This document shows, piece after piece, positions 1 through 64,000 of a stretch of 64,000 nt of DNA (its first letter is position 1; every line of letters starts with the position of its first letter). The notes beneath the pieces are model-generated. The model had not been told where the DNA came from. It did not search any database and saw only the letters and a program-made list of their open reading frames with translations. The stretch lies in contig PQAM01000010.1 of the NCBI GenBank assembly GCA_003104975.1, positions 186,001-250,000 of the forward strand. The letters run 5' to 3'. A program made the position numbers and the translations under genes. The stretch is from Candidatus Methylomirabilota bacterium. GTDB taxonomy: Bacteria; Methylomirabilota; Methylomirabilia; Methylomirabilales; Methylomirabilaceae.

Positions 1-1
1 T

Positions 2-313
2 ATGCCGATTCCGCTCGAGCGCGTCGAGCGCGACTGGTCGCAACCCTACGAGGGGCATCGGGGCGTGACTGCCGTCTTCAGGACCATTTATCAAAACACA
101 CAGCAGTTCTGGGCCGAATACGATATGTGCGAAAAGCTGGTCGACGTTGAGGAGAACTTTCAGCTCTGGCGCTTCCGCCACGTGAAGACGGTCGAGCGCA
201 TCATCGGCTTCAAACCGGGCACCGGCGGCACGTCCGGCGTTGCCTTCCTGCGCCGGACGCTGGAGACGTCGCTCTTCCCGGAGCTGGTCGATGTCCGCAC
301 CGAGATTCACTGA
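2..313 (+). CDS. kynA: tryptophan 2,3-dioxygenase, C-terminal part (5' end outside window)
   Basis: This is the C-terminal ~100 residues of a heme-dependent tryptophan 2,3-dioxygenase, which opens the indole ring of L-tryptophan to give N-formylkynurenine. The stretch FQLWRFRHVKTVERIIGF followed by GTGGTSGVAFLRR is a family hallmark: the histidine of RFRHV matches the proximal heme ligand, and the GTGGTSG loop closes over the substrate. The gene almost certainly begins upstream of the window, because about 170-180 residues of the usual ~280 are missing and the first in-frame ATG is internal. Its stop overlaps the kynureninase start by 23 nt, so the two are probably translationally coupled in a kynurenine operon. 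Confidence 0.9.
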   Translation: MPIPLERVERDWSQPYEGHRGVTAVFRTIYQNTQQFWAEYDMCEKLVDVEENFQLWRFRHVKTVERIIGFKPGTGGTSGVAFLRRTLETSLFPELVDVRTEIH

Positions 314-1427
314 GGAGTACTTGCGGCACGCAGTGTGGCCGCGCTTTTCGCGCGTACTCGCCAGAGAGGAGATCTACCTCGCGAATCACTCGCTCGGCCG
401 GCCGCCCGACCGGATGGCCGAAGACGTACGCGCGGCGCTCGACGTGTGGTATCGCGACATGGAGGGCGCCTGGCAGTTCTGGCTTCAGCAGCAAGAACGA
501 TTTCGAGAACTCACGGCGACCCTGGTGGGCGCGCCACGCGCCGACTGTATCGTCCCCAAGACCAGTGCCGGCCAGGGTTTGCGGGCAGTGCTGAACGCGC
601 TGCCGGGCAAGCCGCGCGTCGCGACCAGCGACGGCGAGTTCGACTCACTGGACTTTATCCTGCGCGTCTACCGCGAGCAGGGGCGAATCGATCTCGACCT
701 CGCGCCCTGGCGTGAGCTCAGCATCGCAGGCGCGGATCTGATCGTCCTCTCGAGCGTCATGTTCCGTACCGGCGAGATCGTCGAGGACCTGCCGAACATT
801 GTCCACCGCGCGCACGTCGCGGGCGCGCTGGTGCTGCTCGACGTCTACCACCACGTCGGCGCGCTGCCGCTCGATCTCGACGCGCTCGACGTCGATTTTG
901 CAGTCGGCGGCTCGTACAAGTACACGCGCGGCGGGCCTGGCGCGGGCTGGCTCTATGTGCGCCCGGGGCTCGTCGAGACTCTGCGCACGCTCGACACCGG
1001 CTGGTTCTCGAAACAGGACGCCTTCTCCTACGCGCGGCCCGACCCCCCGAAGTACGGGCGCGGCGGGGACGCGTGGCTCGAGTCTACGCCGCCAGTGCTG
1101 GCGCCGGTGCAGGCGCTTGCCGGTCTCGAGCTTACCCTCGAACTCGGCGTCGAGGGTGTACGCGCGCACAACCTCGCTCAGAAGAGCCACCTCGCCTCGC
1201 TCCTCGCCGAACAAGGCGTCACGGTCGCTGGCGTCGGCGACGCATACGGCGCCTTCCTCACCGTCGTACATCCCGAGTCAGGTACGATCGCGAAGCAACT
1301 GCACGAGAAAGGGGTAAAGGTCGACGCGCGCGGCGAGTACTTGCGCGTCTGCCCCGATATGCTTAACTCCGAGGCGGAGCTCGAGCGAGCTGCGCGTCTG
1401 ATCGGCGCAGTGGTCAGCAAGCATTAA
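291..1427 (+). CDS. kynU: kynureninase
   Basis: A 378-residue PLP enzyme that cleaves kynurenine (or 3-hydroxykynurenine) to anthranilate (or 3-hydroxyanthranilate) and alanine. Visible family features are the N-terminal IYLANHSLGRPP segment and the PLP-lysine motif SYKYTRGGPGAGW, with Lys210 as the likely Schiff-base residue. The ATG at 291 gives the expected N-terminus (MSAPRFTEEYLRH); an in-frame start at 240 would lie deeper inside the dioxygenase gene and add an unconserved Arg-rich tail. It overlaps the upstream dioxygenase gene. No formamidase gene is visible in the portion seen. The product could feed NAD or anthranilate/quinoline metabolism. Confidence 0.92.
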   Translation: MSAPRFTEEYLRHAVWPRFSRVLAREEIYLANHSLGRPPDRMAEDVRAALDVWYRDMEGAWQFWLQQQERFRELTATLVGAPRADCIVPKTSAGQGLRAVLNALPGKPRVATSDGEFDSLDFILRVYREQGRIDLDLAPWRELSIAGADLIVLSSVMFRTGEIVEDLPNIVHRAHVAGALVLLDVYHHVGALPLDLDALDVDFAVGGSYKYTRGGPGAGWLYVRPGLVETLRTLDTGWFSKQDAFSYARPDPPKYGRGGDAWLESTPPVLAPVQALAGLELTLELGVEGVRAHNLAQKSHLASLLAEQGVTVAGVGDAYGAFLTVVHPESGTIAKQLHEKGVKVDARGEYLRVCPDMLNSEAELERAARLIGAVVSKH

Positions 1428-1476
1428 GGCGCTCGTTTTCGGGTTCGACGGCGCTTCCCGCCACGGCTGGCGCGAT

Positions 1477-1510
1477 CAATTTCTGTTCTCAGGCAATCGA
1501 AAACAGATTG
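1477..1510 (+). terminator. imperfect hairpin downstream of kynU
   Basis: CAAT-tt-CTGTTCTC pairs with GAAAACAG-ATTG around a short loop, making a bulged stem about 50 nt after the kynU stop. No clean U-tract follows, so an intrinsic terminator is only possible. The rest of the 298-bp gap to mpa holds the mpa promoter and nothing else recognised. Confidence 0.3.
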
Positions 1511-1610
1511 ATGACAGGACGTCGAGACGCTCAGCGATATGCTACGTGTCTCGAGGTCGAAAACGGGCTAGGAGAGCGGATTTCGCCGATGTAGTGTTCA
1601 GGAAAAAGAC

Positions 1611-1638
1611 TTGACAGCCTTAGAATCGTCGCTAATAT
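1611..1638 (+). promoter_or_regulatory. sigma70-type promoter of the proteasome operon
   Basis: TTGACA at 1611-1616 and TAATAT at 1633-1638 are separated by 16 bp and lie about 90 bp upstream of the mpa start. This is the only good housekeeping promoter seen before mpa-dop-prcB-prcA, so it probably drives the whole run. Confidence 0.6.
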
Positions 1639-1725
1639 AAAAGTCAGATAGTGCGATGTGCAGCCCTTGGATCGTATAAGATGATGTGGTGGTCATGACC
1701 AGGGGTGCAAGGAGGTCAGACGACG

Positions 1726-3555
1726 ATGAGCGACCCGGAAAAAGGCTCGGCCCGGTTAAGTTCTTTCAGAAAGACGATGCGGAAGCTTTCCGAACAGCTT
1801 CCGGGGAACGAGACAACGTACAGCCGTAAGCTGACCCGGTACGAGGAGGAAATCGAGTCTCTTCAGGCACAGGTAAAGACACTCGAAGAGGAGATTTATC
1901 ACCTCCAGCGACGGCTGGATCAGACGCCGAAAGAGTTCGAATTCCTCCGATCCAAACTCGACCAGTCGCGTGAACAGTTGGGCCAGGCGCACAATCAGAA
2001 TCAACGGATGGTCGAGGCCTTGCAGCAGGCCAAAGAGCAGATCGAAGGCCTTCGGGAAGAGGTGGAGAAGCTTTCGGCCCCGCCGAGTCCGTACGGGATC
2101 TTCGCATCGATGAACCCCGATAAGACCGCCAATATCTTTATGGGCGGTCGAAAGATGAAGGTGAACCTCCATCCTTCGATTCGGCCGGAGTCGTTGCGCA
2201 AGGGCCAGGAGTTGATCCTGAATGAGGCGTTCAATGTGATTGAGGCGGCAGGCTTCGACGAGCAGGGCGAGGTTGTGACACTGAAAGACATGCTCGATGA
2301 GGGTCGGGCCGTGGTCACGCTGCGCGCCGATGAGGTGCGGGTCGTCGAACTGGCCGATCCGCTGCGGCAGCAACCCCTTAAGGCGGGCGATCGTCTGCTG
2401 CTCGACTCGCGGTCCGGGCACATTCTGGAAAAGCTGCCGAAGACCGATGTCCAGGAGCTGTTCCTCGAGGAGGTTCCGAGTATCGGCTATGAGGCCATCG
2501 GCGGGCTTGGTCCCCAGATCGAGATGATCAGGGACGCGATCGAGCTGCCGCATCTCTATGTCGACTACTTCCGGGAACATCAGCTTCAGCCTCCAAAGGG
2601 CGTATTGCTCTATGGGCCGCCGGGTTGCGGGAAGACGTTGATCGCGAAGGCGGTGGCGCACTCACTGGCCGAGCAACTGGCCAAGAAGACCGGGCAGGCC
2701 GTCAAGGGTTACTTCCTGAATGTGAAGGGTCCCGAGTTGCTGAACAAGTATGTCGGCGAGACGGAACGGCAGATCCGGGAGATCTTCGGCCGGGCCAGGG
2801 AGAAGGCGACCGAGGGATCGCCGGTGGTCATCTTTTTTGATGAAATGGATTCGCTCTTCCGGACGCGCGGGTCGGGCATCTCGTCGGACATGGAGTCGAC
2901 CATCGTCCCCCAGTTCCTGGCGGAACTGGACGGCGTCGAAGGGCTTAGGCATGTGATCGTAATCGGGGCCTCGAACCGTCAGGACCTCATCGATCCGGCT
3001 GTCCTGCGGCCGGGGCGGTTCGATGTCAAGATCAAGATCGACCGCCCAGACCGGAGCGCAGCCTGTGAGATCTTCGCAAAGTACTTGACGCCGGCACTGC
3101 CGTTCGCGGCGACGGAGATCAAGGCGCATGGGACGCCGGAAAAGGTAGCGGCGGCCATGACCGCGGCGGCCATCGACCTGCTGTACGCGACGGTTCCGGA
3201 GCATCGTTTCCTGGAGGTGACCTACGCCTCCGGCCAGCAGGAAACACTCTACTTCAAAGATTTTGCCTCGGGGGCCATGATTGAATCGATCTGCACAAGG
3301 GCCAAGAAGCGGGCGGTAAAACGGATGATCGCGACCGGCGTCAAGGGCCTGACGGTTGAAGACCTGCTTGATGCGGTCCGGACTGAGTTCAGAGAGAATG
3401 AGGATCTGCCGAATACGACCAATCCGGACGACTGGGCCAAGATTGCCGGCCGCCGAAGCGAGCGCATCGTCAATGTGCGGACCGTCTTCGACCGTGAAGA
3501 GAAAGAGAAGAAGTCTCGTAAGGTCGAGACTATCTCTACCGGCCACTATCTGTGA
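1726..3555 (+). CDS. mpa: proteasome-activating AAA+ ATPase (Mpa/ARC)
   Basis: A 609-residue hexameric unfoldase that captures pupylated substrates through an N-terminal coiled coil and threads them into the 20S core. The order is an N-terminal coiled coil (about residues 20-130, heptad-rich with EEEIYHLQRRLDQ), an OB-fold interdomain, then a single AAA+ module. Walker A is GPPGCGKT at residue 297 and Walker B is IFFDEMDS with Asp372-Glu373. The C-terminus GHYL has the penultimate Tyr used by actinobacterial Mpa (GQYL) to dock on the core particle. The start is the ATG at 1726, ten bases after AAGGAGG; a GTG 21 bp upstream overlaps that ribosome binding site. It is first of mpa-dop-prcB-prcA. 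Confidence 0.96.
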   Translation: MSDPEKGSARLSSFRKTMRKLSEQLPGNETTYSRKLTRYEEEIESLQAQVKTLEEEIYHLQRRLDQTPKEFEFLRSKLDQSREQLGQAHNQNQRMVEALQQAKEQIEGLREEVEKLSAPPSPYGIFASMNPDKTANIFMGGRKMKVNLHPSIRPESLRKGQELILNEAFNVIEAAGFDEQGEVVTLKDMLDEGRAVVTLRADEVRVVELADPLRQQPLKAGDRLLLDSRSGHILEKLPKTDVQELFLEEVPSIGYEAIGGLGPQIEMIRDAIELPHLYVDYFREHQLQPPKGVLLYGPPGCGKTLIAKAVAHSLAEQLAKKTGQAVKGYFLNVKGPELLNKYVGETERQIREIFGRAREKATEGSPVVIFFDEMDSLFRTRGSGISSDMESTIVPQFLAELDGVEGLRHVIVIGASNRQDLIDPAVLRPGRFDVKIKIDRPDRSAACEIFAKYLTPALPFAATEIKAHGTPEKVAAAMTAAAIDLLYATVPEHRFLEVTYASGQQETLYFKDFASGAMIESICTRAKKRAVKRMIATGVKGLTVEDLLDAVRTEFRENEDLPNTTNPDDWAKIAGRRSERIVNVRTVFDREEKEKKSRKVETISTGHYL

Positions 3556-3708
3556 TGCTCTCTTCGGCAATCAGCCGTCACCTTCAGCGAGACTGTCGAC
3601 GCGAGAAACGGCTTGCAAGCTCTTGAGATGAGGATGTGAGTGGAGCATGTTGATCGGTCTTGACCTGCTGAGTGCCGACGACTGATTGCTGCTTCACCGC
3701 AAGGATAC

Positions 3709-5193
3709 ATGGCGATCGAAAAGATCATGGGGACCGAGACCGAGTTGGGGATCAGCGCCAGGGATCCCCGCGGGTTCGATCCGGTATCCGGCTCCATCCT
3801 GTTGATCAACGCCCATCGCCCCATCGCCGAGGTCAAGTCGATCTGGGATTACGCGGGTGAGAACCCGCTCCTGGATGCCAGAGGATTCGAGATAAGCGGG
3901 GAGCGCGAGCGGCCAAGCCAGCAGGATAACCGCACGATCAACAAGCTCCTTCGAAACGGCGGCCGGCTCTATGTCGACGGCGCCCACCCCGAATACTCCA
4001 CGCCGGAATGTACCAATGCCCGGGATGTCGTCTGTTATGAGAAGGCCGGCGAGCGGATCTTCGAACTGTGTCTGGCCGCCGCCAACCTGACCCTGCCGGA
4101 GCGGCAGCGGATCTTTATCTACAAGAACAACAGCGACGGGAAAGGGAACAGCTACGGCCACCATGAAAACTACCTGATGGAACGGCGGATCCCATTCGAC
4201 CAGATTGTCCAGGGGCTTGCGCCGTTTCTGGTTACCCGCGTGATCTTTGCGGGCGCGGGCAAGGTCGGGGCGGAAAATGGCGCCGAGCGCTGCGACTTTC
4301 AGATCTCGCAGCGGGCCGACTTCTTTGAAACCTTTATCGGCCTCGACACGATGGCGAAGCGACCGATCATCAACACCCGCGACGAGCCGCACGCCGACGA
4401 GGAGAAGTACCGCCGCCTGCATGTCATTGTGGGCGACTCCAACATGTCGGAGCTCGCGACCTACCTGAAGGTCGGGACGACCGCCATCATCCTCGCCATG
4501 GTCGAGGACGGGGTGATCAAACGCGATCTCGCCATCGAGGATCCCGTCCGCGCCATCAAGGAGATCTCCCACGACATCACCTGTCGCCGCCGCATCCGCC
4601 TCAAACGCGGCAAAGAGTTCTCCGCCGTCGAGATCCAGCGCGAGTACCTCGACCTCGCCCTCGAGTACTACCAGGGCCGCGAACGCTCGCCCCAGATCGC
4701 CGATCTGCTCGAGAAGTGGCAGTACGTCCTGGACAAGCTGGCGGAGGACCCCCTGACGCTCAACCGCGAGCTGGACTGGGTCATCAAGCACGGGCTCATC
4801 ACCTCCTACATCGGGCGCAAGGGCTGCTCCTTCGACGACCAGCGCGTCTTCATGCTGGATCTGCAGTATCATGATCTTCGACGGGACAAGGGCCTGTACT
4901 TCACCCTGGAGCGCCAGGGATACGTCGAACGAATCGTCACGGACGAGGAAATTCTGCTCGCCATCACTACCCCTCCCGCGGATACCCGGGCCTATTTCCG
5001 CGGGACATGTCTACAGAAGTACCCCGATGAGGTCTATGGGGCAAGCTGGAGTTCGGTGATCTTCGATACCGGCGAGGCAACGGTGAAACGGGTTCCCATG
5101 GTCGATCCGTTGAGGGGGACGCGGAAGTTGGCGGCCGAACTGCTGGACCGATCCGACACCGCCGTGGAGCTGTTGGACAACATCGCGGTCTAG
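3709..5193 (+). CDS. dop: Dop, deamidase/depupylase of Pup (mosaic with PafA)
   Basis: A 494-residue member of the glutamine-synthetase-like Dop/PafA family. Dop deamidates Pup ending in Gln and removes Pup from substrates. The N-terminus MAIEKIMGTETELGIS carries the ATP/Mg glutamate motif. The extra ~40-residue Dop loop (about residues 35-75, SIWDYAGENPLLDARGFE) is present; it is absent from PafA and identifies this copy as Dop. YVDGAHPEYSTPEC and YKNNSDGKGNSYG are family motifs. The C-terminal third (RAYFRGTCLQKYPDEVYGASW) is Dop-like. Residues ~220-389 (4366-4875) are almost identical in DNA to pafA in this window and have PafA-type sequence, so the gene is a mosaic. Start at 3709 follows an AAGGA site. 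Whether it still acts as a full Dop cannot be told from sequence. Confidence 0.9.
   Translation: MAIEKIMGTETELGISARDPRGFDPVSGSILLINAHRPIAEVKSIWDYAGENPLLDARGFEISGERERPSQQDNRTINKLLRNGGRLYVDGAHPEYSTPECTNARDVVCYEKAGERIFELCLAAANLTLPERQRIFIYKNNSDGKGNSYGHHENYLMERRIPFDQIVQGLAPFLVTRVIFAGAGKVGAENGAERCDFQISQRADFFETFIGLDTMAKRPIINTRDEPHADEEKYRRLHVIVGDSNMSELATYLKVGTTAIILAMVEDGVIKRDLAIEDPVRAIKEISHDITCRRRIRLKRGKEFSAVEIQREYLDLALEYYQGRERSPQIADLLEKWQYVLDKLAEDPLTLNRELDWVIKHGLITSYIGRKGCSFDDQRVFMLDLQYHDLRRDKGLYFTLERQGYVERIVTDEEILLAITTPPADTRAYFRGTCLQKYPDEVYGASWSSVIFDTGEATVKRVPMVDPLRGTRKLAAELLDRSDTAVELLDNIAV
4366..4875 (+). repeat. 510-bp tract shared with pafA (copy 1)
   Basis: This tract matches 15396-15905 base for base except at 4458 (G versus A) and 4584 (T versus C), both third-position synonymous changes. 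It begins at ATCATCAACACCCG and ends at CTGCAGTATCATGAT. It uses overwhelmingly C-ending codons compared with its flanks in either gene. Sequence identity drops abruptly at both edges, as expected for recent gene conversion. Confidence 0.97.
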
Positions 5194-5225
5194 CACAGAC
5201 GCGCTCCATTCGGGACATTCTACCC

Positions 5226-6047
5226 ATGCGCTTGTTGTTCGATTCGATGGTTCCAGGTTCGAGTTTTTTTGACCTGCTGCGGCAGGTTCGGTCTGACCTA
5301 TTGCCCCAGATGCAGATCAAGCCGGACGGGTTGTCGCCGGCTGAGATCCGGGAGTTGAAAGAGACGCCTCACGGAACTACGATTCTGGCCCTGAGATTCC
5401 GGGACGGGTCGCTGATTGCAGGGGACCGGCAGGCGACCGAGGGGTTTCAGGTCTCGTCGAGGCGGATCGAGAAGGTGTACAAGGCGGATGCCTACTCGGC
5501 CATTGCCATTGCGGGTGTTGCCGGTCCGTGCATCGAACTGGCCAAGCTGTTTGAGGTCGAGCTGACCCACTACGAAAAGCTGGAAGGGATGCCGCTTTCG
5601 CTGGAGGGAAAGGCGAATAAGTTGTCGCAGATGGTCAAGGCCAATCTACCGATGGCGATGCAGGGGTTAGTGGTGATCCCAATCTTTGTCGGCTACGATG
5701 TCAGGGGTCGGGAGGGGAAGATCTTCAAATACGACGTGACGGGCGGTCGGTATGAGGAGACCGATTACTACGCCACGGGTTCCGGCGGGAAGGATGCCCG
5801 CTCGACTATGAAAAAGTTGTATCGGGACGGTATGACCGAGGACGAGGCGATCGCGGTGGGGCTGGAGGCATTGATCGACGCGGCAGAAGAGGATGTGGGG
5901 ACCGGGGGTCCCGACTTCGTTCGCGGGCTCTTCCCGACGGTGAAGATCGCGGTCAGATCCGGCCTGCAGGATGTGCCGGAGACCCGTATCAAAGAGGTCT
6001 GCCAGGCCATTATCGATCGCCGCAAGTCGGTCGAGCGAGGAGCATAG
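5226..6047 (+). CDS. prcB: 20S proteasome beta subunit
   Basis: The catalytic subunit of the bacterial 20S core, 273 residues. A ~50-residue propeptide precedes HGTTILAL, and cleavage before Thr51 would expose the N-terminal nucleophile, as in actinobacterial PrcB (HGTTIVAL). GSLIAGDRQATEG and YATGSGG further on match the conserved active-site region of beta subunits. It starts 32 bp after dop and ends 4 bp before prcA, so the two core subunits should be co-translated. In Actinobacteria a pup gene normally sits between dop and prcB; here there is no room for one. Confidence 0.96.
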   Translation: MRLLFDSMVPGSSFFDLLRQVRSDLLPQMQIKPDGLSPAEIRELKETPHGTTILALRFRDGSLIAGDRQATEGFQVSSRRIEKVYKADAYSAIAIAGVAGPCIELAKLFEVELTHYEKLEGMPLSLEGKANKLSQMVKANLPMAMQGLVVIPIFVGYDVRGREGKIFKYDVTGGRYEETDYYATGSGGKDARSTMKKLYRDGMTEDEAIAVGLEALIDAAEEDVGTGGPDFVRGLFPTVKIAVRSGLQDVPETRIKEVCQAIIDRRKSVERGA

Positions 6048-6051
6048 GCTG

Positions 6052-6741
6052 ATGGCGCTTCCATATTATGTATCGCCGGAACAGATGATGCAGGATAAGG
6101 CGGAGTACGCCCGAAAGGGGATCGCCCGCGGAAAATCGATCATTGTTCTGGAGTACGCCGACGGGATGTTGCTGGTGGCGGAAAATCCCAGCGCCTCGCT
6201 CAACAAGATTTCGGAGATCTATGACCGGATCGCCTTTGCCGGTGCCGGGCGATACAGCGAGTTCGAGAACCTGCGTAAGGCGGGGATTCGGTATGCCGAC
6301 CTGAAGGGGTTTGCGTACGATCGGGAAGATGTGACGGCCAAGTCGCTGGCTAACGCCTACTCGCAGACCATCGGCAACATCTTCAGCGAGGCGATGAAGC
6401 CGTTGGAGGTGGAGATCCTGGTGGTTGAGGTCGCCGATGGGGAGATACCGAATGAGTTATACCGGATCGCCTTTGACGGCAGCATCGGCGACGAAAAGGG
6501 GTTTGCCGCCATCGGCGGACAGGCCGACGAGTTGAGGCAGTACTTGAAGGATAGTTATCAAACCGGGCTTGATCAAAAAGCTGCGCTGAGGCTGGCCGTC
6601 CGTGCGCTGGAGGCCGTGAGCAACGCCAAGATCGAACCGCGAAGCCTGGAGGTGGCGGTCCTGGAGCGCCATCGTACCGGCCGTAAATTCCGCCGCCTGT
6701 CCCAGGATGACCTCGCAACGATGCTCACCGAGACCGAGTAA
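6052..6741 (+). CDS. prcA: 20S proteasome alpha subunit
   Basis: A 229-residue alpha-ring subunit that gates entry to the proteasome core. The N-terminus MALPYYVSPEQMMQDKAEYARKG aligns with the H0 helix and the YV.PEQ..Q....R.GIA pattern of bacterial PrcA, followed by GKSIIVLEYADGMLLVAEN. No catalytic Thr is expected. The ATG at 6052 lies 4 bp after the prcB stop, preceded by GCGAGGAGC; a longer reading frame from 5971 runs inside prcB and is not conserved. It is last of the mpa-dop-prcB-prcA set. Confidence 0.95.
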   Translation: MALPYYVSPEQMMQDKAEYARKGIARGKSIIVLEYADGMLLVAENPSASLNKISEIYDRIAFAGAGRYSEFENLRKAGIRYADLKGFAYDREDVTAKSLANAYSQTIGNIFSEAMKPLEVEILVVEVADGEIPNELYRIAFDGSIGDEKGFAAIGGQADELRQYLKDSYQTGLDQKAALRLAVRALEAVSNAKIEPRSLEVAVLERHRTGRKFRRLSQDDLATMLTETE

Positions 6742-7055
6742 CCTATCATCGTTTTTTCTTCTCGTTCCCGTCAAAAATTATTCTTACCTGAAAAATCACG
6801 CCTTGGCCTGGACTTGCGGATCATGCCCGAAGTCCTGAAGCAGATCACGGAGCTAATCGCAATGTTCGACCAGTCATCAACGCCCTTCATTCGCCCCCCC
6901 AGTCCTCCCTCTTTTGGCCATGTCCGGGATTCGGAATCCCTCTGTGACCCCAGATAGACAATCGCTGAAGCTCCCGCCTTTGCCGTAACGCTGCCCAAAG
7001 TTGGTAACCTCCGGTCAGCCTGCGGTATCTTATAAATAAAGGGGAGGCGTGGCCG
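6742..7055. other. intergenic region with a relic of a methylase gene start
   Basis: This 314-bp gap after prcA contains no intact gene. At 6823 an ATG opens MPEVLKQITELIAMFDQ, which matches the first 17 residues of the type IIG enzyme at 9045 (MAEVPKQIAELIAKFDQ) at both protein and DNA level. The match stops after the FDQ codons and the frame ends 29 codons later. The preceding bases (CCTGAAAAATCACG) also resemble bases before the 9045 gene (CCTGAAAAGTCACA at 8834). The distal part holds the leader of the sigma-factor gene. Confidence 0.6.
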
Positions 7056-7703
7056 GTGGTTATCGAATCGATTCCGTCCCCATCACAATGTGAATCTGAA
7101 CTGCTAAGACGGGTCCTGGCTGGAGAGCGCCGCCTCTTCCACGAGCTGGTCCGTCCGTATGAGCGCGCTGTCTTCACTACGGCTTATGGAATCCTGCGCG
7201 ACTATGCCGATGCTGAAGAGGTGGCACAGGACACCATACTGAAGGCGCTCATGCGCCTGGATCAGCTTACGGCGCCGGAGAAATTTAAGGCGTGGTTGTT
7301 GCGGATCGCTGTCAACGAAGCTCGGCTCAAGTGGCGCAACAAACATGCACATCTCTTCGAGCCGCTCGATAAGGCCCAATCGAGTTCGAGAGAACCCTTT
7401 ACGCCGCGCGACTTCGCCGACTGGCGCGAACTCCCTTCCGACATCGCTGAACGGAAGGAGCTCAGGGATCAGATTGCCAGGGCTTTAGATGCATTGCCCG
7501 ATATTTATCGAGAGACCTTCATTCTGCGCGATGTGGAACAACTGAGCGCGGCCGATACAGCGGCAGCGTTAGAGATTACCGTGGCGGCCGTAAAGGTGCG
7601 CCTTCACCGGGCGCGGCTGATGATGCGTGAACAGCTTGCATCGGTGCTGCGCCGCGGGTGGCTCGACCGTGTGCTTTCATTCAAGGGCAAAAGACCATGG
7701 TGA
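7056..7703 (+). CDS. ECF-family RNA polymerase sigma factor
   Basis: A 215-residue sigma-70 family protein with only regions 2 and 4. Region 2 is near residues 25-95 (YGILRDYADAEEVAQDTILKA). Region 4 is near residues 140-195 (ALDALPDIYRETFILRDVEQLS, then a helix-turn-helix AAALEITVAAVKVRLHRAR). The GTG at 7056 is preceded by GGGGAGG with 8-nt spacing. The following zinc-finger gene overlaps by 7 nt, which is typical of an ECF sigma/anti-sigma pair. The two downstream genes resemble mercury or metal transport proteins, so metal stress is a reasonable but unproven trigger. Confidence 0.92.
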   Translation: MVIESIPSPSQCESELLRRVLAGERRLFHELVRPYERAVFTTAYGILRDYADAEEVAQDTILKALMRLDQLTAPEKFKAWLLRIAVNEARLKWRNKHAHLFEPLDKAQSSSREPFTPRDFADWRELPSDIAERKELRDQIARALDALPDIYRETFILRDVEQLSAADTAAALEITVAAVKVRLHRARLMMREQLASVLRRGWLDRVLSFKGKRPW

Positions 7704-7924
7704 CCTGCGAACAGGTACTGCAAGAGCTGTCGAATTTCATCGACCGGGATGTCGATCCTGCCCTGCGCGCCGAGATCGAGGCGCATCTGGTAAGGTGCCG
7801 TCGCTGTTCGGTGCTGTATGACAGCCTGCGCAAGATGCTGGTGATTGTGGCCGACGAGCGGACGTTTGAGATCCCAGCCGGATACAGCGAACGGCTGCAT
7901 GCCTTCATCGATCGGCACCTCTGA
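7697..7924 (+). CDS. zinc-finger anti-sigma factor, short form
   Basis: A 75-residue protein with the anti-sigma zinc-binding pattern: Cys at position 3 (MVTCEQVLQELSNFID) and HLVRCRRC, giving the H-x3-C-x2-C core. No membrane helix follows, so it would be a soluble cytoplasmic anti-sigma factor, unlike the common membrane-anchored form. The start at 7697 is inside the end of the sigma gene, indicating coupled translation. It most likely binds the sigma factor encoded at 7056-7703. Confidence 0.82.
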   Translation: MVTCEQVLQELSNFIDRDVDPALRAEIEAHLVRCRRCSVLYDSLRKMLVIVADERTFEIPAGYSERLHAFIDRHL

Positions 7925-7977
7925 CGGCTACGGTAACCCTTGCCGCCGTCGCGCATCGTGTAGATAGGAGTCGGAGT

Positions 7978-8379
7978 ATGAGCGCCACATGGAAAACCCG
8001 ATCATTGGGTTATATTTCATTGTTCACATCACTGGGCACACTGCTGTGCTGTGCATTGCCATCGTTGATGGTACTGGTTGGGATGGGCGCGACAGTCGCA
8101 TCGCTCGTCTCAACGTTACCCTGGCTTATTGCCCTGTCACGGTACAAGAACTTGACGTTTGCGCTTGCGGGCCTGCTGATCGCCGTTAATTCCGTCTATA
8201 TCTATCGCATCGCGCCCGGACTTCAGCAGACCGGACGAAGCTGCCCTGTCGATCAGCCGAGCGCCTGCACTACGGCAAGCCGCGTCAGTCGGACGATTTT
8301 ATGGACCTCGACAGGGATCTATTTCATCGGTCTGTTTTCGGCGTATCTGCTTGGACCGGTTCTAGAGGCTATTGGATAG
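7978..8379 (+). CDS. MerT-like small membrane transport protein
   Basis: A 133-residue inner-membrane protein with about three or four hydrophobic segments. The first contains a vicinal Cys pair (TLLCCALPS), as in the mercury importer MerT. A second pair of cysteines occurs in a loop (SCPVDQPSAC), again reminiscent of MerT's cytoplasmic Cys pair. A MerP-like domain protein follows 25 bp downstream. It is preceded by a GGAGT ribosome binding site. Metal specificity cannot be read from the sequence, and no merA or merR is visible nearby, so Hg(II) transport is only a candidate role. Confidence 0.6.
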   Translation: MSATWKTRSLGYISLFTSLGTLLCCALPSLMVLVGMGATVASLVSTLPWLIALSRYKNLTFALAGLLIAVNSVYIYRIAPGLQQTGRSCPVDQPSACTTASRVSRTILWTSTGIYFIGLFSAYLLGPVLEAIG

Positions 8380-8404
8380 TCTGGTATTTCCAAGGAGGAA
8401 AAGA

Positions 8405-8710
8405 ATGACAAGATCACGCACTACGAAAGTCACGATAGCGGCAGTCATGATGCTGTTGCTGGCCAGCGTTGCGTTGGCGGCCGACATGACAACAACCTTT
8501 AAGGTGACAGGAATGTACTGCAATGCCTGTGAAACCAAGATCAGACAGGCACTGAAAAAGACGGACGGGGTCAGAAGCGCAACGGTCAGTCTCAGTAACG
8601 GCTCGGCTACTGTGATCTACGACGATGCCAAGGTCACACCCGATCGGATCGTCAAGGTCATCGAGACGCAAGGCTACAAGGCAGAGCCGCAACTCGAGGG
8701 CAAGTCTTAA
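8405..8710 (+). CDS. periplasmic heavy-metal-associated (MerP-like) protein
   Basis: A 101-residue protein with a cleavable signal peptide (ending ASVALA) and one HMA ferredoxin-like domain. The metal-binding motif is GMYCNACETKI (GMxCxxC). Helix and strand order follow MerP/CopZ: VTGMYC, then IRQALKKTDGV, SATVSLSNGSATVIYDD, and VIETQGYKAE. The ATG at 8405 follows AAGGAGGAAAAG; an in-frame ATG at 8372 overlaps the previous gene and spoils the signal peptide. It probably delivers metal to the MerT-like membrane protein encoded just upstream. Confidence 0.85.
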   Translation: MTRSRTTKVTIAAVMMLLLASVALAADMTTTFKVTGMYCNACETKIRQALKKTDGVRSATVSLSNGSATVIYDDAKVTPDRIVKVIETQGYKAEPQLEGKS

Positions 8711-9044
8711 CTCGCTCGAGAGTACAATGGCCGGGATGAGGCGCTCGATGATCGGGCGCCTCTCGCTAATGAATTGCAACTGCGACGATTTGCTCCGACA
8801 ATCTGGTAAAATCCTCGCCGAAGATTCTCCTTGCCTGAAAAGTCACATCTCGGCTAGAGTCCCGAAGAGAAGTTCGACGAAGGGATCGGCGCCCCCCCGC
8901 GAATCGTCATTCCTGCGAAAGCAGGAATCCAGAACCCCCCGCCATTTCCTGGATTCCGGCTCGCGCCCGCTGCGCGGGCTTGGCCGGAATGACGTCCGTG
9001 GATAGGCTGCCAATTTCAAACGCACGACTCTGGACAGGCGTACC
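8711..9044. other. intergenic region with palindromic repeat before the RM gene
   Basis: This 334-bp gap holds no supported gene. It contains bases related to the segment before the relic at 6823, a C-run, and the 89-bp inverted-repeat element at 8905-8993. The final ~50 bp is the leader of the restriction-modification gene. Confidence 0.7.
8905..8993. repeat. 89-bp palindromic repeat, family A, copy 1
   Basis: The element starts CGTCATTCCTGCG and ends GGCCGGAATGACG, so its termini are inverted repeats, and internal stems (GCGAAAGC and CCCGCTGCGCGGG) fold further. It is the reverse-complement orientation of the copy at 13695-13783; a third copy lies at 38609-38695. Such CGTCATTCC elements are common dispersed palindromes in many bacterial genomes. 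Confidence 0.85.
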
Positions 9045-12000
9045 ATGGCCGAGGTTCCGAAACAGATAGCGGAGCTGATCGCGAAGTTCGACCAGCACCT
9101 CGATGCGTATCACGCCGCCACCTACGGTGAGACCGAGGTACGGGTGGAATTTATCAACCCGTTCTTTGAGGCGCTCGGCTGGGATGTTGCCAATCGGACC
9201 GGCTACGCCGAAGCCTACAAGGACGTCATCCACGAGGACGCCATCAAGATCGGCGGCGCCACCAAGGCCCCCGATTACTGTTTTCGTATCGGCGGTACGC
9301 GCAAGTTCTTCCTGGAAGCCAAGAAACCCGCGACTAACATCAAGGGCGACACCAACCCCGCCTTTCAGTTGCGCCGCTATGCCTGGTCGGCCAAACTCCC
9401 GCTCAGTATCCTGACGGACTTTGAGGAGTTCGCCGTCTATGACTGCCGGATCAAACCGGACCAGGCCGATCGCGCCTCCACCGCCCGCGTCCTGTACCTG
9501 ACCTACTCCGAGTATGTCCGGCGGTGGGACGAGATTGCCGCTATCTTCTCCCGCGATGCCGTTCTGAAAGGCTCGTTCGACCGATATGCCGAGTCGAGCA
9601 GGGGGAAGAAAGGGACCGCCGCCGTTGACGCGGCCTTCCTGAAGGAGATTGAAGCCTGGCGGGAATCGCTCGCCCGCAATCTGGCCCTTCGCAATCCCGA
9701 CCTCACCCAACAGGAACTCAACTTCGCCGTCCAGCGGACCATCGACCGGATCATCTTCCTCCGGATGTGCGAAGATCGGGGCATCGAGCCCTACGGCCAG
9801 CTCCAGACGTTGCTGAACGGCGAGCATACCTATGAGCGGCTGCGCTACCTGTATGGGATCGCGGATGATCGGTACAACTCTGGCCTCTTTCATTTCAAGC
9901 CGGAGAAGGGACGGGCTGAAGCGCCGGATGCCTTGGCCTACACGTTGACCATCGACGACAAGGTCCTGAAAGAGATCATTCGCCGCCTCTACTATCCTGA
10001 GAGTCCCTACGAGTTCTCTGTCCTTGGGGCCGACATCCTCGGCAACGTCTATGAGCAGTTCCTCGGCAAGGTGATCCGTCTGACCCCCGGCCACCGCGCC
10101 GTCGTAGAGGACAAGCCCGAGGTCAAGAAGGCCGGGGGCGTCTATTACACCCCTGCCTACATCGTGGACTACATCGTCACCCACACCGTCGGCAAGCTCT
10201 GCGAGGGGAAAACGCCCAAGCAGGTCGCCAAGCTCAGAATCCTCGATCCGGCCTGCGGCTCCGGCTCGTTCCTGATCAGCGCGTATTCCTCCCTTCTGAA
10301 CTATCACCGCGATTGGTATGTGAAGGATGACCCCAAACGGCACACCAAGGAGATCTATCAAGGGATCGGCGGACAGTGGTTCTTAACCACCCAGGAGAAA
10401 AAGCGGATCCTGCTGAATAATATCTACGGCGTGGATATCGACAGCCAGGCGGTCGAGGTGACCAAGCTGAGCCTCTTGCTCAAGGTACTGGAAGGGGAAA
10501 ACCAGGATTCGCTGACCCGCCAGTTGCAGATGTGGCGCGAGCGCGCCCTGCCTGACCTCGGCAACAACATCAAGTGCGGCAACAGCCTCATCGGTCCGGA
10601 CTTTTACGAGCACCAGCAGATGAGCCTGCTCGATGAAGACGAGCGCTATCACATCAACGTCTTCGACTGGCAGGCGGAGTTTCCATCAATCATGCAAGCA
10701 GGCGGCTTCGACGCCGTCATCGGCAACCCGCCGTATGTGCGGCAAGAGGGAGTTTCAGACTATAAGCACTATTTTTCAGTTTCTTATAATGCTTATCACG
10801 GACTGGCCGATCTTTACGTGTATTTTTACGAACGCGGTCTGCAGCTTGCGAGAGACGGTGGATTGCTTGGTTACATCAGCTCAAGTAAGTTTTTGCATAC
10901 GGGTTACGGTACCGGGTTGCGGGATCTGCTTTCCCAACACCTACGCCCGTTGAGCGTGGTGGACTATGGGGACGTACAAATTTTTAAGGGGGCTACCACC
11001 TACCCTATTGTTGTGATTGGCGAGAAAACTCATGGAAGTGTTGCGAGGGACTTTCGGTATGGTCGTGCTGCCAGTGAAACTGGTGTACTGCCGGAGACGA
11101 TCCTCGATTACGGAAAATCCGTATCGTGCAAGTCCCTCACTTCAGGTCCATGGATTTTTACGACCAAGCGAGGACAACGAATCGTCACAAAGATGACAGA
11201 CCAGTCGTCACCGTTGTCTCAAGTAGGCGGACCTGCACAGATTGGGATCAAGACAAGTCTTAATGAAGCGTTTGTTGTTAAACCCGACGTTGCTCATGCC
11301 CTGGTTCGATCTCACAGTGGGGCGCGTGAAGTATTGAAGCCTTATGGCCGGGGCAGGGATATTCGGAATTGGTTTTCAACTACTAATGGAGATTTTCTAA
11401 TCTGTGCACGGGAATCTTTGAACATCGAAAATTATCCGTCAGTCAAGGAGTATTTGAAACAGTTCGAAGCCCGCCTTCGTGCAAGATATGAGGTCCAACG
11501 TGGAGACTACGATTGGTGGGTTATTCGTCAGGTGGCCAACACCGAGGTTTATGATAATCCAAAGCTGGTTTACCCTGACCTCTGTTCCAAGTCACGGTTC
11601 GCTCTTAATGTCGACGGCATGTATCCAAATAACACGGTGTTTTGTATCCCAAGTGACAGTCTTGCTCTTCTGGGCTATCTGAACTCACAACTGGCGTGGT
11701 ACTGGATCACTCAGCACTGCCCGGCCAATCGAGGTGATGCTTATCGGCTTTCCAATCAGCATATGAACAAGCTGCCGGTGAACCCAAGCCTTTTAAGACA
11801 TACCCGATTATCCGGCTTGGTCGAGCAGATGCTGGGCCTGCACAAGCAATTGGCGGCAGCGAAGACGCCGGATGAGAAGACGCGACTGCATCGTCAGATT
11901 GGTGCGACCGACCGGCTGATTGATCAGCTCGTCTACGACCTCTACGGCCTGACAGAAGAAGAGGTTCGGCTGGTCGAGGAGGCAACTACGGGACAGCGAG

Positions 12001-12053
12001 TGGCGTCCATTAACAGAAAGGTCCACAAGCAGGCCATCCAAACTGATCAATAA
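9045..12053 (+). CDS. type IIG restriction-modification enzyme (N6-adenine methylase with fused nuclease)
   Basis: A 1002-residue single-chain restriction-methylation protein of the Eco57I-like group. The N-terminal nuclease has a PD-(D/E)xK pattern: Asp77 (APDYCF), Glu91 and Lys93 (FLEAKKP). A helical connector precedes the SAM-binding motif I LDPACGSGSFL (about residue 400) and the adenine-MTase motif IV NPPYVRQ (about residue 560). The C-terminal half resembles TaqI-like target-recognition domains, with a final helical segment. From about 10740 to 11800 the DNA is clearly more AT-rich than the first part, suggesting that the recognition portion was swapped. A HEPN protein follows 18 bp downstream. 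The start gives MAEVPKQIAELI; no separate methylase or specificity gene is present. Confidence 0.88.
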   Translation: MAEVPKQIAELIAKFDQHLDAYHAATYGETEVRVEFINPFFEALGWDVANRTGYAEAYKDVIHEDAIKIGGATKAPDYCFRIGGTRKFFLEAKKPATNIKGDTNPAFQLRRYAWSAKLPLSILTDFEEFAVYDCRIKPDQADRASTARVLYLTYSEYVRRWDEIAAIFSRDAVLKGSFDRYAESSRGKKGTAAVDAAFLKEIEAWRESLARNLALRNPDLTQQELNFAVQRTIDRIIFLRMCEDRGIEPYGQLQTLLNGEHTYERLRYLYGIADDRYNSGLFHFKPEKGRAEAPDALAYTLTIDDKVLKEIIRRLYYPESPYEFSVLGADILGNVYEQFLGKVIRLTPGHRAVVEDKPEVKKAGGVYYTPAYIVDYIVTHTVGKLCEGKTPKQVAKLRILDPACGSGSFLISAYSSLLNYHRDWYVKDDPKRHTKEIYQGIGGQWFLTTQEKKRILLNNIYGVDIDSQAVEVTKLSLLLKVLEGENQDSLTRQLQMWRERALPDLGNNIKCGNSLIGPDFYEHQQMSLLDEDERYHINVFDWQAEFPSIMQAGGFDAVIGNPPYVRQEGVSDYKHYFSVSYNAYHGLADLYVYFYERGLQLARDGGLLGYISSSKFLHTGYGTGLRDLLSQHLRPLSVVDYGDVQIFKGATTYPIVVIGEKTHGSVARDFRYGRAASETGVLPETILDYGKSVSCKSLTSGPWIFTTKRGQRIVTKMTDQSSPLSQVGGPAQIGIKTSLNEAFVVKPDVAHALVRSHSGAREVLKPYGRGRDIRNWFSTTNGDFLICARESLNIENYPSVKEYLKQFEARLRARYEVQRGDYDWWVIRQVANTEVYDNPKLVYPDLCSKSRFALNVDGMYPNNTVFCIPSDSLALLGYLNSQLAWYWITQHCPANRGDAYRLSNQHMNKLPVNPSLLRHTRLSGLVEQMLGLHKQLAAAKTPDEKTRLHRQIGATDRLIDQLVYDLYGLTEEEVRLVEEATTGQRVASINRKVHKQAIQTDQ

Positions 12054-12071
12054 TGTGACCAGAGGACTCTG

Positions 12072-13640
12072 ATGCATGAGAAGACCTACAATGAACTTCT
12101 AGCGGCGAGCGATATTTTGCAACTTGAGCCGGATGACGCCATAAGTCGTATCGGGGATTTGGTCGATCTTTCTACCGACCTAGGACGAGAAGATGGCCTG
12201 CATAGGGCGATAGACTGGTGTGAGCAGTTGAAGACAAGTGCCCTGTCCCCCGGCCAACAAGCCACGCTTTGCTATTTTGAAGGCAATGCATGGTCAGCTA
12301 TTCGCCAATTGCGCCACAAGGATGGGGGCGATGTCTGGGAATGGGAGCAAATAGAGTTCGAGAAAGAAATCATTTGTCTGCGTCTTGCAGCGAAGGCCGT
12401 GGGAGTCGTCGACTTCCCTCCAGAGCGCCTTTGCCAAATATACACGAATCTCGGCAACTGTTTCTCTCACATTGGGCGTTTCGTAGAGGCGCTATGGTAT
12501 TACGATAAGGCGCTGGGTATCGTTCCAGATTTTGGAATGGCCCAGGGCAATAAGGCCATCACGTTATCGGATTATGCGCGGACACTCTACGATAATGGAC
12601 ATACGAGCATATTTCTAAGAGAAGCGCACAGTCTGCTGAAATCTGCGGTGGAGCACCCGCTGGAACCGGACGCCAGGGAGGCGTTCACCCGAGGAAAAAA
12701 TCGGATCGAGTCTTTTCTCCGACCAGATTTTCTATCGACACCAACGGACCTGGACAATTTCCCCATGGGAAAGAACGAGGAGGAAAAGGCTTATCGGGCC
12801 TGGTGTCTGCGAGAACGGCTATTCCTGAATCCCCTCAATGACCTGGGGAATTACCCAATTGCGAATCGAGATATCCTCACAGCACCATCCATTGTAGTCG
12901 GGCTTAACGAAGGGCCCTACTATCCCGCACTATTCAATGCTCTCAAACAGGAGTACGTGTCGGCTCGGTTTTTACTCTATGCCGGTATAGAAGCGGCTGG
13001 CCCTCATTTTTCTGATCGTGACGTGCTTCTGTACAATACGCTTGATTACCCTGCTTATGGACTGGCCACAGAGCAGGTGAAGATTGCATTTCGTATGGCG
13101 TATTCGATCTTTGATAAGGTTGCTTTTTTCCTGAACCATTATTTGGGGCTTCAAATTCCGGAGCGCCAGATTTATCTAAAGACTATTTGGTTCAACAATG
13201 GGAAGAAAAACGGAGACCTGCTTTCACGGTTCAAATCGAAAGAAAATTGGCCCATGAGAGGACTGTATTGGCTCAGTAAAGATTTGTTCTGCGACGACGA
13301 AGGGTTTCGAGAGGCAATAGAGCCGGATGCACGCGCCCTGAACGAGTATCGTAACCATTTGGAGCATAAGTACCTCAAGCTTCACATGGATGAGTGGGCG
13401 GGACCCCTCGCCTTCCAAGACACCGTTGGCAAAGCGATGACGGATTCACTGGCTTTTTCGGTTTACAGACGTGACTTTGAAATGAGCGCCATCTCTATCA
13501 TGAGATTGGCGCGGGCAGCATTGATCTATTTATCTCTTGGGGTTCATACTGAGGAACATCACAGAGCAAAGGGTCGTGATTTTAACAACATGGTTATGCC
13601 CATGCGGCTGGATACATGGGACGATGACTGGAAGCGGTGA
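12072..13640 (+). CDS. LA2681-like HEPN domain protein with TPR-like N-terminus
   Basis: A 522-residue protein that resembles the LA2681 HEPN family. Residues ~20-210 are helical repeats of TPR type (YTNLGNCFSHIGRFVEALWYYDKAL). The C-terminal region (about 330-510) contains FNPL-like helices and EYRNHLEH, where Arg427 and His432 make the Rx4H motif of HEPN ribonucleases. It starts 18 bp after the type IIG gene and has the same lower GC content as that gene's 3' half, so both were probably acquired together. A role as an RNA-cleaving back-up to restriction is inferred from the motif and context and has not been shown. Confidence 0.7.
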   Translation: MHEKTYNELLAASDILQLEPDDAISRIGDLVDLSTDLGREDGLHRAIDWCEQLKTSALSPGQQATLCYFEGNAWSAIRQLRHKDGGDVWEWEQIEFEKEIICLRLAAKAVGVVDFPPERLCQIYTNLGNCFSHIGRFVEALWYYDKALGIVPDFGMAQGNKAITLSDYARTLYDNGHTSIFLREAHSLLKSAVEHPLEPDAREAFTRGKNRIESFLRPDFLSTPTDLDNFPMGKNEEEKAYRAWCLRERLFLNPLNDLGNYPIANRDILTAPSIVVGLNEGPYYPALFNALKQEYVSARFLLYAGIEAAGPHFSDRDVLLYNTLDYPAYGLATEQVKIAFRMAYSIFDKVAFFLNHYLGLQIPERQIYLKTIWFNNGKKNGDLLSRFKSKENWPMRGLYWLSKDLFCDDEGFREAIEPDARALNEYRNHLEHKYLKLHMDEWAGPLAFQDTVGKAMTDSLAFSVYRRDFEMSAISIMRLARAALIYLSLGVHTEEHHRAKGRDFNNMVMPMRLDTWDDDWKR

Positions 13641-13694
13641 AATCCTCGAAGCGTTCGGTCTGGCTTCATTATTGTGCTTTTCCAGATTTGTAGC

Positions 13695-13783
13695 CGTCAT
13701 TCCGGCCAAGCCCGCATCGCGGGCGCGAGCCGGAATCCAGGAAATAACGGGGGTTCTGGATTCCCGCTTGCGCGGGAATGACG
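13695..13783. repeat. 89-bp palindromic repeat, family A, copy 2
   Basis: CGTCATTCCGGCC to GCGGGAATGACG, 89 bp, nearly the reverse complement of 8905-8993. It lies 54 bp after the HEPN gene stop. The surrounding gap (13641-13934, 294 bp) has no other recognised feature apart from an AAGGAGG-like site at 13896. Confidence 0.85.
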
Positions 13784-13934
13784 ACACATGGAGTATCGAC
13801 TTCTTCATAGGATTTCTGATTCAGGACACTAGAGCACGTTGCACACGATGGCAGGCTTGGTCTAAGCTGGTTGCGGTCAAAGTGAGTAACCTCTTCAAGG
13901 AGGACGCGCTACAGACGTGCGCGGTGGACGAGAT

Positions 13935-14273
13935 ATGATGATGAAGCTAAGCCCTGCAGAGCAGGCCTGGCTAGATGCCTATCGCCGGACGTTGGCGGAG
14001 CGGTTTCCAGCCCTCGTCGAAGAGATCATTGTCTTTGGGTCAAAGGCGAGAGGAACGGCGACAGCCGATTCAGACCTTGATCTCTTGGTGGTGATTCGAG
14101 AGGGGGACTGGCGGCTGAAGGACGCCGTTGCACAATCCGGTGACCATCTAGCTATAGGGACAGACGTGGTGCCGTCGATCATCGTCCTTACGAGGGAGGA
14201 ATGGGAAACACACCGAAAGCGACAGGCTCCGTTTTGGCTGACGGTCACTCGTGATGGGGTAGCCGTGCCGTGA
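13935..14273 (+). CDS. MNT-type nucleotidyltransferase (antitoxin-like)
   Basis: A 112-residue minimal nucleotidyltransferase. The signature is IVFGSKARGTATADSDLDLLVV: the G-S motif followed by D-x-D, the metal-binding acidic pair of the Pol-beta superfamily. Length and fold match MNT partners of HEPN proteins, which can inactivate their HEPN toxin by adenylylation. Its stop overlaps the GTG of the next gene (GTGA). The ATG at 13935 is one of three consecutive ATGs; a start at 13917 is also in frame. Confidence 0.82.
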   Translation: MMMKLSPAEQAWLDAYRRTLAERFPALVEEIIVFGSKARGTATADSDLDLLVVIREGDWRLKDAVAQSGDHLAIGTDVVPSIIVLTREEWETHRKRQAPFWLTVTRDGVAVP

Positions 14274-14671
14274 ATCCCGACAATATATTGGCGGAGTTCG
14301 AGCGTGCGAAACGGGCATTGCAGGCGGCAAGAAACCTGTACGAGGATGGATTGTATGAGGATGCGGTCTCGCGCAGCTACTACGCCGTCATGCACGCCGC
14401 CAAGGCGGCCCTGCTATTCCATGATGCCGTCGCTGAATCGCACGCCGCCGTCGGACGCCTCTTTGGTTCGGTCCTGGTTCGCCCTGGAATCATCGAAGCG
14501 GAATGGGCAGATGTGCTTGCCAGAGAACACCGACGCCGGATCGCGGCCGATTACGGAATAACCGCTTCGTGGGAATCGGCAGAGTCGTTGCGTCTTGTGG
14601 AAGAGGCCGGTGCGTTTGTTCAACGCATTCGGGTGTACCTGAAGAGTATTGGGATTAACTTGGACGGATAG
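14270..14671 (+). CDS. HEPN-domain protein (toxin-like partner of MNT)
   Basis: A 133-residue all-helical HEPN protein. The core SRSYYAVMHAAKAALL carries Arg and His in an Rx6H arrangement, and a second conserved helix has EHRRRIAADYGI. It starts with GTG overlapping the stop of the nucleotidyltransferase gene. The order MNT then HEPN, the overlap and the sizes match two-gene MNT-HEPN toxin-antitoxin modules. The target RNA is unknown. Confidence 0.8.
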   Translation: MNPDNILAEFERAKRALQAARNLYEDGLYEDAVSRSYYAVMHAAKAALLFHDAVAESHAAVGRLFGSVLVRPGIIEAEWADVLAREHRRRIAADYGITASWESAESLRLVEEAGAFVQRIRVYLKSIGINLDG

Positions 14672-14828
14672 ACACGCAATGCCTTAGGTGCTCATTTCCG
14701 CAATAGGGACTCTTAACATCCCTTAGCACCCCTTCTATAACTCTCTCTTCAAATTCCCCCGTACTCTCCCGATGAATTCCATTGACCCCCATATGGCCTT
14801 CCGGTACGATAATTATGGAGTTGCTGTC

Positions 14829-16187
14829 ATGCAGGAGCGCATCCTTGGGCTGGAAAGCGAATACGGTCTGATCTCGTCCTCGGTCGGCGGGCGGGTGAAC
14901 CTGTCGGTTGAGAGTGCGTTGGGCTATCTCTTTGAAAAGGTGGTCTCGCGCCAGCGCGGGACCAACGATTTCCTGCGCAACGGTGCGCGGCTCTATCAGG
15001 ACACCGGCTGTCATCCCGAGTATGCCACCCCTGAGTGCGACAACCCGCGGGACCTGGTGATCCACGACAAGGCGGGCGAGCGGATCGTGGAGGAGCTGTT
15101 ACTGAGCGCCGAGCAAAAGTTGCAAGAGAACGGCATCTGCTGCGAAATCTACATCTTCAAGAACAACACCGATTCTGTGGGAAACACATACGGCTGTCAT
15201 GAGAACTACCTGGTGCAGCGCGGTGTGAACTTCCACAAGCTGGCCGAGCAGTTGATCCCCTTCTTCGTGACGCGACAAGTGTTTGCGGGCGCCGGCAAGG
15301 TCCTTCGGACGCGGATGGGGAACCATTACTATATCTCGCAGCGGGCGCAGCACATCTACCAGGAGATCTCGGGTGCGACGACCAGCTCGCGCGGAATCAT
15401 CAACACCCGCGACGAGCCGCACGCCGACGAGGAGAAGTACCGCCGCCTGCATGTCATTGTGGGCGACTCCAACATGTCGGAGCTCGCAACCTACCTGAAG
15501 GTCGGGACGACCGCCATCATCCTCGCCATGGTCGAGGACGGGGTGATCAAACGCGATCTCGCCATCGAGGATCCCGTCCGCGCCATCAAGGAGATCTCCC
15601 ACGACATCACCTGCCGCCGCCGCATCCGCCTCAAACGCGGCAAAGAGTTCTCCGCCGTCGAGATCCAGCGCGAGTACCTCGACCTCGCCCTCGAGTACTA
15701 CCAGGGCCGCGAACGCTCGCCCCAGATCGCCGATCTGCTCGAGAAGTGGCAGTACGTCCTGGACAAGCTGGCGGAGGACCCCCTGACGCTCAACCGCGAG
15801 CTGGACTGGGTCATCAAGCACGGGCTCATCACCTCCTACATCGGGCGCAAGGGCTGCTCCTTCGACGACCAGCGCGTCTTCATGCTGGATCTGCAGTATC
15901 ATGATATCAAGCGGACTCGCGGGCTGTACTACCTGATGTTGCAGGACGACCTGATCGATCGGGTGATCACGGAGGATGAGATTGAGACGGCCATGACCAC
16001 GCCGCCGCAGACGACGCGGGCCAAGGTGCGAAGCGACTTCATCAAATACGCGAATGAGCGGAACAAGTCGTACGATGTGGGCTGGAGCTATCTTAAGCTG
16101 AACGACCGGTATCAGCGTACCATCCTCTGTAAGGATCCGTTCAAGCCCTGGGATCCGCGTGTCGATGAACTGATCGGTTTGTCGTAA
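14829..16187 (+). CDS. pafA: PafA, Pup-protein ligase
   Basis: A 452-residue ligase that phosphorylates the C-terminal Glu of Pup and joins it to substrate lysines. MQERILGLESEYGL contains the catalytic glutamate motif, and YQDTGCHPEYATPEC and YIFKNNTDSVGNTYGCHENYL are PafA signatures. The Dop loop is absent, and the C-terminus KLNDRYQRTILCKDPF is diagnostic of PafA. The chosen ATG at 14829 follows GGAG and gives exactly the length of mycobacterial PafA; an upstream ATG at 14772 would add 19 unconserved residues. Residues ~190-359 are encoded by the tract shared with dop. It sits 8 kb from mpa-dop-prcBA, with restriction and toxin genes in between. Confidence 0.95.
   Translation: MQERILGLESEYGLISSSVGGRVNLSVESALGYLFEKVVSRQRGTNDFLRNGARLYQDTGCHPEYATPECDNPRDLVIHDKAGERIVEELLLSAEQKLQENGICCEIYIFKNNTDSVGNTYGCHENYLVQRGVNFHKLAEQLIPFFVTRQVFAGAGKVLRTRMGNHYYISQRAQHIYQEISGATTSSRGIINTRDEPHADEEKYRRLHVIVGDSNMSELATYLKVGTTAIILAMVEDGVIKRDLAIEDPVRAIKEISHDITCRRRIRLKRGKEFSAVEIQREYLDLALEYYQGRERSPQIADLLEKWQYVLDKLAEDPLTLNRELDWVIKHGLITSYIGRKGCSFDDQRVFMLDLQYHDIKRTRGLYYLMLQDDLIDRVITEDEIETAMTTPPQTTRAKVRSDFIKYANERNKSYDVGWSYLKLNDRYQRTILCKDPFKPWDPRVDELIGLS
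15396..15905 (+). repeat. 510-bp tract shared with dop (copy 2)
   Basis: 508 of 510 positions are identical to 4366-4875. Its protein sequence has PafA characteristics, for example VIVGDSNMSE, AIKEISHDIT and DWVIK, so pafA is the more likely donor. Confidence 0.97.
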
Positions 16188-16308
16188 TGTGGTCGAGGTC
16201 CCAACACACTCCAAGACACAATCGTGAGATGCCGGCGTAAGGATAAGGATGGAGTCATGCGGAATCGCTGACGAGATCGCCATACAGACGGTGATGCGAA
16301 TGGACAGA

Positions 16309-16340
16309 GAGGGGTGGCGGTCGCCATCCCTCCTATTTTT
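16309..16340 (+). terminator. intrinsic terminator after pafA
   Basis: GGGGTGGCG and CGCCATCCC form a nine-pair stem (one G-U pair) around a two-base loop, followed by TCCTATTTTT. It lies about 120 bp after the pafA stop and before the aminopeptidase ribosome binding site. Confidence 0.75.
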
Positions 16341-16381
16341 GCGCCCGAGAGAAAGGCGCAGCGTGCGAAAGGAGTGAGCGA

Positions 16382-17899
16382 GTGAAAGTAGAGATCAGGG
16401 CACAGGATCTGCTCTCCTATGCAGGAGATGCGCTGATCGTTAATCTCTTTGAGGGGGTGGGGCAGCCGGGCGGTGCGACCGGGGCAGTGGATCGGGCGCT
16501 CGGCGGGTCGATCGCCGCGGCGATCCAAAGGAAGGAGTTCAAGGGGAAACTGCATGAGCGGCTGCTGCTACATACGACCGGACAGCTTCCGGTCGCCAGG
16601 GTCCTGGTGATCGGGCTGGGTAAGTCGGAGGAGCTGACCCTTGAGCGTGTGCGCTCGGCTTCGGCGGAGGCGATGCGCCATCTGCGAGGCGCGGGGGCGC
16701 AGATGGTCGGATCCATCGTTCACGGTGCGGGCATCGGGGGGCTGGCAGCCGATCAGGCGGCCTGCGCGCTCACCGAGGGCGCATTGCTGGGTCTCTATCG
16801 GTTTGATAAATATAAAAAGTTGGAAGAGAACGGGCCGAAGATAATCAGAACGCTGACGCTGTTGGAGCGCAACGACGCAAAGGTGGCTGCAATGAAGGAG
16901 GGGATACGCCGAGGCCGGATCATGGCTGAGGCCGTCAGCTTTGCCCGCGACCTGGTGAACGAGCCGGCGAATATGCTCACGCCGTCGGAGATGGCAGTAC
17001 GGGTCAGGAAGATGGCGAGCGGATCGAGCCTCACCGTCAAGATCCTGGAGCGCGCCGACATGAAGCGGCTCGGCATGGGGGCGCTGTTGGGGGTTGCGCA
17101 GGGCAGCCAGGAGCCGCCGAAACTCATCGAGGTGAGCTACAAAGGGAGAAAAGGAAAGGGGGTCGGTCCGCGTCTTGGGTTGGTGGGCAAAGGGCTCACA
17201 TTCGATTCCGGAGGTATCTCCATCAAGCCGAGCGAGGGGATGGAGGCGATGAAGGGCGACATGGCCGGGGGCGCAGTCGTCCTCGCGGCGATTAAAGGGA
17301 TCGCAGAACTGAGGCTGCCGGTGGACGTGACGGCGATTGTGCCGGCGACTGAAAACCTGCCCAGTGGGACGGCACAGCGCCCAGGTGATATTGTGACCGT
17401 CATGAACGGGAAGACGATTGAGGTGATCAACACCGACGCTGAAGGGCGATTGATCCTGGCAGACGCTCTCTGTTACGCATGCGACAAGGGCCTTACGCAT
17501 CTCGTCGATGTAGCGACGTTAACGGGAGCCGTCATCATCGCATTGGGATCGATTCGGACGGGGGCCTTTACCAACAACGCGGAACTCATGCAGCAGTTGA
17601 AGCGGGCCAGTGAGGCGGCCGATGAGAAGATCTGGGAGCTGCCGATGGATGAGGAGTACGGCGAGCAGATCAAGAGCGACTGTGCCGATATGAAGAACAT
17701 CGGCGGCCGGAAGGCCGGGCCGATCACCGGCGCAAAGCTCCTGGCCAACTTTGTCGGAAAGACCCCGTGGGTTCACCTGGATATTGCCGGAACCGCCCAG
17801 GCCGACAAGGAGTTCGGATACCAGGTCAAGGGTGCAACGGGAGCAATGGTCCGCACCCTGATTCATCTGGCGATGAACTTTGCCGGATCGAAGAAGTGA
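16382..17899 (+). CDS. pepA: leucyl aminopeptidase (M17 family)
   Basis: A 505-residue cytosolic metallo-aminopeptidase that removes N-terminal residues from peptides. It has the M17 N-terminal macro-like domain and a C-terminal catalytic domain. Metal-binding and catalytic segments are GKGLTFDSGGISIKPS, MKGDMAGGA and the signature NTDAEGRLILADAL, which begins at residue 350. The GTG at 16382 follows AAAGGAGTG. It lies directly after the pafA terminator. Final trimming of peptides released by the proteasome is a natural functional link, though based only on proximity. Confidence 0.94.
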   Translation: MKVEIRAQDLLSYAGDALIVNLFEGVGQPGGATGAVDRALGGSIAAAIQRKEFKGKLHERLLLHTTGQLPVARVLVIGLGKSEELTLERVRSASAEAMRHLRGAGAQMVGSIVHGAGIGGLAADQAACALTEGALLGLYRFDKYKKLEENGPKIIRTLTLLERNDAKVAAMKEGIRRGRIMAEAVSFARDLVNEPANMLTPSEMAVRVRKMASGSSLTVKILERADMKRLGMGALLGVAQGSQEPPKLIEVSYKGRKGKGVGPRLGLVGKGLTFDSGGISIKPSEGMEAMKGDMAGGAVVLAAIKGIAELRLPVDVTAIVPATENLPSGTAQRPGDIVTVMNGKTIEVINTDAEGRLILADALCYACDKGLTHLVDVATLTGAVIIALGSIRTGAFTNNAELMQQLKRASEAADEKIWELPMDEEYGEQIKSDCADMKNIGGRKAGPITGAKLLANFVGKTPWVHLDIAGTAQADKEFGYQVKGATGAMVRTLIHLAMNFAGSKK

Positions 17900-17917
17900 T
17901 GGGCGCGAGCGGCCGTC

Positions 17918-18148
17918 TTACACGGCCACGCAGGTCACCGTTCGCGTAACGCCCTTCAAGGTGCGGATTTTCGACAGGACGACCGATCCGACCGTTCCGA
18001 CGTCGGTCGCTTCAACGCATGCGATCACGTCATAGGGGCCGGTCACGGCGTGGGCCGATTTTACCCCTTTGATCTTCTGTAACGCCTTGACAATGTTGGC
18101 CGTCTGATCCGACGCGCCTTCGATCAGGACATACGCAGTGGTGGTCAT
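17918..18148 (-). CDS. stand-alone Lrp/AsnC ligand-binding (RAM) domain protein
   Basis: A 76-residue protein made only of the effector-binding domain of Lrp/AsnC regulators: AYVLIEGASDQTANIVKALQKI, then GVKSAHAVTGPYDVIACVEA and a final VTRTVTCVAV strand. There is no helix-turn-helix. The start at 18148 is preceded on the minus strand by GGAGGG; the longer upstream frame is not conserved. Such stand-alone domains assemble into rings and bind amino acids. It is divergent from the MFS gene. Confidence 0.82.
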   Translation of the reverse strand: MTTTAYVLIEGASDQTANIVKALQKIKGVKSAHAVTGPYDVIACVEATDVGTVGSVVLSKIRTLKGVTRTVTCVAV

Positions 18149-18288
18149 CGCGCATCCCTCCTTGTGGGGTGATTTCGATAGTCCGGTCAGTTGTGCAACC
18201 CGGCGGATGAACGACCTTGACTCGATCAAGGTATACGATATATTGCAACGGCAGACAAGAAGAAAGATGGGGGGCCGGCCGTAGACCG

Positions 18289-19512
18289 ATGGACCGATCA
18301 GGCAAGAGTCAACTGGCAATATTGTCGAGGTCAACCCGTGAGGCGCGGGACAGCGCTGTTGGCGACACGATTCCCAGCTTTAATTTCTTCATTGCCTCTT
18401 TGTCCAATTTTTTCTTTTTCGCGAGTCTCAATGCCTTCAGCCTGCTCCCGCTGTACATCAAGACGCTTGGAGGAACCGAGTCGCAGATCGGCTGGATCAT
18501 GGGGAGCTACAGCGTGACGGCCATTCTTGGGCAGCCGCTGGCCGGAGCCCTTGCCGACCGCTTCGGGCGCAAGCGATTCCTGTTGATCGGAGCGGCATCG
18601 GGGATCGTGGCGGCGCTCGGCTTTGCGTTGTCGAATCAATTGGATGCGCGATTCATACTCTTTCGCATCCTGCAGGGGATTGCTTACTCCACATTCTATA
18701 TCGCGAATCTCACGCTGGTGTCCGAGATGGTTCCGTCGAGCCGTCGCGGAGAGGCGGTGGGCCTCTTTGGAATCTCCGGTCTTATTACGATCGCGCTGTC
18801 TCCTGCCATCGGGGAGCAGATGATCTACCGTGCGGGTTACTCAATGTTTTTCTTCGCCGCTGCCGCTGCCGCTGCGGGCTGTCTGATGACCAGCCTTGCG
18901 TTGCGTAACGTGTCGTCTGCGCCACGAGACGCCGTGGCGTCCGGTCTCGCGTTCTTCATCCCGCCGACACGTATCCTCCCACCGATTCTCCTTGCGCTGG
19001 TGTTCGGACTGGCCTCCGGCGCAGTGTTCGTCTTCCTGCCGACCTATGCGACGCAGGTGGGGTTGTCGCGTATCGGCGCGTTCTATATTGCGTACAGTGT
19101 GGCGGCGATCGGCATTCGGTTGACATGCGGCAGGCTGTCTGATCGATGGGGGCGGCAGCGCGTGATCCTTCCGGCCCTGCTGCTCATGGGATCAGGCACC
19201 CTGGGTCTGATTGGGCTTGTCTCCCCGGTCGGTCTGCTGGTGGTCGGAACGCTGACCGGGATGGCACATGGTTTACTGTTTCCGGCCTTGAGTGCCTATA
19301 CGATAGACCTGGCGGATTCTGAGGGACGCGGGCGCTCGCTGGGCGCATTCAGTACCGCCATGTTGCTGGGCCATGCGCTTGCGTCGTTCATATTTGGCGT
19401 GATCGCAGAGCGGTTCGGTTACCGGCTGATTTATTTCTTGGCGTCGGTGATCGTGATCACCGCGGTCGTGGTATTATTCCGTACTCAAAACAGCGCACGG
19501 ATGCAACGGTAG
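18289..19512 (+). CDS. MFS family transporter
   Basis: A ~407-residue inner-membrane transporter with 12 predicted helices. Motif A between helices 2 and 3 is GALADRFGRKRF, and the pseudo-symmetric counterpart in the second half is CGRLSDRWGRQRV. The sequence resembles drug or small-molecule efflux carriers (DHA-like), but no substrate can be assigned. The ATG at 18289 is chosen because the preceding frame is Arg-rich and unconserved; a start at 18217 is possible. Confidence 0.85.
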   Translation: MDRSGKSQLAILSRSTREARDSAVGDTIPSFNFFIASLSNFFFFASLNAFSLLPLYIKTLGGTESQIGWIMGSYSVTAILGQPLAGALADRFGRKRFLLIGAASGIVAALGFALSNQLDARFILFRILQGIAYSTFYIANLTLVSEMVPSSRRGEAVGLFGISGLITIALSPAIGEQMIYRAGYSMFFFAAAAAAAGCLMTSLALRNVSSAPRDAVASGLAFFIPPTRILPPILLALVFGLASGAVFVFLPTYATQVGLSRIGAFYIAYSVAAIGIRLTCGRLSDRWGRQRVILPALLLMGSGTLGLIGLVSPVGLLVVGTLTGMAHGLLFPALSAYTIDLADSEGRGRSLGAFSTAMLLGHALASFIFGVIAERFGYRLIYFLASVIVITAVVVLFRTQNSARMQR

Positions 19513-19652
19513 TATACAGAATTGAGGGCGGCAGGCGGATCTCACCGCGCTCGCGAAGTCGGTATCTGCCGGAAGCCGGCATCGTGCTGATGTCGTAACG
19601 ACCGAATGGACGGGCAAGCGTATCGCGTGTCGGGTGTGAAAGGGGGAGGTCC

Positions 19653-20567
19653 ATGGGGCTTTTTGGTACATTATTTGAGGGTGGCGGGGGGAAATCGGGC
19701 AAGAGGCTTATTGAGGTATCCAAAACCGGCACCATCGAGCAGGTGAAGCGGCAGTTGGCCGACAGCGCTGACACGAACGCGAGCGACAGGCATGGCTGGA
19801 CGGCTCTGATGCATGCCTGTTGGCATGGACGTTTCAAGGTGGTAGAACTGCTGCTTAAGCACGGCGCCGACGTCAACGCGAAGGATCACAACGACTGGAC
19901 GGCCCTCATGCGCGCGTCCGCGAAGGGATATCCGAAGATTGTGGAGCTGCTGCTCACGCACGGCGCCGACGTCAACGCGAAGGATCACAACGACTGGACG
20001 GCCCTCATGCGCGCGTCATGGAACGGCCATTCCGGCGCGGTCGAGCTCTTGCTCAAGCAGGGCGCCAAGGTCAATGTGAAAGACAAGGATGGCTGGACCA
20101 TCCTGATGCACGCGTCCGGGCACGGGCGGACCGCAGTGGTCGAACAATTACTCGATCACGGCGCCGAGATCGATGTGCGAGACAAGGACGGCTGGACGGC
20201 CCTGATGCGCGCGGCGTGGAACGGACATGGGAGTATCGTAGATCTCTTGCTCAAGCAGGGCGCCGATGTGAATGCACAGGACCACAGTGGAACGACCGCC
20301 CTGATGCGCGCGTCCTGGAGAGGGCATTTCGGAGTGGTCGAGCAAGTAGTCAAGCGGGGCGCGGATGTGAACGCGAAGGATAATCGAGGGAGGACCGCCC
20401 TGATGCGCGCAGCCGAGCGGGGGCGTTCCCGGATTGTCGGACTGCTGCTGAATCAAGGCGCTGATCCGAACGCCAGAGATCATGACCGCCAGACGGCGAG
20501 ATTGTATGTGTCTGCGCTGGAACATCCCAAGGTGGCTGAACTGCTGGATCGGCACAGCGCACACTGA
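19653..20567 (+). CDS. ankyrin-repeat protein 1
   Basis: A 304-residue protein of about eight 33-residue ankyrin repeats with consensus GADVNAKDHNDWTALMRASWNGH.xxVELLLK, after a short hydrophobic Gly-rich N-terminus (MGLFGTLFEGGGGK). No secretion signal or catalytic domain is seen. Two neighbouring repeats share a 59-bp exact match (19860 and 19959, 99 bp apart), evidence of recent repeat duplication. GGGGGAGG precedes the ATG. It is the first of five consecutive paralogues; a protein-binding scaffold role is the only safe inference. Confidence 0.92.
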   Translation: MGLFGTLFEGGGGKSGKRLIEVSKTGTIEQVKRQLADSADTNASDRHGWTALMHACWHGRFKVVELLLKHGADVNAKDHNDWTALMRASAKGYPKIVELLLTHGADVNAKDHNDWTALMRASWNGHSGAVELLLKQGAKVNVKDKDGWTILMHASGHGRTAVVEQLLDHGAEIDVRDKDGWTALMRAAWNGHGSIVDLLLKQGADVNAQDHSGTTALMRASWRGHFGVVEQVVKRGADVNAKDNRGRTALMRAAERGRSRIVGLLLNQGADPNARDHDRQTARLYVSALEHPKVAELLDRHSAH

Positions 20568-20588
20568 GGGCGTACCACCCAATTTTAA

Positions 20589-20616
20589 TTGGAAATCTTG
20601 CATGAAATTGTATACT
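20589..20616 (+). promoter_or_regulatory. candidate promoter for ankyrin genes 2-5
   Basis: TTGGAA at 20589-20594 and TATACT at 20611-20616 with 16-bp spacing, in the only long gap (188 bp) inside the ankyrin array. It lies 140 bp before the start of ankyrin gene 2. Confidence 0.45.
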
Positions 20617-20755
20617 TGAGTGGTCCGAACCCTTCTTGAGGTCCGAGGGTGTACAGCGGTCGTCTTGGATTCGGCGTGTATACGCAGGACTGGTCACGGC
20701 CGCCTCTATCGAATATGATAATGGGACTGACATATGGGACATGAAAGGAGGTTCT

Positions 20756-21664
20756 ATGGGTTTCCTTGGTTCACTATTTGGGGGCAGCGGGAAGGGTGGA
20801 CAGCTTATCGAGGCGTCGGGTTCCGGTAATACCGAACAGGTCGGAAGCCTGTTGTCTTCTGGCGCTGACGTAAACGCACCGGACAGGGAGGGCTGGACGG
20901 CCCTGATGCACGCCTCACGGAATGGGCACGCAGGGGTTGTGGACCTGCTGCTTAATAAGGGCGCCGATGTCAATGTCAGGGATCATAATGGCTGGACGGC
21001 CCTGACGCATGCGTCATGGCTCGGACATACCGGAATTGCGGAGTCGTTACTGAATAAGGGCGCCGATATCAACGTGGCTGATAAGCATGACTGGACCGCC
21101 CTGATGTATGCATCTGATAAGGGGCATATCGACTTCGTCAAACTGCTGCTTGGCAATAACGCCGATATGGAGGCCAGGGCGAGCAACGGCAGCACCGCCC
21201 TGATCATCGCGTCCACGGAAGGGCACACCGAGATCGTCAAGATGCTGCTTGATCGAGGGGCCGAGGTGAACGCGCGGGCGAATGACGATGGGACCGCCCT
21301 GATCAACGCATCCGGCAAAGGGCACACCGAGATCGTCAAACTGCTGCTTGATCGAGGGGCCAATGTCAATATGCAGGATAAAAAGGGCTGGACAGCGTTA
21401 ATGCGGACGGCCGCGGAAAACCAATACGGGATCCTCAAGCTGCTGATCGATCGAGGCGCCGATATGAACGCGCAGGCGAAAGACGGCAGTACGGCCATGA
21501 TGAACGCAGCATGGTATGGGCGTCTAAAGGTTATTGAACTGCTTGTCAATAGCGGCGCCGATGTCAATGCCAGGGACGCCAAGGGCGGGACGGCCGCATT
21601 TTATGCGTCCGGAAACGGGCATCAGAATATTGTCGAATTACTGGAAAAACATATGACGCGCTAA
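20756..21664 (+). CDS. ankyrin-repeat protein 2
   Basis: A 302-residue paralogue with the same N-terminal module (MGFLGSLFGGSGKGGQLIEA) and eight ankyrin repeats ending in HQNIVELLEKHMTR. AAAGGAGG precedes the ATG at 20756; a longer frame from 20636 spans the intergenic promoter region and is rejected. The repeats vary most at TPLx and loop positions, as expected for binding surfaces. Ankyrin gene 3 follows after 22 bp. Confidence 0.92.
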   Translation: MGFLGSLFGGSGKGGQLIEASGSGNTEQVGSLLSSGADVNAPDREGWTALMHASRNGHAGVVDLLLNKGADVNVRDHNGWTALTHASWLGHTGIAESLLNKGADINVADKHDWTALMYASDKGHIDFVKLLLGNNADMEARASNGSTALIIASTEGHTEIVKMLLDRGAEVNARANDDGTALINASGKGHTEIVKLLLDRGANVNMQDKKGWTALMRTAAENQYGILKLLIDRGADMNAQAKDGSTAMMNAAWYGRLKVIELLVNSGADVNARDAKGGTAAFYASGNGHQNIVELLEKHMTR

Positions 21665-21686
21665 GAATTGAAACGCAGGAGGTTAC

Positions 21687-22508
21687 ATGGTAGGGTTTTT
21701 CAGCTCATTCTTTGAGAGTGAGGATAAGCTGGGAAAGGGCCTCATTGAGGCGTCTAAGTCCGGCAACATCGAAAAGGTGGAGAGTCTGCTGGCTGGAGGC
21801 ATTAACGTCAACGCCTGCAATAGAAACGGTGTAACGGCCCTGATGCACGCGGCCGGGCACGGCCATGCGGGGGTGGTGGAGATACTGCTCGCCAAAGGCG
21901 CCGGCGTCAACGCGAAGGACAACGAGGGCGTCACGACCCTGATGCACGCGGCCGGGCACGGCCATGCGGGAGTACTCGAACTGCTGCTCGCCAAAGGCGC
22001 CGAAGTCAATGTGAAGGACAATGACGGCTGGACGGCCCTGATCCACGCCGCCTGGCGCGGTCACAGTAAGGCGGTGGAGCTGCTGCTGCAGCACGGCGCC
22101 GAGGTCAACGCACAGGCGTTGAACGGCGCGACGGCCCTGATCCGCGCGGCTGAAAAAGGGCATGGCGGGGTTGTGGGGTTGCTGCTCACCCGCGGCGTGG
22201 ATATTGATGCGAGGGCGAAAGACGGCGCCACCGCCCTCATCCGCGCGGCGTGGCATGGCCAGGCCGGGATTGTGGGGTTGCTGCTCAATCACGGGGCGGA
22301 TGTCAACGCGCGGGACAACAACAACGCCACCGCCCTCATCCGCGCGGCGTGGCACGGGCATACCAGGGTTGCGGAGCTCCTGCTCAACAAGGGCGCCGAT
22401 ATTAATATGAAGGACAACATGAATGCGACGGCGTGGATGTATGCATCGCGCGATAGGGCTTCGAAGATTGCCGAGATGCTGGAGCGACATAAGGAGCTTA
22501 TCAGGTAA
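21687..22508 (+). CDS. ankyrin-repeat protein 3
   Basis: A 273-residue paralogue beginning MVGFFSSFFESEDKLGKGLIEA, with about seven ankyrin repeats. Two consecutive repeats (near 21838-21875 and 21937-21974) are almost identical in DNA (CTGATGCACGCGGCCGGGCA). It has a CAGGAGG ribosome binding site and lies in the same transcription unit as its neighbours. No domain other than ankyrin is visible. Confidence 0.9.
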   Translation: MVGFFSSFFESEDKLGKGLIEASKSGNIEKVESLLAGGINVNACNRNGVTALMHAAGHGHAGVVEILLAKGAGVNAKDNEGVTTLMHAAGHGHAGVLELLLAKGAEVNVKDNDGWTALIHAAWRGHSKAVELLLQHGAEVNAQALNGATALIRAAEKGHGGVVGLLLTRGVDIDARAKDGATALIRAAWHGQAGIVGLLLNHGADVNARDNNNATALIRAAWHGHTRVAELLLNKGADINMKDNMNATAWMYASRDRASKIAEMLERHKELIR

Positions 22509-22544
22509 GATGCCGGGCCGTACGGATTATTCGAAGGAGAGACA

Positions 22545-23456
22545 ATGGGTTTCCTGAGCTCATTATTTGGGGGTGGCGGGAAGCTTGGCGACCAGCTTAT
22601 CGAGGCCTCCAAATCTGGGAATACCGAACAGATCAAAGAGCTGCTGACCCGAGGCGCCGATGTCAATACCAAGGACAAATTCGGCTGGACGCCCTTGATA
22701 CATGCGTCCTTTTTGGGGCATTTCGGCGTTGCGGAGGCGCTGCTCGGTCACCACGCCGAGGTCAACGAGCGGGACAATAACGGCGGGACGGCCCTGATGC
22801 GGGCGGCATGGCGCGGACATACGACGGTTGCCGAGTTGCTGCTGACTCGAGGCGCCGACGTGAACGCCCACGATAAAGACAGCTTTACCGCGCTGATGCG
22901 GGGTTCCTGGCATGGGCATGCCGATGCCGTCCAGATGCTGCTCAATCATGGCGTGGATGTGAACGCGAAGGATAAATGGGGTTGGACTGCCCTGGTGCGG
23001 GGGGCGTGGAACGGCCACGCGAAGGTTGCAGAGGTGCTGCTTCGTGGTGGGGCCGATGTGGATATAAAAGACCTCAACGGGGGGACCGCTCTGGTACGGG
23101 CCTCCTTGACCGGCCACACTGAGGTGGCCGAGGTTCTGCTTCGTCACGGCGCCGATGTCAATGTCAGGCCTGATGACGGGGGGACCGCCCTGATACGAGC
23201 CTCTTTGAATGGGCATGCGGGGGTAGTTGAGGTCCTGCTGTATCACGGCGCCGACGTCAATGCCAGGGCGAGCGACGGTGGCACAGCCCTGATGCGGGCC
23301 TCGAAGAACGGACACGCGAAGGTGGTGGAACTGCTGCTGCATCACGGCGCCGACGTCAACACGAGAGACAATGACGGCGTAACCGCCTTGATGTATACAT
23401 CCTCAAATGGGCATTCCAGGATAGCTGAACTGCTGGAGAAGCACGGGGCACGCTGA
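22545..23456 (+). CDS. ankyrin-repeat protein 4
   Basis: A 303-residue paralogue starting MGFLSSLFGGGGKLGDQLIEA with eight ankyrin repeats and the shared C-terminal cap SRIAELLEKHGAR. GAAGGAGAG precedes the start. Its ending motif ELLEKH recurs in proteins 2, 4, 5 and 6, showing that the whole genes, not only the repeats, are duplicates. Confidence 0.92.
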   Translation: MGFLSSLFGGGGKLGDQLIEASKSGNTEQIKELLTRGADVNTKDKFGWTPLIHASFLGHFGVAEALLGHHAEVNERDNNGGTALMRAAWRGHTTVAELLLTRGADVNAHDKDSFTALMRGSWHGHADAVQMLLNHGVDVNAKDKWGWTALVRGAWNGHAKVAEVLLRGGADVDIKDLNGGTALVRASLTGHTEVAEVLLRHGADVNVRPDDGGTALIRASLNGHAGVVEVLLYHGADVNARASDGGTALMRASKNGHAKVVELLLHHGADVNTRDNDGVTALMYTSSNGHSRIAELLEKHGAR

Positions 23457-23476
23457 AACGGCTGCAAGGAGGTTCG

Positions 23477-24382
23477 ATGGGATTGTTTGGCTCATTTTTG
23501 GGGGGGAGTGGGAGGCTTGTAGAGGCGGCTGCATCCGGTGACACGGAAAAGGTCAGGGGTCTGCTGACTGCCGGTGCAGACGTCAATGTGAAGGATAGAG
23601 AGGGTTGGACAGCGTTGATGCATGCGGCGTGGAATGGCCATACTAAGGTAGCGGAGCAACTGCTTGGTCACGGCGCCGACGTGAACGCGAGGGATCATAA
23701 TGACCTCACCGCGTTGATACGCGCCTCCTGGCATGGGCATGCCGTGATTGCGGAGGCGTTGGTCGACAAGGGCGCGGATGTCAACGCGAAGGATAGAGAC
23801 GGGTTCACGTCCCTGATGTATGCGGCTGAAAACGGGCATATTGCGGTTGTGGAACTGCTGCTGCATCGCGGCGCCGACGTCAACGCAAGGGCCGTGAATG
23901 GCGCTACGGTCCTGATTATGGCATCTACCGAAGGACACGCCGGAGCTGTCGAACGGTTACTCGCTAAGGGTGCCGAGGTTGATGCGCGTGACAAGGTCGG
24001 CGCGACCGCCCTGATTCGCGCGTCCGAGAGGGGGCATGCCGCGGTGGCCGAACTGTTGCTCGGGAACGGCGCCGACGTCAACGCATGCAATAAGGACGGT
24101 GGAACCGCCATCATGCGCGCAGCCTCACACGGACGCTTCACGACAGCGCAGGTATTGCTCGATCGAGGCGCCGAGGTGAACGTCAGGGATAGTAATAACG
24201 TGACGGCGCTGATGTATGCGTCAGATAAGGGGCATACCGGGATAGTGGAGGCGTTGCTCGCGAAAGGCGCCGAGGTGAATGTCAAGGCGAGAGACGGCGG
24301 GACAGCCCTGAAGTTCGCCTTGTGGCATGGACACCCAGAGGTTGCCGAGCTGCTGGAGAAGCACGGCGCCCGCGAGGACTAA
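23477..24382 (+). CDS. ankyrin-repeat protein 5
   Basis: A 301-residue paralogue starting MGLFGSFLGGSGRLVEAA, with about eight ankyrin repeats and the cap PEVAELLEKHGARED. CAAGGAGG is 6 nt upstream of the ATG. It is the last of the uninterrupted array and faces the convergent XRE-cupin regulator gene 36 bp away. Confidence 0.92.
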   Translation: MGLFGSFLGGSGRLVEAAASGDTEKVRGLLTAGADVNVKDREGWTALMHAAWNGHTKVAEQLLGHGADVNARDHNDLTALIRASWHGHAVIAEALVDKGADVNAKDRDGFTSLMYAAENGHIAVVELLLHRGADVNARAVNGATVLIMASTEGHAGAVERLLAKGAEVDARDKVGATALIRASERGHAAVAELLLGNGADVNACNKDGGTAIMRAASHGRFTTAQVLLDRGAEVNVRDSNNVTALMYASDKGHTGIVEALLAKGAEVNVKARDGGTALKFALWHGHPEVAELLEKHGARED

Positions 24383-24418
24383 GAAAAGTAGCCCTGCCGG
24401 TTCCCGCGCAGTGGACGT

Positions 24419-25009
24419 CTAGCCTTCGTTGGATCCCCTGCTCAGATGAATCGGTGGACAACAGATCATCAGAAGCTGGGCTTCCGCCTGTCCTGCATTT
24501 TCCCAGTAATGTCGAAGATAGCTCTTGAAATGAAGGCTGTCTCCACGTCCCAAAAGGTAGGTGTCGTCTCCAACCGTGAACTGTACCTTTCCCTTCACGC
24601 ACAGTTGGAGCTCCTCGCCATGATGATGAAACTCCCGCTCTTTCATCTTGGCACCTTTCGGAATCGTCAACAACACTGCGCTGAATGCTTCGTTGGGTAA
24701 CCCGCCTGTTGCCGACTCAATACTGATTTTGAGATCAGGAACGGGGGTGCGCCACCGGTTAGCCTTCGGGAGATAGACGACCTCTCTCGTGGCGCCTTGC
24801 TCATCCAGGAGAGATTGGAGGGTCGTCCTCAGACCCTTTGCGATCTTGAGAACGGTCCCAAGGGTTGGAGAGATGAGGTTCTGCTCGATCTTGTGGATGG
24901 CGCTTGGTGAGACCTCGATCTGCTCACTAAGCTGTCGTAGCGAGAAACCTCTTTGCTGGCGAAGCTCTCTGATTGTTTTCCCTACGTTGATGACAAGCTG
25001 CTCAACCAT
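24419..25009 (-). CDS. XRE-family regulator with C-terminal cupin (copy 1)
   Basis: A 196-residue transcription factor. Residues 8-63 form an XRE helix-turn-helix (TIRELRQQRGFSLRQLSEQI, then SPSAIHKIEQNLISPTLGTV). Residues ~115-185 are a cupin with HHHGEELQLCVKGKVQF and the second His in SYLRHYWEN, a likely effector or metal site. It matches the paralogue at 26825-27415 closely along its whole length. The divergent promoter region upstream contains paired palindromes overlapping both -10 boxes, so autoregulation and control of the lipoprotein-ankyrin unit are likely. Confidence 0.9.
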   Translation of the reverse strand: MVEQLVINVGKTIRELRQQRGFSLRQLSEQIEVSPSAIHKIEQNLISPTLGTVLKIAKGLRTTLQSLLDEQGATREVVYLPKANRWRTPVPDLKISIESATGGLPNEAFSAVLLTIPKGAKMKEREFHHHGEELQLCVKGKVQFTVGDDTYLLGRGDSLHFKSYLRHYWENAGQAEAQLLMICCPPIHLSRGSNEG

Positions 25010-25025
25010 AATTGTCCTCTTTACG

Positions 25026-25044
25026 ATACACTATAGGAGTGTAT
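25026..25044. promoter_or_regulatory. palindromic operator over the regulator promoter
   Basis: ATACACT-ATAGG-AGTGTAT is a perfect 7-bp inverted repeat with a 5-bp spacer that covers the minus-strand -10 box. The 11-bp GATACACTATA at 25025-25035 recurs inverted at 25090-25100, over the plus-strand -10 box. Confidence 0.6.
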
Positions 25045-25058
25045 GATACGTACGTCAA
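25030..25058 (-). promoter_or_regulatory. promoter of XRE-cupin copy 1
   Basis: On the minus strand TTGACG (25058-25053) and TATAGT (25035-25030) are separated by 17 bp, just upstream of the gene at 25009. The -35 region CTTGACGTACGTATC is identical to that of copy 2. Confidence 0.65.
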
Positions 25059-25067
25059 GCTTTATAC

Positions 25068-25095
25068 TTGACAGATGTCTACAATACGATATAGT
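25068..25095 (+). promoter_or_regulatory. promoter of the lipoprotein-ankyrin 6 unit
   Basis: TTGACA at 25068-25073, a 16-bp spacer, and TATAGT at 25090-25095. The -10 is embedded in TATAGTGTATC, the same 11-bp motif that forms the -10 region of the divergent regulator promoter. Confidence 0.65.
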
Positions 25096-25230
25096 GTATC
25101 ATATAGGACACAGATTGTGCGACCAGGGCCTTCACATAACGTAATCGAGAGTTGCCCCTCATGGGCTAGGGCTTGCAAAACCGATTGATTTCTCCCAGCG
25201 AAGAGTCGTCTTCGTTAGGTGGAGGGCAAC

Positions 25231-25644
25231 GTGAAGCTGCGCAATGTGGTCATGGGAGCGGTCGCCATCACCCTGTTGAGCCTATTCGGCTGCCAGGCCG
25301 GAGGGGGAGATCCGACTGCCGTCGCGGAGCAGTTCATGGATCGATACTATAACCGAGCCGACCTCGGGGAGGCGAAAACGTTGGCCATCCCGGCGCTGGC
25401 TGAGAAGATCGACGAGACCTTTAGATCATCCGCCGGGGCTACCTCTGGCAACATCGGCGGGACACGCGAAATTGCGTATACCTTGAAAGAGACGAACCGG
25501 AATGGAACGCACTCCTATGCCATCTACGAGGCGACTATCACCTCGAAGGCGGCCGGGTCCGTTCGAAAACGGGTCCATCTCTCCGTAGATCTGATTGATG
25601 GTGCCTGGAAGATTGCTGAGTTTAAGGAGAGCGCCTTCCAATGA
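25231..25644 (+). CDS. hypothetical lipoprotein
   Basis: A 137-residue predicted lipoprotein. The signal peptide MKLRNVVMGAVAITLLSLFGC has a lipobox ending at Cys (LFGC), followed by QAGGGDPTAVAEQFMDRYY. The rest looks like a small NTF2/DUF4878-like alpha-beta fold (AVAEQFMDRYYNRAD and a final GAWKIAEFKE), but this is a pattern impression. The GTG at 25231 follows GGAGGG; starting at 25219 would add four residues. It shares a divergent promoter region with XRE-cupin copy 1 and precedes ankyrin gene 6 by 99 bp. Confidence 0.75.
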   Translation: MKLRNVVMGAVAITLLSLFGCQAGGGDPTAVAEQFMDRYYNRADLGEAKTLAIPALAEKIDETFRSSAGATSGNIGGTREIAYTLKETNRNGTHSYAIYEATITSKAAGSVRKRVHLSVDLIDGAWKIAEFKESAFQ

Positions 25645-25743
25645 ACCTGCTTCCAGGCTGTCGGGTGGACAGGTATGCCGCCCTACCGGAGCGATGGTCC
25701 CATAAGTGACCCTTTGGTAGGGCACGAGTGGAGAGGAGGTCAT

Positions 25744-26562
25744 ATGAGTTTGCTCAATTCATTATTTCGGGGCAATGGGAAGCTGAGCGAAAGGCTTGTT
25801 GAGGCGTCTCAATCCGGAGAGACCGAAATAGTTAAGCAACTGCTGGCTGCAGGTGCAGGCGTCAACGCGCGCGACAGAGATGGTTGGACCGCTCTGATGC
25901 ATGCGTCGTGGCGAGGCCATGCCGAGGTCGTGGAGTGGCTTCTCAATCACGGCGCTGATGTGAACCTGAGAGACAATAACGGCTTCATGGTCCTGATGCG
26001 TGCATCGTGGCGAGGCCATGCCGAGGTCGTGGAGCTACTTATCAATAGAGGCGCTGATGTGAACGCGAGGAGCACGGACGGTGGGATGGCCCTGACGTAC
26101 GCGTCTTGGAATGGGCGTACGAGAGTCGTCGAAATCCTTCTGAATGCCGGCGCTGATGTGAACGCGAAGGATAAAGACGGGTGGACAGCCCTGATGCGTG
26201 CATCATGGCGAGGGCATGTCGCAGTCGCAGAGTGGCTTCTCAGCAGCGGTGCTGATATCAACGCGAGCACCACGGATGGCGTGACGGCGTTAATGCGTGC
26301 GTCTGAGAGGGGTCAGGCGGGCGTCGTTGAGGTCCTTCTCAGACAAGGTGCCGATATCAACGCGAGCACCACGGATGGCGTGACGGCGTTAATGCGTGCA
26401 TCTGAGACGGGTCGCGCCAGGGTTGCGAAGATACTCCTCAACAGCGGTGCCGATATCAACGCGAGCACCAAAGACGGTGGAACAGCCCTGAAGCACGCGT
26501 TTTGGAATAGGCAGTCTCGCGTTATCGAGTTGTTAGAGAAGCACAGCGCTCGCCAACATTAG
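25744..26562 (+). CDS. ankyrin-repeat protein 6
   Basis: A 272-residue paralogue of the five upstream ankyrin proteins, starting MSLLNSLFRGNGKLSERLVEA, with seven repeats and the cap SRVIELLEKHSARQH. GAGAGGAGG lies just before the ATG; the frame upstream to 25675 is rejected. Several adjacent repeats near 26250, 26349 and 26448 share GATATCAACGCGAGCACCA, another sign of recent repeat duplication. It is separated from the main array by the XRE regulator and lipoprotein. Confidence 0.92.
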   Translation: MSLLNSLFRGNGKLSERLVEASQSGETEIVKQLLAAGAGVNARDRDGWTALMHASWRGHAEVVEWLLNHGADVNLRDNNGFMVLMRASWRGHAEVVELLINRGADVNARSTDGGMALTYASWNGRTRVVEILLNAGADVNAKDKDGWTALMRASWRGHVAVAEWLLSSGADINASTTDGVTALMRASERGQAGVVEVLLRQGADINASTTDGVTALMRASETGRARVAKILLNSGADINASTKDGGTALKHAFWNRQSRVIELLEKHSARQH

Positions 26563-26599
26563 GAAAACGATGTCCGGGAAGTTCCGGTGCGCAGTCGTA

Positions 26600-26824
26600 T
26601 CCGTGCTCAGCGTCATGCACGTTCAACGTAACCAGAAAGTAACTGCGCTTGCAGGTCTCCCCGAAGAATTTATAGACAGGGGAGTTGCGCGCCGCCTCGA
26701 TCATGTCGTCGCCGATGCCGTTTCGCTTTGCGGCGGCGACGACCTGTTCATCGTGCGGATCGAGCACCATCTCCCGTTGGGCGTCCACCAGACGCTCGTT
26801 CGGGGCGCCGGTCGCTGTGGGCGC
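26600..26824 (-). pseudogene. fragment resembling nitrate-reductase-type beta subunit C-terminus
   Basis: Directly after the stop of XRE-cupin copy 2, and in the same frame, the minus strand reads PNERLVDAQREMVLDPHDEQ, then AAKRNGIGDDMIEAARNSPVYKF. This resembles the segment before the C-terminus of NarH/NxrB-type iron-sulfur subunits, where DPNDPEV and SPVYK motifs occur. The following conserved part (the LPLHPEYRT region) is not found, and no Cys clusters are present. It is best read as a gene remnant. The family assignment rests on motif memory and is moderate at most. Confidence 0.4.
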
Positions 26825-27415
26825 CTAACCGTTGTGTGAACCCCTCCCCAGATGCATCGGCGGAGAGCAGATCATAAGCAGTTGAGCCTCCGAGCTTCCT
26901 ACGTTTTCCCAGAAGTGTCGAAGATAGCTCTTAAAGTGAAGGACGTCGCCTCGTCTCAGGAGATACGTGTCATCCTGGATCGTGAACCGTACTTTCCCTT
27001 TGATGCAGAACTGAAGCTCCTCCCCGCGATGGTGGAACTCCCGTTCTTTCATTTTGGCGCCCTTGGGGATGGTCAGCAACACCGCGCTGAACGCTTCATC
27101 AGGCAATCCGCCCGTCAACGACTGAATGTTCAGTGCGAGGTCGGGAACGAAGGTATTTCGTCGCTTGGCCGCTGCGACATACGCGACCTCTCGTGTTTCG
27201 GTATGCTCGTTCAGGAGTGATTGGAGGGTGGTCCCCAGACCCTTGACGATCTTGAGGACGGTCCCGAGGGTCGGCGAGATGAGGTTCTGCTCGACCTTGT
27301 GAATCGCGCTGGGCGAGACCTCGATCCGCTGGCCGAGCTGACGCAGGGAAAGGCCTCGTTGCCGGCGCAGTTCCCTGATGTTCTTCCCTACATTGATGAC
27401 AAGCTGCTCTACCAT
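26825..27415 (-). CDS. XRE-family regulator with C-terminal cupin (copy 2)
   Basis: A 196-residue paralogue of the regulator at 24419-25009, of the same length and with matching domains: helix-turn-helix (NIRELRRQRGLSLRQLGQRI) and cupin (HHRGEELQFCIKGKVRF and SYLRHFWEN). The two proteins differ mainly in the linker around residues 75-100, so they may respond to different ligands. Its promoter shares a 15-bp -35 segment with copy 1. Downstream on the same strand is the beta-subunit-like remnant; ankyrin gene 6 is convergent. Confidence 0.9.
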   Translation of the reverse strand: MVEQLVINVGKNIRELRRQRGLSLRQLGQRIEVSPSAIHKVEQNLISPTLGTVLKIVKGLGTTLQSLLNEHTETREVAYVAAAKRRNTFVPDLALNIQSLTGGLPDEAFSAVLLTIPKGAKMKEREFHHRGEELQFCIKGKVRFTIQDDTYLLRRGDVLHFKSYLRHFWENVGSSEAQLLMICSPPMHLGRGSHNG

Positions 27416-27435
27416 GCTCGTTCTCCTTCAGACAC

Positions 27436-27464
27436 AGAGTAAGATGATACGATACGTACGTCAA
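27436..27464 (-). promoter_or_regulatory. promoter of XRE-cupin copy 2
   Basis: Minus-strand TTGACG (27464-27459), 17-bp spacer, TACTCT (27441-27436). The stretch CTTGACGTACGTATC (27465-27451) is identical to the copy 1 promoter, and contains the palindrome TACGTA. Confidence 0.6.
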
Positions 27465-27488
27465 GGGATGTGCCCATTGAAAGCAGAA

Positions 27489-28403
27489 TCAGGGATGATC
27501 AGACTCGTGTGGGCGGGTGGCGGCGCCGATAAACGTGAGAAAGGCGCTGCAGATGGGTGACCGCGAACGGTGGCGGTGGGTGATGAGGTAGAAGGATCGA
27601 GTCAGGGTGAGGCCGGCGACGGGGATGGCGTAGAGTTCACGGCAATTGATATCGCTCGCTACGGCGAGCCTGGAGATAATGGCAATTCCGCCGCCCGTCT
27701 TGACCGCCTGTCGAATTGCCTCGTTGCTGCCCATCTCTCCGACAATCTTCAGGTTGCCGATGGATAAACGGCGTCGTGTCAGGGCCTGCTCCAGAATTTT
27801 GCGGGTTCCCGAGCCGCGCTCCCGGATGAGAAACGGCTGACCGGGTAGTTCCTTGGCTGTGACGCTCTTACGGGATGCCCAGGAGTGCGTAGGCGGCACG
27901 ACCAGGACCATCTCATCCTCTGCGAATTTCCGATACTCGATCCTGCCGTCATCGAACTGGGCGCCGACGGCGCCCAGTTCATAGGCGCCGTCGATGACCG
28001 CCTCGATGATCGCCTTGGAATCTGAGACCTTGAGGACAATCGAGATGTCCGGATAGCTCGTCCTGAACGGTCCGATCAGAGGCGGGAGCAGATAGCCGCC
28101 AGGGATGCTGCTGGCGCCCAGTATCAGTTCTCCCTTCAGTCCTCCCTTGAACTCATCGAGGGCCTGCTGGGCCTCCTGACGGAGTGTCAGGATCCGCTTG
28201 GCATAGCGATACAGAAGCTCGCCGGCCTTCGTCGGTGTCGCTCGATGTCCCAGGCGATCGAGGAGCCGGACCCCCACATCCTTCTCCAGCTTCTTGATGT
28301 GGCCGCTGACCGTAGGCTGGGTCAGATACATCGCGTCGGCCGCCTTAGAGAAGCTGCCGGATTCAACAATTCGACAGAACAGTTGCAGGACGTGAAGATC
28401 CAT
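27489..28403 (-). CDS. LysR-family transcriptional regulator
   Basis: A 304-residue LysR regulator. The N-terminal winged helix-turn-helix is LFCRIVESGSFSKAADAMYL, then TQPTVSGHIKKLEKDVGVRL. The effector-binding domain follows from about residue 90 (GELILGASSIPGGYLLPPLI). The sequence resembles the CysB-like/YeiE or selenium-metabolism-associated subgroup, but the ligand is unknown. It ends the long minus-strand run, 9 bp after the glycosyltransferase gene. Confidence 0.9.
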   Translation of the reverse strand: MDLHVLQLFCRIVESGSFSKAADAMYLTQPTVSGHIKKLEKDVGVRLLDRLGHRATPTKAGELLYRYAKRILTLRQEAQQALDEFKGGLKGELILGASSIPGGYLLPPLIGPFRTSYPDISIVLKVSDSKAIIEAVIDGAYELGAVGAQFDDGRIEYRKFAEDEMVLVVPPTHSWASRKSVTAKELPGQPFLIRERGSGTRKILEQALTRRRLSIGNLKIVGEMGSNEAIRQAVKTGGGIAIISRLAVASDINCRELYAIPVAGLTLTRSFYLITHRHRSRSPICSAFLTFIGAATRPHESDHP

Positions 28404-28412
28404 ATGGAGGTC

Positions 28413-29459
28413 TTATAATCGCCGGGTGCAGGCGTCGACCGCCTCCTGATAGAGTCGGAGATAGTGGTGAATTTCCCGTTCTGAAGAGAACTCCCGCGCA
28501 ATCTTCTCCTTGCCGTGTTGCCCGAGCTGACGGCGGAGGCTCGGCTCCGCAATCAGCCGCTCGGCCTTCTGGGCAAACTCCGACTCTGAGGCGAAAAGCA
28601 GCCCTTCGACCCCGTCTCGCACCACCGATCGGTTGCCCTCGATGTCCGAGGCCAGGACGGGTCGTCCGCAATGCATCGCCTCCAGGATGCTGTTGGCCAT
28701 TCCCCCTTCGGAGAGCGACGAGTTGATGACGACATCGACAGATTTGAGGATGGCGCAGACCTGCTCATGAGGGACAGCGCCCAGGTAGGTGGCCCATGGG
28801 TAGTCTTGTAACAGTTCCTGCAAACGGGTCCCTTCGGCCTCCTCGATGATCGGTCCGACGAAGACGGCCTTAATATTGGGGTACTGTAGCCTCAGCGCAT
28901 CGAGCGGTTTCAGACAGAAGGTGACATTTTTGACGCGGCGGATCCCTGCGGGGATCAGAAAGATCAGGTCATCATGTGCGAGACCCAGATGGTGTCGCAG
29001 ATCGAAGGGGACCTCTCGACAGCGGACCGTCTGGGCGATAATCCGGATTCGGTGTTCGACCTCGGGGAGTTCGCCGATGAGTTTGACCCGCATACAGTCG
29101 TGAAAGACGACGATACGCGTGGCGTGCCGAAGGGCGTCGATGACCTCTGTCCTCCGATGAGGGTTGAAGGGGTCCGTATTGACGTCGGTTCCGGTCACGC
29201 TGAGAATCGACGGGATACTCAAGCGAGACGCAACCTCGGTCACGATTGATCCCGACGAACTGATATGGAATCCATGGACGAGATCGGGAGCGAATGCCTC
29301 CAATCCCTGCGTGATCTCGTCCGGCGATGGGCGCTCTTCCATGGACCACACCCGAACGATCATGCCTTGCTCGCGCAGCCCCGATTCGATCCGCTGGACC
29401 GTAATTGCGTTCCCCCGCACAGATGGAGAATAGGAGGGCGTAATCATACCCACTCGCAT
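28413..29459 (-). CDS. glycosyltransferase (GT-B fold, group 1/GT4-like)
   Basis: A 348-residue GT-B enzyme. The N-terminal half begins MRVGMITPSYSPSVRGNAITV, the usual acceptor-domain Rossmann start. The C-terminal half has FVGPIIEEAEGTRL, YLGAVPHEQV and the nucleotide-sugar site SLSEGGMANSILEAMHCGRPVL, with the EX7E-type glutamates. Donor and acceptor cannot be assigned. It sits 10 bp after the AsmA-like gene and 9 bp before lysR, so it is co-transcribed with them. Confidence 0.87.
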   Translation of the reverse strand: MRVGMITPSYSPSVRGNAITVQRIESGLREQGMIVRVWSMEERPSPDEITQGLEAFAPDLVHGFHISSSGSIVTEVASRLSIPSILSVTGTDVNTDPFNPHRRTEVIDALRHATRIVVFHDCMRVKLIGELPEVEHRIRIIAQTVRCREVPFDLRHHLGLAHDDLIFLIPAGIRRVKNVTFCLKPLDALRLQYPNIKAVFVGPIIEEAEGTRLQELLQDYPWATYLGAVPHEQVCAILKSVDVVINSSLSEGGMANSILEAMHCGRPVLASDIEGNRSVVRDGVEGLLFASESEFAQKAERLIAEPSLRRQLGQHGKEKIAREFSSEREIHHYLRLYQEAVDACTRRL

Positions 29460-29469
29460 CGTGGTCTCC

Positions 29470-31485
29470 TCAGCGGCTGAAGAGTTGTTGCAGCATCTTC
29501 CCCAGTTCCTTGCTCCCGCCCTTCTCCAGAAGTTTGCCGACCTCTGTTGTGATCCGCCCCTCGATACTGCCGGCCTGCGGGGTCACCTTTGGATCGGACG
29601 ACGGTCCCGCCACCTTGGCTTCAATCGTCGTTTTCGCCGCCTTGGCGGTTACGTCGAAGTCCATGGTCTGGCTGAGCAGATTAAAACTTCCGGAGGCATA
29701 GAGCCTTCCCCCGTTTCGAAGCAGCGTCAGATCCCTGGTTCGCAGGATCCCGCTGTCGAGGGTGAAGTGGGCGCTGAGTCGATCAAACTCGTTCAGGGCA
29801 AAGGGCGGGAGACCTAACCCCTTCAGGATAGGATCCGCAGTTTTGGAAAGCCGCTCCAGGGGCGTGTAGCCGGTCACGCGGCCGTTCGTGACGGCGACAT
29901 CGGTTTGACCCGACGTCCTGGCAAGTGCCCCGGATCCGAGTTGCCCGGCGATCTCTATCTTGGAGTCCAGCGTCATCACGCCGTGCAGCGTCCATCGCGG
30001 CTCCTGAATGGCGTTGAGCAACGGTTCGGTCTGGACCCCGTCGAGATGCGTTGCGACCGTGGTGCGGGGGGTCGACCCGCGCCAATCGATGGCGCCGCCG
30101 CCTGACAGGGTTCCGCCGTACAGGCCGCCGCGGAGTCGACGGATCGTAAGGAGCCGGCAACAATAGTCCAGGTCGCTTTCGGCGGCGGTCAGGACCAGCT
30201 TCCCCCAACGCAGTGTATCGGAGCGCAAGTGTACCTCGATCTGAAGGCCGTTATCCCGCCCACCGCCTGCTCCCCCTCGGAGGGGGGAGGGCGAGGGTGG
30301 GAGCGTAGAGGCAGTGGGGTGTGGGGTGTAGGGTGTAGGGTGTAGGGGATCAGCCGGATCGGTCGTGTCGCTCGTCGCTGTAACCAGTGCCATAAGGGGT
30401 TCGACGGCCAAATCTGGGGCATGGAGCCAGACCTGGAGACGAGGGGACTGCTGGGTTGCGAGGTGTAAGCGCCCTGTGATGGTGTGTCCCTTCCAGAGCA
30501 GATTCATATCGGAAAGGTCGAGCACGCTGCCATCCCATCGCCCCTTAGCCTGTAGCGAGGCCTTCTCTTTTGGGATTTTGCCGGTATCCTTGGCGAGTGT
30601 GACACCGAGGCGTTGCAGATCGACGTACGTCTCCAGGTCGAGACGCGGCCATTCGCCAACCGCTTTTCCCGTGAGATCGATGGTGCCGGTGAACGCCGCG
30701 CCGGCGGAGGCTCGTGGCACACCGATGAATGATGCCAGGTGTGCGACCTCGACGCCCCGCGCATGAAACTCTACCTCAGTCGGCATCCGGTCGCCGTCAG
30801 CGCGTTGTACGCTTCCAACGATATCAAACGAACCGGAACTCTTGCCCGGCAACTGTCCGCTGGCGCGGACGCGAAACGGGGCAGAGGTAAGGGGGGCCGG
30901 GATATCGAGGTCGATGTCCTTCAGTTCGAGGGTGGCCGGTCCACGCGGGTACAGCGGGTGATCAAGCACAAGGGTGCCATGGCGGATGGCCAGGGTCCCT
31001 GCCGCCAAGGCCGGCAGAACAGGAGGCTGTCCCTTGGCCGCGCGCGCACCGTCAGCCCGGTGGGGTTCGGCCGATGCGGCTCGCGCAGAGGGCCAGATCA
31101 AGTCCTCAAGATTCCATCCATCCGGTCCCCTGGCCAGTCTGATGCGTGGTCGGTCGATCCGGATGTTGCCGACCTGAATGTCGCCCTTGAGCAGCGGGAA
31201 CAGTTCGAGCGCGACATGAAGTTGCTCGGCGTCCACGAACGGTTCGGACCAGGGGGCACGATCGGCGATGACGACGTCCCGGATGGTCACCTCCGGCGAC
31301 GGCAAAAGGTGTAGGCGCAGGCTGCTTGCGGTCACCTTGCGGTTCAGTAGTTGACTGACCCGGCCGATCAGGATGCCCCGATAGCGCTCCTGATCCAGCA
31401 AAAGCGGCCCGGCGAGAAGGATGGCGACGATCCCACCCAAGATCAGCAACAAGCAAAGGAGCCGGCGCTGCCCGCGTCTCGTCAC
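29470..31485 (-). CDS. AsmA-family protein
   Basis: A 671-residue envelope protein anchored by one N-terminal membrane helix ([20 protein letters not shown]), followed by the AsmA N-terminal pattern ([38 protein letters not shown]). The C-terminal AsmA domain is at about 520-640 ([22 protein letters not shown]). Members belong to the bridge-like lipid-transfer superfamily and affect outer-membrane assembly. It starts with GTG overlapping the gatB stop. A low-complexity stretch, about residues 376-410, is encoded by repeat DNA inserted in frame. Confidence 0.86.
30265..30350. repeat. low-complexity repeat insert inside the asmA-like gene
   Basis: A G-rich stretch with an inner CCCCCTCGGAGGGGGG palindrome and a tandem GGGTGTA heptamer near 30319-30345. 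It encodes Pro/Thr-rich sequence ([13 protein letters not shown], then [14 protein letters not shown]) that is unlike the surrounding beta-rich protein. Confidence 0.7.
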
Positions 31486-32975
31486 CCCGCTCCTCCGGGT
31501 TCTTCACCCTTGAGCCGCGCGATCAGCAACTCATTGACCGCCCGCGGGTTGGCTTTTCCGCGGCTGACCTTCATGACCATGCCGACCAGGAAGGTGAGGC
31601 TTTGCACCTTCCCTTTTCGGTAGTCGGCGACCGGCCCAGGGTGCGCGGCAAGCACCTCCTCGACAATCCGGCGCAGTTCGTCCTGGTCGGAGATCTGGGT
31701 CAGTCCCTGCTCCCTGACGATCAGCTCGGCCGATTTTCCGGTCTGATACATCTGCTCAAAGACCGTTTTCGCGATCTTGCCGCTGATGGTTCCACGCTGC
31801 AACAGCGTCAGCAGTGCAGTGAGTTCCGCGGGCGGAATCGGGCTGTCGATAATGTCCCGGCCATCTTTGTTCAGATGGCCCAGGAGCTCGACCATCACCC
31901 AGTTGCTGGCGAGTTTCGGCTCCCCGGAGGGCATGGCGACCGCCTCGTAATAATCGGCCAGCGGCCTGGAAGCCGTAAGCACAGTGGCATCATAGTCTGG
32001 GATCCCGTACTCTTGAACAAACCGGGCGCGTCGTTGTTGCGGCAGCTCCCGGAGCGTGGTGCGGATCTCGTCAATCCACTCCGGCAAGGCGGTCAACGGG
32101 ACCAGGTCGGGTTCGGGGAAATAGCGGTAGTCATGCGCGTACTCTTTGCTGCGCATCGACAGGGTCAACTCCTGATCGGCGTCCCACAACCGCGTCTCCT
32201 GGACGACCTTTCCCCCTTCCGTCAGGACCTGTGCCTGCCGCCGGATCTCATAGGCCAGGGCCTTCTGTACGCTCTTGAAGGAGTTCATGTTCTTGACCTC
32301 GGCCTTGACCCCGAGTCCTTCGGTTCCGGCGTGGCGCAACGACACATTGGCGTCACAACGCAGGCTTCCTTCCTCCATGTTGCCGTCGCAGACGCCCAGA
32401 TAGACCAGGATCGCCCGAAGCTGCCGGAGGTACTCCGCAGCCTCCTCGGGGGTGCGGATATCGGGCTCGCTGACGATCTCCATTAATGGGACGCCGCTGC
32501 GGTTAAAGTCCACCAGGCTGTAGTCCGCCTCCTGGAGTGTGCCGGCGTGCAGCAGCTTGCCGACGTCCTCCTCGAGGTGAAGGCGATGGATGCGGACACG
32601 CCGGGTTATCCCATCGACGGGAAATTCGATGGATCCGCGCCAGGCGAGCGGAAGCTCGTACTGCGAGATCTGATAGTTCTTCGGCATGTCGGGATAGAAG
32701 TAGTTCTTCCGGTGGAAACGGCACGTCGGGGTAATATCACATCCCAGGGCCAGCGCGGTCCGGATGGCGAACTCGATGGCCCGTCTGTTCAGGACCGGTA
32801 ACGACCCGGGCATCCCCAGACAGACGGGACAGGTCTGGCTGTTGGGCGAGGCGCCGAAGGTGGTGCTGCAGCCGCAGAAGACCTTGGATCTGGTCAAGAG
32901 CTGGGCATGCACCTCCAGCCCGATGACCGCCTCAAATTGGGGATTGGGGATTGGGGATTGGGGATTGGGGCTCAT
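31482..32975 (-). CDS. gatB: Asp-tRNA(Asn)/Glu-tRNA(Gln) amidotransferase subunit B
   Basis: A 497-residue GatB, the kinase and tRNA-binding subunit of GatCAB, which converts misacylated Glu-tRNA(Gln) or Asp-tRNA(Asn). The hallmark [23 protein letters not shown] is near the N-terminus, with [15 protein letters not shown] and [17 protein letters not shown] further on. The C-terminal YqeY-like tail is present. The first 13 residues ([13 protein letters not shown]) are encoded by a heptanucleotide tandem repeat, with no other convincing start before GLEVH. gatA and gatC lie upstream in the same run. Confidence 0.96.
32937..32970. repeat. TTGGGGA heptamer tandem repeat at the gatB start
   Basis: Almost five copies of the 7-bp unit TTGGGGA lie immediately after the gatB start codon (minus strand). 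One unit gained or lost would shift the reading frame. Confidence 0.9.
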
Positions 32976-32989
32976 GGGTCGATTCCTTA

Positions 32990-33463
32990 TTACGTGAGTG
33001 GTCGGATGGATTCGAGAAACTCAATATACTCATCCGATAGTCCGTGCTCTTCGGCGCCGCTGATCAGCAACTGCTTATACCGTTTCGACGGCGCCATCTC
33101 TCGGCCCGGATTCGCCATGATGTAGGCAAACGCTGTGATGACCTTACCGGCACGGTTCCGTACCTGAACCTCTTTGTGGAGGTAAAGGGCAGGGTAGCCT
33201 TCGTACTCATCCAGGACCTTTCGCTCTGCCTCGCTGATCTCCCACACGACCCCTTCGACCGTTTTGCCGAGCCGCTCGCGGATATCCGCAATCCCGCCGC
33301 CCCACATCGGGGAGTTGCCGGAGAAGGCGAGCTCGTAGTCTGCCAGCACCACCGCGGCGACAAACTTTGCCTTCGGACAGAGCCGCTTAAGCTGGAACCG
33401 CTCCATGTTCGAACCGTAGGCGAAGTAGAGCATTCGACCGGTCTCCTCCGGTATGTGCGTCAT
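32990..33463 (-). CDS. gamma-glutamylcyclotransferase-like (AIG2/GGCT fold) protein
   Basis: A 157-residue GGCT-family protein. The family signature is [19 protein letters not shown] near the N-terminus, and the catalytic-type glutamate lies in [12 protein letters not shown]. Members cyclise gamma-glutamyl amines or dipeptides with release of 5-oxoproline. The ATG at 33463 is 1 nt after the gatA stop; an ATG at 33433 (MLYFAYGSN) is equally compatible with the family. It lies between gatA and gatB, an unusual insertion in a gatCAB operon. Confidence 0.82.
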
Positions 33464-33464
33464 C

Positions 33465-34925
33465 TCACAACGGGGGCGTGTGCCGGCGCCAGTTGGTCGC
33501 CTGCTCATAGGCATGCGCCACCCTCAGGATCGTCGCCTCATCGAACGGTTTGCCGATCAGTTGTAATCCGATCGGCAGTCCCGCCTTGGTGAACCCGCAC
33601 GGGATCGAGATGCCCGGCAGACCTGCCAGGTTGACGGAGATCGTAAAGATGTCCGAAAGGTACATCTGAAGCGGATCGTCCATCTTCTCGCCGAATTTAA
33701 ATGGCGGCGTCGGCGAGGTCGGGGTCACAATCACCTCGCACGCCTCGAATGCCCGCTCGAAGTCGCGACGGATCAGCGTTCGGACCTTTTGCGCCTTGAG
33801 ATAGTAGGCATCGTAATACCCGGCCGACAGCGCATAGGTCCCAAGCATGATCCGACGCTTGACCTCGGGTCCGAACCCCTCCCGACGGCTGCGCTGGTAC
33901 ATCTCCAGCAGGTCGGCCGGCCTTGAGGTCCGATAGCCGTACTTGACGCCGTCGTAGCGGGCCAGGTTGCTGCTGGCCTCGGCGGTTGCCACCAGATAGT
34001 AGGTCGCGATGGCGTACGGGGTGCTGGGAAGCGCCACCTGTTCCTGACGTCCGCCCAACTCCTCCAGCGTCCGGATGGCCGTCCAGACGGCCGCCTCGAC
34101 CTCCGGGTCCATCCCCTCGACGAAGTACTCATTGGGAATCCCGATGCGCACCCCGCGAACGTCCCCGGTCAGCGCGGCACAGTAATCGGGAACCGGCAGC
34201 TCCGCCGAGGTCGAATCGTGCGGATCATGCCCGGCGATCGCCTGCAGCATCATGGCGGCATCGCGAATATCTTTGGTAAACGGTCCGATCTGATCGAGGG
34301 ATGAGGCGAAGGCGACCAGCCCGTAGCGGGAGACGCGGCCATAGGTCGGCTTGAGGCCTGCAATGCCGCAGAAACTGGCGGGTTGCCTGATCGATCCCCC
34401 TGTGTCGCTGCCGAGCGAGGCGGCGCAGAGGTCGGCCGCCACGGCGGCGGCAGAACCACCCGAAGAGCCGCCCGGGACATAGTCGAGCGCCCAGGGATTG
34501 CGCGTTCGAAAGAAGGCTGAGTTCTCCGTCGAAGAGCCCATGGCGAACTCGTCCATATTGGTTTTGCCCAGCAGGACCGTTTCTTGCGCCTTGAGCCGAC
34601 GGATCACCGTCGCGTCGTAGGGCGGCACATATGGTTCCAGGATCCGCGAGGCGCAGGTGGTCCGCACCCCTTGCGTACAGATGACATCCTTAATCGCCAG
34701 CGGGATACCGGCCAACGGCGGCAGCGGCGTACCGGCGGCGCGCAGCCGATCGACCGTCTCCGCCTGCGCCAGAGCCGCCTCCGCCGTCAGGGTGATGTAC
34801 GCCTTGACCTGTTCATCGACGCGCTCGATCCGATCCAGCGCCGAGCGGACGAGTTCGACGGCGCTGACCTCGCGCCGTGTCAGCAGCTCTTGCATCTCAT
34901 GGATGGTGAGTCGGGTGAGGTCCAC
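33465..34925 (-). CDS. gatA: Asp-tRNA(Asn)/Glu-tRNA(Gln) amidotransferase subunit A
   Basis: The glutamine amidase of GatCAB, 486 residues, amidase-signature family. The Ser-cisSer-Lys triad is recognisable: Lys in [14 protein letters not shown], and the serines in [30 protein letters not shown]. The GTG at 34925 is preceded by GGAGGAATAA and lies 4 bp after the gatC stop; the longer frame to 35033 is Arg-rich and overlaps gatC. The order is gatC-gatA-(GGCT)-gatB. Confidence 0.95.
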
Positions 34926-34929
34926 CGTG

Positions 34930-35220
34930 TTATTCCTCCAGGATTCTCGGGACGCGGAAGAAGAGGTCGTGGCGATCCGGCGCATTGGCCAGGACCGCCT
35001 CCTGGACCAGCGACGGCGTGACCTTATCCTCACGAAAGACGTTGGTCATCGGCAGGACATGAGAGGTCGGCTCGACGGCCGACGTATCGAGCTCATTCAG
35101 TGTGTCGATATAGCTTAAGATGGAGTCGAGTTGGGCCCGCATCCGCTCCTTCTCTTCGACGGTCAGCTCCAGGCGGGCCAGGCGGGCGACGTGCTCAACC
35201 TCTTCAGGCGTAATCTTCAT
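34930..35220 (-). CDS. gatC: Asp-tRNA(Asn)/Glu-tRNA(Gln) amidotransferase subunit C
   Basis: A 96-residue GatC, which wraps around and stabilises Gat[28 protein letters not shown] and the later LRADxV-like segment ([25 protein letters not shown]) are family features. The ATG at 35220 overlaps the end of the CDF-transporter gene (ATGA), so translation is probably coupled. gatA follows directly. Confidence 0.94.
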
Positions 35221-36233
35221 GGCGTATCCCTCTCCGAAACAGGAAGCCTCTGAGATTCCAATTGGTGATCGGCTGTCAAGGCGTGATAGGGATCGGTCCC
35301 TTCCCACGCCGGGTTGACGTGTACGACGGCATCGGCCAGCCGAGGAATGTGATGGAACAGTTCGTGCCGTACGGTTTCAGCGATCTGGTGTCCTTCGGCG
35401 ACGGTCAAGCGAGGGTCGACCTCGATCGAGAGCTCGATCATCACATGATGTCCGATCCATCGGGCCCGCACCTCATCAACCCGGTGTACGCCGCCGACGC
35501 CGCCGGCGATCCGCTCGATCCGGCTGACCGTCTCCGGCTCGATGGCATCCATGATCCGTGCGAACACGTCACGGCCGGCCTCCCAGGCGATATACAGGAT
35601 GGCTGCGCCGATCAGAAGACCCATGAGCGGGTCGGCCCATGGAGCCCCCCAAAAGACCCCGAGGATACCGACGAACGCCCCGACCGAGGTCAATGCGTCG
35701 GCGCGGGAGTGCTGACCATCGGCGATCAACGCGGCGCTGCCGATCGTCCTTCCGACCCGGATCTTGTATATGGCCACCAGCTCATTGCCGACCGCGCCGA
35801 CCAGCGCCGCCGCCATTCCAAGCCCCAGGTGGGTCGTCGGCGTCCCGATGGACCACTTGTGTAGCGCGGCATAGCCCGCCAGGATCGCGCTGGCGGCGAT
35901 AAAAAGAATGATGGTCACGCCGGCGACGTCCTCGGCGCGGGCGTAGCCGTAGGTAAACCGTCGCGTCGCCAGACGGCGGGAGAGGGCGAAGGCGATCCAG
36001 AGCGGAATCGAGGTAAAGACATCGACCAGATTGTGAAGGGCATCGGCCAGGAGCGCCGCGCTTTGGCCGACCCACACCACCGCGATCTGCACGATACAGG
36101 TCGCCAGCAGGCCCACGCTGGAGATGACCAGCGCCCTGATCCCGGCATCAAGCGTCGCCGAGTCCGTCAATCGGTAACCGGCAGGATGGCTGCCGGCCCC
36201 CACTGAATGTGCGCCGACCATGGCCACGATCAC
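35217..36233 (-). CDS. cation diffusion facilitator (CDF) transporter
   Basis: A 338-residue inner-membrane metal exporter, six predicted helices followed by a cytoplasmic ferredoxin-like domain. Metal-site residues are in helix 2 (ALLADALHNLVDV, HxxxD pattern) and helix 5 (LIADGQHSRADAL). Zn, Fe, Mn and Co exporters are in this family and the metal is not predictable here. The GTG at 36233 directly follows the uvrD stop; the nearby ATG at 36221 is an alternative. Position at the head of gatCAB is probably just co-transcription. Confidence 0.9.
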   Translation of the reverse strand: MIVAMVGAHSVGAGSHPAGYRLTDSATLDAGIRALVISSVGLLATCIVQIAVVWVGQSAALLADALHNLVDVFTSIPLWIAFALSRRLATRRFTYGYARAEDVAGVTIILFIAASAILAGYAALHKWSIGTPTTHLGLGMAAALVGAVGNELVAIYKIRVGRTIGSAALIADGQHSRADALTSVGAFVGILGVFWGAPWADPLMGLLIGAAILYIAWEAGRDVFARIMDAIEPETVSRIERIAGGVGGVHRVDEVRARWIGHHVMIELSIEVDPRLTVAEGHQIAETVRHELFHHIPRLADAVVHVNPAWEGTDPYHALTADHQLESQRLPVSERDTP

Positions 36234-38528
36234 CTACGCCTGCTCCAGTTGAGCATACTTGACCATCAGCTTCTTATCACCGGCGCCGTTGAACCTCACG
36301 ACGACCTTCAGATCGTCGCCGCTGCCGGTTCGCTCCCGGATCACCCCGACGCCGAAGTCGGGATGTCGGATACGGGCGCCGGGGTAGAGGCGATCGACGA
36401 ACGGCTCGTCGTCGTCACGTCGGACACGGGAAACGATAGAGGGTGGGGGACCCGCCGATCGGGATTCCCAGGGATCGCGGACCTGCAGGACGTCCGGCGG
36501 GATTTCATCCAGGAATCGTGACGGGAGGTTAAAGCTCCGGTTGCCGTACAGACGGCGCTGTCGCGCCGACGCGAGATACAGCCGTCGCCTGGCCCTGGTC
36601 ATGCCGACATAACAGAGCCGCCGCTCCTCCTCCAGTTCCCGCTCATCGGGCATAGCAAGGGCGTGCGGGAAGATCCCCTCCTCCAGTCCGACTATCAGGA
36701 CCGTGTCAAACTCCAGGCCCTTGGCCGTATGAAGCGTCATGAGCGTCACCGCGCCCCGGCCATCAGCGTACTCATCGAGGTCGCTGATCAGGGCGACCGA
36801 GTCAAGGAACGCCGCCAGCCCGCCGTCTGCATTGCGCTCGGCAAACTCCTGGGCAGCGGTCACCATCTCCTTCAGGTTTTCCAGACGGTTCTCGGCCTCC
36901 GGCGTCCGCTCCTGCGCCAACTCCTCGGCGTACCCGGACCGAGTAATCAGTTCCGTGATCAGATCCGGAATCGGGACGACGGCCGATTGTGTCCGAACCT
37001 CTCCAATCAGGCGCAGCAATCCCTCCATAGCCGCCTGCTGCTTGGTGTTGAGCAGCTTCTCCCGTACTGCGCGTCCGCACGCCTCCCAGATCGTGGTCTT
37101 CCCTTGCATCGCCAGCAGTTCCAGCTTCGCGATCGTCGCCGGTCCGATCCCGCGGGCCGGCGCATTCACCAGTCGTTTGAAGCTGACGCTGTCGGCCGGA
37201 TTGACAACCCAACGCAGGTAGGCCAACAGATCCTTGATCTCTTTCCGTTCATAGAAGCGAAGCCCGCCCACGATGACGTACGGGATCAGGGCCTGCCGCA
37301 ACGCCTCCTCCAGGACCCGGGACTGTGCGTTGGTTCGATAGAAGATGGCATAGTCGTCGTAACCTGATCCGTCATCGGCGACCCGGCTTTGGATGGTGCG
37401 CGCAGCGAACAGGGCCTCATCGGTTTCGTCGAGCGCCCGATACAGGACGATCGGTTCGCCGACCTCGTTCTCGGTCCAGAGGATCTTTCCCTTTCGACCG
37501 TAGTTGTGCGCGACGACGCCGCCCGCCCCTTGGAGGATCTGCTGGGTCGATCGATAGTTCTGCTCCATCCGGATCACCGTACAACCCGGATGGTCCCGTT
37601 CGAAGTCTAGAATGTTGTTGAGATCTGCGCCGCGCCACCGATAGATCGACTGGTCGTCGTCGCCCACGACGCAGAGATTGCCATATCGGCTCGCCAGCAG
37701 ATGGATCAGGCGGTATTGGGCGTGGTTGGTATCCTGATACTCGTCCACCAGGATGTAGCGCCACAGGTCCTGATAGGCCGCCAACACCTCGGGATGGCGC
37801 TCGAAGAGGCGTACCGTCGCCATCAGCAGATCGTCGAAGTCGAGCGCCTGAAGGCCATCCAGCCGCTCCTGATACATAAGGTACAGTTTGGCGGTTCGCT
37901 CCTCCATTCGGTCGTTCGCCTGCACGGCATACTCCTCGGCGGAGAGGAGTTCATTCTTCGCGCGGCTGATGCGGGAGAGGATGGCGCGAGGGTTCAGAGA
38001 GCGCTCGGATAGATTCTGCGCTCGCAGACAGTCCCGCATGAGGCTCAACTGATCGCCGTCGTCATAGATAACAAAAGAACCCTTGATGCCCAGCGCCGCG
38101 CCATGCTTCCGCAAAATCCGGACGCAGGTAGAATGAAACGTCCCGACCCAGACCCCATCGATGCCCCATCCGCTCGTCCTGAGCCTGTCGAAGGATGCGG
38201 CTGGACTGCTCAGGGCAGGGCTCATATCGGTGTGTCCCAACAGATCCGCCACCCGCCGCTTCATCTCGCCGGCGGCCTTGTTCGTAAAGGTCACCGCCAG
38301 GATGTTCCAGGGCGGGACCCCGCAGTGGCCGATCAGATAGGCGATCCGCCGGGTGATCACCCGGGTCTTCCCCGAACCGGCCCCCGCCAGCACCAGGAGC
38401 GGTCCTTTGGTATGCAGGACCGCCTCCGCCTGTCGCGGGTTCAGATCGGTGATGATCGCGTGGGAGTTCACGTCAACATATCCCTCATTCGGCTGGTCGA
38501 TATACGCCAGTAATCCAGTCCTCATCAT
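36234..38528 (-). CDS. pcrA: UvrD/PcrA-type superfamily I DNA helicase
   Basis: A ~764-residue 3'-5' helicase for repair and replication-fork processing. The Q motif LNPRQAEAV and Walker A GAGSGKTRVITRR open the protein. DEYQDTNHAQYRL (motif II), GDDDQSIYRWRGAD (motif III), QNYRS (motif IV) and VTLMTLHTAKGLEFD (motif V) follow, and a Tudor-like C-terminal segment ends it. The start is uncertain: ATG at 38528 or a GTG ~60 bp further in. A repeat insertion adds AASFDRLRTSG just before the conserved VGTFHSTCVRIL. It heads the nine-gene minus-strand run. Confidence 0.93.
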   Translation of the reverse strand: MMRTGLLAYIDQPNEGYVDVNSHAIITDLNPRQAEAVLHTKGPLLVLAGAGSGKTRVITRRIAYLIGHCGVPPWNILAVTFTNKAAGEMKRRVADLLGHTDMSPALSSPAASFDRLRTSGWGIDGVWVGTFHSTCVRILRKHGAALGIKGSFVIYDDGDQLSLMRDCLRAQNLSERSLNPRAILSRISRAKNELLSAEEYAVQANDRMEERTAKLYLMYQERLDGLQALDFDDLLMATVRLFERHPEVLAAYQDLWRYILVDEYQDTNHAQYRLIHLLASRYGNLCVVGDDDQSIYRWRGADLNNILDFERDHPGCTVIRMEQNYRSTQQILQGAGGVVAHNYGRKGKILWTENEVGEPIVLYRALDETDEALFAARTIQSRVADDGSGYDDYAIFYRTNAQSRVLEEALRQALIPYVIVGGLRFYERKEIKDLLAYLRWVVNPADSVSFKRLVNAPARGIGPATIAKLELLAMQGKTTIWEACGRAVREKLLNTKQQAAMEGLLRLIGEVRTQSAVVPIPDLITELITRSGYAEELAQERTPEAENRLENLKEMVTAAQEFAERNADGGLAAFLDSVALISDLDEYADGRGAVTLMTLHTAKGLEFDTVLIVGLEEGIFPHALAMPDERELEEERRLCYVGMTRARRRLYLASARQRRLYGNRSFNLPSRFLDEIPPDVLQVRDPWESRSAGPPPSIVSRVRRDDDEPFVDRLYPGARIRHPDFGVGVIRERTGSGDDLKVVVRFNGAGDKKLMVKYAQLEQA
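38170..38200. repeat. dispersed repeat (family C) inside pcrA
   Basis: CCGCTCGTCCTGAGCCTGTCG followed by AAGGATGCGG, a widespread palindromic intergenic motif, is read in frame within the helicase. A related copy (CGCCCTTCGACAAGCTCAGG) lies at 51415-51442. Confidence 0.75.
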
Positions 38529-38608
38529 AGGCGAACCCGCCCCATGCGACAAGCGAATTTCGCGCGTGCAGCCTCGCCTATCATCGCGTCGCAATTCACA
38601 ATACTGGG

Positions 38609-38695
38609 CGTCATTCCCGCGCAAGCGGGAATCCAGAAACGCACTGGATTCCAGAGCCTGTCCCGGACTCGATCCGGGGCCAAACCCGGAATGAT
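38609..38695. repeat. palindromic repeat, family A, copy 3
   Basis: CGTCATTCCCGCGCAAGCGGGAATCCAG at one end (20-base core CGTCATTCCCGCGCAAGCGG) and CCCGGAATGATA at the other, about 87 bp. It resembles the copies at 8905 and 13695 and lies between pcrA and the DUF6602 gene. The gap 38696-38943 shows no other feature. Confidence 0.8.
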
Positions 38696-38943
38696 ACGCT
38701 GCCCTTGACGTAGGTGGTCATGTATCGCATTGCGTTCCAGGGAAGAAGAGACCAGCCTGAGCCAGGACGTCAAGCGCGCGAAGCGGCTTGCCTGGCCCTG
38801 CAGCGTTCACCAGCCAATAGCATGTCATTGAAAATCTTGACAAGCCAATGGAAACGCCGGAGAATCGCCGCAACCGTCAGAGACTATTACGAATAAGGCA
38901 CAAGGGTGACCAATCTACTCAATCGTTCGGTAGTGACAAGTTC

Positions 38944-39924
38944 ATGAGTGAAACACCTAACGACGGCTGGCTGCGCCTCCTCCATTCCTGGTCGGAGGAA
39001 CTGTTGTCGGCGACCGACCGGATTCACTATCTCATCGGCAACCGCCATCAGCTTACGAAGGGCAGTTACCGGGAAGCGTTACTTCGCAGACTTCTTCGCC
39101 GTGTTCTACCCGATCGGTTCCGAGTTTCGACGGGGTTTATCTATCGGTGGAGCGAACAGCCCACCCGCCAACTGGATATCGTAGTCTGGGACGCGCAAAG
39201 ATGCTCCGCGCTGTTGGAAGAAGGCGAACTCGCGATCCTTTCTGTCGAATCCGTCGCTGCGATCATCGAGGTGAAATCGATCTTGAACGCTGCGGAACTA
39301 CGCGACGCCCTCGCACTCTTGAGCCCGCCATGGTGGGTGAATTGGCGATACACCTCGCAGAGTTCTCGTGCTGGCCTCGTGCAACAGGTGCCCGATGTTC
39401 CGTTTCGTGGAGTCTTTGCTTTCACCAGTGATTTTGGCAGCGGGGGTACCACTAGCAGCATATTTTCGGAGCTTACGGAATTCTATCGTGAGCGGTTCGG
39501 CGAGGATGCCAAGAATGCGTTAGAGCATTCCGGGGAGGACTTGCGATGGATAAATATGGTTGATGCAATATGCGTTGCCGACGGACCCTCTTTGGAACAA
39601 ACACATGTGATGGTTGAGTGCGAGCACGGATCCTACAACGCTCCGGGGTTTGCTGCGTACGGCCAGCATCCGACTGGCGCTCGCGTGTCGATTGGCCGGT
39701 TTTGCATGTATCTGCTCCGGCATTTAACTGGCTGGTTCGGAGCCGAGGCGGCTCGGAAGACGCTGGATTCAGCCGCGGCTGTAGAGATTCCCGGTGTTTG
39801 CTCCTTCGGGCGCTTTCCCGCGCGTCCGAACCGTGTATGCCTCTTTGGATCCGAGGTTCCTTCCAAGTCCTTGTGGTACCCGGATCCTCCGCTATGGGAC
39901 ATCTCACCTGTACAAGAGGAATGA
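38944..39924 (+). CDS. DUF6602-like protein with predicted nuclease-type fold
   Basis: A 326-residue protein. Residues ~30-130 resemble DUF6602: RHQLTKGSYREALLRRLLRR, LPDRFRVSTGFIY, then QLDIVVWD and SVAAIIEVKSIL. The D...ExK spacing is the pattern of PD-(D/E)xK nuclease-like folds, so an endonuclease or DNA-binding defence role is possible. The remaining ~190 residues are not recognised. The ATG at 38944 is chosen; a frame open from 38848 adds an Arg-rich tail. It is isolated on the plus strand next to repeats, typical of accessory genes. Confidence 0.6.
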   Translation: MSETPNDGWLRLLHSWSEELLSATDRIHYLIGNRHQLTKGSYREALLRRLLRRVLPDRFRVSTGFIYRWSEQPTRQLDIVVWDAQRCSALLEEGELAILSVESVAAIIEVKSILNAAELRDALALLSPPWWVNWRYTSQSSRAGLVQQVPDVPFRGVFAFTSDFGSGGTTSSIFSELTEFYRERFGEDAKNALEHSGEDLRWINMVDAICVADGPSLEQTHVMVECEHGSYNAPGFAAYGQHPTGARVSIGRFCMYLLRHLTGWFGAEAARKTLDSAAAVEIPGVCSFGRFPARPNRVCLFGSEVPSKSLWYPDPPLWDISPVQEE

Positions 39925-40044
39925 ACGCTCACTAAAGGGAAAGGTACGGTCCAACAAAGGCCATGGGCTTAACGCGCAAAAAGACGCGTGGCAGTGAGGG
40001 CTAGTGTCGGCTGCAGTAAACGCATTCCCCATGGGAGGCGAATC

Positions 40045-40599
40045 ATGAGATTGTTCCTCGTTACATTCTGGTTCCTGTTGACATGCTCGGTTGCTGCAGC
40101 TCAGGAACAAAGCGAACAGCCGAGGAGACCGGCCACAAAACTCGAAGCGTTCCAGGCGCGAACCGGTGTGGTGTTGATCCGTGGGTACACACCCGTTGGA
40201 ATGATCCGTGGTATTGGTGCCACCATCACGGTAGACGCCAGAGAGTTTCGCGACGCTGGGAACCCGAACTCACGCGCCACCGGCATCTCGATAGCGGTGA
40301 AAGAAACCGGCCGTCTGGAGCGTGAAAATACGTCGTTTGTAGATGCGGACGAGATCGAGTCGCTGCTGAAGGGTATCGAATACATTGCAAAGATAAGCAG
40401 AGACGCCACGATGCATGTAAACTTCGAGGCAGAGTACAGAACGAAAGGAGATCTCCGCATTACGGTTTACAACCAGACAAGTGGGAAGATTTCGGCGGCA
40501 ATAACAAGCGGGACGATCGGTCGTACGCAGGCCTTCATCGAGATGCGAGATCTGGAAGACCTTCAAGGGTTCATTACCGAGGCAAGGGCCAAACTCTGA
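40045..40599 (+). CDS. hypothetical secreted protein
   Basis: A 184-residue protein with a clear signal peptide (MRLFLVTFWFLLTCSVAAAQ) and a soluble alpha-beta domain. No family is recognised. Repeating hydrophobic strands (GVVLIRGYTPVGMIRGIGATITVDA, written here in part as GVVLIRGYTPVG) and a GDLRITVYNQTSGKISAAI segment suggest a small beta-sandwich. The GGGAGGCG site before the ATG at 40045 supports this start. Confidence 0.65.
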   Translation: MRLFLVTFWFLLTCSVAAAQEQSEQPRRPATKLEAFQARTGVVLIRGYTPVGMIRGIGATITVDAREFRDAGNPNSRATGISIAVKETGRLERENTSFVDADEIESLLKGIEYIAKISRDATMHVNFEAEYRTKGDLRITVYNQTSGKISAAITSGTIGRTQAFIEMRDLEDLQGFITEARAKL

Positions 40600-40709
40600 A
40601 GATGCAGGACTGTCGAACCTGAATGAACGCGACGGCAGCTTCTCGCTCCTGAGCCGCGCAGGTTATCATGTGCGCGGGACAGTCGCCGTCAGGATTTGAG
40701 GCTTAACTC

Positions 40710-41282
40710 ATGGCACGATTTTTCCCCAGGGTAAACAAGGAGGCGGTACCCTCGATGGTCTTTGTGGATGGTGAGAACCTTGCCGTCCGGTACGGCAATC
40801 TCCTGCGCTCCAAGTCTGAAAGCGCTCCAACACATGTGATCTACGAGCCTGGCGTGTATGTATGGTCCACAGGTCTCAATAATATATGTTACTGGAATGG
40901 CGTTATACGCCGCCACTATTACACCTCAGTAGGGGGTGACGCCGCCAAGATTACAGAAACCATTGACATGCTAAAGGCCGCTGGCATCCAAGCTCCGAAC
41001 GTCTTCAAGAAGACAAAGAACAAGGGGTCCAAGCGAGTAGACATTTCGCTGGCTACGGACATGCTCACGCATGCTGCTCGAAAGAATTACGAGATTGCAG
41101 TGCTCGTAGCAGGCGACGAAGACTACGTGCCCTTGGTCGAAGCTGTTAAGGGCGAAGGTCGGCGCGTAGTTCTGTGGTTTGTCTCCGACGGCCTTAGTCC
41201 ATCACTCAAAAGGGCTGCCGACTTCTTTGCCCCCCTTGACGAGGTGCTGCTGTCGCCTAACATTGACCCCGGATGGAAATAG
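40710..41282 (+). CDS. NYN-domain (LabA/DUF88-type) PIN-like protein
   Basis: A 190-residue protein with the NYN fold, a PIN-like predicted RNase. The first acidic motif is MVFVDGENLAVRYGN, and the later ones are GSKRVDISLATDMLTHAARKN (read as VDISLATDML) and VLVAGDEDYVPLVEAVKGEG. The spacing of these Asp residues is that of catalytically competent members. It has no obvious partner gene. Targets are unknown. Confidence 0.85.
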   Translation: MARFFPRVNKEAVPSMVFVDGENLAVRYGNLLRSKSESAPTHVIYEPGVYVWSTGLNNICYWNGVIRRHYYTSVGGDAAKITETIDMLKAAGIQAPNVFKKTKNKGSKRVDISLATDMLTHAARKNYEIAVLVAGDEDYVPLVEAVKGEGRRVVLWFVSDGLSPSLKRAADFFAPLDEVLLSPNIDPGWK

Positions 41283-41734
41283 AACCGTCTAATCAATAAC
41301 CCATACGTGGGTGGCGCACCCATGGCCATAAACACGTCCCTTTGCCTCCGTCATTGCGAGCGACCAGCGGGAGCGCGGCAATCTCACCGTGGTTGTCCTG
41401 AAGGACTGTGAGATTGCTTCGGCTTCGCCTCGCAATGACACGAGAGACTTTCAAAGCAATAAGGATCGAGACGACCGCGGCGCTGGATCGGCATCGTCTC
41501 AAGCCAATACGCGAGCAGCCCGAGGCGGCAGGGCGGCGTCGAGAGGGGAGAGGTTGGGGGGTTGGGCGTTAGCGAATACGAGAGAACTAGAAGCAGGTCG
41601 TCAGAAATAAGTCAGAAGCCTGTCTGCGGCGCTCTTAGAGAATTGACTAAATCGCCATACGTCTCGCGGCCGTATGGTATGCTATCTGAGAGGAAGTGCG
41701 ACCACAGTCAATGCGCAGAAAAGTGAGGGAGTAT
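41283..41734. other. intergenic region with a second repeat family
   Basis: A 452-bp gap. Its main feature is the CGTCATTGCGAG element at 41349-41440. A purine-rich stretch (GAGAGGGGAGAGGTTGGGG, ~41540) follows, then the leader of hicB. No gene is supported. Confidence 0.7.
41349..41440. repeat. palindromic repeat, family B
   Basis: CGTCATTGCGAGCG to CGCAATGAC, about 92 bp, with terminal inverted repeats and inner AATCTCACCG/AGATTGCTTCGG arms. It is a well-known type of dispersed bacterial palindrome, seen once in this window. Confidence 0.8.
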
Positions 41735-41932
41735 ATGAAGTACAAAGTCGTTCTTCGGGAATCTGAAGAGGGGTTCAGCGTTTCATGCCCTGGCTTACCA
41801 GGGTGCTGGTCGCAGGGGAAAACAGAGGAGGAGGCCCTTGCCAATATCCGCGAGGCCATTCGGGAGTATTTGGAGGCCCGTGACGCGGTGATGAAGGACC
41901 AGGAGACCCGCGAGGTCGAGGTGATCGTTTAA
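41735..41932 (+). CDS. hicB: HicB-family antitoxin
   Basis: A 65-residue HicB-type protein: MKYKVVLRESEEGFSVSCPG, LPGCWSQGKTEEEALANIREAI, the partly degraded RNase H-like fold of HicB. No C-terminal DNA-binding domain is present, so it is the short form. The ATG at 41735 is preceded by GAGGGAGT. hicA follows 2 bp later, giving the order antitoxin then toxin. Confidence 0.85.
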   Translation: MKYKVVLRESEEGFSVSCPGLPGCWSQGKTEEEALANIREAIREYLEARDAVMKDQETREVEVIV

Positions 41933-41934
41933 CC

Positions 41935-42150
41935 GTGCCGAAGCTGCCGGGTATCAGTCACCTTCATGCGGTGCGCGCCTTTGAGAAGGCAGGATTTCGG
42001 ATCATTCGTGGAGGCAAGCACATCATGATGTCCGATGGGATCCGCATCCTCACCATCCCGCGTCATAATCCGGTAAACGCCTACACCATGGGCGGGCTCG
42101 TGGTGGACGCCGGCCTGACGATCGATCAGTTCAAAGAGCTACTACGGTGA
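41935..42150 (+). CDS. hicA: HicA-family mRNA interferase toxin
   Basis: A 71-residue HicA: a dsRBD-like fold with AFEKAGFRIIRGGKHIMMS, where His in GGKHIMM is the presumed catalytic residue, followed by LTIPRHNPV and LVVDAGLTIDQFKELL. It starts with GTG 2 bp after hicB. Functional pairing with HicB is supported by adjacency. Confidence 0.87.
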   Translation: MPKLPGISHLHAVRAFEKAGFRIIRGGKHIMMSDGIRILTIPRHNPVNAYTMGGLVVDAGLTIDQFKELLR

Positions 42151-42236
42151 AATAAGAGAGTCGTCGTTGCAAATAAGGCGGTGTAACAGGAGAGGGGCCA
42201 GAGAGGCGCTTTTATCCCGATAACGCTTGCTACCCG

Positions 42237-42494
42237 CTACACCGAGATGGCTTCGCGGTCCATTTCGATTTTTGAGACCCGATATCCGGCGCGTTCGACA
42301 TCGCAGATCGCCGAAGCGATAGCGGCCTGCAATGATTCCGCCGTGCGCTCAAACAGCAATTCGATGCCGTCGGCATGTCCACGGATCGACGCATCAGTGC
42401 ACCCTGCGTTGCCCAGCGCATCGGTGGCATCGAGGATGTCATCAGGTGTTAGGGCCGACGTTCTGATAATCACGGAGAATTGATACGCGGTCAT
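42237..42494 (-). CDS. small protein of an unnamed two-gene pair, downstream member
   Basis: An 85-residue acidic protein, MTAYQFSVIIRTSALTPDDI, DATDALGNAGCTDASIRG, FERTAESLQAAIASAICDVE. Two alpha-beta units are suggested. I believe this protein recurs next to homologues of its upstream neighbour in other genomes, but I know no name or function. It starts 21 bp after the stop of the basic 75-residue gene; the acidic/basic pairing is reminiscent of toxin-antitoxin modules. Confidence 0.6.
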   Translation of the reverse strand: MTAYQFSVIIRTSALTPDDILDATDALGNAGCTDASIRGHADGIELLFERTAESLQAAIASAICDVERAGYRVSKIEMDREAISV

Positions 42495-42515
42495 CCTTAA
42501 GGTCTCCTGTTACGC

Positions 42516-42743
42516 TTATACACCAGCGCACCGGTCCACCGTGCGTCGAATGTCTCGCGCGTGCTTTTCGGGGTTCCTCGGGGTAGAATAAATCGCCATC
42601 CAGCACGCTCGATGTCCCAAGGAGCAGAAGATAACACCCCACGCATGGGCACGCGGACCGGACTTTCTGATCGTCCATCCTTGCTCTTCCGCGTATTTCA
42701 AAGCTTCGCGAATGTACCGATCCGCATGGTTAGCCACTGGCAT
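42516..42743 (-). CDS. small basic protein of an unnamed two-gene pair, upstream member
   Basis: A 75-residue protein: MPVANHADRYIREALKYAEE, then WTIRKSGPRAHAWGVIFC and AIYSTPRNPEKHARDIRRTV. Cys and His residues (FCSLGHRAC) may bind metal. The layout (helix, beta hairpin with RxSGPRAHxWG) is distantly like HicA, but no clear homology can be claimed. The ATG at 42743 fits the expected conserved start; the upstream frame is unconserved. Confidence 0.6.
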   Translation of the reverse strand: MPVANHADRYIREALKYAEEQGWTIRKSGPRAHAWGVIFCSLGHRACWMAIYSTPRNPEKHARDIRRTVDRCAGV

Positions 42744-42960
42744 CGCTGATCTTCTGGCTGCTGGTGTCTCGAGCGTCGCTATTATAGCACGCCTGCATGA
42801 TCGAGCGAAGCGAAGGCGTCGTAAGTGACAAAAATAGGAGGCTGAGCCGGAATAGGCACCCTTCGAGAAAAGCGTCACCAAGCACCTTGACGCTACCGGG
42901 TAGATGCCGCTAGAATTGCATCACAACGATGCACTATCTGCAACATTGTAGGAGGCGCCA

Positions 42961-43218
42961 ATGAAGGCAATCACATTACGAAACCTTCCGCCTGAGCTTA
43001 CCCGGATCATCCGCCGGAAGGCCGATGAGCAACATGCGAGCATCAACAAAGTGGTCATCAGTCTTCTGGAAAAAAGCGTGGGTGTCCGAGGCAAGAAGCA
43101 CGAAATGGTCCTGCACCACGATCTGGATGCGCTAGCCGGATCATGGTCGCGCGAAGAGGCAGCCGCCTTTAACAAGGCCCTAGCTAAGCAGCGTACCATT
43201 GATCCGGATCTGTGGTGA
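42961..43218 (+). CDS. FitA-like ribbon-helix-helix antitoxin
   Basis: An 85-residue antitoxin. The N-terminus MKAITLRNLPPELTRIIRRKADEQHASINKVV (in part KAITLRNLPPEL) is an RHH DNA-binding fold as in FitA/VapB. The C-terminal half would wrap the PIN toxin. GGAGGCGCC precedes the ATG. Its stop overlaps the toxin start (TGATG). Autoregulation by binding upstream is typical of the family. Confidence 0.85.
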   Translation: MKAITLRNLPPELTRIIRRKADEQHASINKVVISLLEKSVGVRGKKHEMVLHHDLDALAGSWSREEAAAFNKALAKQRTIDPDLW

Positions 43219-43619
43219 TGATGCGGGTGATAGTCGATACATCGGCCTACTCGGCGTTTATGCGAGGTCATCAGGACCTCACGCATGCACTCCAGCAGGC
43301 CGACGAAATCTATCTCAATCCCGTTATTATAGGCGAACTGCTCGCCGGTTTTATGCGAGGACGGCACAGAAAAAAGAACCAAATGGAGCTGGATCAGTTC
43401 GTGACATCACCACGGGTGAGCATCGTGGATGTCAATGAGGAAACCGCCGAGAGGTACGCGGTGATCCTCAATGCGCTCTGGAAGGCGGGCACGCCGATAC
43501 CTACCAACGATATCTGGATCGCGGCCAGCGCCATGCAGCACGGGTGTCGCCTTTTGACTGTGGATGCGCATTATCAGAAGGTCGACCAAATCCTCGTGGA
43601 GTATTTTGAGGTCTACTGA
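43218..43619 (+). CDS. vapC: VapC-like PIN-domain toxin
   Basis: A 133-residue PIN ribonuclease. Acidic residues expected for Mg binding are in VIVDTSAYSAF (Asp), NPVIIGELLAGF (Glu) and TPIPTNDIWIAASAM (Asp), followed by GCRLLTVDAHYQKV (Asp). The ATG at 43218 overlaps the antitoxin stop; GTGs at 43212 and 43215 are alternatives. Pairing with the upstream RHH gene makes a type II toxin-antitoxin module. Confidence 0.88.
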   Translation: MMRVIVDTSAYSAFMRGHQDLTHALQQADEIYLNPVIIGELLAGFMRGRHRKKNQMELDQFVTSPRVSIVDVNEETAERYAVILNALWKAGTPIPTNDIWIAASAMQHGCRLLTVDAHYQKVDQILVEYFEVY

Positions 43620-43700
43620 TACTATGCGAAGCTGAAGTGGAGGCACGCGAGGACGGTGCAGTCAGATTCGATTAGAGTGAGCGTGATGTGAGGCCGAGCG

Positions 43701-44048
43701 GTGTACTATCTGACAAAACTGATTGTGACCTGCGCGCTGATCGTCGCCATCTCCGAGGTGGCCAAGCGAAGCTCCCTGGTCGCGGCGGTCTTGGCCTCAC
43801 TCCCGCTGGTGTCGGTGTTGGCCATGGTCTGGCTGTACCTGGATACGCGAGATGTTGATAAAGTGGCGGGGCTCGCGCGCAACATCTTCTGGCTGGTTAT
43901 CCCCTCGTTGCTGCTGTTTTTCAGCTTCCCGATTCTGCTGCGAGGCGGCATCAACTTCTTTGTCAGCCTTTCCGTCTCCATTGGCGTGACGGTAGCCGGC
44001 TACTTCCTGATGGTGCTTGTATTGCAAAAACTTGGGGTCCAGCTCTAG
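43701..44048 (+). CDS. DUF3147-like small membrane protein
   Basis: A 115-residue inner-membrane protein with four predicted helices (YYLTKLIVTCALIVAISEVAK, read as YYLTKLIVTCALIVAI; LASLPLVSVLAMVWLYLDTRD; WLVIPSLLLFFSFPILLRGG; GVTVAGYFLMVLVL). It resembles DUF3147. No function is known. It starts with GTG after a GAGGCCGAG site. Confidence 0.7.
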   Translation: MYYLTKLIVTCALIVAISEVAKRSSLVAAVLASLPLVSVLAMVWLYLDTRDVDKVAGLARNIFWLVIPSLLLFFSFPILLRGGINFFVSLSVSIGVTVAGYFLMVLVLQKLGVQL

Positions 44049-44131
44049 GGCGACTTACCCGGAGAGTCCATGAGGAAGGCTGAACGAGCAAAAGGCATGA
44101 GACATTTCAGCGGCTGTACAGGAAAGCCTGA

Positions 44132-44743
44132 ATGAACACCGAATTTCTTCACCCCGCACAGAAGCGCCGGTACCGATTGACGGTGGCCTGCGTTGCAGCG
44201 GTCGTTTCCCTTATTGCAGCAGGGGCAGCACTTGCGACCGTACCGGCGGTCAGGGATCACCTGTGCTATGAGCACCGGATGAATATGTTCTGCTCGATCT
44301 CTCGGATCGGCGAATCTGAGATACAGGTATTTGCGTGGTATCCGGAGGTGAAGCCATTCGACCGGACCGCTCTGGCGCCTCGCAGAATTCTGTCCGAGAT
44401 TCCCCCTCACAAGCAACGTTCATACGCCGGCAGTTTTCCGAGCGGAACACGCCAGTGGCTGTACTGGGACGCGCGACTCACGTCTGGTGCGGCGCCGGGC
44501 CGCCCCATTAAATTTCTGGCTCAGTGGACGACGTATAATGCGGGTGGTGATGCGGTCGCGGGCGGTATCATTGAGGCTACGTGGGGTGCGGATGACCCAA
44601 CGGTCAGGATTGTCGGCCCTGCAGACAACGATCCGATTCGTACCGTCGGTCAATTCCCGCCTGGCCACTATGGGCTTGTTCTGAAGGTATATGGCAATCA
44701 ACTGGCCGAGTCGGAAGTTCGCGGCGGATTCGATATCTACTGA
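44132..44743 (+). CDS. hypothetical membrane-anchored protein
   Basis: A 203-residue protein with one N-terminal membrane helix (LTVACVAAVVSLIAAGAALA) and an extracytoplasmic beta-rich region. Two Cys (HLCYEHRMNMFCS) could form a disulfide. No family is recognised. A ribosome binding site is weak (GGAAAG). Base composition is like its neighbours. Confidence 0.6.
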   Translation: MNTEFLHPAQKRRYRLTVACVAAVVSLIAAGAALATVPAVRDHLCYEHRMNMFCSISRIGESEIQVFAWYPEVKPFDRTALAPRRILSEIPPHKQRSYAGSFPSGTRQWLYWDARLTSGAAPGRPIKFLAQWTTYNAGGDAVAGGIIEATWGADDPTVRIVGPADNDPIRTVGQFPPGHYGLVLKVYGNQLAESEVRGGFDIY

Positions 44744-44754
44744 TGCTTAGACCG

Positions 44755-45082
44755 TCAGCCCCTCTTCTTGGCGCGGGATGTGGCTCCGGAGTCGAGGATG
44801 TCGCCGATCCACGTGAAGGCGGCAACCGTTGTAGGCAATCCGATGGTCGGCATTCCCAGCAGGACCGCATGCCTGATCTCCTCAGGCGAAGCACCCGCCT
44901 CAAGCGCCTTCCTGACATGAGAATGAACCGCCCCTTCTGACCGGATCCCGATCGCCATCCCGAGTTGGATCAGCTCCCGCATCTTTGCCTCCAGTGGACC
45001 CGAGGCGTTCGTACGCTGCATGGACCTCCGGGAATCGTTGAGTGAACTGCTGAAAGGGGATCGGCAACTTCGACCTCGGCAT
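44755..45082 (-). pseudogene. carboxymuconolactone decarboxylase/AhpD-like gene with a frameshift
   Basis: The minus strand carries an AhpD-like protein in two frames. The start at 45082 (after AAGGAGAAC) reads MPRSKLPIPFQQFTQRFPEV, HAAYERLG. The rest of the domain, GPLEAKMRELIQLGMAIGIR and EEIRHAVLLGMPTIG, continues in another frame to 44755. The switch lies near CTCGGGTCCACTGG at about 45003-45017; a single-base insertion or two-base loss explains it. The conserved Cys pair of true AhpD is missing: the site reads EGAVHSHVRKAL. Either a pseudogene or a sequence error. Confidence 0.75.
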
Positions 45083-45270
45083 CGTTGTTCTCCTTGTGCG
45101 GCTTGCTATGAGCCGTCTCGTCTGTAGGACACCTATCGTCTTCGACACGCATAGCCTCTCCGAACGTACCCGCATGATATCTTCCCATTCGCTATGCGTT
45201 CAAGCGATATGATTGGTTCCGGGGTAGGGGGCTGACCAGTCGAGCAGACTACTTGTTATGAAAAATGTAC

Positions 45271-45276
45271 TATAAT
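45271..45276 (+). promoter_or_regulatory. -10-like element before the sensor kinase gene
   Basis: A consensus TATAAT at 45271-45276, 60 bp upstream of the kinase start, in an AT-rich patch. No good -35 sits at 16-18 bp, so activator dependence or an artefact is possible. Confidence 0.35.
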
Positions 45277-45335
45277 AATTTTAGACACGCGCCGACAGGC
45301 CGAGGCTATGCCGGTCGTTGGAACGGAGTTGCCAC

Positions 45336-47789
45336 ATGGCTGCCGATCCGCCACGAAAATACAGGCCACTGATCTTTCAGATCTTCAACATCAACAAGAT
45401 CTTCGGCCGGCTTTCTATTCGGGCCAAGTTGATCATTGCCTTCTGTCTGTTCGGGGTGGTTCCGGTCGCCGTGGTGGGCGGGTACGGGGCGGTACATTCC
45501 TTCCGCCTCCTGAATGCCGCCACCCAGGATCGTTTGAAGAGTGGGGTTGCCTCGAAGGCCGAGGAGGTCGCGCGATTTCTCAAGGGAGTGGAAGGGGATG
45601 TCGTGTTCATGAGTCAACTCCCCACCCTCCAGGCTCTCATCAATCTCCCACCTGAGATCAGGCAGGAGCGATCCCTTCTTCTGTCCAGTCTTGGTCAGGA
45701 ATTCCTCTCCGTCTCTCAATCCCATAAAAGCTTCTATCAGATCAGGTACATCAATGAATTAGGGAAAGAGATGGTCCGGGCTGAGTTCGATGGGCAGCAT
45801 CACTACCTCGTCCCACCGGGCCGCCTCCAGGACAAAGGAAATCGATACTACTTCCAAGAGGCCATGGCCACCCCACCGGGCACCATGTATATTTCCCCCA
45901 TGGACCTCAACATCGAACGGGGTGTCGTGGAGGTTCCCCACAAGCCCGTGGTCCGCTACGCGGTCTCATTAAGAGATGCCCGGGAACAGCGGCGCGGCAT
46001 CGTCATCGCCAATCTGTACGCCTCTCAGATCCTCGATCCGATTCTGGCCCTTCGAGAGCAGAGGGGGGACGTCTCGGTTGTCCGGTCCGACGGTCTCTAC
46101 CTCTCACGTTCGACATGGATCGAGTCCGGCAACAATGCGGCAAGGTCGGGTGCGCCTCCATTTCCAGCGTGGTTAGCCTCTTACTCCGAACGGCTCCGAC
46201 CCAGTCGGAATGTGGGCGGCCCAGCTTCAGCGGAGTGGCTCTCGAAGGATTTTCCGCCGACAGCGGCGACAACGATCCTCTCGGGAACGACCGGGATCGT
46301 TGTTCAGTCGGGCCTCAAGGGGAGGATCGTGGCCTTTGCTCCCATCTTCCCCAACCGCGACCGTCAAGGGGAGTTTTGGGTCGTCCTCCACAGCTATTCC
46401 AAAGCAGAGTTTCTGTCCTCCACCCGCTCCCTTCAGGTGCTGGTCCTGGTGCTGGGCGGGGTGGTGTTGCTTGCGGCTGTCGGAATGGGTGTGGCCGCTG
46501 CCAGACATTTCACACGCCCGATTATCGCGTTGATCCGCGGGGCCAAAGCCATCGCGCAGGAAGATTTCGATCGACCCATTCAGATCGAGACCAATGACGA
46601 GTTAGAGGATCTGAGTCGTCAATTCAATCGAATGGCCGTCGACCTGAAGCAGCGCACGATACAGCTTCGCGAGGCGAGGGCAAGTGCCGAGCGAAAGGCG
46701 CAGGAGACCCAGGCGCTGCTTCAAATCCAAACCGAGATCATGGGCCTGCCTTCGCTTCCCCAGGTCCTACAGCTTGTCGTGGATAAGACCCGCGAGACGT
46801 TGAAGGCGGATGTGGTTGTTCTGTGTCTCGACGAACCCGGGGTCGGGTATAGGGTGGGGGCGACGAGCGGCGCACCGGAGGTTGTGCGCCAAAAACCAGG
46901 AACGGTCCTTGATATGGCGACCTGTCCGAAGGTCGTGGACCCCGAGGCCGACTGCCCGGTCGTTGCGCATGAGATCCTTCTACCCACCCATATTGCGGTA
47001 CCGATGCGAAGCGGGAATCGGATCATGAGCGATCTGTGCGTTGGGTATCGAACCGCGCGTGCTCTGGATCCGGATGAGATGGAATTCTTAAGCGGGCTGG
47101 CCAATCTGGCGGCGGTCGCGATCGAAAACGCACGGCTCCAGAGAGAAGTTCGAGCATTGGCCAGGCTGGAGGAACAGGAGCGGATCGCGGGAGATCTTCA
47201 TGACGGGATCATCCAATCGATTTACGCCACAGGCCTCAGTCTCAAGGAGTGTGTTCGCCTCGCTGAGGAGGATCCGCAGCGGATCAAGCCGATTGTGGAG
47301 ATCTCGATCCGCAATCTGGACATGGTGATCCGTGATGTCCGCAACTACATCATCGGCCTGCAGTCGGAGTGGCTGCAGTCATCCGGCCTCAGTCGCTCCC
47401 TCGCCGACTTGGCGCACGGCCTGTCGCTGAACGGATTGATCGATGTGCAGTTAGACGTGGAGCCGGACATCGACGCGGTACTGACGCCCGAGCAAACCGG
47501 CCACCTCTTTCAGATCTGCCGTGAGGCCTTGACCAATGTCGTCAAACACGCGGGCGCCTCAAAGGTTCTGCTGACCCTCGCGAGGTCCGACGGACAGCTT
47601 CGCCTGAGGGTTGAGGACGACGGTCGGGGATGTGATCCGACTCGGTGCTCGGGTTCCGGGCACGGCCTTCGCACGATGGAGGAGCGGGCGAAAAGGTTAG
47701 GCGGTGTCCTACGGGTGGAAGGAGCCGAGGGCCGTGGGACCAGGGTCACCATGGAATTCCCGCTGAAGCGGGGGGAGCGGCTGAGATGA
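45336..47789 (+). CDS. membrane sensor histidine kinase (NarX-like, HAMP-GAF-HisKA_3)
   Basis: An 817-residue sensor kinase. A membrane helix (LIIAFCLFGVVPVAVVGG, about residue 30) and a second (VLVLVLGGVVLLAAVGMGV, about 370) bracket a ~320-residue extracytoplasmic Cache-like domain. Then HAMP (RPIIALIRGAKAIAQEDFD), a coiled linker, a GAF domain (~460-600), HisKA_3 with EEQERIAGDLHDGIIQSIY (the phospho-accepting His of DLHDG) and a HATPase domain (EALTNVVKHA, VEDDGRGC, GHGLRTMEERAKRLGG). The ATG at 45336 is chosen over a TTG at 45318. The regulator gene overlaps its stop. A role in respiratory gene control is inferred from the downstream cluster. Confidence 0.9.
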   Translation: MAADPPRKYRPLIFQIFNINKIFGRLSIRAKLIIAFCLFGVVPVAVVGGYGAVHSFRLLNAATQDRLKSGVASKAEEVARFLKGVEGDVVFMSQLPTLQALINLPPEIRQERSLLLSSLGQEFLSVSQSHKSFYQIRYINELGKEMVRAEFDGQHHYLVPPGRLQDKGNRYYFQEAMATPPGTMYISPMDLNIERGVVEVPHKPVVRYAVSLRDAREQRRGIVIANLYASQILDPILALREQRGDVSVVRSDGLYLSRSTWIESGNNAARSGAPPFPAWLASYSERLRPSRNVGGPASAEWLSKDFPPTAATTILSGTTGIVVQSGLKGRIVAFAPIFPNRDRQGEFWVVLHSYSKAEFLSSTRSLQVLVLVLGGVVLLAAVGMGVAAARHFTRPIIALIRGAKAIAQEDFDRPIQIETNDELEDLSRQFNRMAVDLKQRTIQLREARASAERKAQETQALLQIQTEIMGLPSLPQVLQLVVDKTRETLKADVVVLCLDEPGVGYRVGATSGAPEVVRQKPGTVLDMATCPKVVDPEADCPVVAHEILLPTHIAVPMRSGNRIMSDLCVGYRTARALDPDEMEFLSGLANLAAVAIENARLQREVRALARLEEQERIAGDLHDGIIQSIYATGLSLKECVRLAEEDPQRIKPIVEISIRNLDMVIRDVRNYIIGLQSEWLQSSGLSRSLADLAHGLSLNGLIDVQLDVEPDIDAVLTPEQTGHLFQICREALTNVVKHAGASKVLLTLARSDGQLRLRVEDDGRGCDPTRCSGSGHGLRTMEERAKRLGGVLRVEGAEGRGTRVTMEFPLKRGERLR

Positions 47790-48454
47790 AACGAGACACG
47801 ATAGGGAAGAAGATCGGCGTGCTCATTGTGGACGATCACCCGGTCGTCAGGGTCGGACTGCGATCGTTGCTGAGCCGCGAACCGACCATTGAGGTGGTGG
47901 GTGAAGCGGGAACGGCGGCCGAGGCGGTGGCTCAGGCGGCGCGGCTGCAGCCGAACGTCATCATCATGGACGTGCGCTTACCCGACAGCAGCGGGGTTGA
48001 GGCCTGCAGGGAGATCCGGAGTGCCGATCCAAAAGCGCACATCATTATGCTGACCTCCCATGCCGATGAGGACGCCGTCTTCAACTCGATCATGGCGGGA
48101 GCCGCCGGCTACCTGTTGAAGCAGGTCTCGGAACCGGAACTCGTGCAGGCCATCGAGACCGTCGCAACCGGACAATCGCTGCTTGATCCGGCGGTGACGC
48201 ACAAGGTTCTGGAGAAGATCAAAAGGCTCGCGACCGGTCGAGGTATCAGTGAGATCTCTCAGCTTTCGGCCCAGGAGCAAAAGGTGCTGGCCCTCGTCTC
48301 TGAAGGCATGACCAATCGGGAGGTCGCACGCGCACTCGGACTGAGCGACAAGACGGTCAAGAACTATCTCTCCCACGTCTTCGAGAAACTCAACCTCTCC
48401 CGCCGCGCGGAGGCGGCGGCGTTCTTCGCCCGCCACCATATGAAGTTGCCCTGA
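47786..48454 (+). CDS. NarL/FixJ-family response regulator
   Basis: A 222-residue regulator. The receiver domain has the acidic pocket VLIVDDHPVV, phosphorylation Asp in VIIMDVRLPDSSG and Lys in YLLKQVSEPE. The C-terminal LuxR-type helix-turn-helix is LSAQEQKVLALVSEGMTNREV, then ARALGLSDKTVKNYLSHVFEKL. Its ATG overlaps the kinase stop (ATGA), so the pair is co-translated. Two overlapping palindromes lie right after it. Confidence 0.93.
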   Translation: MKRDTIGKKIGVLIVDDHPVVRVGLRSLLSREPTIEVVGEAGTAAEAVAQAARLQPNVIIMDVRLPDSSGVEACREIRSADPKAHIIMLTSHADEDAVFNSIMAGAAGYLLKQVSEPELVQAIETVATGQSLLDPAVTHKVLEKIKRLATGRGISEISQLSAQEQKVLALVSEGMTNREVARALGLSDKTVKNYLSHVFEKLNLSRRAEAAAFFARHHMKLP

Positions 48455-48462
48455 TTTCCCCT

Positions 48463-48493
48463 CTAGGGCCATTTGGCCCTAGTCGTACTAGGG
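48463..48493. promoter_or_regulatory. overlapping palindromes after the response regulator gene
   Basis: CTAGGGCC-ATTT-GGCCCTAG (48463-48482) is a perfect 8-bp stem. CCCTAGT-CGT-ACTAGGG (48477-48493) is a second perfect 7-bp stem sharing its arm. The two hairpins are mutually exclusive in RNA. It could be a terminator or an alternative-structure regulatory element; no U-tract follows. Confidence 0.6.
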
Positions 48494-48923
48494 TCGCTAA
48501 TCTTATTGCTGTTCCCCATCCCGCACTTGTTCCCCTTCGTCTTCCCTCACATACTCTGGGCATGAAACGATCTGTGATGGTTGTGCGCGGCGTCGTTGTG
48601 TGAACATATTTTCACATAAAGGGGCCTGACTGTGAAAAATTGCCATACGACAACAACCGAGTGTGACGGCGTGAGGGTGTTGTTGCTGTTGACGGCTTCG
48701 CAAGCCGGTTCTGCTTTACAATTCGCGCGTTGTCGAGAGCAGGGCAGGCCATCACAAAGGCACAAGATCGTTTGGCCTGGCGTTTGCACTGTAAGACCAC
48801 GACCGACAACGGTGTCGGTGATAGTCCTACACGGACACGGTCAAAGCGAGGCAAGACACGCGATCGTATACGACCAATGTCCCTCGCAACGTGTGCACGA
48901 AGCAGCATGAAAGGACACGCGCG
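48494..48923. other. 430-bp gene-free leader of the respiratory cluster
   Basis: No convincing gene is found. It contains TGTGAA-CATATT-TTCACA at 48599-48616, an 18-bp palindrome of the size bound by Crp/Fnr-type regulators, and a GGCTT-CGC-AAGCC hairpin near 48690. The end has AAAGGA before the DUF2231 gene. The length and palindromes suggest a regulated promoter region for the downstream operon. Confidence 0.5.
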
Positions 48924-49385
48924 ATGAACGGAGTCCTGCACCCTCTATCCGTACACCTGCCCATCGCCCTGCTGTTTATGGCTTTTATGACGATGGGGTA
49001 TTGGCTGCTGAGAGGGCTGGCCACGTCGGTTTTCGAGAACCGGATCTACAGCCTCACGCGCTTCAATACCGCCGCCGGAGTGGTGTTCGTCCTCTTGTCC
49101 ATAGCAACGGGATTTCGGGATGTGCTGGCGGGGTATTGGATCGCGTTCCACTCCCCTCTGGGGAAGTGGCTGTACGTCAAGGTTGTCTTGGCTCTGCTCA
49201 TTGTGATCACCTATAGCGCCTTCCTTTGGCAAAGCCGGAAGAAGCCTCAGTATCTGCAAGAGGACCCAAAGATTTTGACGTGGTGCCTTACCACGCAGTT
49301 GGTGGGCTTCCTCCTGCTGGTCATCGCCACGGCGCTGGGGACGATGCTGGTGTTCTATCCCCACATCCTCGCGCAACTCGGATGA
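48924..49385 (+). CDS. DUF2231-like membrane protein
   Basis: A 153-residue inner-membrane protein with four predicted helices. The N-terminal motif MNGVLHPLSVHLPIALLFMA is typical of DUF2231, whose histidines (HPLSVHLP) may bind heme. It opens the NDH-2/Qrc-like cluster, with AAAGGAC before the ATG. NDH-2 starts 50 bp downstream. A role as membrane b-type electron carrier is speculative. Confidence 0.75.
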   Translation: MNGVLHPLSVHLPIALLFMAFMTMGYWLLRGLATSVFENRIYSLTRFNTAAGVVFVLLSIATGFRDVLAGYWIAFHSPLGKWLYVKVVLALLIVITYSAFLWQSRKKPQYLQEDPKILTWCLTTQLVGFLLLVIATALGTMLVFYPHILAQLG

Positions 49386-49435
49386 GGCAACGACATGTCG
49401 CGCATGACGCATCGACGGATGAAAGGAGAGCTCGC

Positions 49436-50857
49436 ATGACACGAATACCTGCGCAGATCGTGGTGCTCGGAGGAGGGTTCGGTGGTCTGTATGCGGCCAT
49501 GACGCTGCAGCGAGAGCTGGCCGGCTCCGACGTGGCCCAGGTCACGCTGGTGGACCGGCGCAACTATTTCACCTTCACCCCGTTCCTGCCGGAGGTGGCG
49601 GCCGGCACCCTCGGTCGGGTGCATGTGACGTATCCCTTGCGATTCCTGGCCCAGAAAGGCCGGTTTTGTTTCGTTCAAGGGACGGTGCAGGATTTTAACC
49701 TGGCCGAGCAGACGATCCGAACGGAGACCACCACCCTTACTTACGATTATCTGATTGTATCCCTCGGGGGCGTACCCTCTTTCTTCGGCAACTCGCACAT
49801 TGCCGCGCACGCGCTGACGTTGAACTCGATCGACGATGCCCTAGCCATCCGGAACCATGCCATCCGGTGTTTTGAACACGCTGTCGTCGAGTCTGATCCG
49901 ATCCGCCGGCGTCAGCTTCTCACCTTCGTGGTCGCCGGAGCCGGCCCCTGCGGGGTTGAGGTGGCCGCTGAACTGCGCCACCTGATCCGGACGGTCCTGC
50001 TCAAGTACTATCCCGTGGACCCGTCGGAGATCAGGATCCTGTTGGTTTCCAAGGGCGATCGGATCCTTCCTGATTTCGCCGGCGAGCTGGCCGAGACCGG
50101 TCAGAAGACGCTGATGAAGCGGGGGATTGAGGTCCGGCTGCACACACGGGTGACCGGCGCGAGCATGGAACATGTAGAGCTGAATGATCACGAGCTCATC
50201 CCCACGCGGACCCTCATCTGGGCGGCCGGCGTCACGGCCAATCCCGTCTTGGCCAAGCTGCCCGTACCGAGGAGCCCACAGGGAGGCATTGTGGTCGATG
50301 AGTTCCTCACGATCCCGGCGTGCCCGGAGGTGTACGTCATCGGGGATGGTGCCTCGGTCGTGGACCGACGCCAGGGGCGCCCGTATCCGGCCTTGGCGCC
50401 GGTCGCGATTCGCCAAGGGATCCGGGCCGCGGGCAATATCCTGAATATGCTGCAGGGGCGGATCCGAGAGCCCTTTCGGTTTGACTTTACCGGCAACATC
50501 GTGGGGCTCGGGTGCGGGATGGCCCTGGTCAATCTGCTGGGCCTCAAGTTCCATGGTCGGTTGGGGTGGTGGTTCTACCGGATGGCTTACTTGCAGCGAT
50601 TGGTCAGCTTCCGAAATAAGGCGTCCCTCACGCTCACCCTAGCGCTGAATGCAATCTTTGGTCGTGATATCTCCTGCGAAACCTGGCCCGAGGCCGACCA
50701 GCGCGCGCTGAGCGGCAGGGTATCCGCCGGCGCTCCGGGATTTGGACGCGCCGGTCACCGTGTGTCCACCGCTTCAGTTCCGGCAGTCTGCCCCCTATGC
50801 CGCGCACGCGTTGATGTCCAGGGACGCTTTGCTGCGCTCCCTGCAGCATCGGACTGA
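49436..50857 (+). CDS. ndh: type II NADH dehydrogenase (NDH-2)
   Basis: A 473-residue single-subunit NADH:quinone oxidoreductase without proton pumping. The FAD-binding start is IVVLGGGFGGLYAAMTL; the NADH Rossmann motif is VVAGAGPCGVEVAAEL; the second FAD motif is VYVIGDGASV, followed by ALAPVAIRQG. The C-terminal amphipathic region probably binds the membrane. The ATG at 49436 follows AAAGGAGAG. A Cys pair (VCPLCRAR) near the end is not usual. It would feed electrons into the same quinone pool as the next genes. Confidence 0.9.
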   Translation: MTRIPAQIVVLGGGFGGLYAAMTLQRELAGSDVAQVTLVDRRNYFTFTPFLPEVAAGTLGRVHVTYPLRFLAQKGRFCFVQGTVQDFNLAEQTIRTETTTLTYDYLIVSLGGVPSFFGNSHIAAHALTLNSIDDALAIRNHAIRCFEHAVVESDPIRRRQLLTFVVAGAGPCGVEVAAELRHLIRTVLLKYYPVDPSEIRILLVSKGDRILPDFAGELAETGQKTLMKRGIEVRLHTRVTGASMEHVELNDHELIPTRTLIWAAGVTANPVLAKLPVPRSPQGGIVVDEFLTIPACPEVYVIGDGASVVDRRQGRPYPALAPVAIRQGIRAAGNILNMLQGRIREPFRFDFTGNIVGLGCGMALVNLLGLKFHGRLGWWFYRMAYLQRLVSFRNKASLTLTLALNAIFGRDISCETWPEADQRALSGRVSAGAPGFGRAGHRVSTASVPAVCPLCRARVDVQGRFAALPAASD

Positions 50858-50872
50858 GTCACGGTTGCGGGA

Positions 50873-51394
50873 GTGAGGAATTTTTTCAGTAAACGAGTTG
50901 GGCTGGGCGTCGTGGCTGCCATTTTTCTGGTGGCCGGTATCGCCCTCTACGCCTCACGATCGGGCGATGCGGAACAGCCTATGCGCTTCAGTCACAAGGC
51001 CCATCTGAAGGATGCGAAGTGCAAGGCCTGTCATACCCATTACGAGAAACAGGCGGCGGCCGGGATGCCGCGGCTGGAGCACTGCATGGACTGTCACGAG
51101 GGAACCCAATCGAAGCAGGCTGAAGACGTGAAGGAAGAAGAGAGGCTGGCCGGCTACGCGGAAAAGCAGGAGGAGATCCACTGGGTCAGACTATACCGGA
51201 TTCCCGACCACTCCTTATTCTCTCACAGACTGCACGTCGTCAAGGGAAGACTCGAGTGCAAGACATGCCATGGCCCGATAGAGGCGAGCGAGACGGCTCC
51301 GCGCAGACCTGCGCAAGCGATCAGCATGGACTGGTGTATGTCATGCCACAAGGAGCGGCATGTCACCAATGACTGTAATACCTGTCATCGGTGA
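50873..51394 (+). CDS. pentaheme c-type cytochrome (QrcA/ActA-like)
   Basis: A 173-residue periplasmic or membrane-anchored cytochrome. One N-terminal helix (LGVVAAIFLVAGIALYA) precedes five CxxCH motifs: CKACH, CMDCH, CKTCH, CMSCH and CNTCH. The FSHKAHL and LFSHRLHV histidines are likely distal ligands, as in the cytochrome c7 / ActA-QrcA fold. It begins with GTG 15 bp after ndh. It is the expected electron-exit subunit of the complex encoded by the next three genes. Confidence 0.88.
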   Translation: MRNFFSKRVGLGVVAAIFLVAGIALYASRSGDAEQPMRFSHKAHLKDAKCKACHTHYEKQAAAGMPRLEHCMDCHEGTQSKQAEDVKEEERLAGYAEKQEEIHWVRLYRIPDHSLFSHRLHVVKGRLECKTCHGPIEASETAPRRPAQAISMDWCMSCHKERHVTNDCNTCHR

Positions 51395-51414
51395 TTCCGG
51401 GGACCACGGTCGAT

Positions 51415-51442
51415 CGCCCTTCGACAAGCTCAGGGCGAACGG
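51415..51442. repeat. dispersed repeat (family C), hairpin
   Basis: CGCCCTTCGACAAGCTCAGG continuing GCGAACGG; the arms TCGCCCT and AGGGCGA form a 7-bp stem. It lies between the cytochrome and the molybdopterin-family gene and could act as a weak attenuator. Confidence 0.7.
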
Positions 51443-51505
51443 AATAAGCAAAGAAACGTTGGACTCACTACATTAGGTGAATCATGACTGCCATGGACGA
51501 CTGAG

Positions 51506-53947
51506 ATGAAATTAAATCGTCGCGATTTTCTGAAGCTCTCGACCGCGGCCGTCGGCACGCTGGCGCTGCCGGGATGCGGCCTTGAAGGGCTGATCGAGAG
51601 CAAGAAGGCTCAATCGCCGTGGCCGCCCGGTCCTGAGCAATGGATCGCCTCTGTCTGCCAGCAGTGTCCTGGTGGCTGCGGCATCAGCGTCAGGGTTATC
51701 GACGGCAAGCCGATCAAGATCGACGGCCTTACGGCTCATCCGATTAATCAGGGCCGCTTGTGCGCCGTGGGGCAGTCGGGTCTCCAGGCGCTCTACGATC
51801 CCGATCGCATCAAAGGGCCGATGAGGCGGCTGGGCGGGAGGGGCTCGTCGCAATGGCAGAGCCTGAGCTGGGACGACGCAATCCGGATGGTGGCGGAGAA
51901 GCTCACCGAGATCAGGGAGCGCGGCGAACCTCATACGGTGGCCATCCTCGCCGGGCAGGTGCGCGGCCTTATGGACCGACTACTGGCCAGATTCCTGGAG
52001 GTGTACGGGTCTCCGAATTACATCCGCACCGTCGCCGACGGGACGGCCAAGGCCGTCCTGCTTACTCAGGGGATCGAGACGCTGGTGGGGTACGATCTTG
52101 AAAATTCGAACTTCATTCTCTCGTTCGGCCACAGTCTGCTCGAGACCGGCTGGTCGCCCGTCCTGGCCCACCGGACGTACGGGTATCTGAGGCAGGAGCG
52201 GCCGGGGACCAAGGCGAGCATTGTTGTCGTGGAGCCGCGCCTGTCGCTCACCGCGGCGAAGGCCGACAAGTGGATCCCTATCAATCCGGGTACCGATGGG
52301 GCGCTCGCGCTTGGTCTTGCGCACGTCATGGTTCGAGAGGGCCTGCACGATGAGGTGTTTGTTCGGGGGCAGACGTTCGGGTTTGAGGACTGGCGCGACG
52401 GTCAGGGCGTCTCTCATCTGGGCTTCAAGTCGGTCGTCTTGAAAGACTACCGACCGGATGCGGTGTCGGCGATTACCGGTGTGCCGGTCGAGACCATCGT
52501 CGAGCTGGCCAGACGGTTCGCTCGGGAGAAGCCGGCGGTGGCGCTGGCCGAGCGTGGGGCCAGCATGCACACCAACGGCCTGTATACCCGGATGGCCATC
52601 CATTGCTTGAATGCACTGGTGGGAAACCTTCAGGTCCTCGGCGGAGTCGTGCTGCCGGCCGAGGTCCCATCGGCGCCATGGCCTCCGGTGCTGGGCGATG
52701 CCGTTGCGAAAAGGGGACGATCGATGTCCCGAATCGATCAGGCCGGCAGTCGTCGTTTTCCTCTCGCATCTCACGTTGCCTCGCAGCTTCCCCACAGCAT
52801 CCGTCGAGGTGAGCCCTACTCGATCAACGCCCTCTTCTTGTACAACACGAACCCGATCCATGCCTATCCTGATGCCGTGGGGTTCGCACAAGCCTTTGAC
52901 AAGATCCCGTTCATTGTGAGCTTCTCGCCGTACATGGATGAAAGCACGGCGATGGCCGATCTGATCCTTCCCGATCACACCTATCTGGAGCGATGGCAGG
53001 ATGACCCGATGCTCCCTGTGATGAAGAACCCTGTCTTTGGGATCAGGCGGCCGGTCAGCAAACCGCTCTATGAGACGCGACACACCGGTGATGTGCTCAT
53101 CGGAATCGCCAAGGCGATGGGCGGCACAACTGCCGCGGCGCTGCCGTGGGACGACTTCGAGGGGATCATGAAGGGGGCTGCGAAAGCGATCTTCCAAAGC
53201 GCGAGAGGCACGCTGTTTCTTGGCTCACCCGCCGACGGTCAGCCCGCGGCGTCGCCGGCACCGAAGACGCGGCCGACCCGCTTCGGATCGTTTGAGGAGT
53301 TCTGGAAGGCACTGGTCGAGTGCGGCGGATGGTGGGATCCGGTCTATCCGTTCGACGGTCGCCGCAGTTCCTTGAAGACCGCCTCCGGAAAGTTTGAGTT
53401 CTACTCGCAGCACTTACGGCGAGTCTTGGAGCGCGCCGCGGCAGGGAAGTCGGTGGACGATCTGCTCCAGGAGCTGGGCATCGCTGCCCGGGGAGACCTG
53501 GCGTATCTGCCACACTACGAGCCCCCCCGGTTTGTGGGATCAGCCCAGGACTATCCGTTCCATCTCAATACCTACAAGGGCGCGACCTACGCCGGAAGCC
53601 GTGGCGCGCGCCAGCCGCATCTCCAGGAGATTGCAAAAAACCCGGTAGGCCTGCCATGGGATTCTTGGATCGAGGTCAATCCGAAGGCAGCCAGGCAGCT
53701 CGGGATTGCCGATAAGGACTGGGTCTGGGTGGAGTCACCCCACGGCAGGTTCAAGACGCGGGTGCGCCTTTATCCGGGAGCGATGCCTGATGTGGTCAAC
53801 ATGCCGCTTGGTCACGGGCATACGGCGAATGGCCGATGGGCGCGCGGAAGAGGGGAGAATCCCAACCGGATTCTCGGCGCGGAGTGGGATCGGTTGGCCG
53901 GATTCGTCGCCTGGTATGCGACGCGGGTCAGGCTGTCGAAAGCGTAA
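51506..53947 (+). CDS. molybdopterin-oxidoreductase-family catalytic-type subunit (QrcB-like)
   Basis: An 813-residue protein of the DMSO-reductase superfamily. MKLNRRDFLKLSTAAVG is a Tat signal with a lipobox ending in PGC, so it is exported folded and possibly lipid-anchored. The [4Fe-4S] site is CQQCPGGCG with a fourth Cys in RLCAVG. At the place of the usual Cys/Ser molybdenum ligand the sequence reads YIRTVADGTAKAVL, with no Cys. This fits QrcB and ActB proteins, in which the subunit carries no Mo and does not catalyse a Mo reaction. Phylogeny would be needed to separate Qrc from alternative complex III or a polysulfide-reductase type. Confidence 0.85.
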   Translation: MKLNRRDFLKLSTAAVGTLALPGCGLEGLIESKKAQSPWPPGPEQWIASVCQQCPGGCGISVRVIDGKPIKIDGLTAHPINQGRLCAVGQSGLQALYDPDRIKGPMRRLGGRGSSQWQSLSWDDAIRMVAEKLTEIRERGEPHTVAILAGQVRGLMDRLLARFLEVYGSPNYIRTVADGTAKAVLLTQGIETLVGYDLENSNFILSFGHSLLETGWSPVLAHRTYGYLRQERPGTKASIVVVEPRLSLTAAKADKWIPINPGTDGALALGLAHVMVREGLHDEVFVRGQTFGFEDWRDGQGVSHLGFKSVVLKDYRPDAVSAITGVPVETIVELARRFAREKPAVALAERGASMHTNGLYTRMAIHCLNALVGNLQVLGGVVLPAEVPSAPWPPVLGDAVAKRGRSMSRIDQAGSRRFPLASHVASQLPHSIRRGEPYSINALFLYNTNPIHAYPDAVGFAQAFDKIPFIVSFSPYMDESTAMADLILPDHTYLERWQDDPMLPVMKNPVFGIRRPVSKPLYETRHTGDVLIGIAKAMGGTTAAALPWDDFEGIMKGAAKAIFQSARGTLFLGSPADGQPAASPAPKTRPTRFGSFEEFWKALVECGGWWDPVYPFDGRRSSLKTASGKFEFYSQHLRRVLERAAAGKSVDDLLQELGIAARGDLAYLPHYEPPRFVGSAQDYPFHLNTYKGATYAGSRGARQPHLQEIAKNPVGLPWDSWIEVNPKAARQLGIADKDWVWVESPHGRFKTRVRLYPGAMPDVVNMPLGHGHTANGRWARGRGENPNRILGAEWDRLAGFVAWYATRVRLSKA

Positions 53948-53958
53948 GGGAGGGGTCA

Positions 53959-54660
53959 ATGCCACGATGGGGGATGGTGATCGATCTGGATAAGTGTGAC
54001 GGCTGCCAGGCCTGCGTGGTGGCCTGTCGGACGGAGAACAATGTCCCGGTCGCCGGGCCGGAGGAAGCCGAAAAAGGTCGAGCGATCTCTTGGATCGAGG
54101 TGCCCACGACCATCGAAGGGGACTATCCGAACGTGAGAACCCGCTTCATCCCGCGGCTCTGCATGCACTGTGATAACCCGCCTTGCACGGCGGTGTGCCC
54201 CACGGGCGCGACCTACAAGGATGAGGAGGGTCTGGTCGCGCAAATCTATCCGAGTTGCATCGGTTGTCGCTACTGCACCAGCGCCTGCCCGTATACGGTG
54301 AAGTACTTTAACTGGACGACACCCGAGTGGCCGGATCAGACGGATCATTTTAATCCGGACGTGGCCGTCAGACCGGTAGGGGTCGTCGAGAAATGTACGT
54401 TTTGCCACCATCGTCTGCAAAAGGGCAAAGAGCAGGCGAAGATCGAGGGGAGGGAGCTTCGAGAAGGAGATTATGTGCCGGCCTGTGTCCAGGCCTGCCC
54501 GACCAAGGCGATGTACTTCGGTGATCTGGACGATCCGGAGAGCACCGTCTCGCGGTTAGCGAAGAGCACTCGAAGCTTCCGGCTGCTTGAGGAACTGGGT
54601 ACGAAGCCCAAGGTTTACTACCTTACGGAAGGAGAGCGTTATGACGGAAAAAAGGAGTAG
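53959..54660 (+). CDS. four-cluster ferredoxin-like subunit (QrcC-like)
   Basis: A 233-residue iron-sulfur protein with four Cys groups: CDGCQACVVAC, CMHCDNPPCTAVC, CIGCRYCTSAC and CTFCHHRL...CVQAC, enough for four [4Fe-4S] clusters. It transfers electrons between the molybdopterin-family subunit and the membrane subunit. No signal peptide is present, so export with the Tat partner is likely. The ATG at 53959 follows GGGAGGGG. It overlaps the next gene by 20 bp. Confidence 0.92.
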   Translation: MPRWGMVIDLDKCDGCQACVVACRTENNVPVAGPEEAEKGRAISWIEVPTTIEGDYPNVRTRFIPRLCMHCDNPPCTAVCPTGATYKDEEGLVAQIYPSCIGCRYCTSACPYTVKYFNWTTPEWPDQTDHFNPDVAVRPVGVVEKCTFCHHRLQKGKEQAKIEGRELREGDYVPACVQACPTKAMYFGDLDDPESTVSRLAKSTRSFRLLEELGTKPKVYYLTEGERYDGKKE

Positions 54661-56089
54661 CCACCAACAAGGTATGGTCCTTTCAGGGCCGAGCGTCCAA
54701 GCCGAGCATGACTACAGCAGCCACGCGGCGCGGTTCGAGGATCCGGAATCTGACCTGATTCGGCCGATGCTCACAACCGGGAACGGGTTCTACCGGACTG
54801 CTGCCGCATTGGGCGCGGTGGCTGCGTGGGGGCTCTTCGCCTGGCTGTATCAACTCTGGAATGGCCTCGGCACCACGGGGCTGAACCGACCGGTCTACTG
54901 GGGTCTCTATGTGGTGAACTTCGTCTTCTTCATCGGCATCAGCCACGCCGGGACCCTGATCTCTGCCATCCTTCGGTTGTGCCAGGCAGAATGGCGACGG
55001 GCGATTACCCGGTCGGCCGAGATGATGACGGTCATTGCGCTCTTTTTCGGGGTGGGAAGCGTGGTTCTCGATCTCGGCAGACCGGACCGCGTCTTCTTAC
55101 TCTTTCGGGACGGCAACATTCAATCCCCATTGCTCTGGGACATGATCAGCATCACCGCGTATCTGACGATCAGCAGCATCTACCTCTACCTCGCGCTGAT
55201 CCCCGACATCGCGATCCTGCGGGATCGCGTACCGGGGCGCCGTTGGCTCTACCGTCCGCTTGCCCTGGGGTGGACGGGAAGCGAGCAACAGCAGCGGTAC
55301 TTAAAGGTCGCCATTGGGGTGATGTCCGTCCTCGTGATCCCGGCGGCGCTGCCGATCGATTCCTGGGTATTTGCCATGATCATTCAGCCGATGTGGCACA
55401 GCATCATCCTGGGGCCCTACTTTGCGGGGGCGATCTTCTCCGCCATCGCCGCGCTGCTCATCGTCATGGGGGTCATCAGGCGAGCCTACCATCTTGAGAA
55501 CTACCTCAAGCCGGCCCATTTCACCAATCTCGGCCTGCTGCTCGTGGCGATGTCGCTGATCTGGTTCTATTTCACCTTTGCGGCCCATTTGACCGTCTAT
55601 TACGGCGGCGCAACGAAAGAGCAGACGGTTTTCTTCAGTAAGCTCTTTGGTCCATATGCCCCGCTGTTCTGGGCCATGATGGCGACCAACGTCGTGATCC
55701 CGCTGCTGATCCTCAGCAACAGGCGGACCCGGACGGTGACGGGGACCATTGTGGCGTCGGTTGCCGTGACCGTCGGAATGTGGCTCGAGCGCTTGACCAT
55801 CGTGGTCCCCTCATTGGCCAACCCACGTCTGCCGTACGCCACAGGCGTGTATCACCCTTCATGGGTGGAATGGTCGGTGACGGCCGGTTTTCTTGCGATG
55901 TTCATCCTGGTGTACATGCTCTGCAGTAAGCTGTTTCCCATCGTATCGATCTGGGAGATCCGTGAGGGCAGGGAGAAAGGGTTCGCGGAGGCTCGCGAAA
56001 GGATCGAGAGCTACCTCCCGGGTTGGGCGGTCCTCGGGGCGAGGCCGGTCCGAATCCGAAATGATGATGATAGGGTACTTCAAAATTAG
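54641..56089 (+). CDS. NrfD/PsrC-like membrane subunit (QrcD-like)
   Basis: A 482-residue integral membrane protein with about ten helices that binds menaquinol in this family. VVNFVFFIGISHAGTLISAI holds the conserved His/Asn region of NrfD proteins, and VLDLGRPDRVFLL is a further hallmark. The ATG at 54641 lies inside the preceding gene after GGAGAG. It completes a four-subunit complex that could pass electrons from menaquinol to the pentaheme cytochrome. Confidence 0.9.
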   Translation: MTEKRSSHQQGMVLSGPSVQAEHDYSSHAARFEDPESDLIRPMLTTGNGFYRTAAALGAVAAWGLFAWLYQLWNGLGTTGLNRPVYWGLYVVNFVFFIGISHAGTLISAILRLCQAEWRRAITRSAEMMTVIALFFGVGSVVLDLGRPDRVFLLFRDGNIQSPLLWDMISITAYLTISSIYLYLALIPDIAILRDRVPGRRWLYRPLALGWTGSEQQQRYLKVAIGVMSVLVIPAALPIDSWVFAMIIQPMWHSIILGPYFAGAIFSAIAALLIVMGVIRRAYHLENYLKPAHFTNLGLLLVAMSLIWFYFTFAAHLTVYYGGATKEQTVFFSKLFGPYAPLFWAMMATNVVIPLLILSNRRTRTVTGTIVASVAVTVGMWLERLTIVVPSLANPRLPYATGVYHPSWVEWSVTAGFLAMFILVYMLCSKLFPIVSIWEIREGREKGFAEARERIESYLPGWAVLGARPVRIRNDDDRVLQN

Positions 56090-56153
56090 AAGCCGGACTG
56101 TCGGGAACCGAGGAGGTTCGGCTACACATATCCTTGGGAGGGAGGCGTAGAGA

Positions 56154-56516
56154 ATGAGGATGCCACTGAAGCGGTTCTGTTCGGTCGTAGGCGCTACGAC
56201 GTTGTTCGTGGTGATAAGTGCGATGTCAGGCGGATCGGCCTTTGGAGCCGATATGGCGAACGCGAAGAAGATTTACGCGGACAAGTGCCTGAAGTGCCAC
56301 GGGGAGACAGGAAAAGGGGATGGGCCCAAGGCCGATACGCTGGAGACAAAAGCCAGGGACTACACCAACAAGAAGGAGATGGCCAAGTTCACCGATGCAG
56401 ACCTGATAAAGGTCACGAAGGACGGCAAGAAGCCGATGCCGGGATACGCGACGAAGCTGAGCGACCAGGAGATCGCCGACGTGATCGCCTACATCCGGAC
56501 CTTTGCCAAGCCATAG
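56154..56516 (+). CDS. periplasmic monoheme cytochrome c
   Basis: A 120-residue class I cytochrome c with a signal peptide (ending GGSAFGA), heme site CLKCHGE and the distal Met probably in KKPMPGYATKL. The C-terminal helix DQEIADVIAYIRTF is characteristic. GGGAGGG precedes the ATG. As last gene after the Qrc-like subunits it is a likely soluble electron acceptor. Confidence 0.93.
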   Translation: MRMPLKRFCSVVGATTLFVVISAMSGGSAFGADMANAKKIYADKCLKCHGETGKGDGPKADTLETKARDYTNKKEMAKFTDADLIKVTKDGKKPMPGYATKLSDQEIADVIAYIRTFAKP

Positions 56517-56818
56517 GTGTTGTGCGTGCTTCCTTTAACTGACTGGAACGGAGATGAGTAGATCTTATGGTTGTCGGTGTAACTATTTTACGTTCCGGCC
56601 TGCGAACGAGGTGCATCTGGTGCTGAGGGGAGATGCGCATGTTACCAATCTTCCCAGTTTATCAGGGGTTACTCGAGGATGAGATTCAAGTCTCCCGTTC
56701 TGGCATAGGTCTTGAACGCTAAGGCAAAGACCTGAGGCACAGAACGCTGGTCCGAGTGCAGGATCCTAGCGGGTCAGCGAAAAGAAAAACACACGATGAA
56801 GTGGAGGAGGAAATAAAG
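56517..56818. other. 302-bp leader before the diheme-HYDIN gene
   Basis: No gene is supported. Several small self-complementary stretches occur (for example GGTCTTGAACGCTAAGGCAAAG near 56703, in part AAGGCAAAGACC). A GGAGGAGG ribosome binding site ends the region. A structured leader is possible but no known riboswitch consensus fits. Confidence 0.5.
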
Positions 56819-59149
56819 ATGAGCGTGAGGTTCAGAAGGTTTCTCGGCCTAGGGGCGTGGCTGCTTGTTGTCGTCGGGTTGACCGCCCTGCTGTCTGTGG
56901 GTCTGGCGCCGCGCACCGCCGAGGCGAAGCCAGAGTATTTCAGCGGCATTGGCGCGTGCTTTGCCTGCCACTCAGCACCCACGCCGGCCACCTGTCAGGG
57001 GTGCCACTCGCATGGCACGCATTCGAGCACCGCCATGACCGGCATGAACGTGGCGGGCGCCACCAATAAGACCTCGTACGCGCCCGGCGAACAGGTGAGT
57101 GTCACCATTACGGGCGGCCATATACCGTCCGGCACCGCGACCGGCGGGTGGATTCGCGCCATTCTGTACGATCAAACGATGAAAGAGCTGGTGCGCAGTA
57201 GCGGGCCGACCCAGGGAATCGGCAAGTGCTGCGGCAACACAGGCTATCCGATCACGCTCACCGCGCCTGCGCCGACCACGCCGGGGACCTACACCTGGAA
57301 CGTCGCGTGGTACGGGAACAAATTTGATAAGACCGACGCGCAGAGCGGTACCACCGTGTTCGGTCCCCGCTGGACGCCCGATTCCACCAATCCGAACCAC
57401 GGCCAAGAGATCGTCGCGACCAACAGCTTCACGGTTTCCGCCCCGACGGCGGCCGCCATTTCGCTGAACCCGGCGTCGCTGACCTTCGGTACGGTCAACA
57501 CCGGCAGCACAGCCACACTGACCGCCCAGATTCAGAACACCGGGACGGCCACGCTCAACGTCACCGGCATCGCGCGGGCGGCTGGAACGAGCACCGAGTA
57601 CACCTTCGGGCCGGCCGCTCCCCTCACGATTCCCGCCGGGGGCAGCAACACCCTCTCCGTCACCTACACGCCGACCGATGCCGGCACCGACACCGGCTCG
57701 CTGGCGATCACGAGCAACGCCTCAACCTCGCCGACCAGCCTGTCGCTTACAGGGACGGGCAGTGTCGCCCCGCCGCCACCCGGTCAACAACCGGCCATCA
57801 GCCTGAGCCTCGCCGCGCTGGACTTCGGCACGGTCGCGGTGGGTAGCCCTCCGGCTGTGAAGACGACACAGATCCAGAATACCGGAACAGCCCCGCTTGA
57901 GGTGACCGGCATCGCACCGGCTGCCGGGACCAGCACCGAGTACACCTCCACACCGGCGGCGCCGTTCACCGTTGCGGCCGGCGCCAACACGACCCTCACC
58001 GTCACCTACACGCCGGTGGACGCGGGCACCGACGCCGGCTCGCTGGCGATCACGAGCAACGCCTCGACCTCGCCGACCAGCCTGTCGCTCACAGGGACGG
58101 GCAGTGTCGCCCCGCCGCCACCCGGTCAACAACCGACCATCGGCCTGACGCCGACCTCGCTGGACTTCGGTACGGTCGCGGTGGGCGAGCCAGCCGGTGA
58201 ACTGGTAACGACGATCCAGAACACAGGAGGAGCCTCGCTTGAAATCACCGGGATTGCCCTGTGCGCCGGGACGAGCGCAGAGTTCACCTGGTCGCCGGGC
58301 ACGCCGCTGACCGTCGCGTCCGGAGCGAGCGCGCCGCTGAGCGTGCACTATACCCCGGCGGATGCGGGGGCCGACGCTGGGTGTCTCGCGATCGCCAGTA
58401 ACGATCCGGCCGCGCCGTCGGCGCAGTTGGCAGTCGCTGGGACCGGGGGTATCTCGTCGTCGCCGCCACCCAATCCACAACCGACCATCGGCCTGACGCC
58501 GACCGCTTTGGACTTCGGCACAGTCGTGGTGGGGGGCTCGGTCTCGAAGACTGCGACCATCACCAACCTGGGGACCGCTTCGCTGGATGTGACCAGCATC
58601 GGCTCGTGTAACGCAAGCAGCGCGGAGTTCGCGTATTCTCCTCTGGCGCCATTTACCCTGGCCCCGGGCGCCCAGCAAACGGTCACGATCAGCTACGCGC
58701 CGACCCAAGCCGGGACGATGGCCATGGAGTGCCTGGTTGCAAGCAACGACCCGGCCACACCATCGGTCTCGGTGAACCTGACCGCGGAAGGGGTCTCGCC
58801 GTCGCCGGCCGGAGGGCTGAACATCGAGCTCAAGCACTTCCGCGCGACCAAAAAAGTCAAGATCGGCCGGCAGGTCACATTCAGGCTTGACATCGAGAAT
58901 GAAGAAGACTCGAGCGGAGAGCTGCCTGCCAGCCTGGTAGGGATCCAGAACGGCGTGGAGGTGTACAACGAAACCATCACCATATTCGCCGAGCCGGCGA
59001 TGGAAGAAGCGAGATGGTCGTTCCCGTCCTATACGCCGACGGCAAAGGGGAAGATCACGTGGATCGTGACCATCGTGGACGACTCCTCCCGTACCAATCA
59101 GGCAACAGCCATCACGAAGGTTAAGGGTAAGAAGGGTAACGGCCACTAA
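56819..59149 (+). CDS. diheme protein with reeler-like and four HYDIN-type domains (copy 1)
   Basis: A 776-residue exported protein. After a signal peptide (ending RTAEA) come two heme sites, CFACH and CQGCH, with extra histidines (SHGTHS). A ~130-residue beta domain (SYAPGEQVSVTI ... FGPRWTPDSTNPNHGQEI) resembles reeler-type domains. Four ~105-residue choice-of-anchor D/HYDIN-like repeats follow (each with LDFGTVxVG and TNTGTAxLxVTGI-type motifs), then a ~110-residue C-terminal domain and a short basic end. The ATG at 56819 follows GGAGGAGG. The role is unknown; a surface or periplasmic electron-transfer adhesin is a guess. Confidence 0.85.
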   Translation: MSVRFRRFLGLGAWLLVVVGLTALLSVGLAPRTAEAKPEYFSGIGACFACHSAPTPATCQGCHSHGTHSSTAMTGMNVAGATNKTSYAPGEQVSVTITGGHIPSGTATGGWIRAILYDQTMKELVRSSGPTQGIGKCCGNTGYPITLTAPAPTTPGTYTWNVAWYGNKFDKTDAQSGTTVFGPRWTPDSTNPNHGQEIVATNSFTVSAPTAAAISLNPASLTFGTVNTGSTATLTAQIQNTGTATLNVTGIARAAGTSTEYTFGPAAPLTIPAGGSNTLSVTYTPTDAGTDTGSLAITSNASTSPTSLSLTGTGSVAPPPPGQQPAISLSLAALDFGTVAVGSPPAVKTTQIQNTGTAPLEVTGIAPAAGTSTEYTSTPAAPFTVAAGANTTLTVTYTPVDAGTDAGSLAITSNASTSPTSLSLTGTGSVAPPPPGQQPTIGLTPTSLDFGTVAVGEPAGELVTTIQNTGGASLEITGIALCAGTSAEFTWSPGTPLTVASGASAPLSVHYTPADAGADAGCLAIASNDPAAPSAQLAVAGTGGISSSPPPNPQPTIGLTPTALDFGTVVVGGSVSKTATITNLGTASLDVTSIGSCNASSAEFAYSPLAPFTLAPGAQQTVTISYAPTQAGTMAMECLVASNDPATPSVSVNLTAEGVSPSPAGGLNIELKHFRATKKVKIGRQVTFRLDIENEEDSSGELPASLVGIQNGVEVYNETITIFAEPAMEEARWSFPSYTPTAKGKITWIVTIVDDSSRTNQATAITKVKGKKGNGH

Positions 59150-59202
59150 ATTGCCGAAGGCCCGTTATGCGAGAACGTTCCGCATCGCGAACGTCCCGAT
59201 CG

Positions 59203-59236
59203 AACAGGTGGGGAGCCGTCCGGCTCCCCACCTGTT
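59203..59236. terminator. strong hairpin after diheme-HYDIN copy 1
   Basis: AACAGGTGGGGAGCCG and its exact reverse complement, 16-bp arms with a 2-base loop. No long U-run follows. The same element, with a changed loop, lies after copy 2. Confidence 0.7.
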
Positions 59237-59351
59237 TACGCGCATCTTCAGCGCCTGTTCCCGATTCGCTCTGTCTGCAGTGCAGTAACGATGAACGTCA
59301 ATGTCTGAGGTCAACCGCAACATGTGGGATGCAGTGGAGGAGGAAACAAAA

Positions 59352-61724
59352 ATGCGTGTGCGGTTCAGAAGGTTTCCCGGTGTAATGGCGTGTCTGCTTG
59401 GTGTCCTTTGGCTGGCGGCCCTGCTTTCCGTGGGTCTGGCGCCGCGCACCGCCGAGGCGAAGCCAGAGTATTTCAGCGGCATTGGCGCGTGCTTTGCCTG
59501 CCACTCAGCACCCACGCCCGCCACCTGTCAGGGGTGCCACTCGCATGGGACGCATTCGAGTACCGGCATGACCGGCATGAACGTGGCGGGCGCCACCAAT
59601 AAAACCTCGTACGCGCCCGGCGAACAGGTGAGTGTCACGATTACGGGCGGCCACCGACCAGACGGACAATCCGGATGGATTCGCGCCATTCTGTACGATC
59701 AAACAATGAAAGAGCTGGTGCGCAGTAGCGGGCCGACCCAGGGAATCGGCAAGTGCTGCGGCAACACAGGCTATCCGATCACGCTCACCGCGACTGCGCC
59801 GACCACGCCGGGGACCTACACCTGGAACGTCGCCTGGTACGGGAACCAATTTGATAAGGGCAACGTGGGCGGCACGACAGTGTTCGGTCCCCGCTGGACG
59901 CCCGATTCCACCAATCCAAACCACGGCCAAGAGATCGTCGCGACCAACAGCTTCACGGTGGCTGCCCCGGCGGCGCCCGCCATTTCACTGAACCCGGCGT
60001 CGCTCACCTTTGGGACGGTCAACACCGGCAGCACGGTCACCCTGACCGCCCAGATCCGGAATACCGGCACGGCCACGCTCAACGTCACCGGCATTGCGCG
60101 GGCGGCGGGGACGAGCACCGAGTACACCTTCGGGCCGGCCGCTCCCCTCACGATTCCCGTCGGGGGCAGCAACACCCTCTCCGTCACCTACACGCCGACC
60201 GATGCCAGCACCGACACCGGCTCGCTGACGATCACGAGCAACGCTTCGACCTCGCCCACCAGCCTGTCGCTGACAGGGACGGGCAGTGTGCCGTCACCCC
60301 CTTCACAACCGGCCATTAGTCTGAGCCTCGCCGCGCTGGACTTCGGCACGGTCGCGGTAGGCGGCGTGCCGGCGGTGCGGACGACACAGATCCAGAATAC
60401 CGGGAATGCTGCCCTGGACGTCACCGGCATCGCACCGGCGGCAGGGACGAGCGCCGAGTATATTTTTACCCCGACGCCACCCTTTACCGTTGCGGCCGGC
60501 GCCAACACGACCCTCACCGTCACCTACACGCCGGTGGACGTAGGCACGGACACCGGCTCGCTGACGATCACCAGCAACGCCTCGACCTCGCCCACCAGCC
60601 TGTCGCTGACAGGGACGGGCAGTGTCCCGCCACCCCCTTCACAACCGGCAATCGGCCTGACGCCGCCCTCGCTCGATTTCGGCACGGTCAACGTCGGCGG
60701 TCCGTCAGGAGATTTGACGACAACGATCCAGAACACAGGAGGAGCCTCGCTTGAAATCACCGGCATCGCCCTGTGTCCAGGAACCAGCGGAGAGTTCACC
60801 TGGTCGCCGGGTAGCCCGCTGACCGTCGCGCCAGGCGCCGGCACGACGCTGACCGTCCACTATACCCCTGCGGATGCCGGGACCGATGCCGGGTGTCTCG
60901 CGATCGCCAGTAACGATCCGGCCACGCCCTCGGCGAACCTGGCGGTCACCGGGATCGGGAATATCCCGCCGCCGCCACCCGATCCACAACCGACCATCGG
61001 CCTGACGCCGACCTCGCTCAACTTCGGCACGGTTGTGGTGGGGGGCTCGGTGTCCAAGACCGTCACCATCACCAACCTGGGCACCGCCCCGCTGGATGTG
61101 ACCAGCATCGGCTCGTGTAACGCGGCCAGTGCGGAGCTGACGTATGCTCCTCCGGCCCCATTTACCCTGGCCCCAGGCGCCCAGCAAACGGTCACGATCA
61201 GCTACGCGCCGACCCAGGCAGGGACGATGGCCATGGAGTGTCTGGTTGCAAGCAACGACCTGGCCACACCATCGGTCCCGGTGACCCTGACCGCGGAGGC
61301 GGTCCAACCGCCCCCGCCCGGAGGGCTAGACATCGAGCTCGAGCACTTCAAAGCAACCAAAAAGGTCAAGGTCGGTCAGCAGGTCACGTTCAAGCTTGAA
61401 ATCGAGAATGAGGAAGAGTCGAGTGGAGAGACGCCTGCCACCCTGGTGGGAATGCAAAACGGAGTGGAGGTGTACAACCAGACCATCATGGTAGTCGTTG
61501 AGGCAGAGGAGGAAGAAACGACCTGGTCGTTCCCGCCGTACACACCGACGGCGGCAGGGAAGATCGCCTGGACCGTGACCATCATGGACGACTCCTCCCG
61601 TACCAATCAGGCAACTGCGACCACTGACGTGAAGGGCACCAAAAAGAAGGAGAAGAAGGAGGAGAAGAAGAAGATGAAGAAGGTGAAGAAGGTGAAGAAG
61701 GGAAAGAAGAAAGATAACGACTAA
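59352..61724 (+). CDS. diheme protein with reeler-like and four HYDIN-type domains (copy 2)
   Basis: A 790-residue tandem paralogue of copy 1, with the same order: signal peptide, CFACH and CQGCH, reeler-like domain, four HYDIN-type repeats and C-terminal domain. The region around the hemes is nearly identical in DNA to copy 1. It differs by a long Lys/Glu-rich tail (GTKKKEKKEEKKKMKKVKK and onward), which could bind polyanions such as LPS or DNA. The ATG at 59352 follows GGAGGAGG. Downstream hairpin and spacer are duplicated too. Confidence 0.85.
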   Translation: MRVRFRRFPGVMACLLGVLWLAALLSVGLAPRTAEAKPEYFSGIGACFACHSAPTPATCQGCHSHGTHSSTGMTGMNVAGATNKTSYAPGEQVSVTITGGHRPDGQSGWIRAILYDQTMKELVRSSGPTQGIGKCCGNTGYPITLTATAPTTPGTYTWNVAWYGNQFDKGNVGGTTVFGPRWTPDSTNPNHGQEIVATNSFTVAAPAAPAISLNPASLTFGTVNTGSTVTLTAQIRNTGTATLNVTGIARAAGTSTEYTFGPAAPLTIPVGGSNTLSVTYTPTDASTDTGSLTITSNASTSPTSLSLTGTGSVPSPPSQPAISLSLAALDFGTVAVGGVPAVRTTQIQNTGNAALDVTGIAPAAGTSAEYIFTPTPPFTVAAGANTTLTVTYTPVDVGTDTGSLTITSNASTSPTSLSLTGTGSVPPPPSQPAIGLTPPSLDFGTVNVGGPSGDLTTTIQNTGGASLEITGIALCPGTSGEFTWSPGSPLTVAPGAGTTLTVHYTPADAGTDAGCLAIASNDPATPSANLAVTGIGNIPPPPPDPQPTIGLTPTSLNFGTVVVGGSVSKTVTITNLGTAPLDVTSIGSCNAASAELTYAPPAPFTLAPGAQQTVTISYAPTQAGTMAMECLVASNDLATPSVPVTLTAEAVQPPPPGGLDIELEHFKATKKVKVGQQVTFKLEIENEEESSGETPATLVGMQNGVEVYNQTIMVVVEAEEEETTWSFPPYTPTAAGKIAWTVTIMDDSSRTNQATATTDVKGTKKKEKKEEKKKMKKVKKVKKGKKKDND

Positions 61725-61785
61725 GGACCACGTAACCGCTGAAGGCCCGTGCTGGAACGTTCCGCAATCGCGAACGTCCCGATCG

Positions 61786-61819
61786 AACAGGTGGGGAGCC
61801 GTACGACTCCCCACCTGTT
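61786..61819. terminator. strong hairpin after diheme-HYDIN copy 2
   Basis: AACAGGTGGGGAG pairs with CTCCCCACCTGTT (13 bp), around a loop holding CGTACG. It corresponds to the hairpin at 59203-59236, showing that the duplicated unit included the terminator. Confidence 0.7.
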
Positions 61820-61957
61820 CACACCATCGGACTTCCCGCCTCACCAAGCATCACCAAGAATCACTTGACATCTCATGTCGAAGATCATAAGGTGTTGCGC
61901 GGATGTAGAGTCAAAGTTGCGCCTCCGATCCCCGCTCGACAACGTGAGGAGTGACAA

Positions 61958-62962
61958 ATGAACCAACGTGACGTTGTGACTCTTGCAGCCGTGTTGACCC
62001 TTGTCCTGCTCGTTGGATCGTCCTGCAGTCGTCTTCCCTGGTCGCCCGACTCACCCTCCTCAGGGACCAAAGAGCTCACCGCGCAAGCCCCTTCTACAAC
62101 AACAACCGACGCGTCCAAGCCTCGATGGACAGGTCCGCCCGCAGGCGCCAAATACGTGGGAGTGCCGGCGTGTCTCGAATGTCACAAGAAGGCTGATCCC
62201 TTTTTCGCGACGCACATGGGGAAACTCTTTACAAAGAACCCTCAGACTGCGGGGCAGAAGCTGAACTGCGAGACGTGCCACGATCCGGGAGGCCCGCACG
62301 TCGAGACCGAGGGGGAAGCGCTTGGGACGATCGTGACGTTCAGAAAGGGCGCCGAACCGGTCGAGGTGCAAAACGCCAAGTGCCTGGGCGCGTGCCACAC
62401 GAAAGATGTGAAGCAGATGTTCTGGGCGAGCAGCGTCCATGGAACTCGTGGCATCTCTTGCGTCGATTGTCATACCGCCCACCGTCCTCAGATGGCGAAG
62501 GCGATCCTGAAGGGACCCACTGTCGCCGAAACGTGCAATGCATGCCACGTGGAGATGAAGCGGCACCTCTACGAGCGCTCAACCCACCCGGTTAAAGAGG
62601 GCAAGATGTCATGCACGAGCTGCCATGATCCTCATGGGAGCCAGGCCCCCTCCATGCTGGTGAAGAATTCGGTCAACGATACCTGTTATGGGTGCCATGC
62701 GGAGTTTCGCAGTCCCGTCCTATGGGAACATGCCCCCGTCAAGGAGAATTGCGGCAACTGTCATACGCCTCACGGGTCAAACCATGACAAACTGCTCAAG
62801 ACCAACAGCTTCAGGTTGTGCCAGAGCTGTCATATGCAGGGACGACACCAGACGATCGCTGGGCGTCCCGATCAGTTTTTCATGATCAACCGAGGTTGCA
62901 CGAACTGCCACAACCGGATCCATGGGAGCAATCACCCCTCTGGGCCGCTGTTCTTCCGTTAG
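61958..62962 (+). CDS. decaheme c-type cytochrome lipoprotein (MtrA/PioA/DmsE-like)
   Basis: A 334-residue multiheme cytochrome with lipobox-like LLVGSSC at the N-terminus. Nine CxxCH sites are visible (CLECH, CETCH, CVDCH, CNACH, CTSCH, CYGCH, CGNCH, CQSCH, CTNCH), plus one CLGACH, a CX3CH variant, as the third site. Total length and ten hemes match MtrA/PioA-type cytochromes, which insert in an outer-membrane barrel to move electrons across. The porin gene follows 42 bp later. GAGGAG precedes the ATG. Confidence 0.88.
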   Translation: MNQRDVVTLAAVLTLVLLVGSSCSRLPWSPDSPSSGTKELTAQAPSTTTTDASKPRWTGPPAGAKYVGVPACLECHKKADPFFATHMGKLFTKNPQTAGQKLNCETCHDPGGPHVETEGEALGTIVTFRKGAEPVEVQNAKCLGACHTKDVKQMFWASSVHGTRGISCVDCHTAHRPQMAKAILKGPTVAETCNACHVEMKRHLYERSTHPVKEGKMSCTSCHDPHGSQAPSMLVKNSVNDTCYGCHAEFRSPVLWEHAPVKENCGNCHTPHGSNHDKLLKTNSFRLCQSCHMQGRHQTIAGRPDQFFMINRGCTNCHNRIHGSNHPSGPLFFR

Positions 62963-63004
62963 GCCGAAAGTGCATCGCTCCCATCGATCGTGAGAGGGCC
63001 AACC

Positions 63005-64000
63005 ATGAACGCCAATAAGCTGGTTCGGTGGGTTGGGTCAGCGTTCTTCTCGCTCGGTTTCCTGCTTCTGGCACTTCCGGGTATCCTCTATGCCGAACAG
63101 GAGATAGAGCTTGACGGGAGGAAGTTTACCCTCTTTGGGGAGGGACAGATCGGGGTTCAGCTCAAGGAGTTTAGTCACGGTACGCGGACCTCGAAGTTTG
63201 AGGAGTACCGGGAGGTCCACCGTGGATTCAACTTCGACCTCTTCCAGTTCGGCCTGGAGGGGAAGGACAACCCGTATTATCTCAGAGGCTCCGGCACAAA
63301 CATCGATAGGGATGACCAGTCATTTGATCTCACCTTTGGGAAATACGGTGAGCTGATGGTCAATTTCTCGTGGGACGAGATCCCCCATTTCTTCTCACGA
63401 GGCTCCAAGAGTCTTCTGACCCACACCGGCGGCGGCAACTTCGTATTTGCCAACACGACGGCCCGCCAGTTCTTCACCGACAACGACCCGAACTCCCCTC
63501 CAGCGGCGCCGGATACGGGCGACGTCGCGACCGCCAATCTGGCCCGCGCGCTCATCAACGACGCCCCCGATCTCAATCTTCGCCTCCAGAGGCGTCGGGC
63601 CAAGGGTGACATCCTGTACAGTCTCTATCCCGGCAGCGACCTCAGGTGGAACTTCCGCTTCCGCATCGACAATGAGGACAAGGAGGGAAACCGGGCGTTG
63701 AGCACGGGGACCTACGAACGCCGGCTTGTTCCGGGGCTGGGCGACACATTCCGGGTTCTGGGGATTGAGCTGCCGGAGCCGCTCGACCACCAGACCACTC
63801 AGATCGGATTCGCCACCGACCTCTCCGGAGATGGATGGATCGTCAACCTGGGGTATGACTATATGAATTTCAGCAACGATACGACGCGCCTCCACTGGCA
63901 AAATCCGTTCAATAATACGGATGAGCTGGCGCCAGGCGCCGGAGCGTTTAATCGGGGCCGATTTGCTGAAGCCCAGATCCAACTCTTTCCGGATAACCAC
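63005..64000 (+). CDS. MtrB/PioB-family outer-membrane porin (3' end outside window)
   Basis: The first 332 codons of an open frame that runs off the window. A signal peptide (LLLALPGILYA) is followed by alternating beta strands (FGEGQIGVQLKEF, YYLRGSGTNIDRDDQSFDLTFG in part YYLRGSGTNIDRDD, LMVNFSWDEIPHFFS), a pattern of MtrB/PioB-type decaheme-associated barrels. No Cys occurs in the visible part, so the CxxC of some MtrB proteins is absent. With the preceding decaheme cytochrome it would form an outer-membrane electron conduit. GAGAGG precedes the ATG. Confidence 0.82.
   Translation, partial: MNANKLVRWVGSAFFSLGFLLLALPGILYAEQEIELDGRKFTLFGEGQIGVQLKEFSHGTRTSKFEEYREVHRGFNFDLFQFGLEGKDNPYYLRGSGTNIDRDDQSFDLTFGKYGELMVNFSWDEIPHFFSRGSKSLLTHTGGGNFVFANTTARQFFTDNDPNSPPAAPDTGDVATANLARALINDAPDLNLRLQRRRAKGDILYSLYPGSDLRWNFRFRIDNEDKEGNRALSTGTYERRLVPGLGDTFRVLGIELPEPLDHQTTQIGFATDLSGDGWIVNLGYDYMNFSNDTTRLHWQNPFNNTDELAPGAGAFNRGRFAEAQIQLFPDNH

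Follow-up and report, generated by a model that had tools for sequence, protein, structure and literature searches.

The genes dop and pafA share a 510-bp tract that is homogenised genome by genome in the order Methylomirabilales, between the same in-frame borders wherever both can be read. Each lineage renews the homogenisation on its own; the sister group and one relative lack it. Very probably, the tract has long been evolving in concert through interlocus gene conversion between the two genes. For a broader claim—that two opposed enzymes share a physically exchanged core throughout the order, with borders placed by whatever determines the direction of the reaction and with a GC-biased exchange—we see about an even chance. 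No report of dop–pafA gene conversion was found in the open-access papers searched.

The shared tract and its host genes

The window, i.e. the whole 64-kb stretch of DNA that was analysed, comprises positions 186001–250000 of contig 10 (675 kb) of a 3.0-Mb genome in 19 contigs. It carries a Pup-proteasome system in the order mpa, dop, prcB, prcA, an insertion of ~8 kb and pafA:

1705–3555, + strand: mpa/ARC proteasome ATPase, as context (TIGR03689, 728 bits)
3709–4365, + strand: Dop-specific 5′ part of dop, residues 1–219 (NCBIfam TIGR03688), with a history separate from that of pafA (Dop/PafA split 100/100 in the flank tree)
4321–4359, + strand: Dop alpha-loop, residues 205–217, corresponding to F208–K220 of AcelDop by alignment to 4B0R/5LRT (role from PMC7947786 and PMC8599861); it ends two codons 5′ of the tract
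4366–4875, + strand: homogenised tract in dop, residues 220–389 (508/510 identical to 15396–15905; third-position G+C, GC3, 0.918)
4876–5193, + strand: Dop-specific 3′ part of dop, residues 390–494 (edge comparison and flank tree)
5226–6047, + strand: prcB, proteasome beta subunit, as context (TIGR03690)
6046–6741, + strand: prcA, proteasome alpha subunit, as context (TIGR03691)
14772–15395, + strand: PafA-specific 5′ part of pafA, residues 1–208 (flank tree and family profile)
15351–15389, + strand: PafA alpha-loop region, residues 194–206, corresponding to H188–S200 of CgluPafA by alignment to 4B0T; it ends two codons 5′ of the tract
15396–15905, + strand: homogenised tract in pafA, residues 209–378 (identity to the dop copy, within-genome comparison and GC3)
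15906–16187, + strand: PafA-specific 3′ part of pafA, residues 379–471 (edge comparison and flank tree)

Both frames are intact (dop 494 aa, pafA 471 aa), and the names that an earlier sequence-only reading of this DNA had given them are right, each product passing the NCBIfam cut-off of its own family and failing that of the other: Dop scores 573.1 bits with TIGR03688 (cut-off 492.3) and stays below the cut-off of TIGR03686, and PafA scores 572.5 bits with TIGR03686 (cut-off 551.3) and stays below that of TIGR03688. Dop has a Dop-type alpha-loop (FETFIGLDTMAK) outside the tract and PafA a PafA-type one (EISGATTSS). From family cut-off and alpha-loop type, the two are predicted to be members of the depupylase/deamidase family and of the Pup ligase family, respectively. 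Structure models of Dop and PafA, built on shallow alignments, reached a mean pLDDT of 41 and 52 and were left aside.

The same reading had described 4366–4875 and 15396–15905 as identical at 508 of 510 positions, with both differences synonymous and with clearly different flanks, which proved exact. In an ungapped comparison, the differences lie at offsets 92 (G in dop, A in pafA) and 218 (T in dop, C in pafA), both third codon positions, and identity falls from 30/30 at the tract edges to 11/30 upstream and 14/30 downstream in the 30-bp blocks just outside. While 63–68% of the synonymous and 42% of the nonsynonymous sites differ between the flanks of the two genes, only 1.7% and 0% do so in the tract. 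Neither chance nor protein-level selection can produce a tract that is almost identical at silent sites between flanks that are so strongly diverged.

A repeat search and self-BLAST found this to be the sole long direct repeat in the first 20 kb, aside from the gene of an ankyrin-repeat protein (19653–20567) whose DNA-level repeats are ~91% identical. Long open frames run antisense to dop (3694–4872, minus strand, 392 aa) and pafA (15099–16283, minus strand, 394 aa), probably as a by-product of the very GC-rich third positions. Compared with relatives, the window has ~8 kb more between prcA and pafA (6742–14771), including a BREX PglX-like methyltransferase (9045–12053) and a 522-aa protein of unknown kind (12072–13640). 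Also in this DNA, an MntA-like nucleotidyltransferase and the 133-aa gene after it (13917–14671) probably form a toxin–antitoxin pair. Much of this extra DNA is bracketed by a 59-nt inverted repeat (8936–8994 and 13695–13753, 92% complementary) that looks like a dispersed palindromic element.

Homogenisation across relatives

Within the genus Methylomirabilis, the 510-bp query was matched in 14 of 15 genomes. Each genome with complete genes gave two matches that were equally close to the query (92/92, 91/91, 90/90 and 86/86%) and spanned its positions 1–509 or 1–510, and the dop and pafA tracts of one genome are identical or nearly so (508 of 510 positions in the window genome G000, 509 in G006 and G008, 510 in G003 and 500 in G009). 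Between genomes of the genus, 437–488 of the 510 positions agree (86–96%, or 4–14% differing). From G000 to G016, which belongs to another family of the order and whose own two copies agree at 509/510, the figure is ~357/510, and tracts of different families differ by ~30%. Paralogues within a genome are thus closer to each other (98–100%) than orthologues within the genus, as expected of concerted evolution.

Contigs of draft genomes end inside the tract, and the partial copies of dop and pafA agree at 249/252 positions in G020, 123/123 in G029, 208/210 in G028, 209/210 in G034, 140/141 in G015, 136/138 in G011 and 143/144 in G014. In G005, the counts are 138/138 and 174/177, yet 281/294 towards the 5′ end; with 13 of 294 sites differing between the genes there and a nearly identical 3′ part, this tract is partly escaping homogenisation. 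Of the six families in the order, four, including that of the genus itself, are homogenised and a fifth, represented by a single genome (G019), is not, the sixth having contributed no data to this count. The two tracts of G019 agree at 376/510 positions, with 55 residue differences, and those of 11 genomes from the other family of the class (large, GC-rich and, by our reading, Rokubacteria-like) at 277–359/510, with differences at 62–107 of 170 residues. Most genomes have 3.1 kb between the two copies and the window has 11.0 kb, with no visible effect on homogenisation.

Protein trees of 71 proteins from several phyla, in which the flanks were represented by the last 150 residues before the tract and the part after it, separate these two histories. 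In the flank tree, Dop and PafA split across phyla (100/100), i.e. outside the converted zone they are old, separate genes with no recent duplication. In the tract tree, the label Dop or PafA needs 14 changes and the tracts of the order cluster by genome; all Methylomirabilales tracts, from both genes and including G019, form one clade (100/98), and forcing the Dop tracts of the order into a clade of their own is rejected (AU p=4e-10). A DNA tree of the tract makes the two copies sisters in each of six genomes, with 97–100% support or as identical sequences. Ancient dop–pafA conversions in other phyla were also considered: Dop and PafA tracts from these phyla are intermingled in the tree, but a monophyletic Dop outside the order is not rejected (AU p=0.15), and no such conversions are claimed.

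Silent sites give the same picture. Between the two copies of the tract, dS is 0–0.05 within converting genomes, as against 0.19–0.54 between species of the genus, and reaches 0.78 in G019 and 0.54–0.72 in three relatives from the class; between the flanks of dop and pafA it ranges from 1.2 to saturation. Flanks that split by gene around a tract that groups by genome imply concerted evolution that is long-lasting, still active and confined by fixed borders. On the simplest reading, the homogenised core arose before the split of G019 and was maintained by conversion again and again, except in G019, where it lapsed.

The sequence-only reading was therefore right to invoke gene conversion, given silent sites homogenised within genomes and tract copies that are sisters by genome. 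It had also held that a long-standing presence of the segment in both genes of relatives, by descent, would speak against its case. The long-standing presence is real; mere descent is not, because the copies group by genome and the shared segment must reflect repeated conversion.

Silent-site G+C, donor and borders

In the window, GC3 is 0.92 in the tract as against 0.73–0.82 in the flanks, with a step at the borders. Across five genomes of the genus, the values are 0.90–0.93 and 0.67–0.82 (flanks of both genes), with profiles that step at the tract ends, and in G016 they are 0.85 and 0.68–0.78. All 12 of the most GC3-rich among the 1023 170-codon windows of the 64-kb window overlap the two tracts, and 81/81 and 80/81 of the fourfold sites in these tracts are G or C. 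A two-state non-stationary model of 13 genomes, fitted with the upstream flank of one gene on a flank-derived tree and ignoring rate variation, puts the equilibrium GC at 0.90 for the tract and at 0.69 for the upstream flank (LRT 15.1, p=1e-4).

GC-biased gene conversion, which has been argued for in bacteria (Lassalle 2015, PMC4450053) and denied (Ely 2021, PMC8153448), is the explanation of the raised silent-site G+C that we moderately favour. The competing account, which accepts concerted evolution and attributes the G+C of the tract to codon selection or an old high-GC ancestor instead of biased conversion, is a serious contender, though we lean against it. It would fit the lower silent divergence between species in the tract (0.28) than in the flanks (0.42–0.46), and it gains from a parsimony count of third-position changes fixed in the dop tract, in which GC to AT prevails (17, and 2 AT to GC), with no clear surplus of AT to GC. 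Moreover, the step is not found in every converting lineage: G015 (family 2) lacks it (0.78–0.81 versus 0.74–0.78), and family 5 is so close to GC saturation that a step is hard to see there. What argues for biased conversion, besides the fitted equilibria, is that in six genomes the step lies exactly at the borders of either copy, whereas G019, which is not homogenised, has none (p=0.37 and 0.90), and that it is near zero in the Rokubacteria-like genomes and in other phyla; GC3 is also flat in GC-saturated relatives. Among differences between copies that are not yet homogenised, 17 of 18 polarised cases are new GC-to-AT changes and one is AT to GC, an excess that shows mutation input only.

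With regard to the donor, the sequence-only reading had named pafA, which the data do not support. The few diagnostic residues in the tract are Dop-like in four cases and PafA-like in two, trees that constrain the tract to the Dops fare about as well as those that constrain it to the PafAs, neither being rejected (dlnL 14.1 and 15.6; AU p 0.195 and 0.167), and of 40 outside genomes, 28 give alignment scores that lean towards Dop (11 of 12 in the nearest outgroup). Neither gene is thus favoured as the founding donor by residues, distances or constrained trees, and exchange after the founding event is treated as two-way. The label of a Dop–PafA–Dop chimera accordingly says too much: the core is specific to the order, is common to both genes and groups with neither family. 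As for the two differences that now exist in the window, each gene has one new mutation, G to A in pafA and C to T in dop.

These results also bear on the idea of one recent event, in which pafA converted dop in this strain alone. Such an event would leave just what the window genome has, two silent differences, and is nevertheless very unlikely: the zone is homogenised in all informative relatives within the genus and in three further families, each time with a genome-specific sequence, and the donor tests do not point to pafA. G006, G003, G008, G009 and G016 refute it, unless all five assemblies are wrong.

Just as improbable is an assembly artefact, whereby a collapsed or cross-joined repeat—a metagenome assembly chimera, in the terms of the sequence-only reading—mimics identity. 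Most relatives are indeed known from metagenome assemblies, the tract is where many contigs end, and consensus errors at single sites could occur in some draft genomes. Yet the contig of the window is 675 kb long, G006 is a single contig of 2,752,854 bp, and independent assemblies share the borders, differ in sequence and retain a few real differences between the copies; contigs break in the tract because the reads do contain an identical repeat. In G018, a contig joins the 5′ part of dop via the tract to the 3′ part of pafA, with a frameshift, in a genome that shows no proteasome alpha/beta pair; this is either an assembly collapse or a deletion in which the DNA between the direct repeats looped out, and such a join is what an artefact would also give.

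The borders are identical and in frame across the order wherever both edges can be read. In each of the six converting genomes in which both genes are complete, the 5′ edge follows ...GLDTMAKRP in Dop and ...SGATTSSRG in PafA and precedes IINTRDEPHADEEKYRRLH, and the 3′ edge comes directly after DLQYHD or DLQFHD. Aligned to Dop of A. cellulolyticus, the tract covers residues 223–395. The alpha-loop of that enzyme (F208–K220) is a loop holding the C-terminus of Pup in Dop and a helix in PafA (PMC8599861), and its replacement, together with a few other changes, makes a ligase of Dop (PMC7947786). Two residues separate this element, which decides between depupylase and ligase, from the 5′ border, and all 20 switch positions of that study (Table 1; 27–103, 208–220 and 452) fall outside the tract. 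R227 and H241, which hold the phosphate in both enzymes, correspond to R224 and H238 of the window Dop and lie inside. Because the 5′ edge adjoins the alpha-loop and every switch substitution lies outside, it is probably selection against wider tracts that sets the borders, as argued here from the published actinobacterial mutants.

A dedicated site-specific system (an invertase, retroelement or similar) that swaps the segment would likewise give the same borders in different families. We regard it as extremely unlikely, as no common recombination-site-like sequence lies outside the borders, these match the edge of conserved protein motifs, and copies 3.1 kb apart and copies 11 kb apart show no visible difference in effect. 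Finally, strong purifying selection on the same core in both enzymes without any exchange of DNA, akin to the shared Pup-groove that the sequence-only reading had also offered, would suit a core that holds common catalytic residues and is refuted by silent sites that are identical within genomes and diverged between species, as well as by Rokubacteria-like cores that differ so widely between Dop and PafA, leaving it practically no probability.

Proposed mechanism and known systems

In the mechanism that we propose for concerted evolution of the tract, RecA-dependent recombination would copy the core between the genes in either direction, such that a new mutation in one copy is erased or spread to both. 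The borders would be stable because the DNA beyond the tract is too diverged to pair and because any conversion extending into the alpha-loop or into the C-terminal part, which is class-specific, would make one enzyme more like the other and be purged. Exchange of the core would be tolerated because both enzymes use the same chemistry inside the tract, with its phosphate-binding Arg and His; Dop and PafA would each retain their own activity, set by the parts outside. Conversion may, with moderate confidence, be GC-biased and raise silent-site G+C inside the tract.

RecA is present in Methylomirabilis, and mismatch repair is apparently lost in the genus: MutS1 was found in 0 of 15 genomes and MutL in 0 of the 4 examined, while G016, G019 and G051 carry both. 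This loss might, more tentatively, make conversion more frequent in Methylomirabilis, as loss of mutS in Salmonella raises tuf conversion 200–1000-fold (PMC5485169). It was rejected as the cause, since G016 is homogenised with both MutS and MutL present; it would be an aid, not a requirement.

The pup gene of Methylomirabilis has moved out of the proteasome operon (G000:C2:26195–26383, outside the window), whereas it adjoins dop in G016, G019, G020 and G029. Its product in the genus already ends in GGE, so that deamidation would not be needed. Pup ends in GGE in every homogenised genome examined and in GGQ in the non-homogenised G019. As a cause of homogenisation, Pup-GGE was rejected, most Rokubacteria-like genomes having GGE without being homogenised; at most, it is permissive.

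There are practical consequences as well. Because the repeat breaks contigs, dop and pafA are often truncated in draft genomes of the phylum, and whole-protein trees of Dop and PafA mix two histories.

The nearest published case of domain-limited conversion between bacterial paralogues is that of the release factors RF1 and RF2, with two ancient single conversions in two lineages and in opposite directions (Ishikawa 2015, PMC4530459). There, too, the paralogues differ in specificity, conversion is confined to the domain of the common task (nearly all of domain 3), the specificity-determining domains are spared and phylogenies are split. Unlike in RF1/RF2, conversion between dop and pafA recurs in every converting lineage, is still active, leaves 98–100% identity and links enzymes of opposing reactions. 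Long-lasting concerted evolution in prokaryotes, e.g. of tuf, similarly keeps paralogues closer than orthologues over long times, homogenises silent sites and affects members of one pathway (Wang and Chen 2018, PMC6053082). That study used whole-gene trees and a gene-balance argument, with the proteasome unmentioned; in contrast to its families, about one-third of each gene is homogenised in dop and pafA, and the products are functionally opposed. In Salmonella tufA/tufB, the mean conversion walk of ~500 nt fits the 510-bp zone, and the lack of detectable MutS1 and MutL in Methylomirabilis adds to the likeness, but these are nearly identical genes of the same function (PMC5485169).

As for base composition, higher G+C where recombination is frequent agrees with Lassalle 2015 (PMC4450053). 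However, the earlier bacterial evidence is a correlation across genes, whereas the contrast in dop and pafA lies within single genes and at sharp, known borders. Having the same gene, genome and expression on both sides of a border, in converting and non-converting relatives, makes for a clean test of the disputed GC-biased conversion in bacteria and, if the bias is true, for its demonstration within a gene.

In the engineered switch from Dop to PafA, the alpha-loop and a few residues turn a depupylase into a ligase, at positions outside the natural tract (Hecht 2020, PMC7947786). Those were laboratory substitutions in actinobacterial enzymes, and a natural exchange of the core is not reported there. 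The NC10 bacteria (Methylomirabilis and relatives) thus offer a rare natural experiment on the interchangeability of Pup-attaching and Pup-removing enzymes: a record, written in many lineages, of which third of two opposed enzymes can be exchanged, with its border where the laboratory mutants put the switch.

What the first reader, a model, noticed from the sequence alone, without database searches (positions are those of the whole stretch)
56819..61724. Tandem diheme-HYDIN proteins: a possibly undescribed electron-transfer surface protein
Two paralogues join two c-type heme sites, a reeler-like domain and four HYDIN-type beta-sandwiches. They lie between a Qrc-like complex and an outer-membrane cytochrome-porin conduit. 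An extended rod with hemes at one end could carry electrons along or away from the cell surface.
Basis: inference. Interest (0 to 1): 0.75.

Follow-up and report, generated by a model that had tools for sequence, protein, structure and literature searches.

The report
Two stalked diheme proteins beside electron-export genes
A bacterium of a methane-oxidising group carries two copies of a little-known exported protein that puts a two-heme head on a stalk of structural domains, encoded among genes for moving electrons out of the cell; it probably helps pass electrons at the cell surface, but this is untested.

Summary
Two adjacent genes (56819-59149, 59352-61724; proteins 84% identical, dN/dS 0.29) encode proteins with a signal peptide (by eye), two CxxCH sites, an Ig-like domain, four HYDIN/ASH domains and a conserved C-terminal domain. 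They lie between a Qrc-like complex plus monoheme cytochrome c and an MtrA/MtrB-type pair; a second MtrAB pair, Rieske/cytochrome b and further multihemes follow outside the window. I place the genome in Ca. Methylomirabilis.

The same head was found in 2 of 95 genomes of this phylum and 4 of 195 Myxococcota. Four complete relatives have 2-7 HYDIN repeats; one passes the MYXO-CTERM (surface tag) cut-off and one nearly does; read by eye, their neighbours are not electron-export genes. No OmcA/MtrC match was found in this genome. Best reading (0.42): a diheme head tethered on a spacer, working with the neighbouring MtrAB pair at the outer face. 'Along the rod' is not supported: the ~570 residues after the head hold no heme motif. 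Heme loading, surface location and partners are inferred. The link to electron export rests on one lineage. HYDIN repeats are known; the head reaches no Pfam or NCBIfam cut-off. New variant of a known kind.

The parts
56819..59149 (+). diheme-HYDIN protein 1 (DH1), 776 aa
   Evidence: dN/dS against copy 2 = 0.29
56819..56926 (+). DH1 signal peptide (residues 1-36, cleavage after AEA by eye; no lipobox seen)
   Evidence: sequence; no signal-peptide program was available
56927..57028 (+). DH1 diheme segment; CFACH at 56957-56971, CQGCH at 56993-57007
   Evidence: CxxCH positions; the 4 Cys and 2 His invariant in 8 of 8 heads
57029..57442 (+). DH1 Ig-like head domain, with invariant His194 as a possible heme ligand
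57443..58789 (+). DH1 four ASH/HYDIN (choice_anch_D) domains
58790..59146 (+). DH1 C-terminal domain, no Pfam (E 1) or NCBIfam (E 0.1) match, kept in the two Anaeromyxobacteraceae relatives
59352..61724 (+). diheme-HYDIN protein 2 (DH2), 790 aa
59490..59540 (+). DH2 heme motifs CFACH and CQGCH
59559..59963 (+). DH2 Ig-like head domain
59964..61301 (+). DH2 four ASH/HYDIN domains
61302..61721 (+). DH2 C-terminal domain and lysine-rich tail (last 30 residues, about 61632-61721)
50873..51394 (+). QrcA-like multiheme cytochrome (5 CxxCH in the printed sequence, and 5 in its G024 and G032 counterparts)
   Evidence: 89.1 bits, cut-off 180
51506..53947 (+). QrcB-like molybdopterin-type subunit
   Evidence: QrcB 338.5 bits, cut-off 440; ArrA 356.7, cut-off 1600
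53962..54660 (+). QrcC-like iron-sulfur subunit
   Evidence: QrcC 297.1 bits, cut-off 400; DsrO 201.8, cut-off 200 (run on 53836-54660)
54641..56089 (+). QrcD/DsrP-like membrane subunit
   Evidence: DsrP 101.5 of 350, QrcD 54.4 of 570 bits (run on 54587-56089)
56154..56516 (+). small monoheme cytochrome c
   Evidence: cytochrome c6-like, below cut-off
61958..62962 (+). MtrA/DmsE-type decaheme cytochrome (MtrA1)
   Evidence: TIGR03508 230.2 bits, cut-off 192.2
62990..64000 (+). MtrB/PioB-type porin (MtrB1), runs past the window end
   Evidence: TIGR03509 304.2 bits when taken whole, cut-off 240.05

Best explanation
DH1 and DH2 are exported c-type cytochromes with a compact two-heme head on a spacer of four HYDIN-type Ig domains. 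They act with the neighbouring MtrA1/MtrB1 conduit. Most likely they sit on the outer face, held through the C-terminal domain, and the tethered head takes electrons from the conduit and delivers them to a mineral, partner cell or soluble acceptor; flow in the opposite direction, into the cell, is also possible. The HYDIN domains set reach; they do not conduct. Shown here: gene reality, the two heme motifs, domain order, purifying selection, neighbours, and no OmcA/MtrC match in the genome at E 0.001. Inferred: signal peptide (by eye), heme attachment, export across the outer membrane, docking to MtrAB, and direction of flow.
For: Two CxxCH plus three further invariant His (H65, H68, H194 of DH1), all in the head, in 8 of 8 heads from six genomes: enough for two bis-His hemes. 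Gene order Qrc-like - cytochrome c - DH1 - DH2 - MtrA1 - MtrB1 - MtrA2 - MtrB2 - Rieske - cytochrome b - multihemes (the labels Rieske and cytochrome b are by eye). No TIGR03507 (OmcA/MtrC) match at E 0.001 in the own genome or G024, while the four Myxococcota carriers each have at least one (over cut-off in 3 of 4). The MtrA1/MtrB1 pair is extra: MtrB1 is 28-33% identical to the genus's MtrB sequences, whereas those found in the 9 other MtrB-bearing genomes are 71-85% identical to MtrB2. HYDIN number varies (6, 6, 2, 7 in four relatives; 4 and 4 here) while the head stays, as expected of a spacer. A MYXO-CTERM end passes its cut-off in L005 (22.9, cut-off 20) and nearly in L004 (15.6, cut-off 15.85); that tag directs proteins to the cell surface by T2SS in Myxococcus xanthus (PMC11980579, passages). 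A GspD match reaches 371.7 bits with neighbouring pieces added (cut-off 351.35) in the own genome. PgcA shows that tethered hemes without a packed chain can serve mineral reduction (PMC11520253, abstract).
Against: The window copies have no MYXO-CTERM or other recognised anchor; export across the outer membrane is unshown. The Myxococcota relatives are not near electron-export genes as read by eye. Selection does not single out the hemes: between DH1 and DH2 the 34-codon heme segment has dN 0 (dS 0.14), but that lies in the gene-converted front half, and against G024 the same segment has dN 0.20, among the highest of all parts (whole gene 0.13). G024's contig ends inside the gene, so its MtrAB linkage cannot be seen. 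G032 has Qrc-like and MtrAB genes side by side without a DH gene, and of 23 of 95 genomes with a QrcB relative at E 1e-100 only 2 have DH. Gaps of 302, 202 and 233 bases separate cytochrome c, DH1, DH2 and MtrA1 (coordinates), so one operon is not shown. The head model is poor (mean pLDDT 57).
Confidence: 0.42

Rival explanations
1. Periplasmic relay: the protein stays in the periplasm. The head shuttles electrons between the Qrc-like complex or cytochrome c and MtrA, and the rod spans or scaffolds the periplasm, perhaps tied by the C-terminal domain or lysine tail.
For: Signal peptide by eye but no surface anchor in the window copies; genes lie between the inner-membrane and outer-membrane modules; lysine-rich tail in DH2.
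Against: A MYXO-CTERM surface tag in at least one homologue; G032 manages without DH at this place.
Confidence: 0.25
2. Adhesin or matrix protein: HYDIN repeats and C-terminal domain serve attachment or cell contact. The hemes are secondary (local electron exchange at contact sites, or heme-based sensing).
For: Ig-type repeats are common in adhesins (recalled); the model's weak matches include the biofilm scaffold RbmA (Z 8.6, among many unrelated Ig-like chains); Myxococcota copies are not beside electron-export genes as read by eye; the heme segment is not the slowest part against G024. Adhesion-type domains in a surface cytochrome have precedent: fibronectin domains in OetF of syntrophic sulfate reducers (PMC10553843, passages).
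Against: Heme Cys and His, and three further head His, are invariant in 8 of 8 heads; the window copies lie in an electron-transfer cluster.
Confidence: 0.22
3. Accidental neighbour: a horizontally acquired surface protein that landed in this cluster and does something unrelated (heme or peroxide handling).
For: The head tree groups the Methylomirabilis copies with Anaeromyxobacteraceae (99/98, midpoint root); found in only 2 of 95 genomes of the phylum; GC of DH1/DH2 (0.659, 0.641) is above that of 12 neighbouring genes (0.564-0.631), though repeat composition could do this.
Against: Retained in two species in the same order after Qrc-like genes and cytochrome c, duplicated in one, and under purifying selection.
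Confidence: 0.11

Closest known systems
PgcA of Geobacter sulfurreducens (tethered triheme extracellular cytochrome; PMC5732950 passages, PMC11520253 abstract)
   Same: Few hemes, large non-heme repetitive linkers, exported; tethered rather than packed-chain transfer is the mechanism proposed there.
   Different: PgcA has three CxxCH motifs separated by PT-rich repeats; here two adjacent CxxCH motifs at one end, then folded Ig-like domains. No sequence comparison was made.
OmcA/MtrC outer-surface decaheme cytochromes (TIGR03507)
   Same: Gene position beside an MtrA/MtrB pair; possible role at the outer face of the conduit.
   Different: No TIGR03507 match in DH1/DH2 at E 0.1; two heme motifs rather than ten; no lipobox seen.
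Choice-of-anchor D / ASH-HYDIN repeat proteins (NF012200, PF15780, PF22544)
   Same: Four repeats per protein, well over cut-off.
   Different: These models cover only the repeats; the diheme head and C-terminal domain lie outside them.
Choice-of-anchor V (NF041895) and Reeler (PF02014) domains
   Same: Weak similarity of the two G134 heads to choice_anch_V and of one to Reeler.
   Different: Below cut-off in the 8 heads tested; neither window head matches at E 10.
OetF-type cytochrome with fibronectin domains (PMC10553843, passages)
   Same: Adhesion-type beta-sandwich domains joined to a cytochrome thought to belong to an electron-export conduit.
   Different: Known to me only from that passage; not compared by sequence.

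Membership tests
choice_anch_D / ASH-HYDIN repeat | NCBIfam NF012200 over 45 bits | tested here: met
   219.4 and 228.9 bits, four stretches each
OmcA/MtrC (TIGR03507) | profile match over cut-off | tested here: not met
   No match for DH1/DH2 at E 0.1; none in the own genome at E 0.001
choice_anch_V (NF041895) | profile match over 42 bits | tested here: not met
   Neither window head matches at E 10; 2 of 8 heads (both G134) at 15.3 and 23.2 bits, 27.6 for a longer piece
Reeler (PF02014) | Pfam match over 21 bits | tested here: not met
   1 of 8 heads (G134, L017) at 16.8 bits, E 0.01; neither window head
MYXO-CTERM sorted proteins | C-terminal tag over cut-off | tested here: not met
   Absent from DH1/DH2 at E 0.1. 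Of 4 relatives tested: L005 22.9 (cut-off 20), L004 15.6 (TIGR03382 cut-off 15.85), L017 only JDVT-CTERM 19.2 (cut-off 27), L016 no sorting-tag match; L016 and L017 ends look similar by eye
c-type cytochrome | CxxCH motifs in an exported protein | tested here: met
   two each; export read from the signal peptide by eye only
c-type cytochrome | covalent heme | not testable with these tools
   needs heme staining or mass spectrometry
Qrc menaquinone reductase (upstream neighbours) | QrcA-D equivalog cut-offs | tested here: not met
   89/180, 338/440, 297/400, 54/570 bits; a related complex, not the equivalog
MtrAB conduit (downstream neighbours) | TIGR03508 and TIGR03509 cut-offs | tested here: met
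   MtrA1 230.2 (192.2); MtrB1 304.2 and MtrB2 301.6 (240.05); MtrA2 271
PgcA-type tethered cytochrome | three heme domains separated by PT-rich linkers | tested here: not met
   two CxxCH twelve residues apart, then folded domains

The most novel reading that the evidence does not exclude
DH1/DH2 are a new class of outer-surface partner for an MtrAB conduit: a diheme head on a HYDIN stalk of variable length takes the place of MtrC in a methanotroph without a detectable MtrC, so that Ca. Methylomirabilis can exchange electrons with minerals or partner cells. The stalk sets the reach, and transfer is by tethered swinging of the head.
Probability: 0.24. Interest if true: 0.75.

Novelty: new variant of a known kind. 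Interest (0 to 1): 0.5.

Why it matters
Methane oxidisers of this genus are best known for using nitrite (PMC11264602, passages). Genes called mtrA have been reported in Methylomirabilota MAGs from Lake Baikal (PMC10386581, passages) and the genus is listed among iodate reducers (PMC11302344, one passage), so some capacity to use outside acceptors is already suspected. What is added here is a detailed cluster with two outer-membrane conduits and an unclassified stalked diheme protein in the position of the usual surface cytochrome. That would make extracellular electron exchange by these bacteria, and an alternative to MtrC, directly testable. If the hemes work, repeat number in this family gives a natural series for asking how spacer length sets electron-delivery distance.

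Tried and rejected
Electrons conducted along the rod: rejected, since no CxxCH follows the one at residues 59-63 of either protein. The paired Cys of ASH3 and ASH4, about 40 residues apart, look like disulfides (inference). Head as a known fold: the low-confidence model matches many unrelated Ig-like sandwiches, best Z 9.0, and only one chain at E below 0.001, with TM 0.31, so no family is named. Head in the solved-structure library by profile: best E 0.012, a dextranase, taken as chance or generic Ig. Relatives in plasmids: none at E 0.01. Relatives in viral contigs: 14 pattern stretches, none a relative. Promoter and terminator scan: 0 promoter-like sites (shuffles 0.8) and 1 terminator-like site on the other strand (shuffles 4.9), so no operon boundary is claimed. 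Wider head search by profile in the phylum at E 0.1: 18 of 95 genomes, but beyond G000 and G024 only matches at E 0.002-0.07 and at most 19.2 bits; these were treated as chance and not examined.

Print searches found no description of this architecture: 'choice-of-anchor' (20 papers, 15 listed), HYDIN + c-type cytochrome + extracellular (0 papers), cytochrome + immunoglobulin-like domains + extracellular electron transfer (2 papers), Methylomirabilis with extracellular electron transfer and MtrB (4 papers), with multiheme cytochrome (12), with decaheme (6), NC10 + porin-cytochrome (3), Methylomirabilota + extracellular electron transfer + cytochrome (8). I read listings, and passages or an abstract of eight papers, so this is not proof of absence.

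Limits of the searches. The scan of named genomes (84,980 species) used exact short peptides of the window copy: 25 stretches matched and 2 were relatives; it is not exhaustive. The Myxococcota search scored at most 18 candidates per genome, so 4 of 195 is a lower bound, and two of the four (G095, G096) were the starting points. The QrcB search scored at most 10 per genome. Phyla other than Methylomirabilota and Myxococcota were not searched by profile. Neighbours of relatives were named by eye, over about 10 kb on each side (L004), a whole 10 kb contig (L005), 16 kb (L016) and the first 9 kb of their contigs (L017, L018).

Full report
WHAT IS THERE. Two genes in tandem on the + strand (56819-59149 and 59352-61724) encode proteins of 776 and 790 residues, 84% identical (648 of 768 aligned residues). 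Each has a signal peptide (by eye), two CxxCH motifs 12 residues apart, an Ig-like domain, four HYDIN/ASH repeats and a C-terminal domain of about 120 residues without a Pfam match at E 1 or an NCBIfam match at E 0.1. Protein 2 ends in a lysine-rich tail. By composition about 0.0015 CxxCH motifs would be expected per protein. dN/dS is 0.29 between the copies, 0.38 for DH1 against G024 and 0.27 for DH2 against G024. The genes are therefore real and constrained.

SELECTION ON THE HEMES. Between the copies the 34-codon heme segment has dN 0 with dS 0.14. Against G024 the same segment has dN 0.20, about as high as the signal peptide and above the whole-gene value of 0.13. The first figure lies in a gene-converted stretch (below), so selection does not single out the heme segment; what is fixed is the heme-binding residues themselves.

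GENOME. The assembly has 3.0 Mb in 19 contigs and an AMO/PmoA gene well over cut-off. A genome of the same genus is a single contig of 2,752,854 bases; I recall that as the size of Ca. Methylomirabilis oxyfera, so I place the window in that genus. The species is not known.

NEIGHBOURHOOD. Upstream lie a Qrc-like complex (all four subunits below the Qrc cut-offs) and a monoheme cytochrome c; downstream lie a DmsE/MtrA-type decaheme (230.2 bits, cut-off 192.2) and an MtrB-type porin (304.2, cut-off 240.05). Beyond the window follow a second MtrA/MtrB pair, a Rieske protein and cytochrome b (by eye), a 9-heme, a 3-heme and a 13-heme protein by CxxCH count. The second pair is the one shared by the genus: MtrB2 has 71-85% identity to the MtrB of the 9 other genomes where one was found (one of these split in two pieces), MtrB1 28-33%. 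MtrB was found in 10 of 15 genomes of the genus, over cut-off in 9. So MtrA1/MtrB1, like DH1/DH2, look like additions to a shared core. G032 has the core and a Qrc-like complex next to it but no DH gene. A QrcB relative (E 1e-100) occurs in 23 of 95 genomes of the phylum, DH in 2. G024 has the kinase, regulator, NDH-2-like (by eye), Qrc-like, cytochrome c and DH genes in the same order, but its contig ends inside DH; another contig begins inside cytochrome b. The missing stretch would hold MtrAB if the order is kept. No OmcA/MtrC match was found at E 0.001 in the own genome or G024.

RELATIVES. The head was found in 2 of 95 genomes of the phylum, own included (G000 twice, G024 once; a profile added no convincing one), and in 4 of 195 Myxococcota (five loci; at most 18 candidates scored per genome). 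Two of these four are named: Anaeromyxobacter oryzae and an Anaeromyxobacteraceae MAG. In that pair the whole architecture including the C-terminal domain is kept. HYDIN stretches counted by NF012200 are 4 and 4 here and 6, 6, 2 and 7 in L004, L005, L017 and L016; the G125 copy (L018) and the G024 copy are cut by contig ends and not counted. Four heme Cys, two heme His and three further His are invariant in 8 of 8 heads. A head tree puts the Methylomirabilis copies with the Anaeromyxobacteraceae (99/98), apart from the other Myxococcota copies; the root is by midpoint only. Transfer between these groups is likely, direction open. Neighbours in Myxococcota, read by eye, are ABC-transport and glycogen genes (L004), RND efflux and hemerythrin-like genes (L005) and others, not electron-export genes; L016 has a protein with one CxxCH nearby.

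SURFACE EVIDENCE. MYXO-CTERM passes its cut-off in L005 and just misses it in L004; L017 has only a sub-threshold JDVT-CTERM match and L016 none, though both ends look alike by eye. In Myxococcus xanthus the tag sends proteins to the surface by T2SS, and TraA without it is released outside by T2SS (PMC11980579, passages). The window copies lack the tag. GspD is present in the own genome at 371.7 bits with neighbouring pieces added (cut-off 351.35). Surface location here is therefore an inference.

STRUCTURE. The head alone: mean pLDDT 57, Ig-like strands confident in part, heme segment not. Full length: the four HYDIN domains have block pLDDT mostly 78-94 and their best matches are axonemal central-apparatus chains, at low whole-chain TM; head and C-terminal domain are poorly predicted, from four aligned sequences.

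COPIES. Between DH1, DH2 and G024, 458 informative sites show a mosaic: before about residue 317 the two copies agree against G024 at 67% of sites, after it at 34%; 0 of 2000 permutations reach this contrast, though the block 600-674 again shows the copies alike (37 of 60 sites). This fits a duplication older than or near the split from G024 with later gene conversion, and predicts a second copy in G024.

MECHANISM. The proteins most likely hold two hemes at one end, and the HYDIN domains act as a spacer; six Ig-sized domains would reach roughly 20-25 nm (my estimate, not computed). Electrons cannot run along the spacer since it has no heme motif; the head must swing or touch. A periplasmic relay is the main rival (0.25), then an adhesin (0.22). 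PgcA is the nearest working model (PMC11520253, abstract).

NOVELTY. HYDIN repeats and CxxCH hemes are known; so are cytochromes with fibronectin or Ig-like domains (PMC10553843 and PMC10376724, passages). The head reaches no Pfam or NCBIfam cut-off in 8 of 8 sequences tested, with sub-threshold choice_anch_V and Reeler matches in the G134 copies, and my print searches did not find the architecture. I therefore rate it a new variant of a known kind.

Noticed in passing
G000:C10:251516-254942 (MtrA2/MtrB2) and genus genomes: Within the genus MtrB and AMO/PmoA were found in the same 10 of 15 genomes, as if an outer-membrane electron conduit belonged to the methanotrophic clade; incompleteness may contribute, since 4 of the 5 lacking both are 80-83% complete and G024 has a contig gap there. 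A non-methanotrophic clade of the genus is described in PMC11264602 (passages).
   Followed up: partly
window 56819-61724: DH1/DH2 form a gene-conversion mosaic with a break near residue 317.
   Followed up: yes
window 45318-48454: A histidine kinase and a response regulator (by eye) lie upstream of the cluster and are kept in order in G024; possibly its regulator.
   Followed up: no
L049:12771-14279 (G032): A protein with four CxxCH motifs lies right after QrcD, between it and the monoheme cytochrome c; the listed reading frame overlaps QrcD. ORFs with four CxxCH also flank the Qrc-like genes in L054 (G008).
   Followed up: no
L020:6832-9702 (G000:C10 about 426831-429701): Another own-genome protein with a HYDIN-like stretch (38% over residues 554-644 of DH1, E 6e-6), without CxxCH, in a region that looks by eye like polysaccharide genes.
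   Followed up: no
window 58784-59137 and 61293-61643: The C-terminal domain was found in this phylum only in the DH genes (3 places, 2 of 95 genomes, single-sequence search) and is unclassified.
   Followed up: partly
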